64,000 bases of DNA from Allobosea sp. Root483D1 (lineage in GTDB: Bacteria; Pseudomonadota; Alphaproteobacteria; Rhizobiales; Beijerinckiaceae), in assembly GCF_001429505.1 (NCBI RefSeq), contig NZ_LMJW01000001.1, positions 870,606 to 934,605 of the forward strand, in the 5' to 3' direction. The notes under the pieces are model-generated. The model searched no databases and was not told the DNA's origin. It saw nothing but the letters and a program-made list of their open reading frames with translations. The position numbers and the translations under genes were made by a program. Below are positions 1 through 64,000 of this stretch, piece after piece. Each line of letters starts with the position of its first letter. Position 1 is the first letter of the stretch.

Positions 1-546
1 TCCGCGACCTTTCCGCTGGTGGAGGTCCGCTCCGAGATCTTCGTGCACGACCGGCGCCGGCTCACCTGCTCGGGCGGCGTCGCTGTCGTCGACATGATCC
101 TCTATCTCGTGGCGGTGCAATTCGGCATCGCCCAGGCCGACAGCGTCGCCGACCTGCTAATCCATGCCCGGATCCGCTCTTCCGACGAGAAGCAGCGCGG
201 CACCGCCGGCAGTCCGCAGGCGACACCGAGGACCGTCCGGAGGGCCGTGACCCTGATGGAGCGCAATATCGAGGTAACGGTCCCGATCACCGAAATCGCC
301 CGCGACATCGGCTGCTCCACCCGCCAGCTCGAACGCCTTTTCACTGAGGCGTTCGGCATGTCGCCCAAGCGCTATTATGACGGCGTGCGCCTGCGCCACG
401 CCCGCAAGCTTCTCGTCGAAACCGACGTTCCGCTCTCGGACGTCGCCGTGCAATGCGGCTACCCGTCCCAGGCGCAGTTCGCGACGCGCTTCCGGACCGC
501 CTTCGGCAAGGCTCCGCTGCGTTACCGGCTCCATGCCCACCGGTGA
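1..546 (+). CDS. GlxA-type AraC family transcriptional regulator, 3' part only
   Basis: The reading frame is open from the first base, so the N-terminus lies outside the window; 181 residues are visible. The first ~50 carry the end of a DJ-1/PfpI-like domain (Cys-Ser-Gly-Gly then a hydrophobic helix, as in GlxA-family regulators). The last ~85 are a double helix-turn-helix AraC domain, with ITEIARDIGCSTRQLERLF and then LSDVAVQCGYPSQAQFATRF. Regulators of this architecture often control amine or betaine catabolism. The next gene downstream starts 149 bases away on the same strand and opens a sarcosine-oxidase operon, so this protein is its likely activator (inference). A small hairpin follows the stop. 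Confidence 0.9.
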   Translation, partial: SATFPLVEVRSEIFVHDRRRLTCSGGVAVVDMILYLVAVQFGIAQADSVADLLIHARIRSSDEKQRGTAGSPQATPRTVRRAVTLMERNIEVTVPITEIARDIGCSTRQLERLFTEAFGMSPKRYYDGVRLRHARKLLVETDVPLSDVAVQCGYPSQAQFATRFRTAFGKAPLRYRLHAHR

Positions 547-549
547 CAG

Positions 550-565
550 ATCCGCTCCTGCGGAT
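550..565 (+). terminator. Short hairpin after the AraC gene, possible terminator
   Basis: ATCCGC and GCGGAT form a perfect 6-bp stem with a 4-base loop, starting four bases after the regulator stop. There is no T-run behind it, so it is a weak terminator candidate. Confidence 0.3.
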
Positions 566-586
566 GTTGCAGTGCCGCGAAAGCTC

Positions 587-614
587 TGTCGCTTATCGGA
601 AAAAGATGTCGCTT
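587..614 (+). promoter_or_regulatory. Phased direct repeat TGTCGCTT x2, candidate AraC-type operator
   Basis: TGTCGCTT occurs at 587-594 and again at 607-614, a 20-base period that puts both copies on one face of the helix. AraC-family dimers typically bind such direct repeats. The pair lies between the AraC gene and the oxidoreductase operon starting at 695, about 80 bases before its start codon, where an activator site would sit. Confidence 0.45.
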
Positions 615-694
615 TTTTGAAAGTCACGACTCCGGCCCTTCCTTAGCCTCCTTTCAAACGCCGCCCGTCGAGAGGGCGCCGGGAGACTGCCAGA

Positions 695-2293
695 ATGACC
701 CGCCTGGATGAGCGGTCGACGGCCGGCAAGCCGTTGCCCGTCCGTGAGCACGCACGTCTGTTGGTCATCGGTGCCGGCCCTGCCGGGCTGTCGGCAGCGC
801 TCGAAGTCGCCCGGCGCGGTGTCGAGGTCGTGCTGGTCGATGAGCACCCTGTCGATCACGCGCTCATGGGCCTCGATGTGCCCTATCATTTCGGCCAGCG
901 CATGGGCGGCTCCACCCGCAACAAGGCGCGCATGATCGAGACCATCGCCGCGGCCGACGGGCGGATCGCCGAAGCCTTCGAGGCAGGCGTCGACGTCAGG
1001 CTCGGCATTGCCGTCTGGGGCCTGTTCTCGCAGCGTCCCGGCCTGCGCTGGCTGCGCGGCCATGTCGCTGGCCTCAGCGATGGCGAGAGCTGCTGGTTCC
1101 TCTCCTTCGATGCGGCGATCGTCGCGACCGGACGCCGCGATGTCGGGCTCGCCTTTCCCGGCTGGGAGCTGCCCGGTGTGATGGGAGTGACGGCCGCGAG
1201 CGCGCTGCTGCAACGCTACGATGCGTTCGATGGCCGGGCGCTGGCGATCCTCGGCTCTGGCGTGGAAGCGACCCGGTTCGCGCAGGCGGCTCTCGCAGCC
1301 GGGCGCAAGATCGTCGCGCTGATCGAGGCGGGAGAAGTGCTGCGCGACCCCGCCGGCTGCGCGGACCTCGTCCAAAGAGGAGTGCCCGTACTCACCGGGA
1401 CGATGATCTCGCATGCCGTCGGCGGGCCTGACGGCGTCGAGCATGTGCTCGTGCGGACGCTGGGGAACGACAGCGCGGATACGGGCAAGCTTGCCTGCGA
1501 TACCGTCGTCCTCGCCACAGGTGCAGCCCCCGTAATCGAGCTGCTCGATGTGGCGGGCGCTGAGATCACCTTCGCCTCGCATCGCGGCGGCTATGTCCCG
1601 CTCCTCAACGCCGACGGCAGGACCTCCATTCCCGGCCTCTTCGCCGCTGGGGATTGTGCCGGCCTCTTCGCCGGCAAGACCAGCGACGCCACCATCGCCG
1701 CGATGGAAGGTGTTCGCGCCGCGGCTGCAGCCTGCGACGAGCTTGCCGGCAGCACCGCCAAGGCATGGCTGCCGACGCCGGAGGCCGAGCCGGGCCCGGC
1801 CGACGAGGACGTCGAAGCAGTGCGCTCCGCCTGGGTCGCCGCGTCGATGGCGGTCGCCGATGCCGACACGCATCTGTGCCAATGCGAGGAGGTCAACCTG
1901 GCGGACCTGCTCGGCGTTCGCCCGCCGCGCTATCTGTCAGGCAAGGATGGCGAGCTGAAGTCGCACGATCTCGCAGCACTCGCCGCAGATGGACAGATCA
2001 GCCAGGACCAGATCAAGCGGTTGACCCGCGCCGGCATGGGCCCCTGCCAGGGCCGCCGCTGCCGCGAGCAGGTCGGCGCGGTGCTGGCCAGGGCCAGCGG
2101 CACGCCCCTCGCCCGGATGCCCCTGCCGAGCCATCGCGCGCCGGTCCGGCCCTTGCCGCTCTCGGCCTTTGCCGAGGATCACGAGCCCGATGTCCTCACG
2201 CAGAACTGGGAAGGCTGGTTCGGCATCGCCAGCCAGTGGGAGCCGTTCTGGACCTTGTCGTCGGATGCCGCCGGCACGGAGGAGCGGCCATGA
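695..2293 (+). CDS. FAD/NAD(P)-dependent oxidoreductase with BFD-type [2Fe-2S] C-terminus (HcnB/OoxA-like)
   Basis: This 532-residue flavoprotein has a Rossmann FAD motif GAGPAG at residues 26-31, a second dinucleotide-binding region (LAILGSGVEATRFA) near 185, and an ATG-like GLFAAGDCAG FAD motif near 315. Four cysteines at about 395, 397, 451 and 456 (CQC and CQGRRC) match a bacterioferritin-associated-ferredoxin-like [2Fe-2S] site. This layout is that of the larger subunit of hydrogen cyanide synthase, opine oxidase and related amine dehydrogenases. It heads the operon, and its stop overlaps the next start (ATGA). No small HcnA-like ferredoxin subunit is present nearby. The substrate is unknown; a secondary amine or amino acid is likely from family and context. 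Confidence 0.85.
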   Translation: MTRLDERSTAGKPLPVREHARLLVIGAGPAGLSAALEVARRGVEVVLVDEHPVDHALMGLDVPYHFGQRMGGSTRNKARMIETIAAADGRIAEAFEAGVDVRLGIAVWGLFSQRPGLRWLRGHVAGLSDGESCWFLSFDAAIVATGRRDVGLAFPGWELPGVMGVTAASALLQRYDAFDGRALAILGSGVEATRFAQAALAAGRKIVALIEAGEVLRDPAGCADLVQRGVPVLTGTMISHAVGGPDGVEHVLVRTLGNDSADTGKLACDTVVLATGAAPVIELLDVAGAEITFASHRGGYVPLLNADGRTSIPGLFAAGDCAGLFAGKTSDATIAAMEGVRAAAAACDELAGSTAKAWLPTPEAEPGPADEDVEAVRSAWVAASMAVADADTHLCQCEEVNLADLLGVRPPRYLSGKDGELKSHDLAALAADGQISQDQIKRLTRAGMGPCQGRRCREQVGAVLARASGTPLARMPLPSHRAPVRPLPLSAFAEDHEPDVLTQNWEGWFGIASQWEPFWTLSSDAAGTEERP

Positions 2294-3471
2294 CCGTCGG
2301 CGATGGTCGCAAGGGCGCCGATGTCATCATCGTCGGCGGCGGCGTGACCGGGCTGAGCACGGCCTGGTGGCTGGCGCGAGCCGGGGTCGATGTGCTGCTG
2401 ATCGAGAAGGGCATCGTCGGCTGGGGCGCCTCGGGCCGCAATGGCGGCGGAGCGACACACCATCAGAGCCCGCTCTTCGCCGAGGAGCAGCGGCTCTGGC
2501 CGCTGATGGACGAATTGCTCGGCTATCCGACCGAGTACCAGCCGAAGCGCATCCGCATGGCCTTGAGCGATGCGCAGATGGAAGAGTTCAAGATCGGCGT
2601 CGACAACACGCGCGGCCAGGGCTTTCCGGCCGAATGGCTCGATGCGAGCCAGGTGCGTGCGCTGGCGCCGCTCGCCGGCGACAATGTCTGCGGCGGCGTC
2701 TATTTCGAGCGCGGCGGCCACGCCAATCCGCAGCGGACAGTGCAGGCCTATGCCTGGGCGCTGCAGGATCTCGGCGGACGCATCCTGCAGCATACGGCGG
2801 TGACCGGGTTCGAGCGGCGTGGCGACAAGGTCGTCGCGGTCGAGACCAGCGCCGGGAGCTTTTCCTGCAACACGCTGGTGCTGGCGGCCGGACCGCAGAC
2901 CGGGGCATTGTCGGCCCTGCTCGACAGCGAGGTGCCGGTGACGCCGGCGCGCGCCGAGATGATCGTAACCGAGCCGCTGCCGCTGATGCCGATCGGCGGC
3001 GTCGACGGCAACCATCTCTATGGCCGCCAGACGCTGCGCGGCAACCTCGCCTATGGCGGCGGCCCGCATGAATGGCTGAGGCCGCAGGACGATGCCATCG
3101 CGGCGCGCCCGTCGAGCCCGCTCGCCCGCAATGTCGCCAAGCGCCTGGCCGAACTCTTCCCCAAAGCCGCGCATATCCGCGTCATCCGCAGCTGGGCCGG
3201 CGTGATCGAGAACACGCCGGACGGACGGCCGGTGATCGACTGGCTGCCGACCGCCGGAAATGTCATTGCCGCGACGATGTCTAGCGTCGGCTTCGGCCTG
3301 TCGCCGGCGACCGGCCGCGCCATCTCGCAGCTCGTGCTCGACGGGCACTGCGACTTCGCCGACCTGTCGAGCTTCCGCCTGTCGCGCTTCGGCAATCTCG
3401 GCCCGGACTGGCGCGAGGAGCGCGGCTGGCTGCCCCCGCAAACGGATGGTGACGATGCCTGCGCGGCCTGA
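2290..3471 (+). CDS. FAD-dependent oxidoreductase, DAO family (HcnC/opine oxidase B-like)
   Basis: This 393-residue protein has an N-terminal FAD site (VIIVGGGVTGLSTAWWLARAG, about 10-30) and the ASGRNGG segment typical of D-amino-acid-oxidase-like flavoenzymes, with a C-terminal GVIENTPDGRPVI region. It starts at ATG 2290 inside the stop of the preceding gene, so the two are probably translationally coupled and form one alpha/beta enzyme as in HcnB-HcnC or opine oxidase. It is a catalytic amine-oxidising subunit by family. The end overlaps the soxB start by 17 bases. The exact substrate cannot be read from sequence. Confidence 0.85.
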   Translation: MTVGDGRKGADVIIVGGGVTGLSTAWWLARAGVDVLLIEKGIVGWGASGRNGGGATHHQSPLFAEEQRLWPLMDELLGYPTEYQPKRIRMALSDAQMEEFKIGVDNTRGQGFPAEWLDASQVRALAPLAGDNVCGGVYFERGGHANPQRTVQAYAWALQDLGGRILQHTAVTGFERRGDKVVAVETSAGSFSCNTLVLAAGPQTGALSALLDSEVPVTPARAEMIVTEPLPLMPIGGVDGNHLYGRQTLRGNLAYGGGPHEWLRPQDDAIAARPSSPLARNVAKRLAELFPKAAHIRVIRSWAGVIENTPDGRPVIDWLPTAGNVIAATMSSVGFGLSPATGRAISQLVLDGHCDFADLSSFRLSRFGNLGPDWREERGWLPPQTDGDDACAA

Positions 3472-4732
3472 ACCTATCGCCGACCGCTATTCGGCCTGGC
3501 GGCTGCTGACGGAGAGCTTCTCCGGCAATCGCGGCTGGAAGCCGGCCTGGCGCAAGCCGGAGCCGAAGCCGGCCTATGACGTCATCATCGTCGGCGGTGG
3601 CGGCCATGGGCTGGCGACCGCCCACTACCTCGCCAGCGTGCACGGGATCACCAATGTGGCGGTGATCGAGAAGGGGCCGATCGGCCTCGGCAATGCCGGC
3701 CGCAACACCACGATCGTGCGCTCGAATTACAGTTTGCCGAGCAATACGCGCTTCTACGAATGGTCGCTGAAGCTGTGGGAGGGGCTCGAGCAGGACCTCA
3801 ACTACAACGTCATGATGAGCCAGCGCGGCGTGCTCAACCTGTTCCATTCGGATTCGCAGCGCGACGCCACCGCCAGGCGCGGCAACTCGATGCGCCTGCA
3901 GGGCGTCGATGCCGAGCTGCTCGACCGCGAGCAGGTCAGGGCGATGGCGCCGTTCATGGCGATGGACAATCCGATGTTCCCGATCTTCGGCGGGCTCCTG
4001 CAGCGGCGCGGCGGCACGGCCCGGCACGACGCCGTGGTCTGGGGCTTCGCCCGCGCCGCCGACCGGCGCGGCGTCGACATCATCGAGCATTGCGAGGTCA
4101 CCGGCATCCGCCGCGAAGGCGGCCGCGTCACCGGCGTCGAGACGACGCGCGGCTTCATCGGCGCCAAGAAGGTCGGCGTCGCCGTCGCCGGCAACACCTC
4201 GCGGCTGGCGACGATGGCGGGCCTCAAGCTGCCGGTCGAGTCGCATCTGCTGCAGGCCTTCGTCTCCGAGGCGATCAAGCCGATGATCGACTGCGTCGTC
4301 ACCTTCGGCGCCGGGCATTTCTACATCAGCCAGTCGGACAAGGGCGGCCTCGTCTTCGGCGGCGACCTCGACGGCTACAACTCCTATTCGCAGCGCGGGA
4401 ACCTGCCGCTGGTCGAGCACCTGATGGGTGCCGCCGTATCGATGATCCCGGCGATGTCGCGGCTGCGGGTGCTCCGGCAATGGGCCGGGATCATGGACAT
4501 GACGATGGATTCCTCGCCCTTCATCTGCAAGACGCCGGTCGACGGGCTCTATTTCAACGGTGGCTGGTGCTATGGCGGCTTCAAGGCCACGCCCGGCTCG
4601 GGCTGGTGCTTCGCCCACACCATCGCCAACGACGCGCCACACGCCTTCAACGCCGACCTGACGATCGAGCGCTTCCGCGACGGGCGCATGATCGACGAGC
4701 GGGGCGCCGGCCCCAATCCCTGGGCGCAGTGA
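3455..4732 (+). CDS. soxB: Sarcosine oxidase beta subunit
   Basis: The 425-residue protein carries GGGGHG (about 47-52) for FAD and the NAGRNTTIVRSNY block diagnostic of heterotetrameric sarcosine oxidase beta. The His of an RHDA motif (about residue 191) lies where family members carry covalent FMN; I infer this by motif only. The subunit oxidises the N-methyl group of sarcosine or a similar secondary amine. ATG 3455 was chosen; ATG 3446 in the same frame is an alternative. The gene overlaps the upstream flavoprotein gene and is followed by soxD, soxA and soxG in the usual B-D-A-G order. Confidence 0.95.
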   Translation: MPARPEPIADRYSAWRLLTESFSGNRGWKPAWRKPEPKPAYDVIIVGGGGHGLATAHYLASVHGITNVAVIEKGPIGLGNAGRNTTIVRSNYSLPSNTRFYEWSLKLWEGLEQDLNYNVMMSQRGVLNLFHSDSQRDATARRGNSMRLQGVDAELLDREQVRAMAPFMAMDNPMFPIFGGLLQRRGGTARHDAVVWGFARAADRRGVDIIEHCEVTGIRREGGRVTGVETTRGFIGAKKVGVAVAGNTSRLATMAGLKLPVESHLLQAFVSEAIKPMIDCVVTFGAGHFYISQSDKGGLVFGGDLDGYNSYSQRGNLPLVEHLMGAAVSMIPAMSRLRVLRQWAGIMDMTMDSSPFICKTPVDGLYFNGGWCYGGFKATPGSGWCFAHTIANDAPHAFNADLTIERFRDGRMIDERGAGPNPWAQ

Positions 4733-4742
4733 GACGGCGGCG

Positions 4743-5018
4743 ATGCACCTGATCCCCTGCCCCTATTGCGGCGAACGCCCCCAGGACGAGTTCCACTATC
4801 GCGGCGACGCCACCGTGACGCGGCCGGCACCGGATGCCGGCGAGCAGGCCTTCTACGATTACGTCTACACGCGGGCCAATCCGCGCGGCTGGCATGACGA
4901 GTGGTGGCACCACTATGCCGGCTGCCGGCAGTGGCTGAAGGTCCGGCGCAACACGCTGACCCATGCGGTCGCGGCGTCTGTCGGACCTGCCGATGCGCTG
5001 CCGGAGGCGACGCCATGA
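4743..5018 (+). CDS. soxD: Sarcosine oxidase delta subunit
   Basis: A 91-residue protein of typical delta length. Cys6 and Cys9 (CPYCG) with His57 and Cys61 (HYAGC) form the expected zinc site. Aromatic-rich DEWWHH is characteristic. It is a structural subunit of the heterotetrameric oxidase in the cytoplasm. Its stop overlaps the soxA ATG by four bases. Confidence 0.95.
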   Translation: MHLIPCPYCGERPQDEFHYRGDATVTRPAPDAGEQAFYDYVYTRANPRGWHDEWWHHYAGCRQWLKVRRNTLTHAVAASVGPADALPEATP

Positions 5019-7939
5019 CCTCGCGGCGCCTTCCCAGCGGCGGCCTGATCGACCGCAGCAAGACCATCCGCTTCAGCTTCGACGGGCGCGAGCTCTCCGG
5101 CCATCCCGGCGATACACTCGCCTCGGCCCTCCTCGCCAATGGCGTGCGCCTGGTCGGCCGCAGCTTCAAATACCACCGACCGCGCGGGATCATGACCGCC
5201 GGCCCCGACGAGCCGAACGCGCTGGTCGAGCTGCGCGAGGGCGCAAGGCGCGAGCCGAACAGCAAGGCTACCGAGATCGAACTGCATGACGGCCTCGTCA
5301 GCCGCAGTCAGAACCGCTGGCCCTCGCTCGCCTTCGACGTGTTGGCGCTCAATGCGCTGGCCGGCAAGGCGCTCTCGGCCGGCTTCTACTACAAGACCTT
5401 CATGTGGCCGAAGCGCTTCTGGGAGAAGCTCTACGAGCCGCTGATCCGCCGCGCCGCCGGCCTCGGCCGAGCTGCGACAGAAGCCGACCCGGACCACTAC
5501 GAGGCGATGCACGCCCATTGCGACGTGCTGGTGGTCGGTTCGGGCCCCGCGGGCCTGGCGGCGGCCCGCGCTGCTGGCGAGGCCGGGGCGCGCGTCATCC
5601 TGTGCGAGCGCGACGTCCTGATCGGCGGCGGGCTGCTGCTTTGCCCCGACCATCAGGCCTGGCACGCCGACATGCTCGCCGCGCTCAGGGCGCTGCCGAA
5701 TGTCGAGATCCTGCCGCGCACCAATGTCTTCGGCTATTACGACCACAATTTGCTCGGCGCGCTGGAGCAGGTCGCCGACCACCGGCGAGAGCCCGGCGAG
5801 CACGAGGTCCGCCAGCGCTACCGGACCTTCCGAGCAAGGCAGGTCGTGCTGGCGACCGGCGCAAGCGAGCGATTGATCGCCCTGCCCGGCAATGACCGGC
5901 CGGGCGTGATGATGGCCGGCGCGGTGCTGGCCTATCTGCGCCGCTTCGGCGTCGCGCCGGGCGAGAACGCCGTCGTCTTCACCAATAATGACAGCGCCTA
6001 TGACACCGCCCTCGCCTTGGCCGAGGCGGGCCTTGGCCGGGTGACGCTCGCCGATGCGAGGCCGCAAAGCGAGCTTGCCGGCGTGGTGGCGGCGCGCGGC
6101 GTTGAGGTCCGGCTCGGAACCGAGGTCGCCGGCTTCGACGGCAAGAGCGTGATGCTGCGCCAGCGCGGCAGCTCGATCGGGGAGCCGATCGTCGCCGACC
6201 TGCTCTGCCTGTCGGGCGGCTGGAACCCGAACGTCCAGCTCGCCAGCCAGTCCGGTGCGAAGACGCAATGGAACGCCGAACTCGCGAGCCATGTGCCAGG
6301 CGAGCCGGTGCAGGCGGAACGCTCAGCCGGCGCGGCGCGCGGCATCTTCGGCATCGGCGCTGCGGCGCATGACGGCGCCCGGGCGGGTGAGGCCGCGGCC
6401 AGCGCGTCAGGCTTCGAGGGCAAGCCCGGCTTCGCTTTGCCCCATATCGGTCGGAGCGAGCAGCCGCTCGTGCCATTCTGGGAGGTCAAGGCGGACGGCA
6501 AGAGCTTCGTCGACCTGCAGCACGACGTCACCACCGAAGACATCCGCCTCGCCCATCGCGAGGGCTACGCCCATATCGAGCACGCCAAGCGCTATACGAC
6601 GCATGCCATGGCGACCGACCAGGGCAAGCTCGGCAGCCTCGTCGGCGCGGCGATCCTGGCCGAAGCACGCGGCGAGCCGGTCGAGGCGGTCGGCGTGCCG
6701 ACGCATCGGCCCTACACCATGCCGGTCGCGGTCGGCGCCCTCGCCGGCCATGCCTCCGGCGCGCATTTCCAGCCGATCCGGCGCACCGCGCTGCATGACT
6801 GGCACCTGCGCAACGGTGCGGCGATGCAGCCGACCGGGGCCTGGCTGCGGCCCTTCTTCTATCCCAAGCCGGGCGAGACCGGCTGGGAACCGATCTTCCG
6901 CGAAGCGCGGGCGGTGCGCTCGGCCGTCGGCATCTGCGACGTCTCGACGCTCGGCAAGATCGACGTGCAGGGACCGGACGCCGCGACCTTCCTCGACCGC
7001 CTCTACATCAACAATTTCTCGACGCTCGCGGTCGGCAAGTGCCGCTATGGCGTGATGCTGCGCGAGGACGGCATCGTCTTCGATGACGGCACGACGTCGC
7101 GGCTCGGCGAGGACCATTTCGTGGTGACGACGACGACCGGCAATGCCGCGCCGGTGCTGGAGCATATGGAGTTCCATGCCCAGACGGTCTGGCCCGAGCT
7201 CGACGTGCAGTTCTGCTCGATCTCGGACCAATGGGCGCAGATGGCGGTCGCCGGGCCGAAATCGCGCGAGACGCTCGCCGCTGCGGTCGAGGGGCTAGAA
7301 CTCGCCAACGAGGCCTTTCCGTTCATGGCGGTCGGCGAGGGCAGGATTGCCGGCGTGCCGGTCCGCCTGTTCCGCATCAGCTTCTCGGGCGAGCTCGCCT
7401 ATGAGGTTGCCGTGCCGTCCAGTCAGGCCGAGACGGTCTGGGAGGCGATCCTTGCGGCGGGCAAGCCCTTCGGCATTGTGCCCTACGGCTTGGAGGCGAT
7501 GAGCCTGATGCGGGTCGAGAAGGGGCATGCCGCCGGTCCCGAGCTGAACGGCCAGACCACTGCGGCCGATCTCGGCATGGGCCGAATGATGAAGAAGGCA
7601 GGCGATGTGATCGGCCGCGTCCTCGCCGGTCGCCCCGGCCTCGCCGATCCCGGCCGGCCGCGCCTTGTCGGCATTCGCCCGGTCGATGCCGCGCAGCGCC
7701 TGCGCGGCGGCGCCCATATCGTCGGCGAGCCCGGCTCGGGCACGAGCCTCGGCTGGATCAGCAGCGTCACACAGTCGATCGAGCACAAGTGCTGGATCGG
7801 CCTCGCTTTGGTCGAGAACGGCGAGAGCCTGAAGGGGCAGCGCCTCTTCGCGGTGTCGCCGCTGCACGAGGAGAGCGTCGCGGTGACGATCACCAGCCCG
7901 CACCATGTCGATCCGGAGAACGCCCGTGTCCGCGCCTGA
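5015..7939 (+). CDS. soxA: Sarcosine oxidase alpha subunit
   Basis: The start is ATG 5015, overlapping the soxD stop (ATGA), which gives 974 residues. Domains in order: an N-terminal ferredoxin-fold remnant (SGHPGDTLASALL and RSFKYHRPRGI) without iron-sulfur cysteines; an FAD/NAD-binding core with GSGPAGLAAARAAGEAGA near 175; and a C-terminal GcvT/aminomethyltransferase-like folate domain from about 590 to the end. In the family this subunit binds NAD+ and tetrahydrofolate and channels the released one-carbon unit to 5,10-methylene-THF. It forms one enzyme with SoxB, SoxD and SoxG. All motifs look intact. Confidence 0.95.
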   Translation: MTSRRLPSGGLIDRSKTIRFSFDGRELSGHPGDTLASALLANGVRLVGRSFKYHRPRGIMTAGPDEPNALVELREGARREPNSKATEIELHDGLVSRSQNRWPSLAFDVLALNALAGKALSAGFYYKTFMWPKRFWEKLYEPLIRRAAGLGRAATEADPDHYEAMHAHCDVLVVGSGPAGLAAARAAGEAGARVILCERDVLIGGGLLLCPDHQAWHADMLAALRALPNVEILPRTNVFGYYDHNLLGALEQVADHRREPGEHEVRQRYRTFRARQVVLATGASERLIALPGNDRPGVMMAGAVLAYLRRFGVAPGENAVVFTNNDSAYDTALALAEAGLGRVTLADARPQSELAGVVAARGVEVRLGTEVAGFDGKSVMLRQRGSSIGEPIVADLLCLSGGWNPNVQLASQSGAKTQWNAELASHVPGEPVQAERSAGAARGIFGIGAAAHDGARAGEAAASASGFEGKPGFALPHIGRSEQPLVPFWEVKADGKSFVDLQHDVTTEDIRLAHREGYAHIEHAKRYTTHAMATDQGKLGSLVGAAILAEARGEPVEAVGVPTHRPYTMPVAVGALAGHASGAHFQPIRRTALHDWHLRNGAAMQPTGAWLRPFFYPKPGETGWEPIFREARAVRSAVGICDVSTLGKIDVQGPDAATFLDRLYINNFSTLAVGKCRYGVMLREDGIVFDDGTTSRLGEDHFVVTTTTGNAAPVLEHMEFHAQTVWPELDVQFCSISDQWAQMAVAGPKSRETLAAAVEGLELANEAFPFMAVGEGRIAGVPVRLFRISFSGELAYEVAVPSSQAETVWEAILAAGKPFGIVPYGLEAMSLMRVEKGHAAGPELNGQTTAADLGMGRMMKKAGDVIGRVLAGRPGLADPGRPRLVGIRPVDAAQRLRGGAHIVGEPGSGTSLGWISSVTQSIEHKCWIGLALVENGESLKGQRLFAVSPLHEESVAVTITSPHHVDPENARVRA

Positions 7940-8540
7940 CCGCCGCTCGCGCTTTCCGGCCTCGCAGCCGCGCCAGGGCGGACGCAGTGGCGACGCGCCG
8001 CTCACGATCGTCGAGCGGCCGGCGACGCTGGTGCAGGTGAACGCACGCAAGGGCCGGCAGGCCGAGCTTGTTGCCGCCATCGCCAAGACGCTGGCACTCG
8101 CCCTCCCCGACGCCGGCCGGACCGCGACCGCGGCGGACATGGCCGCACTCTGGCTCCAGCCCGGAAGCTGGCTGATCGAGGCGCCGGCCGGGCGACGCGG
8201 CGAGCTGCCGGGCACTCTCGCGCAAACGCTGAACGGCATCGCGGCGGTGGTCGACCAGAGCCATGGCCGCTGCGTGATCGAGATCTCCGGCGCCGAGGCG
8301 CGGGCAGTGCTCGCCAGGCTCTGCCGGCTCGACCTGCACGAGCGGGCCTTCGCGGCGGGCGACAGCGCCGCGACGCTGGTCGGCCATGTCTCCTGCCTGA
8401 TCCATCGCACGGGCGGCGAAGCACCATGCTTCCGGCTGGTCGTCGGCTCGACCTTCGCGGAGTGGCTGCTCCACGAGCTCACCGCCGCAGCCGCCTCCTA
8501 TGGCTGGCGCTTCACCCCGGCCGGCGAGGCCGCCGCATGA
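7926..8540 (+). CDS. soxG: Sarcosine oxidase gamma subunit
   Basis: A 204-residue protein with weak family-level identity, typical of gamma: WLQPGSWLIEAP in the middle and DQSHGRCVIEISG leading into a GcvT-like fold. GTG 7926 was chosen because GGAGA sits eight bases upstream; an in-frame ATG at 7905 is the alternative. The gene overlaps the soxA end by 14 bases (GTG start), so coupling is likely. It completes the heterotetramer. Confidence 0.9.
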   Translation: MSAPDRRSRFPASQPRQGGRSGDAPLTIVERPATLVQVNARKGRQAELVAAIAKTLALALPDAGRTATAADMAALWLQPGSWLIEAPAGRRGELPGTLAQTLNGIAAVVDQSHGRCVIEISGAEARAVLARLCRLDLHERAFAAGDSAATLVGHVSCLIHRTGGEAPCFRLVVGSTFAEWLLHELTAAAASYGWRFTPAGEAAA

Positions 8541-8574
8541 CGATCTCCGACGCCAGCACCGGAACCCCAGCGCC

Positions 8575-9780
8575 ATGACCATCCACCGGCCCAACCGCCA
8601 GCTCGGCTTCCAGACGCGCTCGATCCACCAGGGTTACGATCCGCTGCTGGAGCGCGGCTCCGTCTCGCCGCCGATCTATATGACCTCGACCTTCGCATTC
8701 CCGAATGTGGCCGCCGCGGACGCGGTGGTCGCGGACGAGGTCGAAGGCTTCCTCTACGGCCGCGAGCACAATCCGACGCAAGCCTTGCTGGAGCAGCGCG
8801 TCGCCTCGCTGGAAGGCGCGGAAGCCGGCGTCGCCGCCGCCTCGGGCATGGCCGCGATCAGCTCGCTCTTCTTCTCGCTGCTATCGCCCGGCGACGAAAT
8901 CATCGTCCACGAGACGCTCTACAACAACACCACGGCGCTCACCGGCGAGGGCCTGCCGCGCTTCGGCATCAAGGTCGTCAAGGTCGACCTCTCGGAGCCC
9001 GGCAACCTGACGGCCGCGGTGACGGATAAGACGCGGCTCGTCTATTTCGAGTCGCCGATCAACCCGACCGGCGAAGTGCTCGACATCGCCGCGATCGCCG
9101 AACTCGCGCACCGGGCCGGCCTGCGCGTCGTGGTCGATTCCACCTTCGCCTCGCCGGCCCTGCAGCGGCCGCTGGAGCACGGCGCCGACATCGTCGTGCA
9201 TTCGCTGACCAAATACATCAACGGCCATGGCGACCTGCTCGGCGGCATCGTGCTCGGCGATGCGCAGACCATGCACAAGGTGCGCGGGCTCGGCCTGCGC
9301 TATCTCACCGGGGCGACGCTCTCGCCGATGGCCTGCTTCCTCGTGCTGCGCGGGCTCAAGACGCTCAAGGTCAGGATGCGCCAGCATAGCGAGAACGCGC
9401 TCGCCGTGGCGCAGATGCTCGACGCTCATCCCGCGGTCCGGATCGTGCGCTATCCCTTCCTCGAGAGCTATCCGCGTAACGCCATCGCCCGCAAGCAGAT
9501 GAGCAATGGCAGCGGCATGATGTCGTTCGAGCTGCATGCCGGCTATGACGGCGCCATGGCGATGATGGACAAGCTCAAGCTGATCGCGCGCGCCGTCAGC
9601 CTGGGCGATGTCGAATCCCTGATCATGCATCCCGGCGGCCTGCTGCAGGCGCGCCGCAAGGTCTTCCCCGAGGCCAAGCTCGGCACCGGGGTGACCATGG
9701 ACCTGATGCGCCTGTCGATCGGCCTGGAAGACGCCGAGGACCTGATCGACGATCTCAAACAGGCACTCGACGGAGGCTGA
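8575..9780 (+). CDS. Cys/Met-metabolism PLP-dependent enzyme (methionine gamma-lyase / cystathionine gamma-lyase type)
   Basis: This 401-residue fold-type I PLP enzyme has the active-site lysine in [12 protein letters not shown], the GREHNPTQ phosphate/PLP contact, [15 protein letters not shown] and the C-terminal [12 protein letters not shown] signature. Family members perform beta- or gamma-elimination on sulfur amino acids or their O-acyl homoserine analogues. Its place between soxG and a peptide-type transporter suggests that the imported compound has a leaving group at the beta or gamma carbon that is released after oxidative N-dealkylation (inference). Sequence alone does not separate MGL, CGL and MetZ-type activities. 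Confidence 0.88.
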
Positions 9781-9784
9781 TGCG

Positions 9785-10750
9785 ATGCGCGGGGACGTCC
9801 TGAGCTATGTCGTCTGGCGGATCATCCACTCGATCCCGCTCGTCATCGGCGTCTCCATCATCGGCTTCGGCATCATGCACCTGGCGCCGGGCGGACCGCT
9901 GGCGGTCTATACGCTGAACCCGACCATCACCGTCACCGATATCGAGCGCATCCGCGTCGCGCTCGGCCTCGACCAGCCGGTCCACATCCAATACCTGACC
10001 TGGGCCAAGTCGATGCTGACCGGCACCTGGGGCTTCACCTTCTTCGGCGGGCGGCCGGTGCTGGAGGTGATCGTCGAGCGGCTGCCGGCGACGATGATCC
10101 TGATGGGCACGTCGCTCGCGCTCGCCATGCTGATCGGCACGCTGATCGGCATGCTCGGCGCGATCAGGCGCGGTTCGATCTTCGACTACCTCTCGACCAC
10201 CGGCGCCATGCTGGCGCTGTCCTTCCCGACCTTCTGGTTCGGGCTGATGGCGATCTACATCTTCGCCATCGAGCTGCGCTGGCTACCCTCCGGCGGCATG
10301 TACGAGCTCGGCGAGGAAGGCAATCCCTGGGATCTGCTGCGCCATCTCGTCCTGCCGGCGATGGTGCTCACCCTCGTGCTGGTCGCGCAATGGAGCCGCT
10401 ACGCCCGCTCCAGCTTCCTCGACGTGATCCAGCAGGACTATATCCGCACCGCGCGCTCTAAGGGGCTGAGCACCCGCGCCGTCCTGTTCGGCCATGCCTT
10501 CCGCAATGCGGTGATCCCGCTTGTCGCCCTGTTCGGCGTGCAGTTGCCGACACTGTTCTCGGGCGCGCTCGTCGCCGAGACGATCTTCAGCTGGCCCGGC
10601 ATGGGCCGCCTCTTCGTCGATGCGCTCAACATGAAGGAATACCCGATCCTGATGGGGATGATCATGTTCACGGCGCTCTTCGTCGTGGTCGGCAACCTGA
10701 TCGCAGACATCGCCATCGCGCTGATCGATCCACGCGTGAAGCTGGGATGA
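9785..10750 (+). CDS. ABC transporter permease, DppB/OppB type
   Basis: A 321-residue inner-membrane permease with six predicted hydrophobic segments. TM1 is at the N-terminus, there is the usual large periplasmic stretch with TWGFTFFGGRPV, and the EAA coupling loop (YIRTARSKGLSTRAVLFGHAF) lies near 220-240. It starts four bases after the PLP enzyme stop and is followed after four bases by the DppC-type partner, so it belongs to the same operon. It belongs to the peptide/opine/nickel import family. No cognate ATPase gene follows. Confidence 0.92.
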   Translation: MRGDVLSYVVWRIIHSIPLVIGVSIIGFGIMHLAPGGPLAVYTLNPTITVTDIERIRVALGLDQPVHIQYLTWAKSMLTGTWGFTFFGGRPVLEVIVERLPATMILMGTSLALAMLIGTLIGMLGAIRRGSIFDYLSTTGAMLALSFPTFWFGLMAIYIFAIELRWLPSGGMYELGEEGNPWDLLRHLVLPAMVLTLVLVAQWSRYARSSFLDVIQQDYIRTARSKGLSTRAVLFGHAFRNAVIPLVALFGVQLPTLFSGALVAETIFSWPGMGRLFVDALNMKEYPILMGMIMFTALFVVVGNLIADIAIALIDPRVKLG

Positions 10751-10754
10751 GGAC

Positions 10755-11660
10755 GTGGCCATGACCGACATCCCCGTCTCGACCTCCACCCCGGCCACAG
10801 CGCCGAACCGCACTTACGCGCAGATGATCGCGCGGCGCTTCGTCAGCCATCGCATGGCGGTCGCCGGCGCCGTGCTGGTGGTGCTGCTCTGCTCGTCGGC
10901 CCTGTTCGCGCAGTTCGTCGCGCCGCACGACCCGACGACGATCGACACGGCGAAGCGCTTCCTGCCGCCGCTCGCCTCCTGGAGCTACCCGCTCGGCACC
11001 GACGATCTCGGCCGCGACACGCTCAGCCGGCTGCTCTATGGCGGCCAGGTCTCGCTCATGGTCGGCATCGTCGCGATGCTGACGACGATGCTGACCGGCA
11101 CCCTGGTCGGACTCGCCGCCGGCTATTACGGCGGCATCATCGACAACCTGCTGATGCGTTTCGTCGACACGCTGCTGTGCTTTCCGCAGGTCTTCCTGCT
11201 GCTGGTCGTCGCCGCCTTCGTGCCGCCGACCATCCTGTCGATCTCGCTGATCATCGGCCTGACCTCCTGGATGGAGGTCTCGCGTATCGTGCGGGCCCAG
11301 GTCTCAACGCTGAAGGAGATGGACTTCGTCCAGGCCTCGCGCGGCTTCGGTGCCTCGAACTGGCGCATCATGCTGGTCGAGCTCTTGCCGAACATCGCAG
11401 CGCCGGTGCTGGTCGCGGCGACGCTCAAGGTCGCGACCGCCGTGCTGATGGAATCCTATATCAGCTTCCTCGGCTATGGCGTGCAGCCGCCGATGGCGAG
11501 CTGGGGCAACATGCTGACCAACGCCCAGGGCTATTTCGACACCGTGCCCTTCCTGGCGATCCTGCCAGGCATCCTGATCACCTTCACTGTCATGGGCTTC
11601 AACTTCCTGGGCGACGGCCTGCGGGACGCCGTCGACGCCAGGCTCAAGATCGACCCGTAG
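10755..11660 (+). CDS. ABC transporter permease, DppC/OppC type
   Basis: A 301-residue partner permease. It has a cytosolic N-terminal extension (to about 30), then LGTDDLGRDTLSRLLYGGQVSLMVG, a hallmark of DppC/OppC proteins, and an EAA loop (FVQASRGFGASNWRIMLVELLPN) near 190-215. It pairs with the permease just upstream. Its end is 33 bases from the substrate-binding protein gene. The ATP-binding subunits must be encoded elsewhere. Confidence 0.92.
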   Translation: MAMTDIPVSTSTPATAPNRTYAQMIARRFVSHRMAVAGAVLVVLLCSSALFAQFVAPHDPTTIDTAKRFLPPLASWSYPLGTDDLGRDTLSRLLYGGQVSLMVGIVAMLTTMLTGTLVGLAAGYYGGIIDNLLMRFVDTLLCFPQVFLLLVVAAFVPPTILSISLIIGLTSWMEVSRIVRAQVSTLKEMDFVQASRGFGASNWRIMLVELLPNIAAPVLVAATLKVATAVLMESYISFLGYGVQPPMASWGNMLTNAQGYFDTVPFLAILPGILITFTVMGFNFLGDGLRDAVDARLKIDP

Positions 11661-11693
11661 TCCAACGCCGAACAACCAAGAGGGGAGACCAGC

Positions 11694-13331
11694 ATGTCCA
11701 CGACATCGTCACCGACCCGGCGCTCGCTGCTCAAGACCGCAGCGGCATCGAGCCTGATCCTGCCCGCCGGCGCGATCTTCAGCCCGGCGATCGCACAGCG
11801 CCGCGACCGCCTCATCCTCGGCACCACCCAGGAGCCGGTGCAGTTCAATCCGCTGCTCTATGTCAACGCCGGCGCCGAGAACATTCCCGAGGCCTGCCTG
11901 TTCGACGCGCTCTGGGACGTCAACGAGAAGGGCGAGTTCGTGCCCAACCTCGCGGCGCGCATCCCGACCCGCGAGAACGGCGACATCTCCGCCGACGGCA
12001 AGACCTGGCGCATCAACCTGAAGCGCGACGTGAAATGGAGCGACGGCCAGCCCTTCACCGCCCGCGACGTCGAGTTCACCTACCAGACCATCGTCAATCC
12101 CAAGGTCGCGGTGCGCTCGCGCAGCGGCTTCGACCTGATCGAGAGCTTCAAGCGGGTCGACGACCACACCGTCGAAATCGTGCTGTCGCGCCCCTTCGTG
12201 CCCTTCATGTGGGCCTGGCAGAACATGCACATCGTTCCGCACCACCTGCTCTCCAAGGAGGAGAACATCAACACCTCGGGCTTCAACGCCCAGCCGGTCG
12301 GCACCGGTCCCTATCTCTTGAAGTCACGCACGGCCGGCAGCCACATGGTCTACGAGGCGAACCCGAACTACCATCGCGGCGCCGCCAAGATCAGGCAGTT
12401 CATCCATAAGTTCGTGCCCGACCAGCTCGTCGCCTACAGCCAGGCGCGCACCGGCGAGATCGACTATCTCGGCGTCTCCGGCGTACCCTTCGACCGCTGG
12501 GGCGAGGCGGCGAAGCTGCCGGATCGTACTTTCTTCCCGCTGGCGCAGCCCTGGGTGCAGTTCGTCTACTTCAATTGCGGCAAGCCGCAGTTCAAGGACC
12601 CGAAGGTACGCCGGGCGCTCTATATCGCGCTCGAAATGCAGAAGACGATCGATGACGTCTTCTTCGGCGCCTACAAGCGCACGCTGTCCTATCTGCACAC
12701 CAGCCACTGGGCCTACAATCACGACCTCAAGGACACCGGCCCCAATCCGCAGCTCGCCGCCAAGATGCTCGACGAGGCCGGCTGGAAGGTCGGCGCCGAC
12801 GGCGTCCGCGAAAAGGACGGCGTCAAGATGAAGTTCTCGATGTCGACGACGGCCGGTTTCCCGGCCCGCCAGGCGACGCAGGCGATCTTCCAGCAGAACT
12901 GGAAGGCGATCGGCGTCGAGATGGAGATCAAGAACATGCCGGCCTCGGTGGTCTGGGGCGAGTACACCACCAAGTCGCAGTTCGACACGCTGCTGGTCTC
13001 CTGGGAGCCGACCGTCGGCATGGATCCCGACTACACCGCGCGGGCCCATTCCAAGATGATCCCGGTGAAGACCGGCAGCGGCTCGAACTACACCCAGTAC
13101 GAGAATGCCGAGGTCGACCGGCTGCTCGAGGACGGCGTCAAGCAGACCGACCAGGCCGAACGCAAGAAGATCTATGCCCGCATCCAGGAGATCCTGCTGG
13201 AAGAGGTGCCGTTCGGGCCGCAGGGCGGCGTCTTCCAGGGCCAGATCGCCCACAAGTCCCTGCAAGGCATCAAGCCGAACCAGTACGTGGTCGACGCCGC
13301 CTGGAATGTCCACGAGTGGTCGTGGGGCTGA
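11694..13331 (+). CDS. Periplasmic peptide/opine-type ABC substrate-binding protein (SBP_bac_5)
   Basis: A 545-residue family 5 binding protein with a Tat-type leader (TRRSLLKTAAASS... AIAQ, cleavage near residue 35). It has the cluster-C features GKTWRINLKRDVKWSDGQPFTARDVEFTYQ (here given in part as KRDVKWSDGQPF) and the VGTGPYLLKS segment. Such proteins capture di/tripeptides, opines or other amino-acid derivatives. It is the last gene of the operon and is followed by a strong hairpin. An SD-like GAGGGGAGA lies just upstream of ATG 11694. Confidence 0.92.
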   Translation: MSTTSSPTRRSLLKTAAASSLILPAGAIFSPAIAQRRDRLILGTTQEPVQFNPLLYVNAGAENIPEACLFDALWDVNEKGEFVPNLAARIPTRENGDISADGKTWRINLKRDVKWSDGQPFTARDVEFTYQTIVNPKVAVRSRSGFDLIESFKRVDDHTVEIVLSRPFVPFMWAWQNMHIVPHHLLSKEENINTSGFNAQPVGTGPYLLKSRTAGSHMVYEANPNYHRGAAKIRQFIHKFVPDQLVAYSQARTGEIDYLGVSGVPFDRWGEAAKLPDRTFFPLAQPWVQFVYFNCGKPQFKDPKVRRALYIALEMQKTIDDVFFGAYKRTLSYLHTSHWAYNHDLKDTGPNPQLAAKMLDEAGWKVGADGVREKDGVKMKFSMSTTAGFPARQATQAIFQQNWKAIGVEMEIKNMPASVVWGEYTTKSQFDTLLVSWEPTVGMDPDYTARAHSKMIPVKTGSGSNYTQYENAEVDRLLEDGVKQTDQAERKKIYARIQEILLEEVPFGPQGGVFQGQIAHKSLQGIKPNQYVVDAAWNVHEWSWG

Positions 13332-13342
13332 GCGCCGCCCTC

Positions 13343-13373
13343 GCCCCGTCACCGGAACGCCCGGCGACGGGGC
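13343..13373 (+). terminator. Strong hairpin closing the sarcosine-oxidase operon
   Basis: GCCCCGTC (13343-13350) pairs with GACGGGGC (13366-13373), and inner CCGG/CCGG extends the stem across one mismatch. It starts 12 bases after the last stop of the operon. The downstream tract is ccttcccc rather than a T-run, so termination may need Rho. Confidence 0.55.
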
Positions 13374-13473
13374 AGGCCTTCCCCGCCGGCGCCGGCGGAT
13401 CAGCACAGTCTGATCGCGCCGGCCGTGGTCGATCTCGTGTTGCGATGCTGCTTTCCGCGCATATCTACGATCG

Positions 13474-14946
13474 ATGATCCCGATCGCTTTCGATAATTCC
13501 TATGTGCGCCTGCCGCAGCGCTTCTACGCAGCGGTCGCCCCGACCACCGTTTCCGCGCCTCGGCTGATCCGGTTGAACGCCCCGCTCGCATCGGAGCTTG
13601 GGCTGGACCTGGACTGGCTGAAAGATCCGGAGGGCGTGGCGATGCTGTCCGGCAATGGCGTGCCGGCGGGAGCCGCTCCGATCGCGACCGCCTATGCCGG
13701 CCACCAGTTCGGCGGCTTCAGCCCCCAGCTCGGCGACGGGCGCGCCATCCTGCTCGGCGAGCTCGTCGACCGGCACGGCCGGCGTCAGGATCTCCAACTC
13801 AAGGGCGCCGGCCCGACGCCGTTCTCGCGCCGGGGCGATGGCCGTGCCGCCCTGGGGCCGGTCCTGCGCGAATACATCGTCAGCGAGGCGATGGCGGCGC
13901 TGGGTGTGCCGACGACACGCGCCCTCGCCGCGGTCCTGACCGGCGAGGCCGTCAGGCGCGAGACGCTGCTGCCCGGCGCGGTCCTGACCCGCGTCGCCTC
14001 CAGCCATATCCGGATCGGCACCTTCCAGTTCTTCGCCGCGCGCGGCGACGCCGAGGCCTTGCGCCTGCTCGCCGACCACGTGATTGCGCGCCACTACCCG
14101 GCTTGCACCGGCGATGGTCGCTATCTCGCCTTGCTGGAGGCCGTGATCGCCGCGCAAGCCGCGCTCGTCGCGCAATGGATGACGATCGGCTTCATCCACG
14201 GCGTGATGAACACCGACAACATGTCGGTCGCCGGCGAGACCATCGACTATGGACCCTGCGCCTTCATGGACACCTATCATCCGACGACGGTGTTCAGCGC
14301 GATCGACGAGCATGGCCGCTACGCCTTCGGCAACCAGCCCCCGATCGCCCGCTGGAATCTCGCGCGCTTCGCCGAGGCGCTGCTGCCGCTGCTGGCCGAC
14401 GACCAGGACGAGGCGGTGTCGATCGCGCAGCACGCGCTGAGCCAGTTCGACCCACAGTTCCAGGCAGGGTTGACCGCGGGGTTCCGCCGGAAGCTCGGCC
14501 TCGCCACGGAAGAAGCGGAGGATGTCGAGCTCATCAAGGCGCTGCTCGAGACGATGCAGCGCGGCGAGGCCGATTTCACGCTGGTCTTCCGGCGCCTGAG
14601 CGAGGCGGCCGGGCAAGCGGACAGCGCCGCGGCCTGTCGCAGCCTCTTCGCCAACCCGGCCGAGTTCGATGCCTGGGAAGGCCGCTGGCGCCAGCGCCTG
14701 TCGCGGGAGCCCGCATCGGCGAAAGCGCGCCAGGATGCGATGCTGCGCGCCAACCCGCTGTTCATCCCGCGCAACCACCTGGTCGAAGCGGCGATCCAGG
14801 CTGCCGTCGAGCGCGATGACTTCACCCCGTTCGAGACCCTCCTCGGGGTCCTCGCCAAGCCGTTCGAGGCGCAGCCGGGCCGTGAGGATCATGCGCGACC
14901 GCCGGCTGCGCATGAGCGCGTGATGGCGACGTTCTGCGGGACCTAG
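13474..14946 (+). CDS. selO: SelO protein adenylyltransferase (YdiU/UPF0061 family pseudokinase)
   Basis: 490 residues, the usual length. Signature blocks are all present: [36 protein letters not shown], the [13 protein letters not shown] catalytic-loop equivalent and DYGPCAFMD as the DFG equivalent. The C-terminus ends in Phe-Cys-Gly-Thr, keeping the conserved redox cysteine. SelO transfers AMP from ATP to Ser/Thr/Tyr of target proteins and is linked to oxidative-stress responses. It stands alone, flanked by a terminator hairpin and a repeat element. Confidence 0.96.
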
Positions 14947-14951
14947 ATCAT

Positions 14952-15074
14952 CGCGCGTCCTATCGGGCGCTATCACGATGATCTATCACATTGTTATCGC
15001 ATCGGATTATTCCAAAAAAGTGGATTCCACTTTTCGGTCCGATGCTATAGATGGCCGCGCGTCCTATCGGGCGC
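14952..15074. repeat. Pair of 19-bp direct repeats flanking a palindromic element
   Basis: CGCGCGTCCTATCGGGCGC is present exactly at 14952-14970 and 15056-15074, 104 bases apart. Each copy has GCGC at both ends. The DNA between them is unusually AT-rich for this genome and holds the nested palindrome at 14999-15045. The first copy starts six bases after the selO stop. It may be a mobile miniature element or a duplicated regulatory site; no coding potential is seen. Confidence 0.6.
14999..15045. repeat. Nested inverted repeat in the selO-hydrolase gap
   Basis: The outer arms GCATCGGA (14999-15006) and TCCGATGC (15038-15045) are perfect complements. Inside them AAAAGTGG (15016-15023) pairs with CCACTTTT (15027-15034) around a 3-base loop. 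The inner hairpin ending in TTTT could terminate selO transcription. The outer arms look like a dispersed intergenic palindrome. Confidence 0.55.
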
Positions 15075-15150
15075 GGCAAAGGCGCTCTAGGCTGCTGAAC
15101 GGAGGCGGTCCGGAACCGGGACACCCGGCTCGCCGAGACAAGGCAGCGCG

Positions 15151-15792
15151 ATGTTTCTTTTCGACGGTCCCGACAAGGCTGATGTGACCATCCTCCTGGC
15201 GCATGGGGCCGGAGCGGCGATGGACTCGCCATCGATGACCGCGGCCGCAGAGGCGCTGGCCGGAGCGGGCTTCCGCGTTGCCCGCTTCGAGTTCGACTAT
15301 ATGGCGGCACGGCGGACCGGAGCTGGCCGCACGCCGCCGCCACGCGCCGAAAAGCTCAACCCGCACTATCTCGCCGCCGTCGACGCGCTCGGCGCCGAGG
15401 GAGCCCTGGTCATCGGCGGCAAGTCGATGGGGGGCCGCGTCGCGAGCATGGTGGCGGACACGCTGTTCGAGGCGGGCCGGATTTGCGGCCTTCTGTGCCT
15501 CGGCTATCCCTTCCATCCGCCCGACAAGCCGGAGCAGCTACGAACCGGCCACCTCGCCGACCTGCGGACCCCAACGCTCATCGTGCAGGGAACGCGGGAT
15601 GAGTTCGGCACCCGGGAGGAGGTATCGACCTATCGGCTGTCGCCGCGCATCGACGTCCTCTGGCTGGAAGATGGCGACCACGATCTGAAGCCCCGCAAGC
15701 GGATCTCCGGCTTTTCAGCCGCCGACCATCTCGGCACCATGGCCGAGACGACTTCCGCCTGGGCCGGGCGCCTTCATTCGGCCGGCCGGTAA
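15151..15792 (+). CDS. Alpha/beta hydrolase of the Tex30/KANL3-like (dienelactone-hydrolase-like) type
   Basis: 213 residues. An N-terminal LLAHGAGAAMDSPSM oxyanion region leads to the nucleophile elbow GGKSMGGR (Ser about 93). The acid Asp lies in GTRDEFG (about 150) and the base His in DGDHDLKP (about 174), so the triad is intact. No signal peptide or membrane segment is seen. The substrate is unknown; relatives are small cytosolic esterase-like proteins. It is not evidently in an operon with selO. Confidence 0.85.
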   Translation: MFLFDGPDKADVTILLAHGAGAAMDSPSMTAAAEALAGAGFRVARFEFDYMAARRTGAGRTPPPRAEKLNPHYLAAVDALGAEGALVIGGKSMGGRVASMVADTLFEAGRICGLLCLGYPFHPPDKPEQLRTGHLADLRTPTLIVQGTRDEFGTREEVSTYRLSPRIDVLWLEDGDHDLKPRKRISGFSAADHLGTMAETTSAWAGRLHSAGR

Positions 15793-15818
15793 CCTGTCGC
15801 AAGTTTGGCAAAGATCAT

Positions 15819-15836
15819 GCGCGGATCGGGCCGCGC
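15819..15836. terminator. Hairpin between convergent hydrolase and ROK regulator genes
   Basis: GCGCGG (15819-15824) and CCGCGC (15831-15836) form a 6-bp G/C stem with a 6-base loop in the 70-base convergent gap. It could serve both strands. No T-run is present. Confidence 0.3.
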
Positions 15837-15862
15837 CAACGTTCGCCGCAACCATCAGCCTT

Positions 15863-17077
15863 TCAAATCCGCTCCACGACGTCCTGCTTGAACAGCAGCG
15901 ACAGCTCGGGCGTCATGCCGTCGAAGACCGGCAGCGTCGCGGCGCCCAGCGCCGGCGTGTCCGGGCCCATCTCGGCGGCGATCAGGCGCGGCGTGTCGGC
16001 CGCCTTGTTGAGGCTGACGCTGCGCGGCAGCGGCTCGATCCGGGCGATGAGCGCCTCCAACACGGGGCGGGGGAGCACGCCGCCGAGGATCACGGTCTGC
16101 GGGTCGAGCATGTTCTCGATCATCACCACGGCCTGGCGCAGGCTGGCTGCGGCCTCATCCAGCCAGGCGAGCAGACGGACGTCACCGTCGTCGAGCGCCT
16201 TGGCGATACGATCGAGATCACCGTGCCGGACAGTCGCCGCCTGGACGTCGCCAAGCGCCTTCAGCGCAAGCGAGACCGAGGCGTAGCGTTCAAGGCAGCC
16301 GCGATTGCCACATGGGCAAGGCCGCCCGTTGGTGTCGACGACGAGATGGCCGATCTCGCCCGACTTGCCGTAGCCGCCGCGATAAGGCTGGCCGCGCAGG
16401 AAGAGCCCGCCGCCGATGCCGGCGCCGATATAGATGTAAGCGAAGTCGGTCAGCGCACGGCCGGCGCCGTAGAGCCGCTCGCCGATCGCGGCCGCCGTGG
16501 CGTCGTTCTCGAGCAGCACGGGCAGGCCGAGCTTGTCCTGCAGCGACCGGCGCAGTGAGAAATCCTTCCAGCCAGGCAGCGCGACCTCGCCGAGCACCAC
16601 GAGCCGGTCGTCCTGGAAAAGAGCCGGGATGACGAGGCCGACGCCCCAGACGCGCTGGCGCGCCACCTGCTGGCGTTCGAGCATCGCCGAGATCGTCGCC
16701 GCGATCTGGTCGAGCACCGCCTCGGGGGCGTCGGAGGCGAGGTCGAGCTCGGCGCGATCGCGCACTCCGCCGGCGACGTCGGTCAGTATGACCAGCAGCA
16801 CGCCATGGCCGAAGGACACGCCCAAGGTGAAGCCGCCGTCCGGATTGATGTCGAGGTCGACGGCCGGCTGACCACGTCCGCCGCTGCGTCGGCTGACGCT
16901 GCGCACCAGCCCGGCCTCGGTGAGCTCGCCGATGATGTTGGAAATGGTCTGAGGCGCCAGGCCGGTGGCGCGCGTGATCTCCGCACGTGAAAGCGGCGCC
17001 TGCAGCCGCACCGTCTCTAGCACGACCCGCCGGTTGAACCGGCGGGCATGGTCCATGTTGGCGCCGAACAGCTTCAT
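15863..17077 (-). CDS. ROK family (NagC/XylR-like) transcriptional repressor
   Basis: 404 residues. The N-terminal winged helix covers ~15-75 (LSRAEITRATGLAPQTISNII). It is followed by an ROK sugar-binding domain with GIGGGLFLRGQPYRGG and the zinc motif CPCGNRGCLE. In this family a sugar or sugar-phosphate inducer releases the repressor from its operator. It is divergently transcribed from the sugar ABC operon starting at 17209, with an 11-bp palindrome in between, so it most likely controls that operon. Confidence 0.93.
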   Translation of the reverse strand: MKLFGANMDHARRFNRRVVLETVRLQAPLSRAEITRATGLAPQTISNIIGELTEAGLVRSVSRRSGGRGQPAVDLDINPDGGFTLGVSFGHGVLLVILTDVAGGVRDRAELDLASDAPEAVLDQIAATISAMLERQQVARQRVWGVGLVIPALFQDDRLVVLGEVALPGWKDFSLRRSLQDKLGLPVLLENDATAAAIGERLYGAGRALTDFAYIYIGAGIGGGLFLRGQPYRGGYGKSGEIGHLVVDTNGRPCPCGNRGCLERYASVSLALKALGDVQAATVRHGDLDRIAKALDDGDVRLLAWLDEAAASLRQAVVMIENMLDPQTVILGGVLPRPVLEALIARIEPLPRSVSLNKAADTPRLIAAEMGPDTPALGAATLPVFDGMTPELSLLFKQDVVERI

Positions 17078-17137
17078 TTTTGCCTCTGCCTCATCGCTCC
17101 TGCCTACACCCGGGCGCTTGCCAGTCGAAATGGTCTC

Positions 17138-17148
17138 TGATTAAATCA
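17138..17148. promoter_or_regulatory. Palindrome TGATTAAATCA, candidate ROK repressor operator
   Basis: A perfect 11-bp palindrome in an AT-rich stretch of the 131-base divergent region between the ROK regulator and the sugar-transport operon. It is the most symmetrical element there and the obvious operator candidate. Confidence 0.5.
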
Positions 17149-17208
17149 CTTCATTGGAATAAATCGGGCGGCGGCGAAAGACCGCCCGGAAACAGCGGGG
17201 AACAGACC

Positions 17209-18471
17209 ATGACGCAGCAGCGCGAATCCAAGAGTGGCTTGTCCCGCCGGACGGTTCTGGGCGCGGCAGGCACGATGGCGGCGACGGCCTGCGGCTTCGG
17301 CGCACGGGCGCAGGAGATGAACGTCCGCTTCGTCGGCGAGCGCTATCCGGCGCTGGAATTCTACGTGAAGAAGCTCCAGAGCGCGCTGCCGAACGTGAAG
17401 GTCACCGCCGACCTGATGCCGAACGCGCCGTTGAAGGAGTTGCAGACGATCACGCTGTCGTCCGGCGCCGACTCGATCGACATCATGCTGGGCAACGACC
17501 TGACGATCGCCAATTTCGCGCAGAACGGCTGGCTCGAGCCGCTCGACGAGTACATCGCCAAGCACAAGGACGAGTACAAGCTCGACGACTTCGCCAAGAC
17601 CGCGATGAGCTCGGCCTCGTTCGGCGGCAAGGTCTATGGGCTGCCGGTGCTGACCAACACCCAGCTCATGGCCTATCGGCAGGACCTGTTCGAGGCAAAG
17701 GGCCTGAAGCCGCCGACCTCGTTCGAGGAGTACATCGCCGCCGCCGGCGCGCTGAGCTCGCCCTCCGTCGCCGGCACGGTGATGACGCTCAAGGGCGACG
17801 GCGTCCTCAACGAGGGCCACTGGTATCTGAATGCGCTCGGCGACGGCTGGTTCGACGCCAACAAGAAGCCGGTCTTCAACAGCCCCAAGGGCATCGCCGC
17901 GATCGAGACGATGAAGTCGCTGACGCGCTTTGCGCCGCGCGGCTACACCGCCAACGGCAACGACGAATCGACCATCCTGTTCCAGCAGGGCGCCGCCGCC
18001 ATGGGCATGCAGTGGCTGACCCGCACCGCCGCGATGGACCGCCAGGACCAGTCCAAGGTGATCGGCAAGATCAATTGGGCGCCGCCGCCGCGGGGTGGTC
18101 AGGTCGTCGTCGCCGACACTTTCGCCATTTCGAAGTTCACCTCGCGCAACAAGGACACGCTGTTCCGCCTGCTCGCCGCGACGCTGTCGCCGGCGAACCA
18201 GCGCGAGGGCGCGAGCCTCGCCTGTCCGACGCGCGTCTCGGTGCTGGAGGATCCGGAGCTGCGCCAGCGCTTCCGCTATTACAACGTGCTGGTGCCGGCA
18301 CTGGACAAGGGCGCGACCTTCCCGAAATTCGCCGAGTTCAAGGAAGTCAGCGAGACGGTGACGCGGCGCGTCCTGCAGGCCGTCACCGGCGAGATGCCGG
18401 TCAAGGAGGCGCTCGACACCGGCGCCAAGGAGGCCGAGGAATTCCTGACGCGCCGCGGCGTCTACAAGTGA
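17209..18471 (+). CDS. CUT1-type sugar ABC transporter substrate-binding protein
   Basis: 420 residues with a Tat leader (SRRTVLGAAGTMAATACGFGA, cleavage near ARAQ at ~35). The mature part has the family 1 binding-protein fold, with GADSIDIMLGND and YGLPVLTNTQLMAYRQDLFEAKGL as typical hinge and ligand regions. ATG 17209 was chosen because the Tat motif follows within 15 residues and GGGGA precedes it; an in-frame upstream start would put leader sequence over the operator. First gene of the operon, followed by an intercistronic hairpin and two permeases. Confidence 0.93.
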   Translation: MTQQRESKSGLSRRTVLGAAGTMAATACGFGARAQEMNVRFVGERYPALEFYVKKLQSALPNVKVTADLMPNAPLKELQTITLSSGADSIDIMLGNDLTIANFAQNGWLEPLDEYIAKHKDEYKLDDFAKTAMSSASFGGKVYGLPVLTNTQLMAYRQDLFEAKGLKPPTSFEEYIAAAGALSSPSVAGTVMTLKGDGVLNEGHWYLNALGDGWFDANKKPVFNSPKGIAAIETMKSLTRFAPRGYTANGNDESTILFQQGAAAMGMQWLTRTAAMDRQDQSKVIGKINWAPPPRGGQVVVADTFAISKFTSRNKDTLFRLLAATLSPANQREGASLACPTRVSVLEDPELRQRFRYYNVLVPALDKGATFPKFAEFKEVSETVTRRVLQAVTGEMPVKEALDTGAKEAEEFLTRRGVYK

Positions 18472-18489
18472 GCATTCTCGCTTCCGGAA

Positions 18490-18512
18490 CGGTCCGGGCC
18501 TGAACCGGGCCG
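18490..18512 (+). other. Intercistronic hairpin between binding protein and permease genes
   Basis: CGGTCCGG (18490-18497) pairs with CCGGGCCG (18505-18512) with one G-T pair and a 7-base loop. Such stem-loops downstream of a binding-protein gene usually protect the upstream message or reduce read-through, so that the binding protein is made in excess over the permeases. Confidence 0.5.
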
Positions 18513-18534
18513 CTCCAGCGCAAGGCACAGATTT

Positions 18535-19428
18535 ATGGCGTCGTCGTCGGCGCGGGCCTATCCCCGCGAAATATCGCTCTGGCTGTTCGTGGTGCCGAGC
18601 GCACTCGTCGTGCTCGGCATCCAGCTCTACCCGGTGCTCTACGCCGTCTATCTCAGCTTTTTCGACTACCATATCGGCCAGTCGCAGCCCCGTTTCGTCG
18701 GGCCCGACAACTACCTCGCTTTGCTTGGCCAGGACCGTGTCTGGGCCTCGCTCAGGACGACGGTGATCCTGGTTGCCTGCTCGCTTGCGGTCGAGTTCGC
18801 GCTCGGCCTGCTGCTCGCGCTCGGGCTCTACAAGCTGACGCGCGGCGCGCGCCTCTTCTCGACACTGATCTTCGTGCCCTATCTGATCACGCCGGTGGTC
18901 GCTGCGCTGTTCCTGCGCTGGATCTTCGCGGCGCGCTGGGGTCTCGCCGACGCCGTCATCGCCTCCTTCGACATCTTCCCGCCGGACTGGCTGGGCTCGC
19001 CGGTCTGGGCCTTCGTCACCATCATCGTCGCCGATGTCTGGCAATTCACGCCCTTCGTCATGCTGATCCTCTATGCCGGCCTGCAGGGCATGGATGAGGC
19101 GCTGCTCGAAGCCGGCAGGATCGACGGTGCCTCCGGCCCGCGCCTGGTCTGGCACATCATCCTGCCGTGCCTACGGCCGCAGATCCTGTTCGTGCTGGCG
19201 ATCCGGCTGATGGATTCCTTCCGCACCTTCGACAGCATCTATGTGCTGACCGGTGGCGGCCCCGGCACCGCGACCGAGACGCTGACGATGTACACCTACG
19301 CTTTGGCCTTCAAGCAGCTCGACCTCGGCCGCGCCTCGACGCTGGGCGTGCTGACCATGCTGATCGTGACCGGACTGACGCTGATGATCATCTCGCTGAT
19401 GTACCGGCGCGAGAAGGGAGCGTTCTGA
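18535..19428 (+). CDS. Sugar ABC transporter permease, MalF/UgpA type
   Basis: 297 residues with six predicted membrane helices and the EAA loop EALLEAGRIDGASGPRLVWHI near 185-205. DSIYVLTGGGPGTATETLTMY near 235 is the standard CUT1 signature. Its stop overlaps the next permease start (TGATG). Confidence 0.94.
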   Translation: MASSSARAYPREISLWLFVVPSALVVLGIQLYPVLYAVYLSFFDYHIGQSQPRFVGPDNYLALLGQDRVWASLRTTVILVACSLAVEFALGLLLALGLYKLTRGARLFSTLIFVPYLITPVVAALFLRWIFAARWGLADAVIASFDIFPPDWLGSPVWAFVTIIVADVWQFTPFVMLILYAGLQGMDEALLEAGRIDGASGPRLVWHIILPCLRPQILFVLAIRLMDSFRTFDSIYVLTGGGPGTATETLTMYTYALAFKQLDLGRASTLGVLTMLIVTGLTLMIISLMYRREKGAF

Positions 19429-20249
19429 TGCGTCGCCTGCTCGGTCAGCCGCTGGTCGTCTTCCTGTTGTCGTTGTTCGCGCTCTTCAGCCTGACGCCGA
19501 TCATCTGGGCGGTGCTGATCTCGATCAAGCAGCCGGCCGATGCCTTCGCGATCCCGCCGAAGCTGTTCTTCGAGCCGACCTTCCGCTTCCATTACGAAAT
19601 CTGGGTCGAGCGCCGCTTCGTCGAGTTCTTCCTGAACAGTTCGATCATCGCACTCGGCACCGTCTTCATCTCGGTGCCGCTCGGCACGCTTGCCGCCTAT
19701 GGCCTGTCGCGGCTGGAGAGCAAGATGGCGCGCTCCTATCTGATGGGGCTCCTGGTGATCCGGATGTTCCCGCACATCCTGCTGCTGATCCCGTTCTTCA
19801 TCGTGGCGCGCTCGCTCTCGATGATCGACACCTATCCGGCGATGATCGCGGCGATGGTGGCGATCAACCAGCCCTTCACCGTCTGGCTGATGCGCAGCTT
19901 CTTCCTGGAGATCCCGCGCGAGCTCGACGAAGCCGCCACGATCGACGGCTGCAATGCCTGGACGACCTTCACCAAGGTGATCCTGCCGCTGGCCAAGCCC
20001 GGCATCGTCGTCACCTCGCTGTTCAGCCTGCTGCTCGCCTATAACGAGTTCCTGTTTGCGCTGATCCTGACCGGCAGCAACACCAAGACGCTGCCCGTCG
20101 CCATCGCCGAATATGGCGGCGAGGACCTGAACTACTGGTCGCTCTCCGCGGCCGGCGCGATCGGGATCATGCTGCCGATCCTGCTGTTCATGCTGTTCTT
20201 CCAGCGCCATCTCGTGCGGGGCCTGACCATCGGCGCGGTGAAGGGATGA
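19428..20249 (+). CDS. Sugar ABC transporter permease, MalG/UgpE type
   Basis: 273 residues starting at ATG 19428 inside the upstream stop. Six predicted helices are present, with the EAA loop PRELDEAATIDGCNAWTTF near 155-175 and a C-terminal RGLTIGAVKG tail usual for this subunit. Its end overlaps the SIS gene by four bases (ATGA). No MalK/MsmK ATPase is encoded in the operon. Confidence 0.94.
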   Translation: MRRLLGQPLVVFLLSLFALFSLTPIIWAVLISIKQPADAFAIPPKLFFEPTFRFHYEIWVERRFVEFFLNSSIIALGTVFISVPLGTLAAYGLSRLESKMARSYLMGLLVIRMFPHILLLIPFFIVARSLSMIDTYPAMIAAMVAINQPFTVWLMRSFFLEIPRELDEAATIDGCNAWTTFTKVILPLAKPGIVVTSLFSLLLAYNEFLFALILTGSNTKTLPVAIAEYGGEDLNYWSLSAAGAIGIMLPILLFMLFFQRHLVRGLTIGAVKG

Positions 20250-21283
20250 CCATGGTCGACCAGAGCATCATCGACGGCTTCATTCGGGCGCAGGCGCAGA
20301 TCGTGCCGGCGACGATCGCGGCCGTGCGCCAGCGGCTGCGCGAGCTCACGCTTCCGCGGGCCGGGCACATCGTCCTCGTCGGTTCCGGCACTTCGCTCAA
20401 CGCGCTGATGGTGGCAAAGCCGGCACTGGAGGCCGGGGGCGCTTTCGTCGAGGTGGTGAACCCGGGCGCCTTCCTGCAACGCGAACCGGTGCTCGGTCGT
20501 GAGGCGTTGGTCGTCGCGCTGTCGCAGACCGGGACCAGCGAGACCACTGTTGCAGCTGTCCGCCGCGCGCAGGACAGCGGGCTGACCTGCCTCACCATCA
20601 CCGCCGAGGCCGACAGCCCGATCGGGCAGGTGGCGACCACGAAGATCGTGATGCCGGTCGGGCCCGAGCCGGTCGGCCCGAAGACCAAAGGCTATGGCGG
20701 ATCGCTCGCGGCGCTCGCCGAGCTGGTGGCCGCGCTCTCCGGTCATGTCGGCCAGAACGTCGCCGAAGCGGAGATCGCCGCGCTGATCGAGGCGGCGACG
20801 CCGCCGGCCTTCGCGCTGGCGACGGAACTCGATGCGGTCGATGGGCTGCTCTTCACCGGCGAGGGCCGCCACTTCGGCACGGCGCTCGAAGCCTCGCTCA
20901 AGCTCGCGGAGATGACCGGCGTGCCGGCGGCGGCCTTCCCGACCGAGGAGGCCATGCATGGCCGCCTCCATGGGCTGACCACGCGGAGCCTCTGCGTCAT
21001 GATCGCGGCGGACGCGGCCGAACGCCGGCTCGCGGCTCATGCCGCCGAGGTGATGGCCGGGCTCGGTGTCCGCATCCTGATCCTCAACCTGACCAATGAG
21101 CCGACCCCGCTCGACTGGCTGCGGCCGGGCGGACTGGCACCGCCCTATGACGCACTCGCGGCGATCGTGCCGGTGCAGCGGCTGGCGCAGGCCATGGCGG
21201 CTCGGCGCGGGATCCCGCCGCATCTGATGCGCTTCCCGGGATTGTCCAAGAAGCTCGGCATCAAGATCGACCGCCTGCCATGA
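20246..21283 (+). CDS. SIS-domain sugar-phosphate isomerase/deaminase (GlmS-C/AgaS/FrlB-like)
   Basis: 345 residues with two SIS domains. The first has VLVGSGTSLNALM and SQTGTSETT (about 37-100) and the second has LFTGEGRHFGTALEASLKLAEM with EEAMHG (about 200-240). This arrangement is shared with the isomerase half of glucosamine-6-phosphate synthase, tagatose-6-P aldose/ketose isomerases and fructosamine-6-P deglycases. With the ROK-fold kinase directly downstream (ATGA overlap) it suggests phosphorylation of an imported amino sugar or glycated amine, then isomerisation or deamination. The precise reaction is not decidable here. Confidence 0.87.
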   Translation: MTMVDQSIIDGFIRAQAQIVPATIAAVRQRLRELTLPRAGHIVLVGSGTSLNALMVAKPALEAGGAFVEVVNPGAFLQREPVLGREALVVALSQTGTSETTVAAVRRAQDSGLTCLTITAEADSPIGQVATTKIVMPVGPEPVGPKTKGYGGSLAALAELVAALSGHVGQNVAEAEIAALIEAATPPAFALATELDAVDGLLFTGEGRHFGTALEASLKLAEMTGVPAAAFPTEEAMHGRLHGLTTRSLCVMIAADAAERRLAAHAAEVMAGLGVRILILNLTNEPTPLDWLRPGGLAPPYDALAAIVPVQRLAQAMAARRGIPPHLMRFPGLSKKLGIKIDRLP

Positions 21284-22218
21284 AGACCGTCTTCGCCTTC
21301 GATATCGGCGGCACCGCCGTCAAGTTCGGGCTGGTGGCCGAGGGCGGCCGCCTGCTGAAACAAGGCGAGGTGCCGTTCGAGCGCGACCTGTCCTTCGCAG
21401 CGCTCGGCGAGCGGTTGGCCCGGCTCTATGAAGACGTGATGGCGGGCGCCCGGGCCGATGCCTTGGCGGTCGCGATGCCGGGCTTCGCAGCGCCGGAGAG
21501 CGGCGTCGTCATCGATGGCGGCGGCAATGTTCCGGCGCTGCGCGACGGCTCGATCGCGGGGGCGCTCGAACAGCGCCTTAGCCTGCCGGTCTGGTTCGGC
21601 AATGATGGCGTTGCCGCTGCATTGGGCGAAGTCAGGTACGGCGCCGGCCGGGCGCTGAGCCGCTTCCTGCTGATCACCATAGGGACGGGCGTGGGCGGCG
21701 CCGTCGTGCTCGATGGAAGGCCGATCATCAGCCCGAACGGCCATCCTCCGGAGCTGGGCGCCATCATCGTCGGCCTCGACGATGTGGGTGAGCCGCTCTC
21801 GCTTGAAGCACAATCGTCAGCGCCAGCCATGTTGCAGGCTTACGCACGCCGGACGGGGAACATGGCCGTAACGGCGCGAGGACTGTTCGAGCAGGCCGAG
21901 GCCGGCGATGCGGCAGCGGAAGCGGCCATCGATGCGGCGTGCCGGGGCATCGCCCAGGCGGCAGGGGCCCTCACCAACGCACTCATGTTCGAAGCGATCG
22001 TCCTCGGCGGCGGCGTGTCGGGCGCGGGCGAAGCTCTGGCGCGCCGGCTTCGCCGGCTTATGCCCGCTTATGTGTGGCCGGCACTGGCGGCGAAGGTCGA
22101 CATCCGTATCGCCGAACTCGGCAACACGGCCGGGCTGCTCGGCGTCGCCTCGCTCGCCTTCGATGGGCTCTCCACGCCGTCCCGGCGCCGCGACGTTCGG
22201 CGGGACGTCAAATCCTGA
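21280..22218 (+). CDS. ROK family sugar kinase, zinc motif absent
   Basis: 312 residues. The ATP phosphate loop FDIGGTAVKFGLV is at the N-terminus and TIGTGVGGAVVLDGRPI near 130-145. The catalytic Asp is in FGNDGVAAALGE. After GHPPELG the usual CxCGxxGCxE zinc-binding motif is missing; that stretch reads VGEPLSLEAQSSAP instead. Zinc-free ROK kinases exist, so the protein may be active, but its substrate class may differ from GlcNAc or glucose kinases. It forms a pair with the SIS protein. Confidence 0.88.
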   Translation: MKTVFAFDIGGTAVKFGLVAEGGRLLKQGEVPFERDLSFAALGERLARLYEDVMAGARADALAVAMPGFAAPESGVVIDGGGNVPALRDGSIAGALEQRLSLPVWFGNDGVAAALGEVRYGAGRALSRFLLITIGTGVGGAVVLDGRPIISPNGHPPELGAIIVGLDDVGEPLSLEAQSSAPAMLQAYARRTGNMAVTARGLFEQAEAGDAAAEAAIDAACRGIAQAAGALTNALMFEAIVLGGGVSGAGEALARRLRRLMPAYVWPALAAKVDIRIAELGNTAGLLGVASLAFDGLSTPSRRRDVRRDVKS

Positions 22219-22433
22219 GCAAGACGATCCGGCAAAGTCAGCCGGCCGGGACCTGCTTGTTCATGCCTTGGGCCACAGGGCTGAACTGGATCATCGCCCC
22301 AAAAGAACCACTCGGCCGATCCTGTGCCGAAAGCTGATTCAGGTTCATGTATCGCTCTAAATTTCGCGTTTTAGCGAGCGCTGGAACTTGGGCACACTCT
22401 GCTCTCCGGACATTGGATCGCAAGAGGCAGAGC
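22219..22433 (+). other. Intergenic region before the transketolase gene
   Basis: About 215 bases with no convincing gene. CCGGC (22229-22233) and GCCGG (22241-22245) make a weak 5-bp hairpin just behind the kinase stop. The 22330-22380 stretch is AT-richer than its surroundings and could hold a promoter for the transketolase gene. I cannot assign clear -35/-10 boxes. Confidence 0.35.
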
Positions 22434-24446
22434 TTGAACATTTCACAATGGCGCGCGCCCGCTGGATCACGCCCAGCCGCACTTGCCGACATGGCCCACG
22501 CAATCCGGTTCCTCTCGGTCGATGCTATTCTTGCCGCGGGCGAAGGCCATCAAGGCGTGCCACTCGGCATGGCAGAGATCGCCACCACCCTCTACGCCCG
22601 GCATCTGAAGTTCGATCCGGCTGATCCGACCTGGCCTGACCGCGACCGCGTCGTGCTCTCGAACGGCCATGGTTCGATGCTGCTCTATTCCCTGCTGCAC
22701 CTGACCGGCTACCACCACATCTCGCTGGACGCGGTGAAGCGCTTTCGTGAGCTCGGCTCACCTTGCGCCGGACATCCCGAGTGCGAGCCGGCCGCCGGCA
22801 TCGAGACCACCACGGGCCCGCTCGGCCAGGGCATCGCCAATGCGCTGGGGATGGCGATCGCGGAAGCTTCGCTCAATGCCCGCTTCGGCGATGCACTCGT
22901 CGACCACCGGACCTGGGCCTTCGTCGGCGATGGCTGCCTGCAGGAGGGCGTCGGACAGGAGGTCATCCAGCTCGCCGGGTATCTGCGGCTGGGCAAGCTC
23001 ACTGTCTTCTGGGACGACAACGCCATCACCGATGACGGTGCGACCGAGCTGTCGATCTCCGAGGATGTCGCCGAGCGCTTCCGCGTGGCGGGCTGGCACG
23101 TCGAGGAGATCGACGGGCATGACATCGCTGCGATCGATGCGGCGATCGCCGCAGCCAAATCCGACCCACGTCCCTCGATGATTGCCTGCCGCACGACGAT
23201 CGCGCGCGGCATTCCGCGCCTGGAAGGGCAGCGCGGCGGCCATTCCGGCAAACTCTTCCCCGAGGATCGCGCCGAGATGGCCGAGCGTTTCAGCTGGACG
23301 GGCGGACCGTTCGAGACGCCCGAGCAGATCGCGACGGCCTGGCGCACGACCGCAGCGCGCGGGGCACAGGAACGCGCGGCCTGGGGTGCACGGCTTGCGG
23401 AGACGAGCAATGCCGTGCGCGACGAATTCCTGCGTATAGACGGATGCACCCTGAAAGCGGGCTGGCGCGAGGCCATTCACGCCTTCAAGGCGCGCGCTGC
23501 TCAGGACGGCAAGGCCGAGTTCTCGATCGCGTCCTCGGGCGAGATCGCAGCGGCGCTCTACGAGGTGCTGCCGGAGATGATGACGGCTTGCGCCGATCTG
23601 GAGGCGCCGACCAACCACAAGCGCCAGCTTGCCGCCTTCAACGCGAGCGACCGGACGGGCCGCTATCTCCATTGCGGCGTGCGCGAGCATGCGATGGGCG
23701 CGCTCGCCAACGGCATGGTCGCGCATGGCGGCGTGATCCCGCTCGCCGTCACCTACCTGCCCTTCTCCGACTATGAGCGGCCGGCGATGCGGATGGCCGC
23801 GCTGATGGGCCTGCCGACGCTGTTCGTCTTCAGCCACGACTCGATCGGCATCGGCAAGAACGGGCCGACGCACCAGCCGGTCGAGATCATCGCCTCGCTG
23901 CGGGCGATGCCCAACATGCTGGTGCTGCGCCCTTGCGACGCGGTCGAGGCGGCCGAGGCCTGGGAGATCGCGCTCGCACATCGCAGCGGGCCGACCTCCC
24001 TCGTCTTCGCCCGCCAGAGCCTGCCGCAGCTGCGGCGCGACGGCGGCCCCGAGAACCGCTCGGCGCTCGGCGCCTATGTGCTCGCCGAAGCCGAGGGCGG
24101 GGCCCGCAAGGTGACGCTGCTCTCGACCGGCTCGGAGGTGCAGCTCGCGCTCGCCGCCCGCGAGCTGCTGCAGCGCGACGGAATTCCCACCGCCGTCGTC
24201 TCGATGCCGTGCTGGAGCCTGTTCGAGGCGCAGGGTCGCGCCTATCGCCGGGACGTGCTCGGCGAGGGCTGCGTGCGGGTGGCCGTCGAGGCCGCGGTGA
24301 AATTCGGCTGGGAGCGCTGGATCGGCGAGGATGGCGGCTTCGTCGGCATGAACGGCTTCGGCGCCTCCGGGCCGGCTGACGAACTCTACAGGCATTTCGG
24401 CATCACCGCCGAGGCCGTGGCGGCCGAGGCGCGTGCGCGCCTGTGA
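22434..24446 (+). CDS. tkt: Transketolase, full length
   Basis: Both halves are present. The N-terminal TPP domain has LSNGHGSMLLYSLLHLTGY, the TTGPLGQGIANALGMA loop and the GDGCLQEGVGQE diphosphate motif. The pyrimidine domain has CGVREHAMGALANGM, and GIGKNGPTHQP with a C-terminal swivel domain follows. It moves two-carbon ketol units between sugar phosphates. TTG 22434 (AGAGG six bases upstream) gives 670 residues; a longer in-frame ATG at 22347 is possible but adds a sequence unlike family N-termini. Its place after the sugar cluster suggests a pathway-specific copy. Confidence 0.92.
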   Translation: MNISQWRAPAGSRPAALADMAHAIRFLSVDAILAAGEGHQGVPLGMAEIATTLYARHLKFDPADPTWPDRDRVVLSNGHGSMLLYSLLHLTGYHHISLDAVKRFRELGSPCAGHPECEPAAGIETTTGPLGQGIANALGMAIAEASLNARFGDALVDHRTWAFVGDGCLQEGVGQEVIQLAGYLRLGKLTVFWDDNAITDDGATELSISEDVAERFRVAGWHVEEIDGHDIAAIDAAIAAAKSDPRPSMIACRTTIARGIPRLEGQRGGHSGKLFPEDRAEMAERFSWTGGPFETPEQIATAWRTTAARGAQERAAWGARLAETSNAVRDEFLRIDGCTLKAGWREAIHAFKARAAQDGKAEFSIASSGEIAAALYEVLPEMMTACADLEAPTNHKRQLAAFNASDRTGRYLHCGVREHAMGALANGMVAHGGVIPLAVTYLPFSDYERPAMRMAALMGLPTLFVFSHDSIGIGKNGPTHQPVEIIASLRAMPNMLVLRPCDAVEAAEAWEIALAHRSGPTSLVFARQSLPQLRRDGGPENRSALGAYVLAEAEGGARKVTLLSTGSEVQLALAARELLQRDGIPTAVVSMPCWSLFEAQGRAYRRDVLGEGCVRVAVEAAVKFGWERWIGEDGGFVGMNGFGASGPADELYRHFGITAEAVAAEARARL

Positions 24447-24458
24447 CGGGAGGCAACC

Positions 24459-25418
24459 ATGCACAGGATCGTCTTTCTCGATCGCGACACCGTCGCCCCG
24501 GCGGTGACCATCCGGCGCCCGTCCTTCCCGCATGAATGGGTCGAATACGGACAGACGCGGGCCGACGAGGTGGCAGCCTGCGCAGCGGACGCGACCATCA
24601 TCGTCAACAACAAGGTCGATCTGCGCGCCGGGACGCTGGCGAGCCTGCCGCGCCTGCAGCTCATCGCGATCGCCGCAACCGGGACCGACTGCGTCGACAA
24701 ACAGGCCGCCGCCGAGCGCGGAATCCCCACCGTCAATATTCGCGGCTATGCCAAGGCGACGGTTCCGGAGCACAGCTTCGCCTTGCTGCTGGCACTCGCG
24801 CGCTCGATCGTTCCCTATCGCCAGGAGGTCCTGGCCGGCGCCTGGCAGGAAGCCGGCCAGTTCTGCTTCTTCAGCAATCCGATCGTCGATCTCAGTGGCA
24901 AGCGGCTGGGCCTTGTCGGGGCAGGCGTGCTCGGCAATCAGGTCGCCGGGATCGCACGCGCCTTCGGCATGGAGGTCGTGTTCCACGATCCCGCCGCGGC
25001 ACCGGGGCAGGCGGGCATCGTCAGCCTCGACGAGCTGATCGAGACCTCGGACGTGATCAGCTTGCACTGTCCACTCACCAGCGAGACGCGCGGCATGCTC
25101 GATCTCGCCGCCTTCCGCCGGATGAAGCGCCGGCCGATCATCGTCAACACCGCCCGCGGCGGCCTGATCGTCGAGGAGGATCTCGAAATCGCGCTGGACG
25201 AAGGCCTGGTGTCCGCCGCCGGACTGGACGTGACGCTGCCCGAACCGCCGCCCTCCGACAGCGCCTTCATGCGCCTCGCCCGCCGCAGCAACGTGATCTG
25301 CACCCCGCATGTCGCGTGGGCCTCGACCGAAGCCCAGCAGGCGCTGGTCGACCAGCTCATCGACAACATCGAGAACTTCGTCGCGGGCAATTCGACCAAC
25401 GTGGTCGCGCCCGACTGA
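24459..25418 (+). CDS. D-2-hydroxyacid dehydrogenase (glycerate dehydrogenase/hydroxypyruvate reductase-like)
   Basis: 319 residues. The NAD site GLVGAGVLGNQVAG is near 150. The catalytic triad is intact: Arg in NTARGGLI (about 232), Glu in DVTLPEPPP (about 263) and His in CTPHVAWAS (about 282). Enzymes of this length reduce 2-keto acids such as hydroxypyruvate or glyoxylate. It begins 12 bases after the transketolase, so the two are likely co-transcribed. Confidence 0.9.
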   Translation: MHRIVFLDRDTVAPAVTIRRPSFPHEWVEYGQTRADEVAACAADATIIVNNKVDLRAGTLASLPRLQLIAIAATGTDCVDKQAAAERGIPTVNIRGYAKATVPEHSFALLLALARSIVPYRQEVLAGAWQEAGQFCFFSNPIVDLSGKRLGLVGAGVLGNQVAGIARAFGMEVVFHDPAAAPGQAGIVSLDELIETSDVISLHCPLTSETRGMLDLAAFRRMKRRPIIVNTARGGLIVEEDLEIALDEGLVSAAGLDVTLPEPPPSDSAFMRLARRSNVICTPHVAWASTEAQQALVDQLIDNIENFVAGNSTNVVAPD

Positions 25419-25443
25419 GCAGGCCATCAGGAGGCTGTGCCGA

Positions 25444-26040
25444 TCAGCTTGCGGCAGGTCGCGGCGGGCGCAGCATCGGCGTCAGGACCGGCGACGATCC
25501 GATCTGGATGGTTCCGAGGATTTCGAAGCCATGCCGTTGATAAAGCGGGATGTTCCGCGGATTCGACGATTCCAGATAGGCTGCGACGCCGTCGTGGTCG
25601 CAGCGTGCGAGGGCGTGATGCATGAGCGCGCTGCCGATCCCCTGGCCCTGCCGCATCGGATCGGTGCCGATCAGCGGCAGATACCAGTGCGGGATCTCCG
25701 GATGATAGCGCGCCATGGCATCGAACATCGCATCGACGTCGGGCAGGATCGCCGGATCGGCATTCGCCTTGATGAGACGATCCAGCGTCTCGATGTCGGG
25801 CTCCACGCCGGGGGGCAGCCACATCGCGGCGCCACCGAAACCGTCGCTCACATAGGTGCTGTCGCTGTCATAGGCGGCAGCGCCGAACGCGCGGATCAGA
25901 TCAGGCATCACGGCGAGATAGACCTGCGCGTCGCTCAGTGACCAGCGTGCCATCGGATCGGTCGCGAAGGCCAGCGTGATCAGCGCGGAGACGGAGCTCG
26001 CCTCGTCGCGGGAGGCGGAACGGACGGCAATGGACGTCAT
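25444..26040 (-). CDS. GNAT family N-acetyltransferase
   Basis: 198 residues. The acetyl-CoA loop QGQGIGSAL (about 135-143, preceded by Arg) and YLESSNPRNIPLYQRHGFEI (about 155-175) are standard motif A and B regions. The N-terminal half has the DPMARWSL and AAMWLPPG blocks seen in GNATs of the WLPPG type. The target is unknown. It is convergent with the dehydrogenase gene, and lies downstream of the TRAP operon on the same strand. Confidence 0.88.
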   Translation of the reverse strand: MTSIAVRSASRDEASSVSALITLAFATDPMARWSLSDAQVYLAVMPDLIRAFGAAAYDSDSTYVSDGFGGAAMWLPPGVEPDIETLDRLIKANADPAILPDVDAMFDAMARYHPEIPHWYLPLIGTDPMRQGQGIGSALMHHALARCDHDGVAAYLESSNPRNIPLYQRHGFEILGTIQIGSSPVLTPMLRPPRPAAS

Positions 26041-26135
26041 GGCATGGTCCGGATGTTTGCGGTCGGCCCCAGCCGATATGGGATCGCCGGCCCGCTTGTG
26101 CCATGACGGCGCGCCCGCAAGCGTCAGGATGCGGA

Positions 26136-26159
26136 CGGGTGCCGGCAGTCCGGCACCCG
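26136..26159 (-). terminator. Perfect 10-bp hairpin downstream of the TRAP operon
   Basis: CGGGTGCCGG (26136-26145) and CCGGCACCCG (26150-26159) with a 4-base loop, 24 bases past the dctM-type gene stop. It lacks a T-run, but its stability and position make it the likely operon end. Confidence 0.55.
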
Positions 26160-26182
26160 CGCGACAGGTCGCCTCGACCGGC

Positions 26183-27442
26183 TCAGTAGATCGTCAGAGC
26201 CGGCACATAGCTCACCAGCAGCAGCACGATCATCGCGACGCCGAAGAACGGCCAGAGCTCGCGCGTCGTCTCACCGAGCGTGGTCCGGGCAATCGAGGTC
26301 GAGATGAACAATGTCGTGCCGATCGGCGGCGTGTAGAGGCCGATGCCGAGGTTCAGCACCATGATGATGCCGAGCTGGACCGGGTCGAGCCCGATCGAGG
26401 CCGCGAGCGGCACGAAGATCGGCCCCAGCAGCAGGATCGCCGGCGGCAGGTCGATCGGCATGCCGACGAGCAACAGCAGGACGTTCATCGCCAGGATGAC
26501 GAAATAGGGGTTCGAGATCGTCGCCGAGACCCATTCGGCGAAGCGCTGCGGCACCTGGTCGAAGGTCAGGATCCACCCGACGATGGCGCTGCCCATGATG
26601 ACGAGCATGACCACGCCGGTCGCGACGCCGGCCTCGACCATGCTGGTGCGGAACCGGCTCCAGCTCATGTCGCGGTAGAGCACGACGCTGAGGACCATCG
26701 CATAGAGCACGGCGAGAACCGCGATCTCCGTCGGCGTCGCGATGCCGAAGCGCAGGCCGAGCAGGATGAAGACAGGCATCAGCAGCGCCGGCATGCTGCG
26801 CCAGGCCAGCCGCGCCAGCTCCGCCTTGGAGACCGGCGCCTCCGGCGAGACATAGCCGCGGCGCCGCGCGATCCAGCTGCAGAGCACGATGAAGCCACCG
26901 GCCATCAGCAGCCCGGGCAGGATGCCGGCGGTGAAGAGGTCGGCGATCGAGACGTTCGAGACCAGGGAATAGAGGATCAGCGGGATCGAGGGCGGGATCA
27001 GGATGTCGATGATCGCCGAGGTCGCATTGTTGGCGGCACAGAGCGGAGCCGGATAGCCCTGCCGCTTCTGCCAGGGGATCAGCACCGAGCCGAGCGCGCT
27101 GGCATTGGCGACGGCGCTGCCGGAGACGCCGCCGAACACCACCGAAGCGACCACCGTCGTCGAGAGCGGCCCGCCGCGCCAGCGCTGCATCGCCTTGGAG
27201 GCGAAGGCGAGAAGCTCGTTGCCCAAAGCCCCGCCGAGCATGAGCGAGCCCGCCAGCATGAAGAAGGGCAGCGCCAGCATCGGGAAGGACTGGGTCTGCT
27301 GGTACATCTGCTGGGCGATGATCGTCAGCGGGATCTGGCCCTGCACCAGCAGGGCCGTGCCCGCCGCGACGATCAGCGCATGGCCGACCGGGATGGCGAG
27401 CAACATCAGGACGGTGAAGGAGACGATGAGGGTGATGCTCAT
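26183..27442 (-). CDS. TRAP transporter large permease (DctM type)
   Basis: 419 residues, about 12 hydrophobic segments, with the DctM landmarks FPMLALPFFMLAGSLM, FGGVSGSAVANASALGSVLIP and IPPSIPLILYS. It moves the substrate across the inner membrane using an ion gradient. Start ATG 27442 overlaps the small-subunit stop (ATGA). The open frame continues upstream but only as a shadow of the small-subunit gene. Confidence 0.95.
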   Translation of the reverse strand: MSITLIVSFTVLMLLAIPVGHALIVAAGTALLVQGQIPLTIIAQQMYQQTQSFPMLALPFFMLAGSLMLGGALGNELLAFASKAMQRWRGGPLSTTVVASVVFGGVSGSAVANASALGSVLIPWQKRQGYPAPLCAANNATSAIIDILIPPSIPLILYSLVSNVSIADLFTAGILPGLLMAGGFIVLCSWIARRRGYVSPEAPVSKAELARLAWRSMPALLMPVFILLGLRFGIATPTEIAVLAVLYAMVLSVVLYRDMSWSRFRTSMVEAGVATGVVMLVIMGSAIVGWILTFDQVPQRFAEWVSATISNPYFVILAMNVLLLLVGMPIDLPPAILLLGPIFVPLAASIGLDPVQLGIIMVLNLGIGLYTPPIGTTLFISTSIARTTLGETTRELWPFFGVAMIVLLLVSYVPALTIY

Positions 27443-27996
27443 GCGACCTGCTCCTCTGGCGCCGGGACAGGCATGGCTTCGGGGCCCATCAGGGCGACGC
27501 GCACGGCCTGCGTCGTCGTGACGACGATGACGAGCGCGAGCCCGATGGCGAGCGTGTAGTAGCCATAGCTCGCCGGGATCCCCATCACCGGGGAACGGTC
27601 GATCCAAAGCATGTCCGCGAGGAGCAGGATGTCCCTGCTGAGCAGGATGTAGCTGCCGATCACGATCGCATGCCCGACCAGCAGCATGATCCGCGCGCCT
27701 TGCCGGCCGAGCATGGCGAGCACGGTCTCGACCGCCATGTGCCCGCCCTTCTGCACGCCGAGCACGACGCCCGCCATGATGAAGACCGGGAAGAGCCGCT
27801 CCGGCAGCTCCTGCGCGAAGCGGAAGCCGCCGGACTCGAGCGCATAGCGGGCGCCGACATTGGCGGTGAGCATGGCGAGCAGCGCCGAGCCGACAGCGAT
27901 GACGACCGCCTCGCAGAACCTGGCGGCGACGCGATCCACGCCGTCCACCAGGGCGATGGCGCCTGCGCGCCACCCCGTCCCGGGCTGCTGTGCCAT
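27439..27996 (-). CDS. TRAP transporter small permease (DctQ type)
   Basis: 185 residues with four predicted membrane helices and the family region FAQELPERLFPVFIMAGVVLG plus GGHMAVE. It bridges the binding protein and the large permease. The gene sits five bases after the DctP gene and overlaps DctM. Confidence 0.92.
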   Translation of the reverse strand: MAQQPGTGWRAGAIALVDGVDRVAARFCEAVVIAVGSALLAMLTANVGARYALESGGFRFAQELPERLFPVFIMAGVVLGVQKGGHMAVETVLAMLGRQGARIMLLVGHAIVIGSYILLSRDILLLADMLWIDRSPVMGIPASYGYYTLAIGLALVIVVTTTQAVRVALMGPEAMPVPAPEEQVA

Positions 27997-28001
27997 AGCC
28001 T

Positions 28002-29018
28002 TCAGCCCCTCGCCGCTTTGGCGAGCCGGTCGACGAAATCGCCGAACGGCTTGGTCTTCCAGGCGTCATAGACCTTGGCGGAGGCCTCGCGGAAGGCGGC
28101 CATGTCGGCATCGTTGACCTGCAACTTCGCATTCGCCTTGAACTCGGCCGCGAACCTGGTCTCGGCGTCGAGGAAGAGCTTGCGCTGCAACTCGCCCGCC
28201 TCCTTGGCAGTCGCCTTGACCACCTCGCGATCGGCTGGCGACAGCCGCATCCAGGTGATCTGCGACATCAGGAAGGGCGAGCACTCCCATTTATGGGCCG
28301 AGAGCGAGATGAAGCGATTGACCTCGAAGAGCTTTGACGAGGCGATGTTGACGAGCGGGTTTTCCTGGCCGTCGACGACGCCCTGCTGGAGCGCGACATA
28401 GAGCTCGCCGAAGGAGATCTGCTCGGTGCCGGCGCCAAGCGCCTGGAAGATGTCGATCGTCATCGGATCCGGCGGCGTGCGGATCTTCAGCCCCTTGAGG
28501 TCGGCCGGCTTCACGATCGGGCGCTTGCTGTTGGTTATGTGGCGGATGCCATTGTCCCACCAGCCGAGCGGCACCATCCCGATCTTGGCGAAGCGCTGGT
28601 CGAACTCGGCACCGATCGGGCCTTCGAGGACCTTGAAGGCGGCTGCGGAATTCGGGAACAGGAAGGGCAGGCCGAGCGCCGCGAGCTCCGGCAGCAGCGC
28701 CGAGGTCGAGCCCTGGCTGTTGACGGTCATGTCGACCGCACCAGTGCGCAGGCTGGTCAGGAGCGACTGCTCGTTGCCGAGCTGCTCGGCGCCGGCGACG
28801 CGCACGGCGAGCCGTCCATTGCTGCGCTCCTTGATCAGCTCGCCGAACTTGTCGGCCGCGACCCAGCGCGGATTGCCGGCAGCGGCGTTATGGCCGAGCG
28901 TCATGGTGACCTGAGCCTGCGCACCGCGCGGGAAGCTCAGCACGGCCGGCATCGCCAGCCCCGCGGTGAGCAGGCTCCGGCGGCTGAGGCCGCCGGTCGG
29001 CAGATCGGTCTTCGTCAT
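28002..29018 (-). CDS. TRAP transporter substrate-binding protein (DctP type)
   Basis: 338 residues with a Tat-like leader (LSRRSLLTAGLAMPA..., cleavage after AQA at ~36). GLKIRTPPDPMTIDIFQALGA contains the arginine that binds the ligand carboxylate in DctP proteins, and ELYVALQQGVVDGQENP is the family hinge. The ligand is therefore most likely a carboxylic acid, such as a sugar acid (inference). It is preceded by GGGAGGATGAC, a strong ribosome-binding site. Confidence 0.93.
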   Translation of the reverse strand: MTKTDLPTGGLSRRSLLTAGLAMPAVLSFPRGAQAQVTMTLGHNAAAGNPRWVAADKFGELIKERSNGRLAVRVAGAEQLGNEQSLLTSLRTGAVDMTVNSQGSTSALLPELAALGLPFLFPNSAAAFKVLEGPIGAEFDQRFAKIGMVPLGWWDNGIRHITNSKRPIVKPADLKGLKIRTPPDPMTIDIFQALGAGTEQISFGELYVALQQGVVDGQENPLVNIASSKLFEVNRFISLSAHKWECSPFLMSQITWMRLSPADREVVKATAKEAGELQRKLFLDAETRFAAEFKANAKLQVNDADMAAFREASAKVYDAWKTKPFGDFVDRLAKAARG

Positions 29019-29068
29019 GTCATCCTCCCATTGTCGCCGTTTTGACGGCTCTTGCTGCTTGTTCCGGA

Positions 29069-29956
29069 TCAGGTCGCGTCACGCCCCTGCAAGGCGCGGT
29101 AGGCCGCGATCACCTGGCTGTCGTCGTGGGCGCCAAGGCCGCGCCCCGAGACCGACAGGAAGAGCTGATGGGCCAGCGCGGCCATCGGCAGCGCCGCCTT
29201 CGCGTCGCGCCCCGCTTCGAGGACGATGCCGAGATCCTTGACGAAGATGTCGACCGCGCTGGTCACGCGCGGCTCGCGCTCCAGCATGCGGGCGCCGCGA
29301 TCCCTCAGCATCCAGCTCGACGCGGCCGAGCCCGAGACGATGTCGAGCATGGCCTGCGTATCGACGCCGAGCTTTTCGGCCAGCGACAGCGCCTCCGCCG
29401 CGATGGCGAGATGAGCGCCGCAGAGCAACTGGTTGACCGCCTTCGCCGTCGCCCCCTGCCCCGGCTCCTCGCCCATGAAGACGACCTTCGAGCCCATGGC
29501 GTCGAGCACCGGCTTCACCGCGTCGAAGACGGGCCGGCGCGCCGCCGCCATGATGGTCAGGCTGCCAGCCTCGGCGCCGACGACGCCGCCGGAGACCGGC
29601 GCATCGACCAGCATATGCCCGGCAGCCTCGACACGGGCGGCGAGCGCCGCGACGGCGGCCGGCGGGCAGGTCGCCATCAGGATGGCGATGCCGCCGGGAG
29701 CAAGCTGCGCCAGCGCGGCCTGACCGAACAGGATGTCCTCGGCCTGCCCGGCGTTCACGACCATGAGAACGACAGCGTCGCGGCCGGAGAATGCCTCGGC
29801 GAGCGAACCGGCCGCTTCACCGCCGGCGGCCTGCAAGGCGCCGCGGGCCTCGGCGCGCAGGTCGAAGCCCGTCACGGCAAAGCCGGCCTTGCCCAGGTTG
29901 ATCGCCATGGGCAGGCCCATCGAGCCGAGCCCCACGAAACCGATCGTCTTCATCAT
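29069..29956 (-). CDS. NAD(P)-dependent beta-hydroxyacid dehydrogenase (HIBADH / tartronate-semialdehyde reductase family)
   Basis: 295 residues. N-terminal GFVGLGSMGLPMAINLGKAG binds the dinucleotide, DAPVSGGVVGAEAG is the substrate loop (about 120-135) and the catalytic Lys is in GATAKAVNQLL (about 172). It interconverts beta-hydroxy acids and semialdehydes. The context (TRAP carboxylate importer, split transketolase, SDR) points to a sugar-acid intermediate. Confidence 0.9.
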   Translation of the reverse strand: MMKTIGFVGLGSMGLPMAINLGKAGFAVTGFDLRAEARGALQAAGGEAAGSLAEAFSGRDAVVLMVVNAGQAEDILFGQAALAQLAPGGIAILMATCPPAAVAALAARVEAAGHMLVDAPVSGGVVGAEAGSLTIMAAARRPVFDAVKPVLDAMGSKVVFMGEEPGQGATAKAVNQLLCGAHLAIAAEALSLAEKLGVDTQAMLDIVSGSAASSWMLRDRGARMLEREPRVTSAVDIFVKDLGIVLEAGRDAKAALPMAALAHQLFLSVSGRGLGAHDDSQVIAAYRALQGRDAT

Positions 29957-30016
29957 CCCTATCCGATCCCCTGCCCGTCCCGCGCTCCCCTTGGCGGAAG
30001 CTGCAGCGTGCTCAGG

Positions 30017-31030
30017 CTATTTCAGCCAGTCCTTGACCTTGCCGCAGAGGGCGGTGGTCGAGATGCCGTAGCGGTCATGCAGCGTCGGCAGCGCCCCGGC
30101 TGCGAGGAACTCGTCAGGCAGGCCGATCATACGGAAAGCGGGATGCACGCCCTCGCGCATCAGCAGGCCGGCGACGGCCTCGCCCAGCCCGCCATTGACC
30201 GTGTGGTTTTCGGCCACGACGACGAGCCGTCCCGGCTTGGCGCAGGCTTCGAGAATCGTCGCGGTGTCGAGCGGCTTGATCGTCGGCACGTGCAGCACGC
30301 CGACATCGATGCGGTCCTTCTCCAGCGCCTTGGCCGCTTCGAGCGCACGCATCGTCATGATGCCGGAGGAGATGAACAGGACCTCGTAGCCGTCGCGCAG
30401 GAGCTTGGCCTTGCCGAGCTCGAAGGAATATCCGTACTCGTCGAGCACGAGCGGTACCTGCCCGCGCAGCAGGCGCATGTAGACCGGCCCCTTGTGCCGC
30501 GCCATCGCGGGCACGACCTGCTCGATCTCGTGCGCGTCGCAGGGGTCGATCACCACCATGTTCGGCATGGCGCGGAACAGCGCCAGGTCCTCGGTCGCCT
30601 GGTGCGACGGCCCATAGCCCGAGGTCAGGCCCGGCAGCGCGCAGGCGATCTTCACATTGCGGTCTTCCTCCGCGATCGTCTGGTGGATGAAGTCATAGGC
30701 GCGGCGCGAGGCGAAGACGGCATAGGTCGTCGCAAACGGCGTGAAGCCTTCTGATGCAAGCCCCGAGGCGGCGCCGAACAATAGCTGCTCGGCCATGCCC
30801 ATCTGGTAATGCCGGTCGGGAAAGGCCTGCGCGAAGATGTGCAGGTCGGTGTATTTGCCAAGATCGGCGGTCATGCCGACGACCGAGGGATCCTGCTTCG
30901 CCAATTCGACCAGCGCATGGCCGAAGGGCGCGGGCTTGGTGCGCTGTCCGTCGCCGGCGATCGAGGCGATCATCGCCGAGGTGGTCAGGCGCGGCTTGCC
31001 GGAGCCGGTTTTGGCGGCGGCGGGCTTCAT
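30017..31030 (-). CDS. Split transketolase, C-terminal subunit
   Basis: 337 residues covering the pyrimidine-binding and C-terminal domains: GMTADLGKYTDL, MGMAEQLLFGAASGLASEG, the GLTSGYGPSHQATEDLALFRA loop and a C-terminal VVAENHTVNGGLGEAV. Start ATG 31030 overlaps the N-terminal subunit stop (ATGA), so the halves are coupled. Two-subunit transketolases of this size are normal enzymes, not broken ones, and often act in dedicated sugar pathways. Confidence 0.92.
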   Translation of the reverse strand: MKPAAAKTGSGKPRLTTSAMIASIAGDGQRTKPAPFGHALVELAKQDPSVVGMTADLGKYTDLHIFAQAFPDRHYQMGMAEQLLFGAASGLASEGFTPFATTYAVFASRRAYDFIHQTIAEEDRNVKIACALPGLTSGYGPSHQATEDLALFRAMPNMVVIDPCDAHEIEQVVPAMARHKGPVYMRLLRGQVPLVLDEYGYSFELGKAKLLRDGYEVLFISSGIMTMRALEAAKALEKDRIDVGVLHVPTIKPLDTATILEACAKPGRLVVVAENHTVNGGLGEAVAGLLMREGVHPAFRMIGLPDEFLAAGALPTLHDRYGISTTALCGKVKDWLK

Positions 31031-31869
31031 GACGGCTTCCTCTCGTCGAGCGCCTGGAGCGCGAGCTGCCACTCATGCGCTTCCACCCGGATGAAATGGT
31101 TCTTCTCGCGCGCCTCGAGGAAGGGCACGCCCTTGCCCATCAGCGTGTCGGCGATGATCATGCTGGGCCTGCCCACCTGAGCCTTGGCGGCATCGAAGGC
31201 GGCGCGGACGGCGGCCAGATCGTTGCCGTCGACGCGCTGGGTGAACCAGCCGAAGGCGTCGAGCTTCTCCGTCAGCGGCTCGAAGCCCATGACCTTGGTC
31301 GAGGGCCCGTCGGCCTGCTGGTTATTGACGTCGACGACGGCGATCAGGTTGTCGAGACTGTAATGGGCGGCGGACATGATCGCCTCCCAGACCGAGCCCT
31401 CGTCGAGCTCGCCATCGGAGAACAGGGTGTAGACGCTGGCGTCGGAGCCCTTGCGCTTCAGCCCGAGGCATTTGCCGACCGCGATCGAGAGGCCGAGGCC
31501 GAGCGAGCCGCCGGACATCTCCATGCCGGGGGTGTAGCTCGCCATGCCGGACATCGGCAGGCGGCTTTCATCCGAGCCATAGGTTTCGAGCTCGTCCTCG
31601 GGGATGATCCCGGCCTCGATCAGCGCCGCGTAGAGCGCGATCGCATAATGGCCGTTCGAGAGCAGGAAGCGGTCGCGCCCCTCCCAGTCCGGATCATCCG
31701 GCCGGTAACGCATCGCGTGGAAATAGGCGACGGCGAGAACATCGGCGATGTCGAGCGCCTGCGCGATATAGCCCTGGCCCTGCACCTCGCCCATCAGGAT
31801 GGCGTGGCGGCGGATGTTCCAGGCGCGGCGTTCGAGCGAGACGTTATGGCCGAGTGGCGCAGTGCTCAT
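31027..31869 (-). CDS. Split transketolase, N-terminal (TPP) subunit
   Basis: 280 residues: LSNGHYAIALYAALIEAG, the GSLGLGLSIAVGKCLGLK loop and the FSDGELDEGSVWEA motif that holds Mg-TPP. It starts 15 bases after the SDR gene stop. Together with the partner gene it makes a heterotetrameric transketolase. Confidence 0.92.
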   Translation of the reverse strand: MSTAPLGHNVSLERRAWNIRRHAILMGEVQGQGYIAQALDIADVLAVAYFHAMRYRPDDPDWEGRDRFLLSNGHYAIALYAALIEAGIIPEDELETYGSDESRLPMSGMASYTPGMEMSGGSLGLGLSIAVGKCLGLKRKGSDASVYTLFSDGELDEGSVWEAIMSAAHYSLDNLIAVVDVNNQQADGPSTKVMGFEPLTEKLDAFGWFTQRVDGNDLAAVRAAFDAAKAQVGRPSMIIADTLMGKGVPFLEAREKNHFIRVEAHEWQLALQALDERKPS

Positions 31870-31884
31870 GGCGATGCTCTTGGC

Positions 31885-32637
31885 TCAACCGTGGATCAGC
31901 ATGCCGCCATTGACGTCGATGACGGCGCCGGTGACGTAGGCCGAGAGATCGGAGGCGAGAAACAGGTAGATGCCCGCGACATCGCTGGCGTCGCCGAGCC
32001 GGCCGAGCGGGATGCCCTTGATGATGTCCTTGCGCATCTCGTCGGTCAGCTTGCCGCCGGTGATATCGGTCTGGATCAGGCCGGGGGTGACGCAGTTGAC
32101 GCGGATGCCATCCGGGCCGAATTCGCGCGCCATCGCCTTGGCGAGGCCGAGCACGCCCGCTTTGGCCGAGGAATAGTGCGGGCCGCCGAAGATGCCGCCG
32201 CCGCGCTGGGCCGAGACGGAGGACATGCAGGCGATCGCGCCCTGCTTCCTCGCCTGCATATGCGGGATGAAGACCTGGCTCAGGAACAGCACGCCCTTGC
32301 AGTTGATGTCCTGGACCCGGTCCCAGCTCGCCTCGTCGATCTCCAGAGTCTTCACCGGCTGGGTGACGCCGGCATTGTTGATCAGGATGTCGAGATGGCC
32401 GAAGGCGGCGATGACCTCATCCGCCGCCTTCTGGCAGGAGGCCTTGTCGGCAACGTCGCAACCGAGGCCGATATGCTGCGGGCCGAGCGCGGCCGCAGCC
32501 TGCTTCGCGGCGGTTTCGTCGATGTCGAGGATGGCGATGCGGGCGCCATGGGCGGCGAACAGCTTGGCGGTGGCGAGGCCGATGCCGCGCGCGCTGGCCG
32601 CACCCGAAATCGCGGCGGTCTTGTTCTGCAGGAGCAT
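31885..32637 (-). CDS. SDR family NAD(P)-dependent oxidoreductase
   Basis: 250 residues, a classical short-chain dehydrogenase. The glycine motif is GAASARGIGLA (about 11-21), followed by NNAGVT (about 87), the catalytic Ser in MSSVSAQRGG, YSSAKAG giving Tyr and Lys, and IDVNGGM near the end. ATG 32637 with GAGGGAT just upstream marks the true start. First gene of the leftward TRAP/transketolase operon, so it probably performs the first oxidation or a late reduction of the imported acid. Confidence 0.92.
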   Translation of the reverse strand: MLLQNKTAAISGAASARGIGLATAKLFAAHGARIAILDIDETAAKQAAAALGPQHIGLGCDVADKASCQKAADEVIAAFGHLDILINNAGVTQPVKTLEIDEASWDRVQDINCKGVLFLSQVFIPHMQARKQGAIACMSSVSAQRGGGIFGGPHYSSAKAGVLGLAKAMAREFGPDGIRVNCVTPGLIQTDITGGKLTDEMRKDIIKGIPLGRLGDASDVAGIYLFLASDLSAYVTGAVIDVNGGMLIHG

Positions 32638-32700
32638 TCCATCCCTCGATCGGCAAGTTCTTGTTGCCTGAGGGTGGCTCATGCTTCCGCGCATGAAAAA

Positions 32701-32713
32701 CGCAAAGATTGCG
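32701..32713. promoter_or_regulatory. Palindrome CGCAA-N3-TTGCG, candidate LysR binding site
   Basis: A perfect 13-bp dyad in the 139-base divergent region between the SDR gene and the LysR gene. LysR-family proteins bind interrupted dyads in such positions, so it probably controls both the TRAP operon and the regulator's own gene. Confidence 0.5.
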
Positions 32714-32776
32714 CTATGACATGAACTGCATTCACCTGTCCGAGATCCGGCCCAGGTGCATCCGAGGGAAAGAACC

Positions 32777-33664
32777 ATGCGACGCTTGCCGCTTTCCGCG
32801 CTCCAGGCTTTCGAGGCCGCGGCCCGGACAGGCTCGTTTCGCGCAGCCGGCGAGGAACTCAGCATTTCCCCGAGCGCGATCAGCCACGCAGTCCGCAAGC
32901 TCGAAATCCTGATGGGCGCCGCGCTGTTCGAGCGACAGAGCCGGGCCGTCCATCTCAACGTCGCGGGCGAGGCGCTGCTGCGCCATGTCGCGGCCGGCTT
33001 CGACGAGATGCGGCAGGGCATCGAGACCGTCGGCGCCCGCTCTGGCAACCTGCTGCGGCTGCATTGCGCTCCGTCGATGGCGGCGCAATGGCTGCTGCCG
33101 CGCCTGCGCGATCTCCTCGCCAAGCAGCCCGGGCTCGAAGTGCGGCTGGCGGCGGGGGTCGACTATCCGCAATTCGAGCATGACGAGTTCGACGCCGATA
33201 TCTGCTACGGGCCACCGCGGCAGGAAGGTCTGATCGTCATCCCGCTCGGCGAGGAGACCGTGACCCCGCTCTGCGCGCCGGAGCTCGCCGCCGGGATCAA
33301 CTCACCCAAGGACCTCCTCGGCGCGAAGCTGATCGAGAGCGACAACAAGCGGGTGCGCTGGACCAGCTGGTTCGGCGCCAACGACATCAGCCCGCCGGCT
33401 CCGCGCGGCTCGCGTTTCGATCGCTCGTTCATGGCGATCGCTGCAGCGGTTGACGGCCTCGGTGTCGCACTTGAGTCGACGCGACTCGCCGAGCGCGAGA
33501 TCGCCGACGGCCGGCTGGTGATGCCTCTCGCAGGACGGGCGCAGGACGTCCGCTATGTCGGCCACTATCTGGTCTTTCCGCGCGCGGCGAAGGCGCGCCG
33601 CTCGGTGCGCATGTTCACGCAATGGCTGACACAGGAATTGAACCTGCCGCCACCGAAGCTCTGA
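32777..33664 (+). CDS. LysR family transcriptional regulator (GcvA-like)
   Basis: 295 residues: an N-terminal winged helix LPLSALQAFEAAARTGSFRAAGEELSISPSAISHAVRKLE (given here only as FRAAGEELSISPSAIS) and a periplasmic-binding-like effector domain from about 90. The spacing and LPLSALQAFE opening match the GcvA subgroup. ATG 32777 follows GAGGGAAAG; an upstream GTG at 32756 is less likely. It is divergent from the TRAP/transketolase operon and its likely regulator. Confidence 0.9.
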   Translation: MRRLPLSALQAFEAAARTGSFRAAGEELSISPSAISHAVRKLEILMGAALFERQSRAVHLNVAGEALLRHVAAGFDEMRQGIETVGARSGNLLRLHCAPSMAAQWLLPRLRDLLAKQPGLEVRLAAGVDYPQFEHDEFDADICYGPPRQEGLIVIPLGEETVTPLCAPELAAGINSPKDLLGAKLIESDNKRVRWTSWFGANDISPPAPRGSRFDRSFMAIAAAVDGLGVALESTRLAEREIADGRLVMPLAGRAQDVRYVGHYLVFPRAAKARRSVRMFTQWLTQELNLPPPKL

Positions 33665-33684
33665 TGCATGCTTCCGGCGTGCCG

Positions 33685-34866
33685 TTAGCAGTAAATGATC
33701 GCTCCACGCGCGATCACCACGTTCGGGACCTGGCGTTCGACGACGACTTGCGGAAGATGCGTCGCCTCGAAGGCGATCAGATCGGCGCGCGCGCCTTCCC
33801 TGATCGCGCCGTCGCCGAGCCCTGCGAGCCGTGCCGGGATCGTCGTCACATGATCGAGCAGGGCCGCGATGTCCTCGTCGCGCCGCAGCCCGAAGCGATA
33901 GGTCGCGAGCATGGCCCGGTCGATCATGCCGATGACGGATGACGGGTTCCAGCAGTCGCGAATATTGTCGGAGCCGAAGAACACATCCACACCCAACTCA
34001 CGCAGCTTGGGGATGGGCGGGCAGCGGTCGCCACCCGGAATGCTCGACAGGATCGAGACTTTTGCCTCGCGCAAGGCTGTCGCGGTGGCATCCAGCCGGG
34101 CGGGGGCGGCATCGGCAAGGGCAAAGGCGTGGCTGATCGTCGTGCGCCCCTCAAGGCCGGCAGCGCTGGTCCGGGCCACGATATCGTCGATCTCGGCCAG
34201 GCCGATCTCTCCGCCATCGTGCAGATGGATGTCGAGGCCGCGGCCATAGCGCTCCGCCAGGCCGAAGATGATGTCCAGCTGGCCCTTCTGGTCGCCATCG
34301 ATGCCGACCGGATCGAGCCCGCCGATGAAATCCGCGCCCATGCGCAGAGCTTCCTGCAGGTACTCGGCGGCGACCGGGCAGGTCACGACACCGCTCTGTG
34401 GAAAGGCGACGATCTGGATCTGAACCCTGTCGGCCCAACGCTCGCGCAGCTCCAGCAGCTCCTTCAGCGTATCGAGCTTGGTCACCTCGTCGATGTCGAC
34501 ATGGGTCCGAAGACTGGTCGTGCCGAGGCGGAGCGCGGTTTCGAGCAGCATCTGTGCGCCTCGCTCCTCCAGCGAAGCGGGGTTGTCGCGGCGATGTTTC
34601 TTCTCGTCATCGATGCGCGCCCGGATCGATGGGGCCGAGCGATGCGGGCGCCAGGGCATGGCCATCAGGGTCTTGTCGAGATGGACATGCCCGTCAGTCA
34701 GGCCCGGCAGCACGAGCTGGCCGTTCAGGTCCAATTCCCGGCCGCGCTGCACCGGATCGCCCGCGGGCCGCACTGCGGCGATCCGGCCGCCAAAGATATC
34801 GATGGACACCAGACGGCCATCGGCAAGCCTGGCCCGGTTGAGGGTCAGATCGGCGGTCGCGGTCAT
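33685..34866 (-). CDS. Amidohydrolase I, cytosine-deaminase-like (CodA/AtzC type)
   Basis: 393 residues. Metal ligands by motif are GHVHLDK (His-x-His, about 62-64), DIHLHDGGE (about 200), TISHAF (about 235) and GSDNIRD (Asp about 295), with RTHVDID as the second shell. This pattern is that of cytosine deaminase and the N-isopropylammelide hydrolase AtzC. Such enzymes hydrolyse amino or amine groups from heterocycles. Its ATG overlaps the stop of amidohydrolase II by one base (TGATG). It is the last gene of the leftward operon, convergent with the LysR gene. Confidence 0.85.
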   Translation of the reverse strand: MTATADLTLNRARLADGRLVSIDIFGGRIAAVRPAGDPVQRGRELDLNGQLVLPGLTDGHVHLDKTLMAMPWRPHRSAPSIRARIDDEKKHRRDNPASLEERGAQMLLETALRLGTTSLRTHVDIDEVTKLDTLKELLELRERWADRVQIQIVAFPQSGVVTCPVAAEYLQEALRMGADFIGGLDPVGIDGDQKGQLDIIFGLAERYGRGLDIHLHDGGEIGLAEIDDIVARTSAAGLEGRTTISHAFALADAAPARLDATATALREAKVSILSSIPGGDRCPPIPKLRELGVDVFFGSDNIRDCWNPSSVIGMIDRAMLATYRFGLRRDEDIAALLDHVTTIPARLAGLGDGAIREGARADLIAFEATHLPQVVVERQVPNVVIARGAIIYC

Positions 34867-36446
34867 CACCGTCTCGCATTGAAGCTGCGGAAGCCCGCTT
34901 CGGGCTCGGGCATCGGCCAGTCCTGGTAGAAGGCCCGCAGATAGGGGTGGAGGGCCTTCGCGAGGAGGCGCCGTGCGGTTTCCGCCTCGGTCGGCGGACG
35001 CTGCAGTGACGTCTCGAGTTCGGCGAGCACGGCCTCCTTGTCGATGGAGGTCATCCTGCCGCTGCGAAGCACCGGCCGGCCATCGATCAGCACATCGCGG
35101 ATCATGCCGCACTTGGCTCTCTGGACGAGGGCGGAGACGATGTCGGTGTCGCCGTCGAGATAGGGCCGCGTCAGCAAGGCGCCGTCGACGACGACGATGT
35201 CGGCTGCCCTGCCGAGCTCGAGACGGCCGATCAGCTGGCCGAACCCGGTCGTGGCCGCGCCGTTCTCGGTCGCCATCCTGAAGATCTGGCGCTCGGAGAG
35301 CGGTTCGAAATCATGCCCGGGCGAGCGCTGGAGGTTCCAGGCGACACGCATCTCCTGCAGCATGTCGCGGTCATCGTTGATGCCCGCCTGGTCGATCCCC
35401 AGCGCGACCCTGATACCGGCCTGATGGAACTCCTTCACCGGCGCCACGCCGCTGCGAAGGCGCAGGCCCGAACTGGCATTGTGGCAGACGCAGGTTCCCG
35501 TGCTCGCGAGCAGATCGATGTCGGATTCGGTGCACCAGATGCCGTGGCCGATCGTCATGTTCGGCCCGAGCAGGCCGAGATCGGACAGATGCCGGACCGC
35601 GGTGCCCCCGGTGTCCTTCTGGGCGAAATGCCGCTGATAGGGCGTCTCCAGCAGATGCATGTGGAGGCCGACGCCGTAGCGCTCGGCCAGCTTTCGCTGC
35701 GCGACGAGACTCTCGACCGTGCACCATTGCAGGTTCGCCGGCGCCAGCTGCACGCAGTTCAGTCCGTCTTTGGCCGCGCCGAAGCTGTCATGCAGGGCCT
35801 CGAAATGCGCGGTGAGCTCCCCGATAGAGCTGGGCGATCCGGAGATCATGCCTTCGAGAGGCTCGCGAAGCTCGGAAGGTAGCGACGCCAGAAAAGCCTC
35901 CTGCGCGCCGTAGACGAACCTGTTCCGGTCGCGCCACATGAAGGAGTAGGAGGCGCGCATGCCGATGTCGCGATAGGCGCGCATGATCGCCTCGGGCGCG
36001 GCGAGCCAGCCCTCACGCGGCCCTGTCGGTCCGCCATGGATGTGCTGGACGGTGGTGACGCCCGATTCTACCATCTCGATGGCCGAGTAGAGCGTGTCGA
36101 GATACGGGTCGACCGTCCGCCAGCCGATGAAGCGCGGCAGCCAGAGTTCGAGCGGCAGGAAAGGCGTGCCGTGCTGGAGCGGGGTGAGCCCGGTGTGGTG
36201 ATGGGCGTTCACCAGCCCGGGCATGATGATGTCGCCAGCCGATCCGAAGACCTGCGCGCCGGGATGCGCCAGCGAGAGCTGCTCGAAGGAGCCGAATTCG
36301 GCAATGCGGCCGCCCGAGACCAGCAGCGCGCCGCCTGCATGCAGCTCTGCCCGATCGTCGCTGTCGACACCGCACAGGATGTGCCGCCCACGCACGATCA
36401 CCGGGCTGGCGCGATCCGCCAATTCTCGCGACGGCACCGTCGTCAT
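34866..36446 (-). CDS. Amidohydrolase II, chlorohydrolase/TrzN/8-oxoguanine-deaminase-like
   Basis: 526 residues, longer than the 440-470 usual for the group. Extra length lies in a C-terminal tail after the barrel (from about 450) and a mid-barrel insertion. Ligands are NAHHHTG, GLHMHLLETP, IGHGIWC and LGIDQAGIN, all intact, and FRMATENGAATTGF and LGRAADIVVVD are family-typical. It should be a metal-dependent deaminase or dehalogenase-type hydrolase. ATG 36446 overlaps the ATPase stop (ATGA), with GGAAGGA immediately before it. Confidence 0.85.
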   Translation of the reverse strand: MTTVPSRELADRASPVIVRGRHILCGVDSDDRAELHAGGALLVSGGRIAEFGSFEQLSLAHPGAQVFGSAGDIIMPGLVNAHHHTGLTPLQHGTPFLPLELWLPRFIGWRTVDPYLDTLYSAIEMVESGVTTVQHIHGGPTGPREGWLAAPEAIMRAYRDIGMRASYSFMWRDRNRFVYGAQEAFLASLPSELREPLEGMISGSPSSIGELTAHFEALHDSFGAAKDGLNCVQLAPANLQWCTVESLVAQRKLAERYGVGLHMHLLETPYQRHFAQKDTGGTAVRHLSDLGLLGPNMTIGHGIWCTESDIDLLASTGTCVCHNASSGLRLRSGVAPVKEFHQAGIRVALGIDQAGINDDRDMLQEMRVAWNLQRSPGHDFEPLSERQIFRMATENGAATTGFGQLIGRLELGRAADIVVVDGALLTRPYLDGDTDIVSALVQRAKCGMIRDVLIDGRPVLRSGRMTSIDKEAVLAELETSLQRPPTEAETARRLLAKALHPYLRAFYQDWPMPEPEAGFRSFNARR

Positions 36447-37555
36447 TCCTTCCGAAAGGCGCGGCAGTCCGCGGTTCGCCATCCCACGGTCACCGAAGCG
36501 CCACGGGCGATGCTGACCGGCACCTTCATCGGGTCGCCCTTCGCGATCAGTTCCTGGCCGCCGAGGCTGAAGACGACGCGCGTGGCTTCGCCGAGATAGA
36601 CCAGCCGCTCAACCTCGAGCGTGAAGGCATTTTCCGCCGCCCCGGGAGCAAGGCTGATGCGCTCGGGCCGCAGGCAGAGTACCGCCTGATCGCCGACCGC
36701 GAGCGGGTCGATGGCTGTCGCCGTCACGGCGATGTCCGGGGCCAGGCGAACGGTGACTGCATGCGGCGCGCTCGCGACGACCTCGCCTTCGAGCGTGTTG
36801 TTCTCGCCGATGAAACCCGCCACGAAGGCGTTCGCGGGGCTTTCGTACAGCTCCTCGGGAGGCGCAAGCTGCTGGATCCGGCCCTGATCGAACACCGCGA
36901 TCCTGTCGGACATGGTCAGGGCCTCTTCCTGATCATGCGTCACATAGACCATGGTGACGCCGAGACGCTCATGGATCTGCTTGAGCTCGTACTGCATGCG
37001 CTCGCGCAATTGCTTGTCGAGCGCGCCCAGAGGCTCGTCGAGCAGGATCAGCTCCGGCTCGAAGACGAGCGCGCGCGCCAGCGCGACCCGCTGCTGCTGG
37101 CCGCCGGAGAGCTGGGCCGGCATCCTCGCGCCGAACGGCCCGAGCTTGACCATGTCGAGCGCCGCGGTGACCCGTTGCGCGATCTCGGGCTCGGCCATCT
37201 TCCGCGCGCGAAGCGGATAGGCGACATTGTCGAAGACCGTCATGTGCGGGAAGAGCGCATAGTTCTGGAAGACCATGCCGATGCCCCGCTTGTAGGGCGG
37301 CAGGGCTGTGATCTCGCGTCCCTGCAAGGTGATCCGGCCGCTCGTCGGGGCTTCGAAGCCGGCGAGCATCATCAGGCTCGTGGTCTTTCCCGATCCCGAC
37401 GGCCCCAGCAGCGTCAGGAATTCACCGCGGGCGATGTCGAGGTTGAGGTCCTTCACGACGAGCGACTGCCCATCATAGCTCTTCTGGACCCGCGAGAAGC
37501 GAACCAGCGGCTCGCCGGCCGGCGCGGCGTCGGCCGCCATGGCTTGAATGCTCAT
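36443..37555 (-). CDS. ABC transporter ATP-binding protein, PotA type
   Basis: 370 residues: Walker A GPSGSGKT (about 52), Q-loop [13 protein letters not shown], signature [15 protein letters not shown], Walker [13 protein letters not shown] and the switch His in [10 protein letters not shown], then a TOBE domain from about 285. It energises the PotB/PotC-type permeases upstream in the operon. It lies between amidohydrolase genes with three bases to the one upstream. Confidence 0.95.
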
Positions 37556-37558
37556 GAG

Positions 37559-39028
37559 TTACTCCGCCCAGAGGGGCAAGGAAGGGGAGAAGCGCTCGGA
37601 CACGGTCCGGCCGAGGCTGTCGTGCCTGGGATGAGCGTCCCAGACCGCCTGGCTCGATGCAGCGACCTCGGCGAGAATCTCGTCCTCATCCGCGACGAGC
37701 AGGCGCCCGTCTTCGACCAGGACGTTGCCACCGACGATGACGGTGCTGACGCGATCGGGGCCTGCCAGGTGGACCAGCGCCCTGATCGGGTCCGGATTGG
37801 CCCCGAACGAAAGGGATCGGGGATCGACCAGGACGATGTCCGCCTTTGCCCCAGGCGCCAGGCGGCCGAGATCGGGACGGCCCAGCGCCGAAGCTCCGGC
37901 CAGGTTGCTGGCCCGGAAGACATCGGCGGCCGCGCCGGCCTCGAAGTTGCCGTCGGCGAGCTTGTTCATCAGCGATGCCATCCGCATCTCCGCGAACATG
38001 TCGAGCGGGTAGGTGTCGGTTGCGAGCGCGACGTTCACGCCGGCGCGGCGGAAGCGGTCGAAGCTTTCGAGCGCAATGCCGCGGCGCGCAAATGCGACCG
38101 GCGAATGCGCCACGTTCACGCCGGCCGAGCCGAGGATTTCGATGTCGTTCTCGACGGGATAGCCGATGGCGCTGTGGGTGGAGATATAGACGCAGTGCGC
38201 GAGGATCGTCTCGGCGTCGAGAACGCCCTCCTGCGCCAGGCATTGCACCGGCGTCAGGCCGGTCTGGATCATCGTCTCGTAGAATTCGCGGTGCTGTTCC
38301 ACGAAATGCAAGGTGAATGGAACGCCGAGCGATCTGGCGACCGCCTTGGCCTCCCGGCGCAGCTCCGGCGTGGAGAGATAGTACTCGTCGAGCGCAATCA
38401 GCCCGGTGACCAGGCCGTCGGTCGATGCCTGGAGCCGTTCGGCAAACCGGGCAGTCGCCTCAAGCGACTGGAAGCCTGCTTTCGCATCCAGTTCGCTCGA
38501 GACCTTGCCGTCCTCCTCGAGCCAGTAGCGTCCGCCTGTGACGACGGGGCTCCAGACCAGCCGGATGCCGAATTCCCGGGCGGTTTCGAGCATCAGTTCG
38601 CCGTCGCGCGGACCTACCGGGGCGAAGGCGACCACGGTCGTCACGCCGTTGCGCAGCAGCGAGGCGAAGCCGTAGCGCAGCGAGGCCCGTGCATCCTGCG
38701 GGGCGAGGAAGCCGGGGCGGCCGGCGCGGTTCTGCGGCAGGAAGTGCAGGAAGCTCGATCTGACGAATTCCCTGCGCCCGCCATCGACCAGAAGCCGCGG
38801 ACCTTCATGCGCGCCGATATGGGCGTGCGTGCTGATCTGTCCTGGTATCGCGATCAGTCCGCGTGCATCGATCCGGCGCTTGGCCTGGCCCGGGAAGTCC
38901 TTGCCGACCGCGACGATCCGATCGCCGGTGATGGCGATGGCGCCGCCTTCCAGATAGCGATGCTGCTCGCCGTCGAAGGCAATGATCAGGCCTCCGGAGA
39001 TGACGAGGTCGGCGATCTGCTCGGTCAT
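37559..39028 (-). CDS. Amidohydrolase III (chlorohydrolase-like, metal-dependent deaminase family)
   Basis: 489 residues. Metal-site motifs are ISTHAHIGAHEG (His-x-His, about 60), FTLHFVEQH (about 235), LAHCVYIS (about 270) and LATDTYPLD (Asp about 325), and LAPGAKADIVLVDP is the C-terminal family segment. It is clearly distinct from amidohydrolases I, II and IV, so the four are not recent copies. ATG 39028 overlaps the stop of the permease gene (ATGA); the open frame beyond it is a shadow of that permease. Confidence 0.85.
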   Translation of the reverse strand: MTEQIADLVISGGLIIAFDGEQHRYLEGGAIAITGDRIVAVGKDFPGQAKRRIDARGLIAIPGQISTHAHIGAHEGPRLLVDGGRREFVRSSFLHFLPQNRAGRPGFLAPQDARASLRYGFASLLRNGVTTVVAFAPVGPRDGELMLETAREFGIRLVWSPVVTGGRYWLEEDGKVSSELDAKAGFQSLEATARFAERLQASTDGLVTGLIALDEYYLSTPELRREAKAVARSLGVPFTLHFVEQHREFYETMIQTGLTPVQCLAQEGVLDAETILAHCVYISTHSAIGYPVENDIEILGSAGVNVAHSPVAFARRGIALESFDRFRRAGVNVALATDTYPLDMFAEMRMASLMNKLADGNFEAGAAADVFRASNLAGASALGRPDLGRLAPGAKADIVLVDPRSLSFGANPDPIRALVHLAGPDRVSTVIVGGNVLVEDGRLLVADEDEILAEVAASSQAVWDAHPRHDSLGRTVSERFSPSLPLWAE

Positions 39029-39861
39029 TGCTCTGCTCCTACGGGACGCCGCATCCGCTCCGAGCGTGCGCGCAGCCACTCCATCACCAGCATCAGGACG
39101 ACGGACACCATCAGCAGCACGACGGCGGCGGCGGTGATCGTGGGCGAGATGTTCTCGCTCACGCCGCTGAAGATCTGCCGCGGCAAGGTGCGCTGCTGCG
39201 GACTGGTGATGAACAGGGCGATGACGAGCTCGTCGAAGGATGTGACGAAGGCGAAGACGCTGCCCGACGCCACGCCGGGCGCGATCATCGGCAAGGTGAC
39301 GGTCCGGAGCGTGCGCAGCGGCGAGGCGCCCAGGCTCGCCGCGGCCCGGGGAAGGTTCGGATCGAAGCCCTGCAGCGTTGCCGAGACGGTGATCACCACG
39401 AACGGCAAGGCCAGCGCGACATGGGCCAGGATCAGGCCGATATAGGTGCCGACGAGATTGACCGCAGCGAAGAAGTAGAAGGCCGAGACCGCGATGATGA
39501 CGACTGGCACGGCGATCGGCGTGACCAGCAAGGCCATGATGAAGGGCTTGAGCCGGAACCGCGCGCCGTGAAGCCCGAGCGCGGCCATCGTCCCCAGGAC
39601 CGTCGCGACGATCGTCGTCACGATGCCGACGAACAGGCTGTTGAGCAGCGCTCCGGTCCATAGCGGGCTCGTGAAGAACTCCCGATACCATTGCAGCGAC
39701 CAGCCCGGGAGCGGGAACACCAGGAGCTGGCCCGCCGTGAACGACAGCGGAAACACGACGAAGATCGGCGCGACCAGGAAAACGAGGACCGCGTAAGTGA
39801 ACGCGCGCCCCCCGCTAAGAGCGAGCCGTTCAATGAGGGGGGTGGAAGATCCGGATCTCAT
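39025..39861 (-). CDS. ABC transporter permease, PotC type
   Basis: 278 residues with six predicted helices and the EAA loop LPRAAASLGASPLRTLRTV near 185. GSVFAFVTSFDELVIALF is a PotC-type segment. ATG 39861 lies one base after the PotB-type stop. An in-frame upstream extension is only read-through of that gene. Confidence 0.93.
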   Translation of the reverse strand: MRSGSSTPLIERLALSGGRAFTYAVLVFLVAPIFVVFPLSFTAGQLLVFPLPGWSLQWYREFFTSPLWTGALLNSLFVGIVTTIVATVLGTMAALGLHGARFRLKPFIMALLVTPIAVPVVIIAVSAFYFFAAVNLVGTYIGLILAHVALALPFVVITVSATLQGFDPNLPRAAASLGASPLRTLRTVTLPMIAPGVASGSVFAFVTSFDELVIALFITSPQQRTLPRQIFSGVSENISPTITAAAVVLLMVSVVLMLVMEWLRARSERMRRPVGAEQ

Positions 39862-39862
39862 C

Positions 39863-41125
39863 TCAACGCACCCGCAGGCGGTTGAAGCCGACGAGTTTGC
39901 CCAGGGCCAGGTAGATTGCCGCAACGACGATCAGCAGGAAGGCGCCGAGCGCCGAGGCCAGGCCCCAGTTCACCGCCGAATTGGTGAAATACGCGATGAA
40001 ATAGCCGATCATTTGGTCGCCCGGGCCGCCGACGAGCGCCGGAGTGACGTAGAAGCCGACCGAGAGGACGAAGACCAGCGTCCCGCCGGCCGCCACGCCC
40101 GGCAGGGTCAGGGGGAGGTAGACCGTCCGAAAGACGCGCAGCGGCGAGGCGCCGAGCGACGCGGCCGCGCGCAGATGGTTGCCGGAGACCCCCTTCATCA
40201 CGCTGTAGATCGGCAGGATCGCATAGGGGAGCAGGACGTGGACCATGGCGATGATCACGCCCGCCCGGTTGAACACCAGCGGCAAGGGCGAGCTGATGAT
40301 ACCCAGGGCCATCAGCGCCTTGTTCACGAGGCCCTCGTTCTGGAGGAGGATCACCCAGGCGGTGCTGCGCACCAGCAGCGATGTCCAGAACGGCACCAGG
40401 ACGAGCATCAGCATCCAGCTGGCCGCCCGCTTGCCGGCCCTCGCCATCACTGCGGCGACCGGAAAGCCGATCAGCAGGCACAGGGCAGTGACGGTCAGGC
40501 TCACGGACAGGGTTCGTCCGTAGAGATCGATGAAAATGCGCTGCTCCGGCGCGACGCGGCGCAGCTCTCCCTCGGGCGATTTGTGGAGGTCCAGCGCCGT
40601 GAGGAGATAGAAGTCCGTCAGGCGCCCGGACTGCTGGTGAAGCACGCCCCAGAGGGCCGGATCCGCCCATTGCTTGTCGATCGCGATCAGTGCGTCTTTT
40701 GCGGACGCCCCTTCCGCGATCGGCAGGCGCCGCGCCGTCTTGGTGAGAAGGCCACGCGCCCCGGGCAGGGCGTAGTTGAGCCGCCTCCCGATCAGCCCAA
40801 GCGAAGGCTGGCCGCGGATCGCGTTCAGGTCCGCCGCGATCGCGGCGAAAGCCGCTTCATCGGGCTCGCCCTGGCCCGACCAGCTCTGCATGACCTCCGC
40901 GGTGCGCGGCAGGTAGGTCTGGATCTCGGGATTGTCGACGCTCCTGAACATGAAGAGAGCGAGCGGAAGGACGAAGAACAGCGCGGTGAAGATCACGCTC
41001 GGAGCAAGCAGCGCCAGCATCTTGATGAGATGCTTCCGCTCCGAAGCGCTCACCTGGGCGGCGAGGCCCGGGTTCTCGACCGCGACGGAGACCGATCGGG
41101 GTGAAGCGGATGCCATGGCCGTCAT
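39863..41125 (-). CDS. ABC transporter permease, PotB type, with enlarged periplasmic loop
   Basis: 420 residues against roughly 280-300 for ordinary PotB. After TM1 (about 40-60) comes a hydrophilic stretch of roughly 140 residues (YLPRTAEVMQ to RIFIDLYGR) before TM2; the rest is a normal permease with EAA loop LRAAASLGASPLRVFRTV. Similar long-loop permeases occur in this subfamily. The loop may dock the two alternative binding proteins (inference). It overlaps the binding-protein stop by four bases. Confidence 0.92.
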   Translation of the reverse strand: MTAMASASPRSVSVAVENPGLAAQVSASERKHLIKMLALLAPSVIFTALFFVLPLALFMFRSVDNPEIQTYLPRTAEVMQSWSGQGEPDEAAFAAIAADLNAIRGQPSLGLIGRRLNYALPGARGLLTKTARRLPIAEGASAKDALIAIDKQWADPALWGVLHQQSGRLTDFYLLTALDLHKSPEGELRRVAPEQRIFIDLYGRTLSVSLTVTALCLLIGFPVAAVMARAGKRAASWMLMLVLVPFWTSLLVRSTAWVILLQNEGLVNKALMALGIISSPLPLVFNRAGVIIAMVHVLLPYAILPIYSVMKGVSGNHLRAAASLGASPLRVFRTVYLPLTLPGVAAGGTLVFVLSVGFYVTPALVGGPGDQMIGYFIAYFTNSAVNWGLASALGAFLLIVVAAIYLALGKLVGFNRLRVR

Positions 41126-42183
41126 TGCGCGACGAAGGTCGCGAAGCGTTGACGGATGGCGTCGCCGTTATCGAGCCAGAAATTGATGTATTGCTGGCCC
41201 GCCTGCATCATGCCGTTGCGTGATTTCGGATCCGGGAGGCTGGCGCGGCGCGCCTCGCTGAGGAGCGGGCTGGCGTCGGCATTGGCCGGAGGATTGCCTA
41301 GCGCCTCCATGTGCCGGGCCTGTACGGGCGCCGAAAGCTGATAGGCGATCAGGCGGATCGCCGCCTCCTTCCGCGGTGAGCCCTTCATGACACCCAGGAA
41401 GATGAGGGCGTTGGTGTAGCCGGCATCCCAGACGATGCGCAGCTTGCGGTTGTTGGAACTGTTGGCTGCGTTGACACGGCCGAGCCAACCGTAACCCATC
41501 GAGACCTCGCCGGTGAGCAGCAACTGCATCGACTCGTCACCGCTCTTCCACCATTTGATGTGAGGCTTGAGCTCGGCGAGCTTCTTGAAAGCGCGGTCGA
41601 CACCGCCTGGCGCCGTGAGGACCTTGACGACATCGGATGGCGGCACGCCGTCCGCCATGAGCGCGATCTCGAGCGTCTGGTCCGGCTGGTACATCAAAGC
41701 GCGCTTGCCGGGAACCTTGGCGACGTTCCAGAAATCGGCCCAGCTCTTGGGTGCCGCATCACCCTTCAACCTGTCGGAGTCGAAGACGAGAGCGCCTGGG
41801 GAGGCGAGGTAAGGCGCACCGCATTCGCCGAAGCCGCCCACGGCCTCGAACGCCTCGGGCCTGGCGTATTTCGACCAGTCGATCTTTTCGAGGAGACCTT
41901 CTTCGCAGCCGGCGACCTCGTTGATGGGATTGAGGCTCACCGCGTCCCAGACGAGATTGCCCGTCTCGACCTGCGTGCGCAGCCGCGCCAGCTCCTGATT
42001 GAACGTGTCGACCCTGATCTGGACCCCGGTCTCGGCCGTGAAGGGTTCGAAGACCGTTTTCCGCTGGACGTCGCCTGGCTGGCCGCCCTGGGTGACGATC
42101 GTCACCGTTTCGGCGCCGAGCGCTTGCTGCTGTGCGAAGGTGAGGACGATCGCAGTCGCGATCGCAGCATGAACCGGCCGCAT
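41122..42183 (-). CDS. ABC transporter substrate-binding protein, PotD-like (copy 2)
   Basis: 353 residues with a Sec leader (cleavage near GAETV, ~23). It is paralogous to the binding protein encoded just upstream: the same length and an identical block of about 30 residues around VDRAFKKLAELKPHIKWW, but different leader, middle and C-terminal third. The family binds polyamines and other organic cations or amides in the periplasm. It is co-transcribed with PotB/PotC permeases. Confidence 0.92.
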   Translation of the reverse strand: MRPVHAAIATAIVLTFAQQQALGAETVTIVTQGGQPGDVQRKTVFEPFTAETGVQIRVDTFNQELARLRTQVETGNLVWDAVSLNPINEVAGCEEGLLEKIDWSKYARPEAFEAVGGFGECGAPYLASPGALVFDSDRLKGDAAPKSWADFWNVAKVPGKRALMYQPDQTLEIALMADGVPPSDVVKVLTAPGGVDRAFKKLAELKPHIKWWKSGDESMQLLLTGEVSMGYGWLGRVNAANSSNNRKLRIVWDAGYTNALIFLGVMKGSPRKEAAIRLIAYQLSAPVQARHMEALGNPPANADASPLLSEARRASLPDPKSRNGMMQAGQQYINFWLDNGDAIRQRFATFVAQ

Positions 42184-42209
42184 TGGTAGCCTCCCTGGAA
42201 TTGTGAGTG

Positions 42210-43271
42210 CTATTGCGCGGCGAAGGTGATGAAGCGCTGGAGCAGCGCGTCGCCGTTGTTGAGCCAGAAATCGAGATACACCGTCCCGCTCTGCAGCGAG
42301 GCTAGCTTCATGTGCCCGGCGGGCAGCGTGGCGCGCTCCGCTTCGGTCAGGAAGGCGTAGGCCTTCGCGTTCACCGGCGCATAGTCGATGGCGCGTGCGA
42401 AGTTCGCCTGCGGCTCCGGCGACGATGCGAGCTTGATGAAGTCGATCGCCAGATCCCTCTTCTTGGTGCCCTTCATGACCGCGATCATCTGGCTGCCGGA
42501 AACGTGCCCCGCGCCGAACTCGATCTTGAGCTGCCGGTTATTGGCGCGGTTCGCCATCCCGACCCGGCCATTCCAGGCGAAGGTCATGACGACCTCGCCT
42601 GTGAGAATGGCCTGCATGGATTCGTCGCCACTCTTCCACCATTTGATGTGCGGCTTGAGCTCAGCGAGCTTCTTGAAGGCCCGGTCGACGCCTCCTGGCG
42701 CCGAGAGAACCTTCATCACGTCAGCCGGGGGCACGCCGTCCGCCATGAGCGCGACCTCCAGGGTCTGCTCGGCGCGATAGAGGAGGCCCCGCTTGCCGGG
42801 AAACTTCTTCACATCCCAGAAATCGGCCCATGTCTTCGGTGTTTCGCCGCCACCGTAGCGCTTCGAGTCGTAGACAAGGCCGCCAGAGACGAAATTGTTC
42901 GGCAGGCCGCATTGGCCGAAGCCGCCGACATCGGCGTAGTCCTTCGGATCGAGATGTTTCGACCAGTCGATGCGTTCGAGCAGACCCTCGTCGCAGGCCG
43001 TGGCCTCGTTGATCGCCGTGACGCTGACGACGTCCCAGACGAGATTGCCGGTCTCGACCTGAGAGCGAATCTTCGCGAGTTCCTGGCTGAACTGATCGTC
43101 GACGACCGTATGCCCGGTCCTGGCGGTGAACGGCTTGTAGTAGGCCTCACGATAGCCGGCGCCGGCAGCGCCGCCATTGTTGGCGACCGTGATGGAATCC
43201 GCGGACGCGACTTGCGGCGCGATCAGCCCGATCAGCGCCACGCTCAGGCTGAGCAGCTTCCGGTTCGCCAT
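42210..43271 (-). CDS. ABC transporter substrate-binding protein, PotD-like (copy 1)
   Basis: 353 residues with a Sec leader (ANRKLLSLSVALIGLIAP, cleavage after ASA at ~23). ATG 43271 was chosen because GGAGG lies nine bases upstream and the leader begins there. It shares about half its residues with copy 2, including ETGNLVWD, EGLLE(R/K)IDWSK and MADGVPP. First gene of the leftward transport/amidohydrolase operon, facing the GntR control region. Confidence 0.92.
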   Translation of the reverse strand: MANRKLLSLSVALIGLIAPQVASADSITVANNGGAAGAGYREAYYKPFTARTGHTVVDDQFSQELAKIRSQVETGNLVWDVVSVTAINEATACDEGLLERIDWSKHLDPKDYADVGGFGQCGLPNNFVSGGLVYDSKRYGGGETPKTWADFWDVKKFPGKRGLLYRAEQTLEVALMADGVPPADVMKVLSAPGGVDRAFKKLAELKPHIKWWKSGDESMQAILTGEVVMTFAWNGRVGMANRANNRQLKIEFGAGHVSGSQMIAVMKGTKKRDLAIDFIKLASSPEPQANFARAIDYAPVNAKAYAFLTEAERATLPAGHMKLASLQSGTVYLDFWLNNGDALLQRFITFAAQ

Positions 43272-43297
43272 GATGACAACCTCCGTTCCCCGTTGGA

Positions 43298-43317
43298 TTG
43301 GTTGCATATTTGGTTGC
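43298..43317. promoter_or_regulatory. Direct repeat TTGGTTGC x2 near the copy-1 binding-protein start
   Basis: TTGGTTGC at 43298-43305 and 43310-43317, 12 bases apart, about 27 bases upstream of the leftward operon's start codon. The same core forms the arms of the inverted repeat beside the GntR gene, so it is probably one half-site of the GntR operator. Confidence 0.55.
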
Positions 43318-43381
43318 GATTGAGCTCGCACGCTGGTTGTTGGGCATACTTCAATATCCGTTCATGTCGCATGTCAATTGC

Positions 43382-43398
43382 CAATTTCGACGAAATTG
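43382..43398. promoter_or_regulatory. 17-bp perfect palindrome CAATTTCGACGAAATTG
   Basis: Perfect odd palindrome (central A at 43390) in the middle of the 189-base divergent region. A TTGACT -35-like hexamer begins at 43400. It could be an operator of the FCD-type GntR protein or of a second regulator. Confidence 0.55.
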
Positions 43399-43433
43399 CT
43401 TGACTTGAGAGATAGATTTTAGGCAACTGAACT

Positions 43434-43455
43434 CAACCAAATCAGAAATTGGTTG
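43434..43455. promoter_or_regulatory. Inverted repeat CAACCAA-N8-TTGGTTG abutting the GntR start
   Basis: The 7-bp arms are perfect complements. The right arm ends five bases before the GntR ATG (43461), where a repressor would block its own expression. No Shine-Dalgarno sequence fits between arm and start, so the transcript may be leaderless or poorly translated. Confidence 0.55.
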
Positions 43456-43460
43456 CAATT

Positions 43461-44168
43461 ATGACTCGCCAGCGCATCACGAACGAGATTAGATCGGCCC
43501 TGGAAGAGGGCATCGAGGCGATGATGAGCGAGGCGGCAGATCGGACGGAGGCAAGGCTGCCGACGGAACGGGAGCTCGCCGAGCGCTTTCAGGTCAGCCG
43601 GCACGCGATCCGACAGGCCCTGGAACGGCTTGAAGCGAAGGGATCGCTTTGGCGCCATGTCGGGCGCGGCACCTTCCGCGGCCGTCGCAGCGAGGCCGAG
43701 CCGACCACGGCCGACGTCGCGGCCTTCTGCAGTCCCCGGCACATCTACGACGCGCGCCGGATGCTCGAGCCGTCGCTCGCCTCACTCGCGGCCCTGAACG
43801 CCACCCCCGCGCAGATCGCCGAGATCCAGGCGATCTGCCGGCGCTGCGCCGCCGCGCGGAACATGGATGACTACGAGGTCTTCGACGAGGCCTTCCATCG
43901 AGCGATCGCGCAGGCCTGCGGCAACCCGCTCGCGGCGGAGCTGTTCGAGACCGTCAATCAGGCCCGCAAGAAGATCATCTGGGGGGCGATGCGCCGCGCC
44001 GTGCTTCGGCCCGAGCGCCGGGCCTTCTTCAGCGAGCAGCACCGCGAGATCGTGGACGCGATCGCCAAGCGCGATGCGCATGCCGCCTGGCAGGCGGTGA
44101 TGTCCCACATGGAAACGGTCGCGCAGACCTACGAGGCCTTGCGGCCGGGTGAACCGTTCATCGTCTAG
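43461..44168 (+). CDS. GntR family regulator, FadR subfamily (FCD domain)
   Basis: 235 residues: a winged helix (ARLPTERELAERFQVSRHAIRQAL, given in part as ERELAERFQVSRHAIRQAL, about 30-50) and an all-helical FCD effector domain with metal-site residues in FDEAFHRAIAQ and SEQHREIVDAI. The winged helix requires the ATG at 43461. It sits between the two arms of the amidohydrolase system and is the obvious local controller; its effector is probably an organic-acid-like pathway intermediate. Confidence 0.92.
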   Translation: MTRQRITNEIRSALEEGIEAMMSEAADRTEARLPTERELAERFQVSRHAIRQALERLEAKGSLWRHVGRGTFRGRRSEAEPTTADVAAFCSPRHIYDARRMLEPSLASLAALNATPAQIAEIQAICRRCAAARNMDDYEVFDEAFHRAIAQACGNPLAAELFETVNQARKKIIWGAMRRAVLRPERRAFFSEQHREIVDAIAKRDAHAAWQAVMSHMETVAQTYEALRPGEPFIV

Positions 44169-44187
44169 GGTAAAGAGGACTGGAAAA

Positions 44188-45597
44188 GTGGAGCTAGAGA
44201 ACGTCGACCTCGCCGTGCGCGGTCGCATCGTCACCATGGACAAGGACAGGACCGTCATCGATGACGGCATGGTCGTCTCGCGGGCCGGCCGGATCCTGGC
44301 TGTCGGTCCGCGGCAGGAGATCGCCTCGCGCTTTCGGTGCGACCATGTCGCAGGCGACGCCCACTCGATCATCATGCCGGGCTTCATCGACGCCCATACG
44401 CATTGCACCCAGTGCTTCGTCCGCTCGCTCACCAGCGGCGAGCTGCCGATGATCCCGCGCATCTACAGCCCGGCACAGCGCTCGCTGAACCCGGAGCAGG
44501 CCGCCACGACCGTCCGGCTCATCGCCGCCCAGCTGCTGCGCTCGGGCATCACCACGATGTGCGAAGGCACGTTGAACCCGGCGCACGAGCCGGCGATCGT
44601 CCAGGCGATCGAGGAGACCGGAATCCGTTGCGTGATGGCGCGCGGTGCGGCGGATCAGGACTTCCACCATGCCGCGCTCTACAGCCAGATCACCGATCGC
44701 TCCTGGTACAAGGCGCGGGAGGGCCAGGCGGAAAAGGAACTCCTCGCGACCGAGGCGTTCCTGCAGCGGCATCCGGCGCGCGGCGACGGGCTCATCCGGG
44801 GCGCCGTCAATGTCTCGGCGCTCCTGAACTTCTCCGAAGCCTACTTCAAGGGCGGTGCCGAGCTGGCCCGCCGGCACGATACGACCATGCAGGTCCATAT
44901 CGGCCGGGATCGCGAGGAGGTCGAGTTCTGTCTCTCCGCGTTCGGCCGCCGCCCGGTGGAGCGGCTCGCCGATCTCGGCGTCATCGACGAGCATCTGGTC
45001 GCGGTCCATGCCGTGCTGGCGAGCGAAAAGGAGATCGAGCTCCTGGCCCGCGGCGGAGCCGGCCTCGCGCATTCCCCGGTGGAATGCGTCGCCAATCTCA
45101 ACGCCATTCCCAACCTGCCGCGCTTCAGGGCGTCCGGTATCCGCGTCGCGCTCGGATGCGACAACCAGGCCAACGACATCTTCGTGAACATGCGGGCCGC
45201 CTGGCTCATCCACGGCGCCAAATGGGGGATGTCGGCCTATGATGCGGAGTTCCTGTCCGCTGGCGAGATCATCGACATGGCGACCATCGAGGCCGCCTCG
45301 GTGCTGAGATGCGACGACCTGATCGGCTCGCTGGAAGCCGGCAAGGCGGCCGACATCGTCGTGCTCGACGGGAGCGGGCCGCACATGATGTCTTCGCAGC
45401 ATCTGTCGAGCGAGCTGCTTCGCTACGCCTCGCGGGCCGAGGTCAAGACGACCATCGTCGCCGGCAGGGTCCTGTATTCCGACGGGGAGTTCGCGACGAT
45501 CGACATCGAAAGGCTGCGCGAGGAAGCCACGGCCGGCGCCAGCTTCGTCAGCGATCTCGTCGCCGAGCGTCGTTATCGCCCGCTGCCAGCCTGGTAG
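44188..45597 (+). CDS. Amidohydrolase IV (chlorohydrolase/MTA-deaminase-like)
   Basis: 469 residues from GTG 44188, chosen because GAGGA lies eight bases upstream. Metal motifs are DAHTHCTQ (about 70), TMQVHIGRD (about 235), VAVHAVLAS (about 275) and ALGCDNQAND (Asp about 325); AGKAADIVVLDG is the C-terminal signature. The Glu-containing loop usual after the third ligand is altered to GRDREE. It is co-transcribed with GntR (20-base gap) and opposite the other three amidohydrolases. Confidence 0.86.
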   Translation: MELENVDLAVRGRIVTMDKDRTVIDDGMVVSRAGRILAVGPRQEIASRFRCDHVAGDAHSIIMPGFIDAHTHCTQCFVRSLTSGELPMIPRIYSPAQRSLNPEQAATTVRLIAAQLLRSGITTMCEGTLNPAHEPAIVQAIEETGIRCVMARGAADQDFHHAALYSQITDRSWYKAREGQAEKELLATEAFLQRHPARGDGLIRGAVNVSALLNFSEAYFKGGAELARRHDTTMQVHIGRDREEVEFCLSAFGRRPVERLADLGVIDEHLVAVHAVLASEKEIELLARGGAGLAHSPVECVANLNAIPNLPRFRASGIRVALGCDNQANDIFVNMRAAWLIHGAKWGMSAYDAEFLSAGEIIDMATIEAASVLRCDDLIGSLEAGKAADIVVLDGSGPHMMSSQHLSSELLRYASRAEVKTTIVAGRVLYSDGEFATIDIERLREEATAGASFVSDLVAERRYRPLPAW

Positions 45598-45633
45598 TCC
45601 ATCCGTGCGAGCCATGCGACCGTCGCCCCTCCA

Positions 45634-46827
45634 GTGATCGCATGGCCGGCCTCGGGAGCTGCAATGTATCTTGCGGTCGTGCTGATCGGCCTGAATCTCA
45701 GGCCCTTCCTCACCGGTGTGGCTCCCCTGGCTTCGGACATCCACGCGGCGACGGGCCTCAGCGATCAGGGCATGTCCCTGTTCGCCAGCCTGTCCATGGC
45801 CGCAATGGGCTTATGCGCCTTCCTCGGCCCCGTCATTCAAAGGCGGATCGCCGAAGATCGCTGGATCATCATCGGGGCTCTCTCCGCTCTCAGCCTCTTT
45901 TCCGGCTGGCGGATGCTGACCGACAGCGGCAGCGTCCTGATCGCCAGCACGACGCTTTGCGCCTTGTGCGTCGCACTCATCCAGGCGGTTTTTCCGCGGC
46001 GCATCAAGGCGCATTTCCTGGGCAGGACACCCTTCGCCATGGGGCTGTTCTCGGCCTGCCTGATGGGTGGCGGCGCGGTAGGCGCGCAATTGTCGCCGCT
46101 GATCGCCGAAGCGAGCGGCAACTGGCGGCTCGGTCTCGGCTGGATGGCGCCCTTTGCCGCCATGGCGGCAGCCGTGTCCGTCTTCCACCTGCCGGCCAAC
46201 GGCGGAGGTCCTGGCGGCACCCTGGGACTTCGGGACCTGGTGTCGAGGCCGCGAGCCTGGTTGCTCATGGTTGGCTTCGGGATCGTCAACGGCAGCTATG
46301 CCTCGATCGTCGCCTGGCTCGCGCCCTATTATCAGCGGATGGGATGGGGCAGCACCGATAGCGGTGGCCTCCTCGCCGTCCTGGCCGCCTGCCAGGCGAT
46401 CGCTGCCCTTGCGATCCCCATGCTGGCCTCCCGGGGGCTGGATCGACGGCCCTGGATCGTCCTCTCGCTCGGTCTCCAGATCCTCGGGTTCTGCGGCCTC
46501 GCATTTGCTCCCGATCTCCACCCCGCCCTCTGGGCGATCGTGATCGGCATCGGAATGGGAGGCGCGTTCGCGCTGTTCATGATCGTCGCGCTGGATCACC
46601 TGGAGAACCCGGTCGACGCGGGCGCCCTTTCGGCCTTCATGCAGGGCGGCGGCTTCCTGATCGCCGGCCTGTTTCCGTGGATCGTCGCCGCCCTGGGCGA
46701 ACGGGCCGGCGATCTTTCCTCTGGCTGGCTCGTCCATGTCGGGGCGATTGGCCTGGTCGCCGTCATGGCCTGCCGCTTCCGGCCCGAGGGCTATGCGCTC
46801 GCGCTGCGCGGCATCCGCCGCCAATAG
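45634..46827 (+). CDS. MFS transporter, CynX/NimT-like
   Basis: 397 residues with about 12 predicted membrane helices, including LIGLNLRPFLTGVAPLASDI as helix 1, the hallmark opening of the cyanate/nitroimidazole subgroup. Charged loop motif RRIAEDR follows helix 2. GTG 45634 gives the longest form; ATG 45664 has a better GGGAG site and may be the true start. It probably moves a small product or substrate of the amidohydrolase pathway. Confidence 0.88.
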   Translation: MIAWPASGAAMYLAVVLIGLNLRPFLTGVAPLASDIHAATGLSDQGMSLFASLSMAAMGLCAFLGPVIQRRIAEDRWIIIGALSALSLFSGWRMLTDSGSVLIASTTLCALCVALIQAVFPRRIKAHFLGRTPFAMGLFSACLMGGGAVGAQLSPLIAEASGNWRLGLGWMAPFAAMAAAVSVFHLPANGGGPGGTLGLRDLVSRPRAWLLMVGFGIVNGSYASIVAWLAPYYQRMGWGSTDSGGLLAVLAACQAIAALAIPMLASRGLDRRPWIVLSLGLQILGFCGLAFAPDLHPALWAIVIGIGMGGAFALFMIVALDHLENPVDAGALSAFMQGGGFLIAGLFPWIVAALGERAGDLSSGWLVHVGAIGLVAVMACRFRPEGYALALRGIRRQ

Positions 46828-46871
46828 CGACCAGAACGCGGGCTGGGCCGTTTCGCGGCTCACAATAGGCG

Positions 46872-47774
46872 CTATCCGGATCTGGAATTCAGGCTTTCGA
46901 TCCGCAGGAAGCGAATGAACTCTTCGACGAGCCTGGTGCGCTGGCTGTGCGAGGGGAACAGCACGCCGAAATTATAGGGCACGTCGGGCTCGAACCGGCG
47001 CCAAACAAGACCCTTTGCGGTGAAGGCATTGGCGGTGAAGCGGTCGGTGATCGTGACGCCCACACCATTTGCCACCAGTTCGCAAGCCACCGCGGCGATG
47101 GGCGTGTCGACGCGGATGTCCGGCACGGAGCCGGCATCGTCCAGAGCCCGCTGCAGCGGCAAGTGGGCGAAGCTGTCCCGCCCCTTGCCGACGAATGCCA
47201 ACCCATGCAGGTCGCGGGGCGTTATCACCTCACGCGCCGCGAGCGGATGGTCCGGCAACATCACGCAAACCCCGATCGCAGGATCGAAAAGCTCGATGTC
47301 GACGCCCGGCTTTTCCATCGGGAGCATCGCGAAGCCGATGTCGAACTGCCGCGTCGAAACCCAGGAGGCGATCGTCTCGGAGCGCTGGACCTGGAGCGCG
47401 GCAGCGACCCCACGGTGCTCCTTCAGGAAGCGAGCGAGCGCCATCGGCAGGAACTGGTGAGCCAGCGCCGGCATGCTGACGATCCTGAGCTGCTCGACGC
47501 GCCGCTCCTTGATCTGGGCGGCCCGCTGGGCGATGCGCTCCAGCCCGACGAAGCTGCGCTCGACCTCGTCCTGCAGGGCGAGCGCCTCCGCCGTCGGCCA
47601 GCTCCGCCCGTCCGCACGCGTGAACAGCGCGAAGCCCAGGCGCTCCTGCAATTCCTTCAGCAGCCGGGAGATCGATGGCTGCGAGGTGCGCAGGAGGCGC
47701 GCGGCCTGGGTGAAGCTGCCGACATGCAGCACGGCATTGAAGGCTTCCCAGTGCTTGTGACCGATCTGCGTCAA
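46872..47774 (-). CDS. LysR family transcriptional regulator
   Basis: 300 residues from TTG 47774, with GGAG nine bases upstream; a longer TTG start at 47837 exists but extends into the control region. Winged helix GSFTQAARLLRTSQPSISRLL (in part QAARLLRTSQPSISRLL, about 20-40), effector domain from ~90. It resembles regulators of opine and arginine-derivative uptake such as OccR/NocR in helix sequence style; I do not claim orthology. It is divergent from the ABC/oxidase operon at 47963 and its likely activator. Confidence 0.88.
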   Translation of the reverse strand: MTQIGHKHWEAFNAVLHVGSFTQAARLLRTSQPSISRLLKELQERLGFALFTRADGRSWPTAEALALQDEVERSFVGLERIAQRAAQIKERRVEQLRIVSMPALAHQFLPMALARFLKEHRGVAAALQVQRSETIASWVSTRQFDIGFAMLPMEKPGVDIELFDPAIGVCVMLPDHPLAAREVITPRDLHGLAFVGKGRDSFAHLPLQRALDDAGSVPDIRVDTPIAAVACELVANGVGVTITDRFTANAFTAKGLVWRRFEPDVPYNFGVLFPSHSQRTRLVEEFIRFLRIESLNSRSG

Positions 47775-47895
47775 ATCAAGGCACTCCGGGACCGGAAGCT
47801 TCAGAGTTCGGGCGAAGCGTACCCCGGCGGGCAGCAATGCTCGCCGGGCGCCTGGCCATGCTCATATCAAATCCGGATCGATCAATCCATATTTC

Positions 47896-47905
47896 GTCAA
47901 TTGAC
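47896..47905. promoter_or_regulatory. Palindrome GTCAATTGAC in the LysR-transporter divergent region
   Basis: Perfect 10-bp palindrome about 58 bases before the binding-protein start; a second short palindrome, ATCCGGAT, lies at 47871-47878. The pair could form a LysR recognition/activation site. Evidence is positional only. Confidence 0.35.
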
Positions 47906-47962
47906 AGATACCCTCTCCGCCTGAACCCTGACGGCAATCAGAAAGAAGGAGGGGTTGCCGGC

Positions 47963-49012
47963 ATGAAGTCTCCGCGTCACGGAATCTGTTCGATCGCGCT
48001 CGGATTGGCGCTGTCGGCCACGGGCTGGGTGTCGTCCGACGCCCTCGCCCAGGACACCATGTATGTCGCCGGTTATGGCGGCTCGTTCGAGCGCCTGATG
48101 CGGGACTCGGTGATCCCGCCCTTCGAGAAGGCCAACAACGTCAAGATCGAGTATGTCGCGGGGCAGTCGACCGCCACGCTGGCGAAGCTGCAGGCACAGC
48201 GCAGCAAGCAGGAGATCGACATCGCGATCGTCGATGACGGCCCGATGTACCAGGCGGTGCAGTTCGGCTTCTGCGCGCCGATCCAGAAGGCGCCGGTCCT
48301 GGACGACATCTATCCGATCGCGAAACTGGCCGACCAGGCGATCGCCTTCGGCATCGGCGTCACGGCGCCGGTCTACAACACCAAGATCTTCAAGGAGAAG
48401 GGCCTGCCCGTTCCGACCTCCTGGGGCGACCTCGGCAACAGCGCCTATAAGGGCCAGCTCGCCCTGCTGGGCGCCGCGAGCACGACCGGCCTGCACGGCC
48501 TGATCATGGTGGCACGCGCCAAGGGCGGCGGCGAAGCCAATATCGATCCCGGCTTCAAGACCTTCAAGGACGAGATCCGGCCGAACATCGTGACCTTCGC
48601 TCCGTCGGCACCGAAGCTGGAAGAGCTGCTGCAGAGCGGCGAAATCGCGATGACGGTGGTCGCGCGGTCGCGCGCCGTCGCGCTGAAGAAGGAAGGGCTG
48701 CCGCTGCAGGCCGTCGAACCCAAGGAAGGCGCAGCGGCGCTGATGGTGACGATGTGCCCGGTCGTCGACAGCGATATGTCCGCGCAGGCGCAGAAGTTCA
48801 TCCAGCACATGCTCTCGCCCGAACTCCAGAAGGTCTTCGCCAAGGCGGGCTACGGCCCGGTCAATCGCAAGACGCAACTGACAGAGGAAGAGAAGGAGGG
48901 GCTCGCCGTCGGTGACGAGGCCGTCGGCAAGCTCGCCAAGATCGACTGGCCGGTCGTCAACCAGAACCGTGCCGCCTGGACGCAGCGCTGGAACCGCGAA
49001 GTCGAACGCTGA
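47963..49012 (+). CDS. ABC transporter substrate-binding protein, PotD/SBP_bac_8 type
   Basis: 349 residues, Sec leader to ALAQ (~31). YVAGYGGSFERLMRDSVIPPFEK and the VEYVAGQST-like segment are typical of the polyamine/iron-binding group. ATG 47963 follows AAGGAGGGG at a workable distance. It opens an operon with ATPase, two permeases, a DAO oxidase and an opine-dehydrogenase-like protein. Confidence 0.92.
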   Translation: MKSPRHGICSIALGLALSATGWVSSDALAQDTMYVAGYGGSFERLMRDSVIPPFEKANNVKIEYVAGQSTATLAKLQAQRSKQEIDIAIVDDGPMYQAVQFGFCAPIQKAPVLDDIYPIAKLADQAIAFGIGVTAPVYNTKIFKEKGLPVPTSWGDLGNSAYKGQLALLGAASTTGLHGLIMVARAKGGGEANIDPGFKTFKDEIRPNIVTFAPSAPKLEELLQSGEIAMTVVARSRAVALKKEGLPLQAVEPKEGAAALMVTMCPVVDSDMSAQAQKFIQHMLSPELQKVFAKAGYGPVNRKTQLTEEEKEGLAVGDEAVGKLAKIDWPVVNQNRAAWTQRWNREVER

Positions 49013-49020
49013 GCCCTCCC

Positions 49021-49048
49021 GGTCCGGCCGGCCCTGCCCGGCCGGACC
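49021..49048 (+). other. Perfect 11-bp hairpin between binding protein and ATPase genes
   Basis: GGTCCGGCCGG (49021-49031) pairs with CCGGCCGGACC (49038-49048) around a 6-base loop. It sits nine bases after the binding-protein stop. As at 18490, it most likely sets a higher message level for the binding protein than for the membrane subunits. Confidence 0.6.
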
Positions 49049-49073
49049 CTTCCCGAACGAGCCTTCCAAACAC

Positions 49074-50147
49074 ATGGCCAAGATCGCGCTCGAGGCGCTG
49101 ACCAAGCGCTTCGCCAATTTCACCGCGCTCGCCGGCATCGACCTGGCGATCGAGCCGGGCGAATTCGTCGGGCTGCTCGGCCCCTCCGGCTGCGGCAAGA
49201 CCACGACCCTCAACATCGTCGCCGGCTTCGAAGAACCGAGCAGCGGACGCGTCCTGCTCGATGGCCGCGATCTTTCGGGCGTGCCGGCGAACCGGCGCGG
49301 CATGGGCATCGTCTTCCAGAGCTATGCGCTGTTTCCGCACATGACCGTGGCCGAAAACATCTCCTTCGGGCTGGAGATGCGGGCGATCGGCCGTGCCGAC
49401 CGGGACCAGAAGATCCGCCAGGCGCTCGACCTCGTGCATCTCTCGGCCTTGAGCGAGCGCTATCCGCGCCAGCTCTCCGGCGGCCAGCAGCAACGCGTCG
49501 CCCTGGCGCGGGCGCTCGCCATCGAGCCTGCTCTGCTCCTGCTCGACGAGCCCTTGTCCAATCTCGACGCCAAGCTGCGCGAGGAGATGCAGGTCGAGAT
49601 CCGCGCGATCCAGCGCCGCGTCGGCACGACAACGATCATGGTCACGCACGACCAGGCCGAAGCGCTCGCCACTTGCGACAAGATCGCAGTGATGGATGCC
49701 GGCCGCATCGTCCAGCTCGCGGACCCGCTGACGCTCTACGATGCCCCCGCAAGCCGCTTTGCCGCGTCCTTCGTCGGGCGCTCCTCGCAATTGCCGGCTA
49801 CGGTCACCGCAGTCGACGGGCCGATCGCGCGCCTGCGCATCGACGGTCTGGCGGCCGAGGTCGGCGGGCGGCTGCATCACCCCGTGCTGGTGGGCGAAGC
49901 GGTGCTGATCGCACTGCGGCCGGAGAAGGTCCAGCTCGGAGCTCCCGGGGCCGGTGCGGTCGATGGCCGCCTGCAATCGCAGGTGTTCCAGGGCAGCTCC
50001 TGGCTGTTCGCGGTTCAGACCGAGGTCGGGAGCGTACTGGTCTCGGAGCCGCATCGCGGCGCCCCGCGCTTCCGCGAAGGAGATGCCGTCTCGATCGCCT
50101 GGACGCCCGAGGACGCCGCCGTGGTGCCGGAGGCGGCCCGTGACTAG
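49074..50147 (+). CDS. ABC transporter ATP-binding protein, PotA type
   Basis: 357 residues: Walker A GPSGCGKT (about 39), Q-loop [28 protein letters not shown], Walker B LLLLDEPLSNLD, switch His in MVTHDQAEAL and a C-terminal TOBE domain. ATG 49074. It powers the two permeases encoded directly downstream; the stop overlaps the next start by eight bases. Confidence 0.95.
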   Translation: MAKIALEALTKRFANFTALAGIDLAIEPGEFVGLLGPSGCGKTTTLNIVAGFEEPSSGRVLLDGRDLSGVPANRRGMGIVFQSYALFPHMTVAENISFGLEMRAIGRADRDQKIRQALDLVHLSALSERYPRQLSGGQQQRVALARALAIEPALLLLDEPLSNLDAKLREEMQVEIRAIQRRVGTTTIMVTHDQAEALATCDKIAVMDAGRIVQLADPLTLYDAPASRFAASFVGRSSQLPATVTAVDGPIARLRIDGLAAEVGGRLHHPVLVGEAVLIALRPEKVQLGAPGAGAVDGRLQSQVFQGSSWLFAVQTEVGSVLVSEPHRGAPRFREGDAVSIAWTPEDAAVVPEAARD

Positions 50148-51003
50148 CGCGAAGCCCCGCCGCGCACCCTATTGGCTGAGCCTGCCGGCACTGCTTGTCT
50201 TCGCGGCGCTGCTGGTGACGCCGCTCGCCATGATCGCGGGCCTGAGCTTCCAGGCTTTCGATCTGAATACGGGCCAAATCGGCGGCCTGACCCTCGGCAA
50301 CTACGCCGATACGCTGGGCGATCCCTATTATCACACGATCTTCCTGCGCACCGTCGGCATCGCGCTGGCGACGACGGTGATCTGCATCCTGATCGGTGCG
50401 CCGGAGGCCTATTTCCTGTCGCGCATGCGCGCGCCATGGCGCTCGATCTTCCTGATCGTGACGCTGAGCCCGCTGCTGATCTCGGTGGTGGTGCGCACGC
50501 TGGGCTGGGCGCTGCTGTTCGGCCGGAACGGCGTGATCAATCAGGTCCTCGCCGCGCTCGGTCTCGCCTCCGGCCCGATCCCGATGCTCTACACCGTCCA
50601 GGGTGTGGTCATCGCGCTGGTCCATGTCGCGGTGCCGTTCATGGTGATCTCCGTCTGGGCCGCCCTCCAGCGCCTCGACCCCAAGGTGATCCGCGCCGCG
50701 AGCTCGCTCGGGGCGAGCGAGTTCACGATCTTCAGGCGGATCGTGCTGCCGCAGGTCATCCCCGGCATCCTGTCGGGCTCGCTGATCGTCTTCGCCCTCG
50801 CCGCCAGCGCCTTCGCGACGCCCGCGATCATCGGCGGGCGCCAGCTCAAGGTGGTCGCGACCGCGACCTATGACGAGTTCCTGGGCACGCTGAACTGGCC
50901 GCTGGGCGCCGCCATCGCGATCGTCCTGCTGATCGTCAACGCCACCATCATGCTGACCTACAACCGCATCGTGGAACGGCGCTATGCGAGGTTCACCCAA
51001 TGA
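50140..51003 (+). CDS. ABC transporter permease, PotB type
   Basis: 287 residues from GTG 50140, overlapping the ATPase end. Six predicted helices are present, and the EAA loop VIRAASSLGASEFTIFRRIVLP is near 185-205. It pairs with the next gene, with a 4-base overlap (ATGA). Confidence 0.93.
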   Translation: MTSAKPRRAPYWLSLPALLVFAALLVTPLAMIAGLSFQAFDLNTGQIGGLTLGNYADTLGDPYYHTIFLRTVGIALATTVICILIGAPEAYFLSRMRAPWRSIFLIVTLSPLLISVVVRTLGWALLFGRNGVINQVLAALGLASGPIPMLYTVQGVVIALVHVAVPFMVISVWAALQRLDPKVIRAASSLGASEFTIFRRIVLPQVIPGILSGSLIVFALAASAFATPAIIGGRQLKVVATATYDEFLGTLNWPLGAAIAIVLLIVNATIMLTYNRIVERRYARFTQ

Positions 51004-51794
51004 GCCGAAACGGAGCCTTCGCGGTCACGTTCCACACGCTGTTCGTCGCCTTCATGCTGGCGCCGCTCGTGGTGGTGATGTGGATGTCGCTGACGCCCTC
51101 GAACCTGCTGTCGCTGCCGACGACCTCGTTCTCGCTGCGCTGGTTCTGGGCGATCCTGCGCCACAGCCAGTTCATCGACGCCTTCTGGTTCAGCATCCTG
51201 CTCGGCTTCCTCTCGGCGAGCCTGGCGATGGTGCTGGCTGTGCCGGCCGCGCTCGCCTTGGCGCGCCATCGTTTCCCGGGGCGGGACGGCTTCGTCGCGC
51301 TTTTCCTGTCGCCGCTGATCATCCCCCATGTCGTGCTCGGCGTGGCCTTCCTGCGCTTCTTCACGCAGATCGGCACGACCGGAACCTTCATCGGGCTGCT
51401 CGGCGCCCATGTGCTGGTGATCTTCCCCTATGGGCTACGCCTGGTGCTGGCGGCGCTGACGACGAGCGACCCGGCGATCGAGCGGGCGGCGATCTCGCTC
51501 GGGGCCTCGCAATGGACGGTGTTCCGGCGGGTACTCTTCCCGCTGATGATCCCCGGCGTCGCCGGCGGCTGGGTCATCTCCTTCATCCAGAGCTTCGATG
51601 AGGTGACGATGACCGTGTTCGTCGCGACCCCGTCCTCGATGACGCTGCCGGTGCGGATGTACCACTACATCGAGGAGTCGATCGATCCGCTGGTGGCCTC
51701 GGTCTCGACCGTCGTCATCCTCCTCACCTTCCTGCTCATGGCCATCGTGGACCGCATCTACGGGCTGGACCGCATCCTGGTCGGCAAGGGCTGA
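51000..51794 (+). CDS. ABC transporter permease, PotC type
   Basis: 264 residues, six predicted helices, EAA loop IERAAISLGASQWTVFRRVL near 160-180 and FIQSFDEVTMTVF, a PotC-type segment. It is followed by a 39-base gap with a hairpin that covers the ribosome-binding site of the oxidase gene. Confidence 0.93.
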   Translation: MSRNGAFAVTFHTLFVAFMLAPLVVVMWMSLTPSNLLSLPTTSFSLRWFWAILRHSQFIDAFWFSILLGFLSASLAMVLAVPAALALARHRFPGRDGFVALFLSPLIIPHVVLGVAFLRFFTQIGTTGTFIGLLGAHVLVIFPYGLRLVLAALTTSDPAIERAAISLGASQWTVFRRVLFPLMIPGVAGGWVISFIQSFDEVTMTVFVATPSSMTLPVRMYHYIEESIDPLVASVSTVVILLTFLLMAIVDRIYGLDRILVGKG

Positions 51795-51805
51795 GCGCCC
51801 GCCGG

Positions 51806-51830
51806 CCAATCCTGACCTTTCGAGGATTGG
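51806..51830 (+). promoter_or_regulatory. Hairpin that buries the ribosome-binding site of the DAO gene
   Basis: CCAATCCT (51806-51813) pairs perfectly with AGGATTGG (51823-51830). The AGGA of the right arm is the only Shine-Dalgarno sequence for ATG 51834, so folding would hide it. Possible translational control or simply a de-coupler between transporter and enzyme genes. Confidence 0.5.
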
Positions 51831-51833
51831 ACA

Positions 51834-52955
51834 ATGAAAGCGATCGTTGTGGGAGCCGGCGTCGTCGGCTCATCGGTGGCCTATCGCCTGGCGCAGGCCG
51901 GGGCCGACGTCACCATCATAGAGGAGCGGCGGCCAGGCGGCGGCACCTCCAGCGTCACCTATGCCTGGGTCAACGCTTGCGAGAAGCTGACCTCGGAGGC
52001 CTATTTCCGGCTGAACTTTGCCGGCCGCCAGGCGCATGAGGACATTCTCGCCGAGTTTCCGGGCGCGGACTGGTATCACCGCCCCGGCGTGCTGCAATGG
52101 CAGGATGCCGAAGCGGAAGCCGGCGGCCGCGACGGCACCGATCCGCTCGCCAAGCTGCAGCAGCTGATCGCATGGGGCTATCCGGCCGAGGTCCTCAGCC
52201 TCGATGAGGTCCGCAAGCTCGAACCGGAGATCAATCCCGATGCGATCGGGAACGCCCCGGTCATCCACTACCCCCGGGATGGCTGGCTCGACCCCGTGCC
52301 CTATTCCGGCGCCCTGGTGGCCGCCGCCCAGGAGCGTCACGATGCAACGCTCATCGAAGGCCATGTCGATCGTCTGGTTCTGACCGGCGAGCGGTGCACA
52401 GGCGTCGTGCTCGGCGATGGCCGGACCATCGAAGCCGATGTGGTGGTGAATTGCGCCGGCCGCTGGCTCAACGACATCGTCCAGACGCCCGAGCATCGCG
52501 TCCCGCTGGCGCCGACGCTCGGCATCGTCGCGTATACGCCGCCCGCCGGCACGCCGCTGAGAAGCGCGCTGCGCACGCCCCTGGTCAATATGCGCCCCGA
52601 CGGCGGCGGGCGCTTCCTGCTGCGCTCGAACGAGCTCGATCGCCTGCTGGCGACCGAGGAAGGCGCCGTGCCAGCCCACCCGCAGGCGCAGGAATTGATG
52701 CGCCGTGCCATCAGGACCGTGCCGGCGCTGAAGAGCGTTGCCGTCGAGGCGGTCCGGATCGCAACGCGGCCGATTCCGCAAGACTCCTATTCGGCCGTCG
52801 GCCCGGTGCCCGGCCTGTCCAACTACTATGCGGTGGTCACCCATAGCGGCGTGACGCTCGGTGCCTTCCTGGGCGAGCTCGTCGCCGATGAACTCGTCCA
52901 CGGGCACCAGCGGGACGAGCTCGCCGAGTTCCGCCCGAACCGCTTCTTCAACTGA
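51834..52955 (+). CDS. FAD-dependent oxidoreductase, DAO/glycine-oxidase-like
   Basis: 373 residues. N-terminal VVGAGVVGSSVAYRLAQAGA binds FAD, GGGTSSVTYAWVNA follows as in amine/amino-acid oxidases, and the C-terminal HSGVTLGAFLGELVADEL completes the FAD fold. It likely oxidises a D-amino acid or secondary amine. Together with the transporter and the opine-dehydrogenase-family protein next door, an opine-type substrate is plausible (inference). Confidence 0.88.
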   Translation: MKAIVVGAGVVGSSVAYRLAQAGADVTIIEERRPGGGTSSVTYAWVNACEKLTSEAYFRLNFAGRQAHEDILAEFPGADWYHRPGVLQWQDAEAEAGGRDGTDPLAKLQQLIAWGYPAEVLSLDEVRKLEPEINPDAIGNAPVIHYPRDGWLDPVPYSGALVAAAQERHDATLIEGHVDRLVLTGERCTGVVLGDGRTIEADVVVNCAGRWLNDIVQTPEHRVPLAPTLGIVAYTPPAGTPLRSALRTPLVNMRPDGGGRFLLRSNELDRLLATEEGAVPAHPQAQELMRRAIRTVPALKSVAVEAVRIATRPIPQDSYSAVGPVPGLSNYYAVVTHSGVTLGAFLGELVADELVHGHQRDELAEFRPNRFFN

Positions 52956-52965
52956 GGACCGTCCG

Positions 52966-54018
52966 ATGCGTGTCGCCATCCTGGGAGCGGGCGCAGCCGC
53001 TTTCGCCGCCGCAGCCTTTCTCGCCGAGCGCGGGCATGACGCCGTCCTCTGGTCGCCCTCGGGCCAGAGCACGGAAGCGCTCGCCGCGGGCCAACCGCTG
53101 ATCAGCGAGGGAAAGATCGCAGGGGAGTTCCGAGCTGGCGTAGCACCAAGTTGCCAGGCCGCCCTCGATGGCGCCGATGCCGTGCTGATCGCCCTGCCGG
53201 CGAACGGGCACAAGCGCGTCATGGACGAGATGGCGCCGCTGCTGTCGCCGGGGCAGCCGGTCATCATCTCCTCGCACGCCTCGCTGGGCGCCTTCTATCT
53301 GTCGCGGCTGCTCGCCGCGCACGGCATCGAGGTGCCGATCATCGCGCTCAGCACCACGATCCTGCGCTCACGCCGCACCGGGCCGAATACGGTCAAGATC
53401 GCGACCATCCGCAGCAAGGTCGACATCGCCACCTTGCCGCGGCGGCTCGCCGAGGAAGGACTCGACCTTTGCCGCAAGCTATTCGGCGACCGCTTCCGCG
53501 CCGTCGACGGCCTGCTCGCGGTGTCGCTGAGCAACGTCAACCCGCAAAGCCACATGGCGCTGGCGCTGGCCAACTTCACCCGGATGGAGAAGGGCGAGGC
53601 CTGGGGCCAGAGCGAGAACCTGACGATGGCGGTCGGCCGTTTGCTCGAAGCCATCGATGCCGAGCGGCTCGCCTTGGCCGCTGCGTTCGGCCTGAAGGTC
53701 CGGACGATGCGCGAGCATTACTCGCTGACCTATGGCGTGCCTGACGCCCCGCTGGGCGAGACCTCCCGGATGCTGGCGACGACGCAGCCGACGACGCTCG
53801 GGCCGGCCACCGTCGACACCCGCTACACGCTGGAAGACGTCCCGTTCGGACTTCTGCCGCTCGCGGAGCTCGGACGCCTGGCCGGCGTGCCGATGCCGCT
53901 GCACCAGGCGGGCCTTGCCATCTTTTCCGCCCTCTATGGACGGGATCTCGCGCAGGACAACGATATTCTGCCCGAGCTCATGAGGAACGGCCTGTCGCGC
54001 GAGCAATTGCTGGCCTGA
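52966..54018 (+). CDS. NAD/NADP octopine/nopaline dehydrogenase family protein
   Basis: 350 residues. Rossmann motif AILGAGAAAFAAAAFLAERG is at the N-terminus (about 3-22). The middle has the ALPANGHKRVMDEMAPLL segment, and the C-terminal domain has SNVNPQSHMALALANFTRME and REHYSLTYG, with conserved Asn and His positions of this family. Members make or cleave the secondary-amine bond between an amino acid and a keto acid, NAD(P)H-dependently. ATG 52966 lies ten bases after the oxidase stop. It is the last gene of the operon. Confidence 0.88.
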   Translation: MRVAILGAGAAAFAAAAFLAERGHDAVLWSPSGQSTEALAAGQPLISEGKIAGEFRAGVAPSCQAALDGADAVLIALPANGHKRVMDEMAPLLSPGQPVIISSHASLGAFYLSRLLAAHGIEVPIIALSTTILRSRRTGPNTVKIATIRSKVDIATLPRRLAEEGLDLCRKLFGDRFRAVDGLLAVSLSNVNPQSHMALALANFTRMEKGEAWGQSENLTMAVGRLLEAIDAERLALAAAFGLKVRTMREHYSLTYGVPDAPLGETSRMLATTQPTTLGPATVDTRYTLEDVPFGLLPLAELGRLAGVPMPLHQAGLAIFSALYGRDLAQDNDILPELMRNGLSREQLLA

Positions 54019-54104
54019 GCCCGGTGACGATGGGGGCGGCGGTCGATCATCCTCGGAGGAAGGTTAAGAGCGTCGCAGACCGTCCACTGTTGCAGCTCCC
54101 GCTG

Positions 54105-54857
54105 TCAAAGCCTCATGCCGCCATCGACCGCGATCTCCGCGCCGTTGATGTAGGCGCCTTCGGGGGAGCAGAGCAGCAGAGCCAGGCCCGCGCAGTCCTC
54201 GGCCCGGCCGAGCCTGCCGAGCGGAATGCGTGCCAGCACCTGCTCCTCCCGGCCGGGCTGAGCCAGAACGGTGCGATTGCGATCGGTCAGGATCGCGCCG
54301 GGCTGGATGATGTTGCAGGTGACGTCTGGCGCACGCAGGGTGCGCGCCAGATTGACGATCATGTTGGTCTGCGCAGCCTTGGTGGCGGCGTAATAGAAAT
54401 GCGTCGGATTGGGGCGCGCCTCCTGCACGCTGCCGATCGCGATGACCCGGCCAAAGCCGCGCGCCATCATGCCCGGCAGGAAGGCCTGCAGCAGCCGCAC
54501 CGTGGCGTGGAGATTGATCTGCGTCTGGGCGGCCATCGCAGCTTCGGAGACCGCATCCCAGGTCTCGAGGGTTTCGACCGAAGCGCAGAGCACGAGAATG
54601 TCGGGTTCGGTCCCGTTCGCCTTCAGCTCCGCTGCCATGGCGGCCGGGGCCGCAACCTCGGCGAGATCGGCGATCAGGGGCGATGCCACTAGGTTCGATG
54701 TTCGCAGATCCAGAGCCGCCGCAGTCGCGGCCGCTGCATCCCGATCATGAATGACCGCATGCGCGCCGGCCTCGGCGAGCCTTGTGGCGATCGCGAGTCC
54801 GATCCCGCGTGCCGCGCCGGTGACGAGCGCGGTCCGTCCAGCCAGAACGCCCGCCAT
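54105..54857 (-). CDS. SDR family oxidoreductase, atypical NNAG motif
   Basis: 250 residues: cofactor motif VTGAARGIGLA (about 12-22), YYAATKAA supplying Tyr and Lys (about 155-159), and the C-terminal IAVDGGMRL. Where most SDRs have NNAG this protein reads LVLCASVE (about 89-96), which may affect cofactor-domain stability. Its ATG shares one base with the stop of the binding-protein gene upstream (TGATG). It is convergent with the opine-dehydrogenase-like gene but belongs to the GntR-controlled sugar-acid cluster by strand. Confidence 0.88.
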   Translation of the reverse strand: MAGVLAGRTALVTGAARGIGLAIATRLAEAGAHAVIHDRDAAAATAAALDLRTSNLVASPLIADLAEVAAPAAMAAELKANGTEPDILVLCASVETLETWDAVSEAAMAAQTQINLHATVRLLQAFLPGMMARGFGRVIAIGSVQEARPNPTHFYYAATKAAQTNMIVNLARTLRAPDVTCNIIQPGAILTDRNRTVLAQPGREEQVLARIPLGRLGRAEDCAGLALLLCSPEGAYINGAEIAVDGGMRL

Positions 54858-56143
54858 CAGAGCAGCGGCTTCACGCGGGCGACGGCATCGTCCATCGCCT
54901 GCTGCGGCGGCTTGCGGCCGAGCACGGCGGCCTGCGTTTCCTCGATGAAGATGTCATGGGCGCGGGCCTGCTCGTCGAAAGCGGGCAGATGGATGCGCGA
55001 GGCTTTCAGCGCCGCAGCCTCGTCGGCGGCATAAGGCATCGCCGCCTTCAACTTGTCGTCGGCATAGGTCGAGATGCGGGTCGGCCCGTTGCCGTTGAGC
55101 GCCATCGCCGTCGTGCCTGCCTTCGAGGAGAGCGCGCGGATCAGCTCCCAGCTGAGCGGCTTTTGCTTGGCGTTCTTCGGGATCATCAGCGACCAGAACT
55201 CGACCGTCGGCGCGAACGCCATCTTGCCGGCGAGATCGGCCGCCATCGGCGGCAGCAGCGACTTGAAGCGCCCGCCATATTTGCCCTTGGCCGGATCGTT
55301 GTAGGAGACCAGCCGGGCGAAGGGATTGATCGTCATCGCCGCCCGGCCCTGCTGCATCCAGGTGGTGATCTCCTCATTGTTCACCGTGGCGAAGTTCCGC
55401 GGCAGCACGCCGGTCTTGTAGAGATCGGCGAGGATCGTCAGCGCCTTGACCATCGCCGGTTCGTTGGCGGTGAGCTTGCCATCGGCCGTCATGTAGTCGC
55501 CGCCGAGACAGCGGGAGAAGGTGAGGAAGTTCGAGGCGAAGACTGCGGTGAAGGCGAGGCCGTGGACCTGCGTGCCGTCCTCGCGCTTGAAGGTGAGCTT
55601 GCGCGCGGCCTCGATCAGATCCTCGAAGGTCGCCGGCGGTTTGCTGATACCGCGCTCTTCCAGAAGCGCCTCGTTGTAGATCAGCGCATTGGTGGCGTGG
55701 CGGACAGGGATGCCGTGCAGCGCGCCATCGACCTTGAGCGGTGCGATCAGCCCCGGTGCGAAATCGTCGAAGGCCTCGATCGGCGCCTCCTTCAGAGCTG
55801 CGTCGAGCGGCTCGAACAGCCTGAGATTGCGCGGCACGGCGCGACCGTTGACGAGATAGGCGACGTCGATCGAGGTCTCGGCCAGCGATGCCTCGCGCAA
55901 GAGCCGCTCATGCACGGCGTTGACGTCGCCAAAGGTGACCCAGTTCAGGTTCGCCCCGCTCGCCTTGCGGAAAGCCTCGGTCGCATCGCCGCCCGGTCCG
56001 GTCGTGGCTGCGGTCTGGTGGACGCGATGGCCGAGCGCGGTCAGCGCCTTCGCCTGCGCGAAGGCACCCTTCGGTAGAACTGCCGACACGGCGGTCGCGC
56101 CGGCGAGAGCGCCGAACCGGCGGCGCGAGATCGATTGTGACAT
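54857..56143 (-). CDS. CUT1-type ABC transporter substrate-binding protein (copy A)
   Basis: 428 residues from ATG 56143 with GGAGGAAG upstream. Tat leader SRRRFGALAGATAVSAVLP, cleavage near AFAQ (~34). It is paralogous to the protein encoded upstream: both have PRNFAT, WMQQGRAAM and ALNGNGP-R-STYAD blocks. Family 1 sugar-binding fold. The permeases it serves are probably the pair at 59483-61193 on the other side of the GntR gene. Confidence 0.92.
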   Translation of the reverse strand: MSQSISRRRFGALAGATAVSAVLPKGAFAQAKALTALGHRVHQTAATTGPGGDATEAFRKASGANLNWVTFGDVNAVHERLLREASLAETSIDVAYLVNGRAVPRNLRLFEPLDAALKEAPIEAFDDFAPGLIAPLKVDGALHGIPVRHATNALIYNEALLEERGISKPPATFEDLIEAARKLTFKREDGTQVHGLAFTAVFASNFLTFSRCLGGDYMTADGKLTANEPAMVKALTILADLYKTGVLPRNFATVNNEEITTWMQQGRAAMTINPFARLVSYNDPAKGKYGGRFKSLLPPMAADLAGKMAFAPTVEFWSLMIPKNAKQKPLSWELIRALSSKAGTTAMALNGNGPTRISTYADDKLKAAMPYAADEAAALKASRIHLPAFDEQARAHDIFIEETQAAVLGRKPPQQAMDDAVARVKPLL

Positions 56144-56197
56144 GGACTTCCTCCACAAGCTTGTCGGGCGCTGTCGTGGCGCCTTGTCGTGTGGGCC

Positions 56198-57499
56198 TCA
56201 GGCCGGCAGCAGCGGCTGCACGCGCTTGACCAGCGAGGCCATCGCCTCCTCCGGCGTCTTCATGCCGAGCACGGCGGCCTCCGCCTCTTCCTTGAAGAGG
56301 TCGCCGGCGCGGGCCGCCTCGTCGAAGGCCGGCAGCGGCACGCGTGCCACCTTCAGCACCTTCAGCTCCTCGGCTGCATAAGGCACGGTTCCGGCGAAGC
56401 TCTGGTCGGCATAGGTCGAAGCGCGCACCGGCCCATTGCCGTTGAGCGCCGCCTTCAGCGTCGCCTCCTTCGAGGCCATCGCCTTGATGAAGTTCCAGGC
56501 GAGGTCCTTGCGCTTGGCATTCTTCGGGATGACCATGCCCCAGAACTCGACCTTGGCCGGAGCGGCATCGTACTTGCCCGCCAGCGTCTTCGAGGCCGGT
56601 ACGGCGATCGTCTTGATCTTGCCGGAGAATTTCGACTTCTGCGGATCGTTGTAGATGCGGTTGCGGCCCATGCTCTGCAGGCTCATCGCCGCCCGGCCCT
56701 GCTGCATCCAGACATTGACGTCCTCGGGCGAGAGCGTCGCGAAATTGCGCGGGAAGGCATTGGCCTGGAAGAGCTCTCGCAAGGTCCTGATCGCGTTCAG
56801 CATCGGCGGCTGGTCGGCGGCGCATTTGAAGTCGGGCGTGATGAACTCGCCATCCCAGGCGCGGGCGAGGTCGATCACGTTGGGATAGGTCACGCCCGGC
56901 ATGCACAGCCCGACGACCTGCGTGCCGTCGGAGCGGCGATAGCTGCAGGCCTTGGCGATCTCGATCATCTCCTCGATCGTCGCCGGCGGCTTGGAGAAGC
57001 CCTTCTCGGCCAGGATCTCCTCATTGTAGTGCAGGCCGGACGAGGCATGCCGGAACGGCACGGCGAGCTGCTTGCCGCCGACAGTCATGCCCTGCATCAA
57101 CCCCGGGAAGATGTCGGCGGGGTCCTCGAGCGGATCGCGCTTGAGATAGTCGTCGAGCGCCTCGAACAGGTTTGCGGCGCGCGGCACGACCTGTGTGTTG
57201 AGGACGAAGCCGACATCGACCGAGCTCTCTCCGAGGCTCGCCTCGCGAAACAGCCGCTCCTGCAACGGGCCGGTGTCGAAGGTCGTCCACTGGACGGTTA
57301 CGCCATTCTTCGCGGCCCAGTCCCTGGTGATGTCGCCGCCCTGCGCGCCGGTCGAGACCGTCTGCATGACCCGATGGGCGAAGACGTTGAACGGCCCGCT
57401 CTGCTGAGCACGGGCAGTACCGGCGCCCAGCGTCGCGAAGCTCAGCCCGAGAATGCCGGCGCCGAACTGCCTACGGTTCAGTCCTGTCTCCGTGGTCAT
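56198..57499 (-). CDS. CUT1-type ABC transporter substrate-binding protein (copy B)
   Basis: 433 residues with a Tat leader (NRRQFGAGILGLSFATLGAG, cleavage near ARAQ at ~32). The start at 57499 lies 29 bases inside the GntR gene and is fixed by the twin-arginine motif. Paralogue of copy A, so the system can present two ligand specificities to one permease pair. Confidence 0.92.
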   Translation of the reverse strand: MTTETGLNRRQFGAGILGLSFATLGAGTARAQQSGPFNVFAHRVMQTVSTGAQGGDITRDWAAKNGVTVQWTTFDTGPLQERLFREASLGESSVDVGFVLNTQVVPRAANLFEALDDYLKRDPLEDPADIFPGLMQGMTVGGKQLAVPFRHASSGLHYNEEILAEKGFSKPPATIEEMIEIAKACSYRRSDGTQVVGLCMPGVTYPNVIDLARAWDGEFITPDFKCAADQPPMLNAIRTLRELFQANAFPRNFATLSPEDVNVWMQQGRAAMSLQSMGRNRIYNDPQKSKFSGKIKTIAVPASKTLAGKYDAAPAKVEFWGMVIPKNAKRKDLAWNFIKAMASKEATLKAALNGNGPVRASTYADQSFAGTVPYAAEELKVLKVARVPLPAFDEAARAGDLFKEEAEAAVLGMKTPEEAMASLVKRVQPLLPA

Positions 57500-58262
57500 G
57501 CCTGTCCTCCCGATGGTTCGCGAGCTCCGCGATGGCGGCTTCTGCCGCTTCGAAATGCTTGTTCATGGCGGCGAAAGCCGCGGCCGGATCGCCGACTCGG
57601 ATCGCCTCGACGACGCGCACATGCCGTTCGAAGGTGCGGCGCCAGTCGTCTTTGGTGCGCTTCTCGCGCGAATTGAAGATCTCCATGACCTCGCGGATCA
57701 CCGGCCGCAGGCCCCTGATCTGGAAGTCGAGCAGGCGGTTGCCTGAGGATGCCGCGATAGCCTCGTGAAAATCGAGATCGGCCTCGATCCAGCGCGGCAC
57801 ATGCCCGAGCGCATCCTCCATGCGGGCGAGGATCAGGTCGAGCTTCTCGACATCTTCAGGCGAACGGCGCGCAGCACTGTGGGCCGCGATCGGCGGCTCG
57901 AGGATGCGACGCAGTTCCACCGCCTCGGTCAGGCCGCTCGGGCGGCCACGCACGGCGAAGCGATAGAAGCGATCGAGCGGAGCGGCATCGAGCGCCTGAA
58001 TGCGGGTCGGCTTGCCCTGCTGGATATGCACGACGCCCATCGCCGCGAGCTGGCGGATGGCCTCACGGGCGATCGGCTTGCTGACGCCGAAGGAGGCGGC
58101 GATCCGCGCTTCCGATGGCAAGGTGTCGCCCGGCTTCAGGCGGCCGTCCTGGATCGCCTGGGTGATGCGCTGGATCACGGCATCGCCCAGCCGCATGGGC
58201 ACGACGTCGCCACCGGCGAATGGGTCGTCGCCGCCCAGCAGGGATGAAGCGGCATCGCTCAT
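57471..58262 (-). CDS. GntR family regulator, FadR subfamily (FCD domain)
   Basis: 263 residues: a winged helix (LPSEARIAASFGVSKPIARE, about 45-65) and an FCD effector domain with the metal-site residues in DLDFHEAIAASSGN (about 165) and a C-terminal ATP-free helical bundle. FadR-type proteins of sugar-acid pathways respond to aldonate or keto-acid intermediates. It is divergent from the enolase-superfamily gene, with a 17-bp near-perfect palindrome between, and co-directional with the binding-protein genes. Confidence 0.93.
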   Translation of the reverse strand: MSDAASSLLGGDDPFAGGDVVPMRLGDAVIQRITQAIQDGRLKPGDTLPSEARIAASFGVSKPIAREAIRQLAAMGVVHIQQGKPTRIQALDAAPLDRFYRFAVRGRPSGLTEAVELRRILEPPIAAHSAARRSPEDVEKLDLILARMEDALGHVPRWIEADLDFHEAIAASSGNRLLDFQIRGLRPVIREVMEIFNSREKRTKDDWRRTFERHVRVVEAIRVGDPAAAFAAMNKHFEAAEAAIAELANHREDRHDHGDRTEP

Positions 58263-58317
58263 CGATCACCTCCGTTCGATGATCATTGACAGATGCCGCT
58301 GAGCTTGGCAACTGTTC

Positions 58318-58334
58318 AACCTATCAGATAAGTT
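58318..58334. promoter_or_regulatory. Near-perfect 17-bp palindrome, candidate GntR operator
   Basis: AACCTATC-A-GATAAGTT has one mismatch between arms and an odd centre at 58326. It lies in the 96-base gap between the GntR gene and the enolase-superfamily gene, so it can control both directions. Confidence 0.6.
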
Positions 58335-58358
58335 AAGCACTCAAGAGGACGCCGCCGC

Positions 58359-59483
58359 ATGCCGGCCAGCCGCATCTCAAAGGTCATCGCACATCCCTTG
58401 CGGGCGACGCTGCCCAAGGTCCAGCGCACGTCGCAGGGCGATTATCCGGCGATCGAGATCGTCGTGGTCGAGGTCGAGACCGAAGATGGCACCGTCGGCT
58501 TCGGCGAAGGCCTCTGCCGCCGCGGCGCGGCCGGCTATGCCCGCTTCATCGAGGAGGCGCTGGTGCCGCGCCTGCTCGGGCGCGATGCAGCCGACCGGCG
58601 CGCGCTCTGGAAGGTGATGCGGGCTGCCCTGTCCGGACGCCCGGGCGGCCAGATCATCGAGGCGATCGCGGCGGTCGACATCGCGCTCTGGGATATCGCG
58701 GGAAAACAGGCCGGCCAGCCGATCCACAAACTGCTCGGCGGCATGGGGCGCAAGGAGGTCGCGGCCTATGCCTCCTCGATCAACTGGCTCGACGATGCCA
58801 CCGTCGAGGCCGAGGTCGCCGCCGTGCTCAAGGCCGGTTTCCGCGAGATCAAGGTCAAGCTCGGCCATCCGCTGAAGGATGCCATCGCCCGCGCGAAATT
58901 CGTCCGCAAGCTCGCGGGCGACGACATCGCGCTCTATGTCGACGCGAACTGGGCCTATGACGTCGATGATGCATTGATCGTCGGGCGGGCGCTGGCCGAT
59001 CTCGGTTATGGCTTCTTCGAGGAGCCGATCGCGCCGCAGGATCGCGAAGGCTATCGCCGCCTCGCCCAGCATCTGCCGGTCAGGCTCGCGGCCGGCGAGA
59101 GCGATTTCGTCGCCTCGGACGCGCTGATCTCGCTGCAGGACCGCTCGCTCGGGCTGATCCAGCCGGATGTGACGCGCTCAGGCGGCATCAGCGAGACCTG
59201 GCGCATCTGCGAGCTCGCCGCCGCCTTCAACACCGCTTACGCCCCGCATGTCGGCTGGTCGGGCGCGATCTGCGTCGCCGCCAGCCTGCAGCTCGCCGCG
59301 GCGGCCGAAACCTTCCGCACCTTCGAGTGCATGGTCTACCAGAACCCGCTGCGCGACGCCTTCACCCAGCCGATCGTCGGCGAGGGATCGCAACTGATAG
59401 ACGGCAAGCTCGCCGTACCGCAGGGGCCGGGACTCGGCATCGAGATCGACCGCGATGCGCTGGCGCGCTTCAGGATCGCCTGA
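58359..59483 (+). CDS. Mandelate racemase/muconate lactonizing enzyme family protein (probable sugar-acid dehydratase)
   Basis: 374 residues of the enolase superfamily. The capping domain is followed by a barrel with Lys-Val-Lys in FREIKVKLGHP (about 163-165), metal ligands Asp in YVDANWAYD (about 193), Glu in FFEEPIAPQ (about 219) and Glu in LAAGESDF (about 246), and an Asp/His pair in QPDVTRSGG and PHVGWSG (about 268 and 297). The His-Asp dyad puts it in the mandelate-racemase subgroup, most of whose bacterial members dehydrate aldonic acids. With the sugar-type transporter, a sugar-acid dehydratase is the likely role. ATG 58359. Confidence 0.9.
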   Translation: MPASRISKVIAHPLRATLPKVQRTSQGDYPAIEIVVVEVETEDGTVGFGEGLCRRGAAGYARFIEEALVPRLLGRDAADRRALWKVMRAALSGRPGGQIIEAIAAVDIALWDIAGKQAGQPIHKLLGGMGRKEVAAYASSINWLDDATVEAEVAAVLKAGFREIKVKLGHPLKDAIARAKFVRKLAGDDIALYVDANWAYDVDDALIVGRALADLGYGFFEEPIAPQDREGYRRLAQHLPVRLAAGESDFVASDALISLQDRSLGLIQPDVTRSGGISETWRICELAAAFNTAYAPHVGWSGAICVAASLQLAAAAETFRTFECMVYQNPLRDAFTQPIVGEGSQLIDGKLAVPQGPGLGIEIDRDALARFRIA

Positions 59484-60358
59484 TGAGCGCCCGCACACCA
59501 CTCTCCGCCATAGCGCTGGTCTCGCCGGTCCAATTGATGATCGGCGGCATCATCTTCCTGCCGGCGATCTATGTCTTCTGGCTCAGCCTCAACCAGTCCT
59601 CCTTCGGCCAGGCGGCGAGCTTCGTCGGCTTCGCCAATTACGCGAAGGTGCTGGGCGATGCCTATTTCTGGAAGGCGCTCCTCAACACGGTGATCGTCGT
59701 CGCCGTCGTGGTGCATGTCGAATTGCTCGTCGGCCTCGGCATGGCGCTGTTCTTCGCCTCCGGCGTGCCGTTTCGGGCGCTGCTGCTTGCGATCGTGCTC
59801 GCGCCTTATGCCGTCAGCGAAGTCTCGGCGGTGGTGATGTGGCGCTTCCTGTTCGAGCCGGATGTCGGGATGATGAGCCGGCTTCTGATGTCCCTCGACC
59901 TGCCGCCGATCGAATGGGCAGTGAACCCGAGCCACGGGCTCGCCATGGTCAGCCTGCTCTCGATCTGGCTGCATCTGCCGTTCAGCTTCATCATCCTCTA
60001 CGCAGCCCGGCTCTCGATACCCAGCGATCTCTATGAGGCCGCCGCGATCGACGGCGCCTCGCCCTGGACTTCGTTTCGCCGGATCACGCTGCCGCTCTTG
60101 ATGCCGGCGCTGCTGATCGCGGCCCTGTTCCGCTACATCTTCGCCTTCCGCCTGTTCTCCGAGGTCTGGCTGATGACCGGCGGCGGCCCGGCACGCTCGA
60201 CCGAGGTGATGGCGGTCTATCTCTATCTCGAGGCCTTCCGTTACAACGCCTTCGGCCCGGCCGCCGCCACCGGCTGGCTGCTGGTGCTCGCCTCGCTCCT
60301 GCTCGCGCTGTTCTACCTGCGTGGGCTCTACAGGGAGATGTTCGGCAAGCATGCCTAA
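59483..60358 (+). CDS. Sugar ABC transporter permease, MalF/UgpA type
   Basis: 291 residues from ATG 59483, overlapping the upstream stop (TGATG). Six predicted helices, EAA loop LYEAAAIDGASPWTSFRRITLP near 185-205, and WLMTGGGPARSTEVMAVYLY near 235. Overlaps the next gene by eight bases. Confidence 0.94.
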   Translation: MSARTPLSAIALVSPVQLMIGGIIFLPAIYVFWLSLNQSSFGQAASFVGFANYAKVLGDAYFWKALLNTVIVVAVVVHVELLVGLGMALFFASGVPFRALLLAIVLAPYAVSEVSAVVMWRFLFEPDVGMMSRLLMSLDLPPIEWAVNPSHGLAMVSLLSIWLHLPFSFIILYAARLSIPSDLYEAAAIDGASPWTSFRRITLPLLMPALLIAALFRYIFAFRLFSEVWLMTGGGPARSTEVMAVYLYLEAFRYNAFGPAAATGWLLVLASLLLALFYLRGLYREMFGKHA

Positions 60359-61193
60359 GCTCTCCTTGCCCAAGCTCCTGCGTTGTCTCCTCAAGCTCGT
60401 CGGCGTCGCCGCGATCGTCGCCTGGTCGCTCGTCCCGATCGGCTTGATCGCGATGTCGTCCTTCAAGGCCGACCGCGACATCTTCTCGACCGGCAGCACG
60501 TTCTCCTTTGCTCCGACCCTGGCGAACTACCAGGCGCTCTGGAGCCGCTGGGGCGATTTCTTCTTCGGCCTGTGGAACAGCTTCCTCGTCACGGTCGGTG
60601 CGACCGTTCTCGCCGTCGGCGTGTCCTTGCTCGCCGGCTTCGCCTATTCGCGCTTCGCCTCTCGCGGCCTGCAGGCCTCGGCCTTCTTCCTGATCTTCAT
60701 CCGGCTGATCCCGCCGATCGTGATCACGCTGCCGCTCTTTCCGGTGGTGAACTGGCTCGGCCTCAACGACACGCATTTCGTGCTGATCGTGCTCTACGCC
60801 ACCTTCTTCGTTTCGCTGGGGACGGTGGTGATGCGCACCTTCATCGATCAGATCCCGCGCGAGCTGGATGAGGCCGCGATGATGGACGGCGCCTCGCAGT
60901 TCCAGATCATCATGCGCGTGATCCTGCCGATGGCGGCGCAGGGCATGCTCGCGGTCTCGGTCTTCGTCATCGTCTACGCCTGGAACGAGTTCCTCTTCGC
61001 CTTCATCTTCACCACGACCAAGGCGAAGACCGCGCCGCTGGTGATCTCCGAGATGATCGGCGCCGTCGAAGGCGTCGAATGGGGCGTGCTCTTCGCCGCC
61101 TCGACCGTGCAGCTCGTGCCGGTGCTCGCCTTCGTCATCCTCATGCAAAAGCATCTCGTGGCGGGCCTGACCGCCGGCGCGGTGAAGGGGTAA
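60351..61193 (+). CDS. Sugar ABC transporter permease, MalG/UgpE type
   Basis: 280 residues, six predicted helices, EAA loop PRELDEAAMMDGASQFQI near 170-190, C-terminal GLTAGAVKG. It pairs with the preceding permease. No ATPase gene is in this cluster, so a shared MsmK/UgpC-type ATPase is needed from elsewhere. Confidence 0.94.
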   Translation: MPKLSLPKLLRCLLKLVGVAAIVAWSLVPIGLIAMSSFKADRDIFSTGSTFSFAPTLANYQALWSRWGDFFFGLWNSFLVTVGATVLAVGVSLLAGFAYSRFASRGLQASAFFLIFIRLIPPIVITLPLFPVVNWLGLNDTHFVLIVLYATFFVSLGTVVMRTFIDQIPRELDEAAMMDGASQFQIIMRVILPMAAQGMLAVSVFVIVYAWNEFLFAFIFTTTKAKTAPLVISEMIGAVEGVEWGVLFAASTVQLVPVLAFVILMQKHLVAGLTAGAVKG

Positions 61194-61198
61194 TCGCC

Positions 61199-62083
61199 AT
61201 GACCGACATCGACGCCCTGCGCCGCGCCATCCGCGAGGCCGACCCGCAGCTCAGCCGTTTCGACCCCCTGCCCCGCATCATCTGCCTCGACGATTTCGAC
61301 CGCGGCATGTGCGGTTGGACCCAGCTCGTTGGCAATTACGAGGACAGTCTCGACGCCATGCTGCCGGGCTATGCTCAGCACAGCCACGCCATGCTCTCGA
61401 CCCTGCCGAACTGGGATTTCGGCTCTCATGGCGGCGTCGACGGCTCCTATGCGCTGAAGATCGCGACGCGGCCGAAGAAGGGCGCGCAGAACGTCGCGAT
61501 CAAGCGCTTGACCTTCCGCAAGCCGGGTCCGATCCGGCTCGAGGCCTATTTCACCTTCAAGCCCGAGGCGACCGATCTGCAGCTCTCGGAGACCGATATC
61601 CGCTCCTTCGGCTTCCTCTACGATCTCCAGATCGGCGACAGCTCAGGACCGGGCGATCGCGTCATGCCGCATTTGCGCTTCCTCAATGCCCAGGACGGCG
61701 AGCACCTGCAGAAATGGCAGTTCAAGCGCAAGACGACGCCGATCAAGCCGATCGGCCATGCCGGCAAGACGATCACGCATTATCACCTCGCGCCCGACGA
61801 CTGGGAGGACCTGCCCGGCGGTGAGCAGCGCCTCTGCTACAACGAGATCCCGACCAAGGTGAACTGGCATTATCTGCGCTTCGATTTCGACCTCGCCTCG
61901 ATGCAGGCGACGCGCTTTCAGGTCAACGACCGGGTGTTCGCCATGGAGGGCTTCGAGAGCATCCGAATCCCCGCGATGAAGAACCTCTGGTGCATGCTCA
62001 ACCTCGCCTTCTTCGCCGAAACCGACACCGACAAGCGCGCCTTCGCCTATCTCGATTCCGTCTGCCTGTCGGGAGAGTTCTGA
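61199..62083 (+). CDS. Conserved protein of unknown function (possibly DUF6772-like), sugar-transport associated
   Basis: 294 residues, no signal peptide or membrane segment, five bases after the permease stop. It is aromatic- and beta-strand-rich: FDRGMCGWTQLVGNYEDS near the N-terminus, then GGVDGSYALKIATRP and KPGPIRLEAYFTFKPEA, reminiscent of jelly-roll/lectin-like folds. The family label is from memory and uncertain. Its place in the operon suggests a role in processing or binding the imported sugar derivative. Its stop overlaps the next start (TGATG). Confidence 0.75.
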   Translation: MTDIDALRRAIREADPQLSRFDPLPRIICLDDFDRGMCGWTQLVGNYEDSLDAMLPGYAQHSHAMLSTLPNWDFGSHGGVDGSYALKIATRPKKGAQNVAIKRLTFRKPGPIRLEAYFTFKPEATDLQLSETDIRSFGFLYDLQIGDSSGPGDRVMPHLRFLNAQDGEHLQKWQFKRKTTPIKPIGHAGKTITHYHLAPDDWEDLPGGEQRLCYNEIPTKVNWHYLRFDFDLASMQATRFQVNDRVFAMEGFESIRIPAMKNLWCMLNLAFFAETDTDKRAFAYLDSVCLSGEF

Positions 62084-62418
62084 TGCTGCCCGAGAACCTG
62101 ACCGCCGTCGTCGCCCGCAACGAGAGCTGGACCGGAACGAGCGCGACCGAGCCCTACGAGGCCGGCTGGGCCAAGGAAGCGATCGTTTTCGTGCGCGCGC
62201 TGAAGGCGCCGAAGGGACCCTTGCCGAAAGCCAGAGTCGAAATTTCCGCCGACGGCATGCACTGGTGCGCCGAGGGCTCGGAGTTTCCGCTGCCGGCAGA
62301 GAAAGACGCCGTCACGTTCCAGCGCATCAGCCATTTCGGCAATTTCCTGCGCGTCGCCGCATCGCTGCCGAACGATTCAGAGATCACGGTGCTCGTGACG
62401 TTTCATCTGAAGGCTTGA
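62083..62418 (+). CDS. Small conserved hypothetical protein, operon partner of the preceding gene
   Basis: 111 residues from ATG 62083 within the upstream stop. Predicted beta-rich, with VEISADGMHWCAEGSEFPLP, DAVTFQRISHFGNFLRVAASLP and a C-terminal VLVTFHLKA. The ISADGMHW and FLRV pattern looks like a small carbohydrate-binding-like beta sandwich. No recognised function; coupling suggests it acts with the 294-residue protein. Confidence 0.7.
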   Translation: MLPENLTAVVARNESWTGTSATEPYEAGWAKEAIVFVRALKAPKGPLPKARVEISADGMHWCAEGSEFPLPAEKDAVTFQRISHFGNFLRVAASLPNDSEITVLVTFHLKA

Positions 62419-62424
62419 AGAAGG

Positions 62425-62441
62425 GCCGGCGCCTGGCCGGC
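62425..62441 (+). terminator. Hairpin after the sugar-acid operon
   Basis: GCCGGC (62425-62430) pairs with GCCGGC (62436-62441) with a 5-base loop, six bases after the final stop. No T-run, so only a candidate. Confidence 0.35.
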
Positions 62442-62551
62442 AAACGCCTGATTGCGGCTGGCCGGGAAATCGAGGCAAGAAGGGGAGCCGAATCGTCGGA
62501 GCGTGTTCGCCCGCCGTGCTGACGACAAGGCGGGCAACCGGACGGACGTAA

Positions 62552-63145
62552 ATGGTGACACGGGCCGAGCTCACCTCACGACTGGAACGGGCGTTCCTCG
62601 ACCATGGCTACGAGCAGCTGACCATGACCGGCCTCGCCAAGGCCGTCGATGTCACCCGGCGCACGCTCTACAACTACTTCAGCAGCAAGGAAGCAGCGTT
62701 TCGCTTTCTGATCGAGAACGTGAACGCGCAGGCGGTCGAGATCGGCATGGCCGCGGGGCGGGCCGCTTTGGCCGCCGGGCGTGATCCGACCGAGATCCTG
62801 GCGACCATACTCGATACGCGCTACGGCAATACGCGCCGGCGCCTGGCGACCTCGCCCCATGCCATTGAGCTCAACGACCAGGCCTTCCGGCGCTGCCGCG
62901 ACATCATGATCGCATCCGCGGTCGGCTTTCAGTCCAAGCTCGCCGGCTTCATCGCCGAGCTGGAGTCGGACCGTGTCCTGCGGGTCAAGGCGGATCTCGG
63001 CCCCGCTGCCCTGGCGCAACTGCTCGCCGATGGCGCACGCGGCACCAATCAGAGCCTGCCTCCGGTCGATCCGGCCAAGCTTCACCTGCGCTATCGCAGC
63101 ATGGTCGGCGCTCTGCTTCATGGTGCGACGGAGCGCCCGATCTGA
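62552..63145 (+). CDS. TetR family transcriptional regulator
   Basis: 197 residues. The N-terminal helix-turn-helix (LTMTGLAKAVDVTRRTLYNYFSSKEAAF, in part AKAVDVTRRTLYNYFSSKEA, about 25-48) is clear; the C-terminal ligand domain is not assignable to a subfamily. ATG 62552. Flanking genes are the unknown operon upstream and an unrecognised open frame downstream, so its target is unknown. Confidence 0.9.
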   Translation: MVTRAELTSRLERAFLDHGYEQLTMTGLAKAVDVTRRTLYNYFSSKEAAFRFLIENVNAQAVEIGMAAGRAALAAGRDPTEILATILDTRYGNTRRRLATSPHAIELNDQAFRRCRDIMIASAVGFQSKLAGFIAELESDRVLRVKADLGPAALAQLLADGARGTNQSLPPVDPAKLHLRYRSMVGALLHGATERPI

Positions 63146-63342
63146 CGGGTTGGGCCGACCGGCGACCCGTTGCGGCAAAGACACGCTTGCGCGTGAAACG
63201 GCCGTCACCCCACCGTTTGTGAACGGCTGTTCAAAACCAGCGGGGCGGCAAGGCATTCCGAGCCGTCCGCCCGGCTGTACCGCGATGCGCCGGGCGAACG
63301 ATAATCACCGGGCGCGTGTGAACGCTGCTGGCGGGGGGCCGG

Positions 63343-64000
63343 ATGCAGAGGCTGGAAGCGGAGATCGAGCGGCTGCTCGCCCATCCGCATTTCGATCACG
63401 CCGCGCATCGCTTGGCTCAAGGTTTCCTGGCGGTGCAGGCGGTCGCGCCCCGGCTCGCCTCGCAATTCTCGACGCAGCAACGCTGGCTGATGTCGCACGC
63501 GGCGCTGTCTCTCTATTTCCGCGCGCTCGCCGTCGGTCGGCCGGGATTGTCCCGGCGGGAGTTCGTCGAAGAGGTGCTCGCGCATGGGCTGGCGAGCCGC
63601 AACACGGCTGCCGCCTTCTTTGCAGAGACGCTGCAATACGGCCTGACCCAGCCGACGACGGTGCATGCCGGTCTGGTGCGGCCCGCTCCGGCCACGCTGC
63701 AGGCGCTGATGCAATGGTATGCCATCCATCTGGCCGCACGCGATTCACTCGATGGCGGCGCCAGCGCGGCGCGCCTGCAGGACACCGGCGAGTCCATCCT
63801 GCTCCGGCTGGAACCAGCCACGGCGGACGCGCTCTTGTCCTGCGAGACGATCCGCGTCCCGCCGCCGAGCTATGCGGTGTTCGCCTCGGTGGATGAGGGC
63901 GGCAGCCTGATGGACCACCTGATCGCCGGCATCGACCTCTCCACGGCACGCGAAGCGGAGAGAACGCTGACGAACGTCACTTCGATCTCGGCGCTGGCCC
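63343..64000 (+). CDS. Unrecognised protein, 3' end beyond the window
   Basis: An open frame of at least 219 codons starts at ATG 63343 and is still open at the last base. The sequence begins MQRLEAEIERLLAHPHFDHA and includes QQRWLMSHAALSLYFRALA, LSRREFVEEVLAHGLASRNT and a YGLTQPTTVHAG segment. Alpha-helical character and the RREFVEEVLAHGLASRNTAA stretch hint at a winged-helix DNA-binding protein, but I cannot place it in a family. It is on the same strand as the TetR gene, 197 bases after it. Confidence 0.6.
   Translation, partial: MQRLEAEIERLLAHPHFDHAAHRLAQGFLAVQAVAPRLASQFSTQQRWLMSHAALSLYFRALAVGRPGLSRREFVEEVLAHGLASRNTAAAFFAETLQYGLTQPTTVHAGLVRPAPATLQALMQWYAIHLAARDSLDGGASAARLQDTGESILLRLEPATADALLSCETIRVPPPSYAVFASVDEGGSLMDHLIAGIDLSTAREAERTLTNVTSISALA

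Follow-up and report, generated by a model that had tools for sequence, protein, structure and literature searches.

Modular growth is widely seen as the way in which pathways for xenobiotics, atrazine degradation for example, came together. The described enzymes closest to those treated here are AtzA (4v1x) and AHS/NatAM (6sj0-6sj4), the GuaD/AtzB cluster with guanine deaminase, 8-oxoguanine deaminase, NdmH and the isocytosine deaminase Vcz (7ww2), and the AtzC/CodA cluster with AtzC (N-isopropylammelide isopropylaminohydrolase; 2qt3, 6nbo). According to PMC13054789 and PMC12828455, guanine-type deaminases need a Gln after strand 1, which in poNdmH is Q74 and holds the substrate carbonyl (PMC13054789), and PMC7204872 gives His253 of AHS as a zinc ligand and places Ala256 in the pocket. 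For transport, the relevant systems are the PotABCD polyamine importers and the GABA/opine solute-binding proteins (SBPs) of Agrobacterium (Atu4243, MotA, AgtB); in Pf622, D228 is the Asp that binds the GABA amine (PMC12999171).

Here, we analyse a window, the whole 64,000-nt stretch of Allobosea sp. Root483D1, in which the genes concerned lie at 33685..46827. These eleven genes encode four amidohydrolases from separate families (AH1 to AH4), together with an ABC importer, an MFS transporter and a GntR-FCD regulator. We give about even credence to the reading, predicted from sequence, that the block was likely gained as a unit and serves to import a carboxylate-bearing N-heterocycle (a cyclic amidine, guanidine or ureide), which is then hydrolysed in steps. 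No description of this gene set was found among the listed titles and abstract openings from open-licence PMC text.

Gene order, promoter and probable acquisition

The components named by the first-pass annotation were all recovered. The four amidohydrolases have Pfam PF01979/PF07969 matches, and 33685..46827 also holds a PotABCD-type ABC transporter with two SBPs, a GntR-FCD regulator and a CynX/NimT-related MFS gene that scores below both NCBIfam cut-offs. The enzymes do belong to different branches, with AH2, AH3 and AH4 mutually 25-26% identical and AH1 giving no BLASTP match to them at E 1e-3. On the minus strand, SBP2 (42210..43271) is followed by its paralogue SBP1 (41122..42183), permease B (PermB, 39863..41125), permease C (PermC, 39025..39861), AH3 (37559..39028), the ATPase (36443..37555; PotA type, with a TOBE domain), AH2 (34866..36446) and AH1 (33685..34866). 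The plus strand carries GntR (43461..44168), AH4 (44188..45597) and the MFS gene (45634..46827). Likely starts are 34866 (or GTG 34869) for AH1, 36446 for AH2, 39028 for AH3, 39861 for PermC, 43271 for SBP2, 43461 for GntR and 44188 for AH4. Three amidohydrolase genes had been placed between ABC genes; this holds for AH3 alone, given that the ATPase gene comes before both AH2 and AH1, but the overlaps reported with it are there, TGATG for AH2/AH1 and ATGA for ATPase/AH2, PermC/AH3 and SBP1/PermB. AH4 sits, as described, across the GntR control region beside the MFS gene.

Two operator-like sites TTGGTTGC lie upstream of SBP2 (43297..43318, unstranded), and an operator-like inverted repeat, CAACCAA-N8-TTGGTTG (43434..43456, unstranded), stands immediately 5' of the GntR start. 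The 64 kb contain two copies of ATTGGTTGC, each of them in the GntR/SBP2 promoter, against 0.19 expected, and none of 100 shuffles had two copies. With one mismatch allowed, the window has 3 copies of TTGGTTGCA against 5.14 expected, so there is no excess, and only its placement is notable. Among the nine divergent promoters of the core loci described below, TTGGTTGC is present in eight (missing in L031) and the full palindrome in three. GntR would repress both divergent operons via the TTGGTTGC sites and would be released by the substrate or an early product.

DNA homology to a 91% identical congener (G851) ends at 33683 and restarts at 46890 on a different contig, and the eleven genes therefore likely form one 13.2-kb block (33684..46889, unstranded) acquired as a unit; in G851 the flanks do not adjoin, so ordinary rearrangement is a possible alternative. 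GC3 differs little between the block (0.854) and other genes (0.884), so the case for acquisition is built on the homology break and on distribution. At E 1e-90, and with the window's own genome counted, AH4 is present in 2 of the 67 genomes from the genus, 3 of 397 from the order and 2 of 385 from the class. A plasmid search with AH3 returned 36 records, all of <60% identity, and one with AH4 returned no match at 1e-50. The right-hand ABC/DAO module (46.9-54.0 kb) was rejected as part of the pathway; it is a separate module in the congeners G851 and G792, both without AH4, and in G840 it lies on a different contig from that genome's AH4.

Catalytic residues and transporter class

AH2 (HHHxGL, HxxE, H, D) and AH3 (HAHxGA, HxxEQ, H, D) have the HxH, HxxE, His and Asp of the deaminase branch (AHS III), with H82/H84, H264, E267, H301 and D352 in 120 of 120 AH2 sequences and H68/H70, H241, E244, H278 and D338 in 118 of 118 AH3 sequences. 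Vcz is among the nearest PDB sequences of both, and the best matches of AH3 also include TrzN; its nearest NCBIfam model is NF004801 (PRK06151 'chlorohydrolase'), under the cut-off. Both have the family and the Glu/His/Asp machinery in common with the GuaD/AtzB cluster but form clades of their own in the tree, and AH2, probably also AH3, differs from it after strand 1. AH2 lacks the substrate-holding Gln, with Leu in 117 of 120 sequences and an HMMER gap opposite the Gln. AH3 probably lacks it, with Ala in 99 of 118 (MAFFT), yet the HMMER alignment has a gap there and the next residue is Gln in 56 of 118, so this is not firm.

AH4 (HTHCTQ) departs further. HxxE is replaced by HxxRDREEVE, with HxxRDREE invariant and Arg240 at the position of the deaminase Glu in 115 of 115 sequences, and AH4 is therefore probably not an ordinary deaminase. 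Its metal-ligand His residues are kept in 114-115 of 115 and Asp325 in 114 of 115. The claim that all metal ligands are intact holds for the ligand positions of all four enzymes, although AH4 is without the catalytic Glu. AtzA and AHS/NatAM are its closest sequence and Foldseek matches, at 26-28% identity: in the PDB, AtzA ranks first by sequence (138 bits) and AHS (6sj0) second, while the best Foldseek matches include chains of AHS. AHS, like AH4, has no HxxE Glu, whereas AtzA keeps HxxE; the invariant HxxRDREE and GCD motifs set AH4 apart from both.

AH1, an AtzC/PRK05985-type enzyme (263 bits to 6nbo, 186 bits to 2qt3), has HVHLDK, FPQSG, HLHD, SHA and SDNIRDCW, matching the HxHxDK, (F)xQSG, HxHD, SHA and SDNIRDxW of AtzC and placing it with the AtzC/CodA cluster by the FPQxG, HxHD and SDNIRDxW segments; the Q of FPQxG we take to be the strand-3 Gln. 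In contrast to the AtzC system, the window's genome has no s-triazine ring-cleavage gene, and the substrate of AH1 is predicted by likeness.

The importer is, judged from its SBPs, of the GABA/opine class. SBP1 and SBP2 are 54% identical paralogues beside one permease pair, an arrangement that differs from the Agrobacterium systems. The best PDB folds and the closest solved sequences for SBP2 are binders of GABA, mannopine and agropinic acid (Atu4243, MotA and AgtB being the closest folds), and by fold these come ahead of polyamine binders; a Bradyrhizobium SBP of unstated ligand (4i1d) ranks alongside the GABA/opine binders. The carboxylate-binding Arg (R236, invariant in 21 of 21 alignment rows) and the neighbouring Trp (W233) are kept, but the Asp that binds the GABA amine, a mark of GABA-binding SBPs, is replaced, by alignment, with Gln261 in SBP2 and Ile in SBP1. 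The ATPase passes the NCBIfam potA subfamily cut-off and PermB is of PotB/PotH type, yet SBP2 resembles GABA/opine binders more closely than PotD/SpuD, an amidohydrolase gene stands between the permease and ATPase genes, and the NCBIfam PotD scores are low (28.9 bits for SBP2 and 44.4 for SBP1 against a cut-off of 582). Polyamine uptake was rejected on the ranking of the SBP2 folds. The MFS protein scores 213.8 bits against TIGR00896 (cut-off 406) and 304.3 bits against NF007256 (cut-off 312), and does not qualify as a CynX cyanate transporter.

A two-enzyme core and a variable slot

Nine loci (the window, L024, L026-L031 and L082) share one gene order, AH4-GntR divergent from SBP2-(SBP1)-PermB-PermC-AH3-ATPase, with SBP1 missing in L031; L025 and L083 end at contig ends and agree with this order as far as their sequence reaches. 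L025, L037, L039 and L041 likewise have AH3 between PermC and ATPase, and thus inside a transporter operon even at 36-40% identity (L037, L039, L041). Between 120 listed AH4 and 120 listed AH3 homologues, the length of the longest contig agreed exactly 17 times, whereas 80 shifted lengths gave 0.65 agreements on average and never more than 2. Within the stretches compared, no AH4 was seen in 13 of 21 AH3 loci (L032-L044; AH3 at <=53%), which limits the pairing to the nearer AH3 group.

The remaining enzymes vary. In five of the nine core loci nothing occupies the slot behind the ATPase gene, and five of the eight core-bearing relatives (L026-L030) have AH3 and AH4 as their only core amidohydrolases. 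AH2 fills the slot in the window and in the congener L024 (73%). L031 has a 33% enzyme there, with a 47% AH2 relative elsewhere in the same genome, and L084 a 31% enzyme; across lineages the slot enzymes are only 29-33% alike. The L084 enzyme has HMHLLET in common with AH2, and the tree groups the two (89/70), so it may be distantly related to AH2 instead of replacing it. By these comparisons AH2 is accessory, in a third position that is empty or holds diverged or non-orthologous amidohydrolases. Within the stretches compared, neither AH1 nor the MFS gene was seen in any of the other eight core loci. The check for co-conservation proposed with the first-pass annotation thus favours AH3, AH4, GntR and the importer, found together in nine loci, and not the full set. 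Some relatives have no more than one or two of these enzymes, which that annotation had itself named as refuting evidence, and the four-enzyme set is therefore not obligate. Neighbouring catabolic genes also vary among relatives, so that no downstream step is fixed.

Substrate readings and implications

The importer would take up the carboxylate-bearing N-heterocycle, a substrate class predicted from SBP residue mapping by pairwise alignment and from the context genes of 47% AH2 relatives. One such relative (L071) adjoins hydantoin-racemase-family, polysaccharide-deacetylase-family and SIS/PfkB genes, another (L070) SIS/PfkB genes. A hydroimidazolone/Amadori substrate was rejected as a firm assignment, given that only these 47% relatives lie near such genes; no matching publication was found in open-licence PMC text. 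AH2 and AH3 would use a metal-bound water with Glu, His and Asp for deaminase-type hydrolysis of a C-N bond, AH4 would hydrolyse some other bond (opening a ring, or acting on an intermediate with a carboxylate), and AH1 would act like AtzC on an N-substituted or amide C-N bond. Nitrogen metabolism would then take up the resulting ammonia, amine and amino-acid-like acid. Of the stepwise pathway first proposed, shared hydrolysis behind one importer gains support from AH3 within transporter operons and from the nine loci, and a fixed four-enzyme route does not; deamination throughout is unsupported for AH4, which has HxxR for HxxE in all 115 sequences.

In another reading, the enzymes remove exocyclic amines one after another from a base like a purine, pyrimidine or pterin (of guanine, isocytosine or pterin type); this is unlikely but deserves some weight. 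Vcz is near to AH2 and AH3, a xanthine-dehydrogenase-type subunit follows AH2 in L024, and in the cyanobacterium L033 homologues of AH2 and AH3 are adjacent after an ABC operon (lipoprotein, double ATPase, two permeases) that by eye is of the BMP/Nup nucleoside type. The residues after strand 1 (less firmly for AH3), the GABA/opine-class SBPs and AH4 without HxxE all speak against it. We also find it improbable that the genes adjoin but have no substrate in common, AH2, AH1 and the MFS gene having been added to a catabolic AH3-AH4 core for other compounds. The restriction of AH1 and the MFS gene to the window among core loci would fit, as would AH2 relatives of 45-48% that stand beside other ABC transporters in L069-L072. 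Yet AH1 and AH2 overlap the stop/start codons of the operon, homologues of AH2 and AH3 adjoin in L033, and AH2 recurs in L024 while other amidohydrolases fill the slot in two further lineages, which suggests selection for a third hydrolytic step.

An s-triazine pathway assembled from AtzA/TrzN-, AtzB- and AtzC-like enzymes, in line with the earlier triazine suggestion, has very little probability despite the matches of AH1 to AtzC, AH4 to AtzA and AH3 to TrzN. The window's genome (G000) gave no match to the cyanuric-acid hydrolase AtzD/TrzD (PF09663), so s-triazine mineralisation is disfavoured and the full route was rejected; the family is absent from six of nine core-carrying genomes, the window's included, and present in three. 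The SBPs keep the carboxylate-binding Arg, whereas s-triazine herbicides carry no carboxylate, and AH4 lacks the HxxE of the AtzA segment. It is just as hard to credit that AH4 is a ring-forming (cyclodehydrating) NatAM-like enzyme in a cluster that modifies a natural product rather than degrading it. Its likeness to AHS in sequence and fold, and the HxxE Glu that AHS lacks too (by alignment and the His253 and Ala256 of PMC7204872), are countered by the lack of any ligase, NRPS or acyl-transfer gene among the eleven, and the two-SBP importer and GntR-FCD regulator point to uptake and catabolism.

Within the preferred reading of import and stepwise hydrolysis, we tentatively propose, with the balance somewhat against us, that AH4, with its invariant Arg-Asp-Arg-Glu-Glu in place of the deaminase Glu, founds an uncharacterised amidohydrolase group, that AH4 and AH3 form the fixed core of an undescribed degradation of carboxylated N-heterocycles, and that the position following the ATPase gene serves as a plug-in site for amidohydrolases swapped by lineage to suit compound variants. 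If right, the block would give access to a degradation pathway not yet described and be a compact, testable catabolic system, in which ligand screens of the two SBPs would name the compound. AH4 would widen the chemistry of the amidohydrolase superfamily past the HxxE deaminases, and a slot left empty, filled or refilled by lineage would be a natural case of modular pathway growth.

A conserved two-enzyme core

The eleven genes of the block (33685-46827) lie in two divergent groups. On the minus strand, in order of transcription, are two paralogous solute-binding proteins, SBP2 (42210-43271) and SBP1 (41122-42183), permease B (39863-41125), permease C (39025-39861), the amidohydrolase AH3 (37559-39028), the ATPase (36443-37555) and the amidohydrolases AH2 (34866-36446) and AH1 (33685-34866). 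On the plus strand, a GntR-FCD regulator (43461-44168) is followed by the fourth amidohydrolase, AH4 (44188-45597), and an MFS gene (45634-46827). Pfam and NCBIfam assign a Pot-type ABC transporter, four amidohydrolases and a CynX/NimT-related MFS protein, and four gene junctions have ATGA or TGATG overlaps, in large agreement with the gene set of the first-pass annotation. Its placing of three amidohydrolase genes between ABC genes holds for AH3 only, given that AH2 and AH1 are downstream of the ATPase.

Scanning an AH3 alignment against named genomes gave 21 loci, and the core was compared by gene search in these and in locus L082. The same order, with AH4-GntR divergent from SBP2, the permeases, AH3 and the ATPase, is present in nine loci (the window, the congener locus L024, L026-L031 and L082), and L031 lacks SBP1. 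Two loci that begin (L025) or stop (L083) within the cluster match this order over the span covered. AH4 was not found in the DNA examined around the 13 other AH3 loci (L032-L044, AH3 identity at most 53%), and three of them (L037, L039 and L041, 36-40%) still have the order SBP-permease-permease-AH3-ATPase. Indirect evidence came from pairing genomes by the length of the longest contig and not by name: between 120 listed AH4 and 120 listed AH3 homologues there were 17 exact matches, versus a mean of 0.65 and a maximum of 2 in a chance control using shifted lengths. The four amidohydrolases are best read as an AH3 and AH4 core plus additions, a point beyond the first-pass annotation, and AH4 is probably catalytically unlike the other three.

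The AH3 relative P0232 (764 residues) carries a TctC domain (PF03401) and is possibly a binding protein-enzyme fusion or a gene-call artefact. A Primorskyibacter locus (L032, 64-11446) holds a tandem pair of AH3-family genes, near which lie a GsiB-type ABC binding protein and stretches resembling AH2 and AH1, and the AH3 relative in a MAG (L043, 3375-4849) was matched as two pieces.

Accessory enzymes and block borders

The position after the ATPase gene varies among the core loci. It holds AH2 in congener L024 (73% identity), whereas in L031 and in L084, the other side of L082, it holds amidohydrolases that share 33% and 31% identity with AH2, respectively (29% with each other); gene search found no amidohydrolase there in the five loci L026-L030. 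AH2, AH3 and AH4 form separate, well-supported groups in a tree of 40 sequences. In this tree the L031 enzyme stands apart from the AH2 group and has a Primorskyibacter enzyme as its partner (100/99). Because the L031 genome has a 47% AH2 relative at another place, this enzyme of L031 is not the AH2 orthologue. The L084 enzyme may be a distant AH2 relative, given that its long branch adjoins the AH2 group (89/70) and that it carries an AH2-like HMHLLET segment. AH1 and the MFS gene are absent from the DNA examined around each of the eight other core loci, and the genomes to which L024, L028, L029 and L031 belong carry AH1 relatives of 37-46% at other places.

Homology to the congener genome G851 spans 27812-33683 of the window at 91.5% identity, stops just before the AH1 stop codon and picks up again at 46890 (89%) on a different contig, so that exactly the eleven genes fall between the breaks. 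A rearrangement in G851, instead of gain of the block, may account for this break because the two flanks are non-adjacent there. In three more congeners, homology to the window stops at 33674, 33651 and 33640. Codon composition differs little between the 11 block genes (GC3 0.854) and 48 other genes (0.884). At E 1e-90, AH4 turned up in 2 of 67 genomes at genus level, in 3 of 397 at order level and in 2 of 385 at class level, each count including the window's own genome; the block is thus a rare accessory one.

Beyond the right border, 46890-54020 encodes a second ABC transporter and a DAO-family oxidoreductase, a separate module kept in congeners: at 89% in G851 and 78% in G792, both of which lack AH4, and at 76% in G840, on a different contig from that bearing its AH4. 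Elsewhere in the window, ARAGORN calls a 92-nt tRNA-Arg (gcg) at 23300-23391 on the minus strand, within a long opposite-strand open frame (22491-24446), and this call may be a false positive.

Operator-like sites in the divergent promoter

TTGGTTGC is present in eight of the nine divergent promoters, which are related to one another (L027 and L028 near-identical). The promoters of the window and of L024 hold three copies apiece, and none was found in that of L031. ATTGGTTGC occurs twice in the window, both times within the SBP2/GntR promoter (0.19 expected). Sites within one mismatch of TTGGTTGCA number three in 64 kb, fewer than the 5.14 expected, and all (43298, 43310 and 43449) are in this promoter. 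The site at 43449 falls inside a palindrome, CAACCAA-N8-TTGGTTG, which adjoins the GntR start and is complete in 3/9 promoters. We infer that the GntR protein binds these putative operator sites.

Ligand and substrate class

The closest structural matches of the predicted SBP2 model (mean pLDDT 90.4) are Atu4243, a GABA receptor, the mannopine binder MotA, the agropinic-acid binder AgtB and a Bradyrhizobium SBP. Polyamine binders rank lower, and a polyamine importer was therefore rejected. The GABA site of Pf622 comprises W9, T13, F100, Y102, W202, R205, D228 and Y264 (PMC12999171). On alignment with these residues, W202/R205 correspond to W233/R236 of SBP2, and D228 to Gln261 in SBP2 and Ile in SBP1; R236 is invariant in 21/21 aligned SBPs. 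With R236 kept and D228 replaced, the ligand likely bears a carboxylate and is not likely to carry a GABA-like amine.

The neighbourhoods of relatives point several ways. Relatives 47-48% identical to AH2 occur in three loci: as the last gene of an ABC operon in a locus that also has a 2OG-Fe(II) oxygenase (L069), with SIS and PfkB proteins and SBPs (L070), and at the end of the order SIS-PfkB-BtpA-two polysaccharide-deacetylase-family proteins-Asp/Glu/hydantoin racemase-AH2 relative (L071, 2962-10793), which looks like a further, separate catabolic operon. The cyanobacterial MAG Drouetiella hepatica (L033, 3694-11470) has adjacent AH2 (49%) and AH3 (48%) homologues downstream of a transporter operon, assigned by eye to the BMP/Nup (nucleoside) type, and in L024 a xanthine-dehydrogenase-type subunit lies after AH2. 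Taken together, the substrate hints suggest a carboxylated ring with hydrolysable C-N bonds, perhaps of the hydantoin or imidazolone type. The hydantoin-racemase family has seven matches in the window's own genome, none inside the block. Separately, AH4 adjoins a LamB/YcsF-like protein, named by eye, in genome G536 (L083, 9693-10454) and a gamma-glutamyltranspeptidase in L030 (1482-3083), a weak hint of glutamyl or pyroglutamyl groups.

The stepwise pathway first proposed is partly supported, in the form of an uptake-and-hydrolysis island that has a two-enzyme core with additions. Judged by its genes, the block appears to be a catabolic island of this kind, a variant of an already known type of system.
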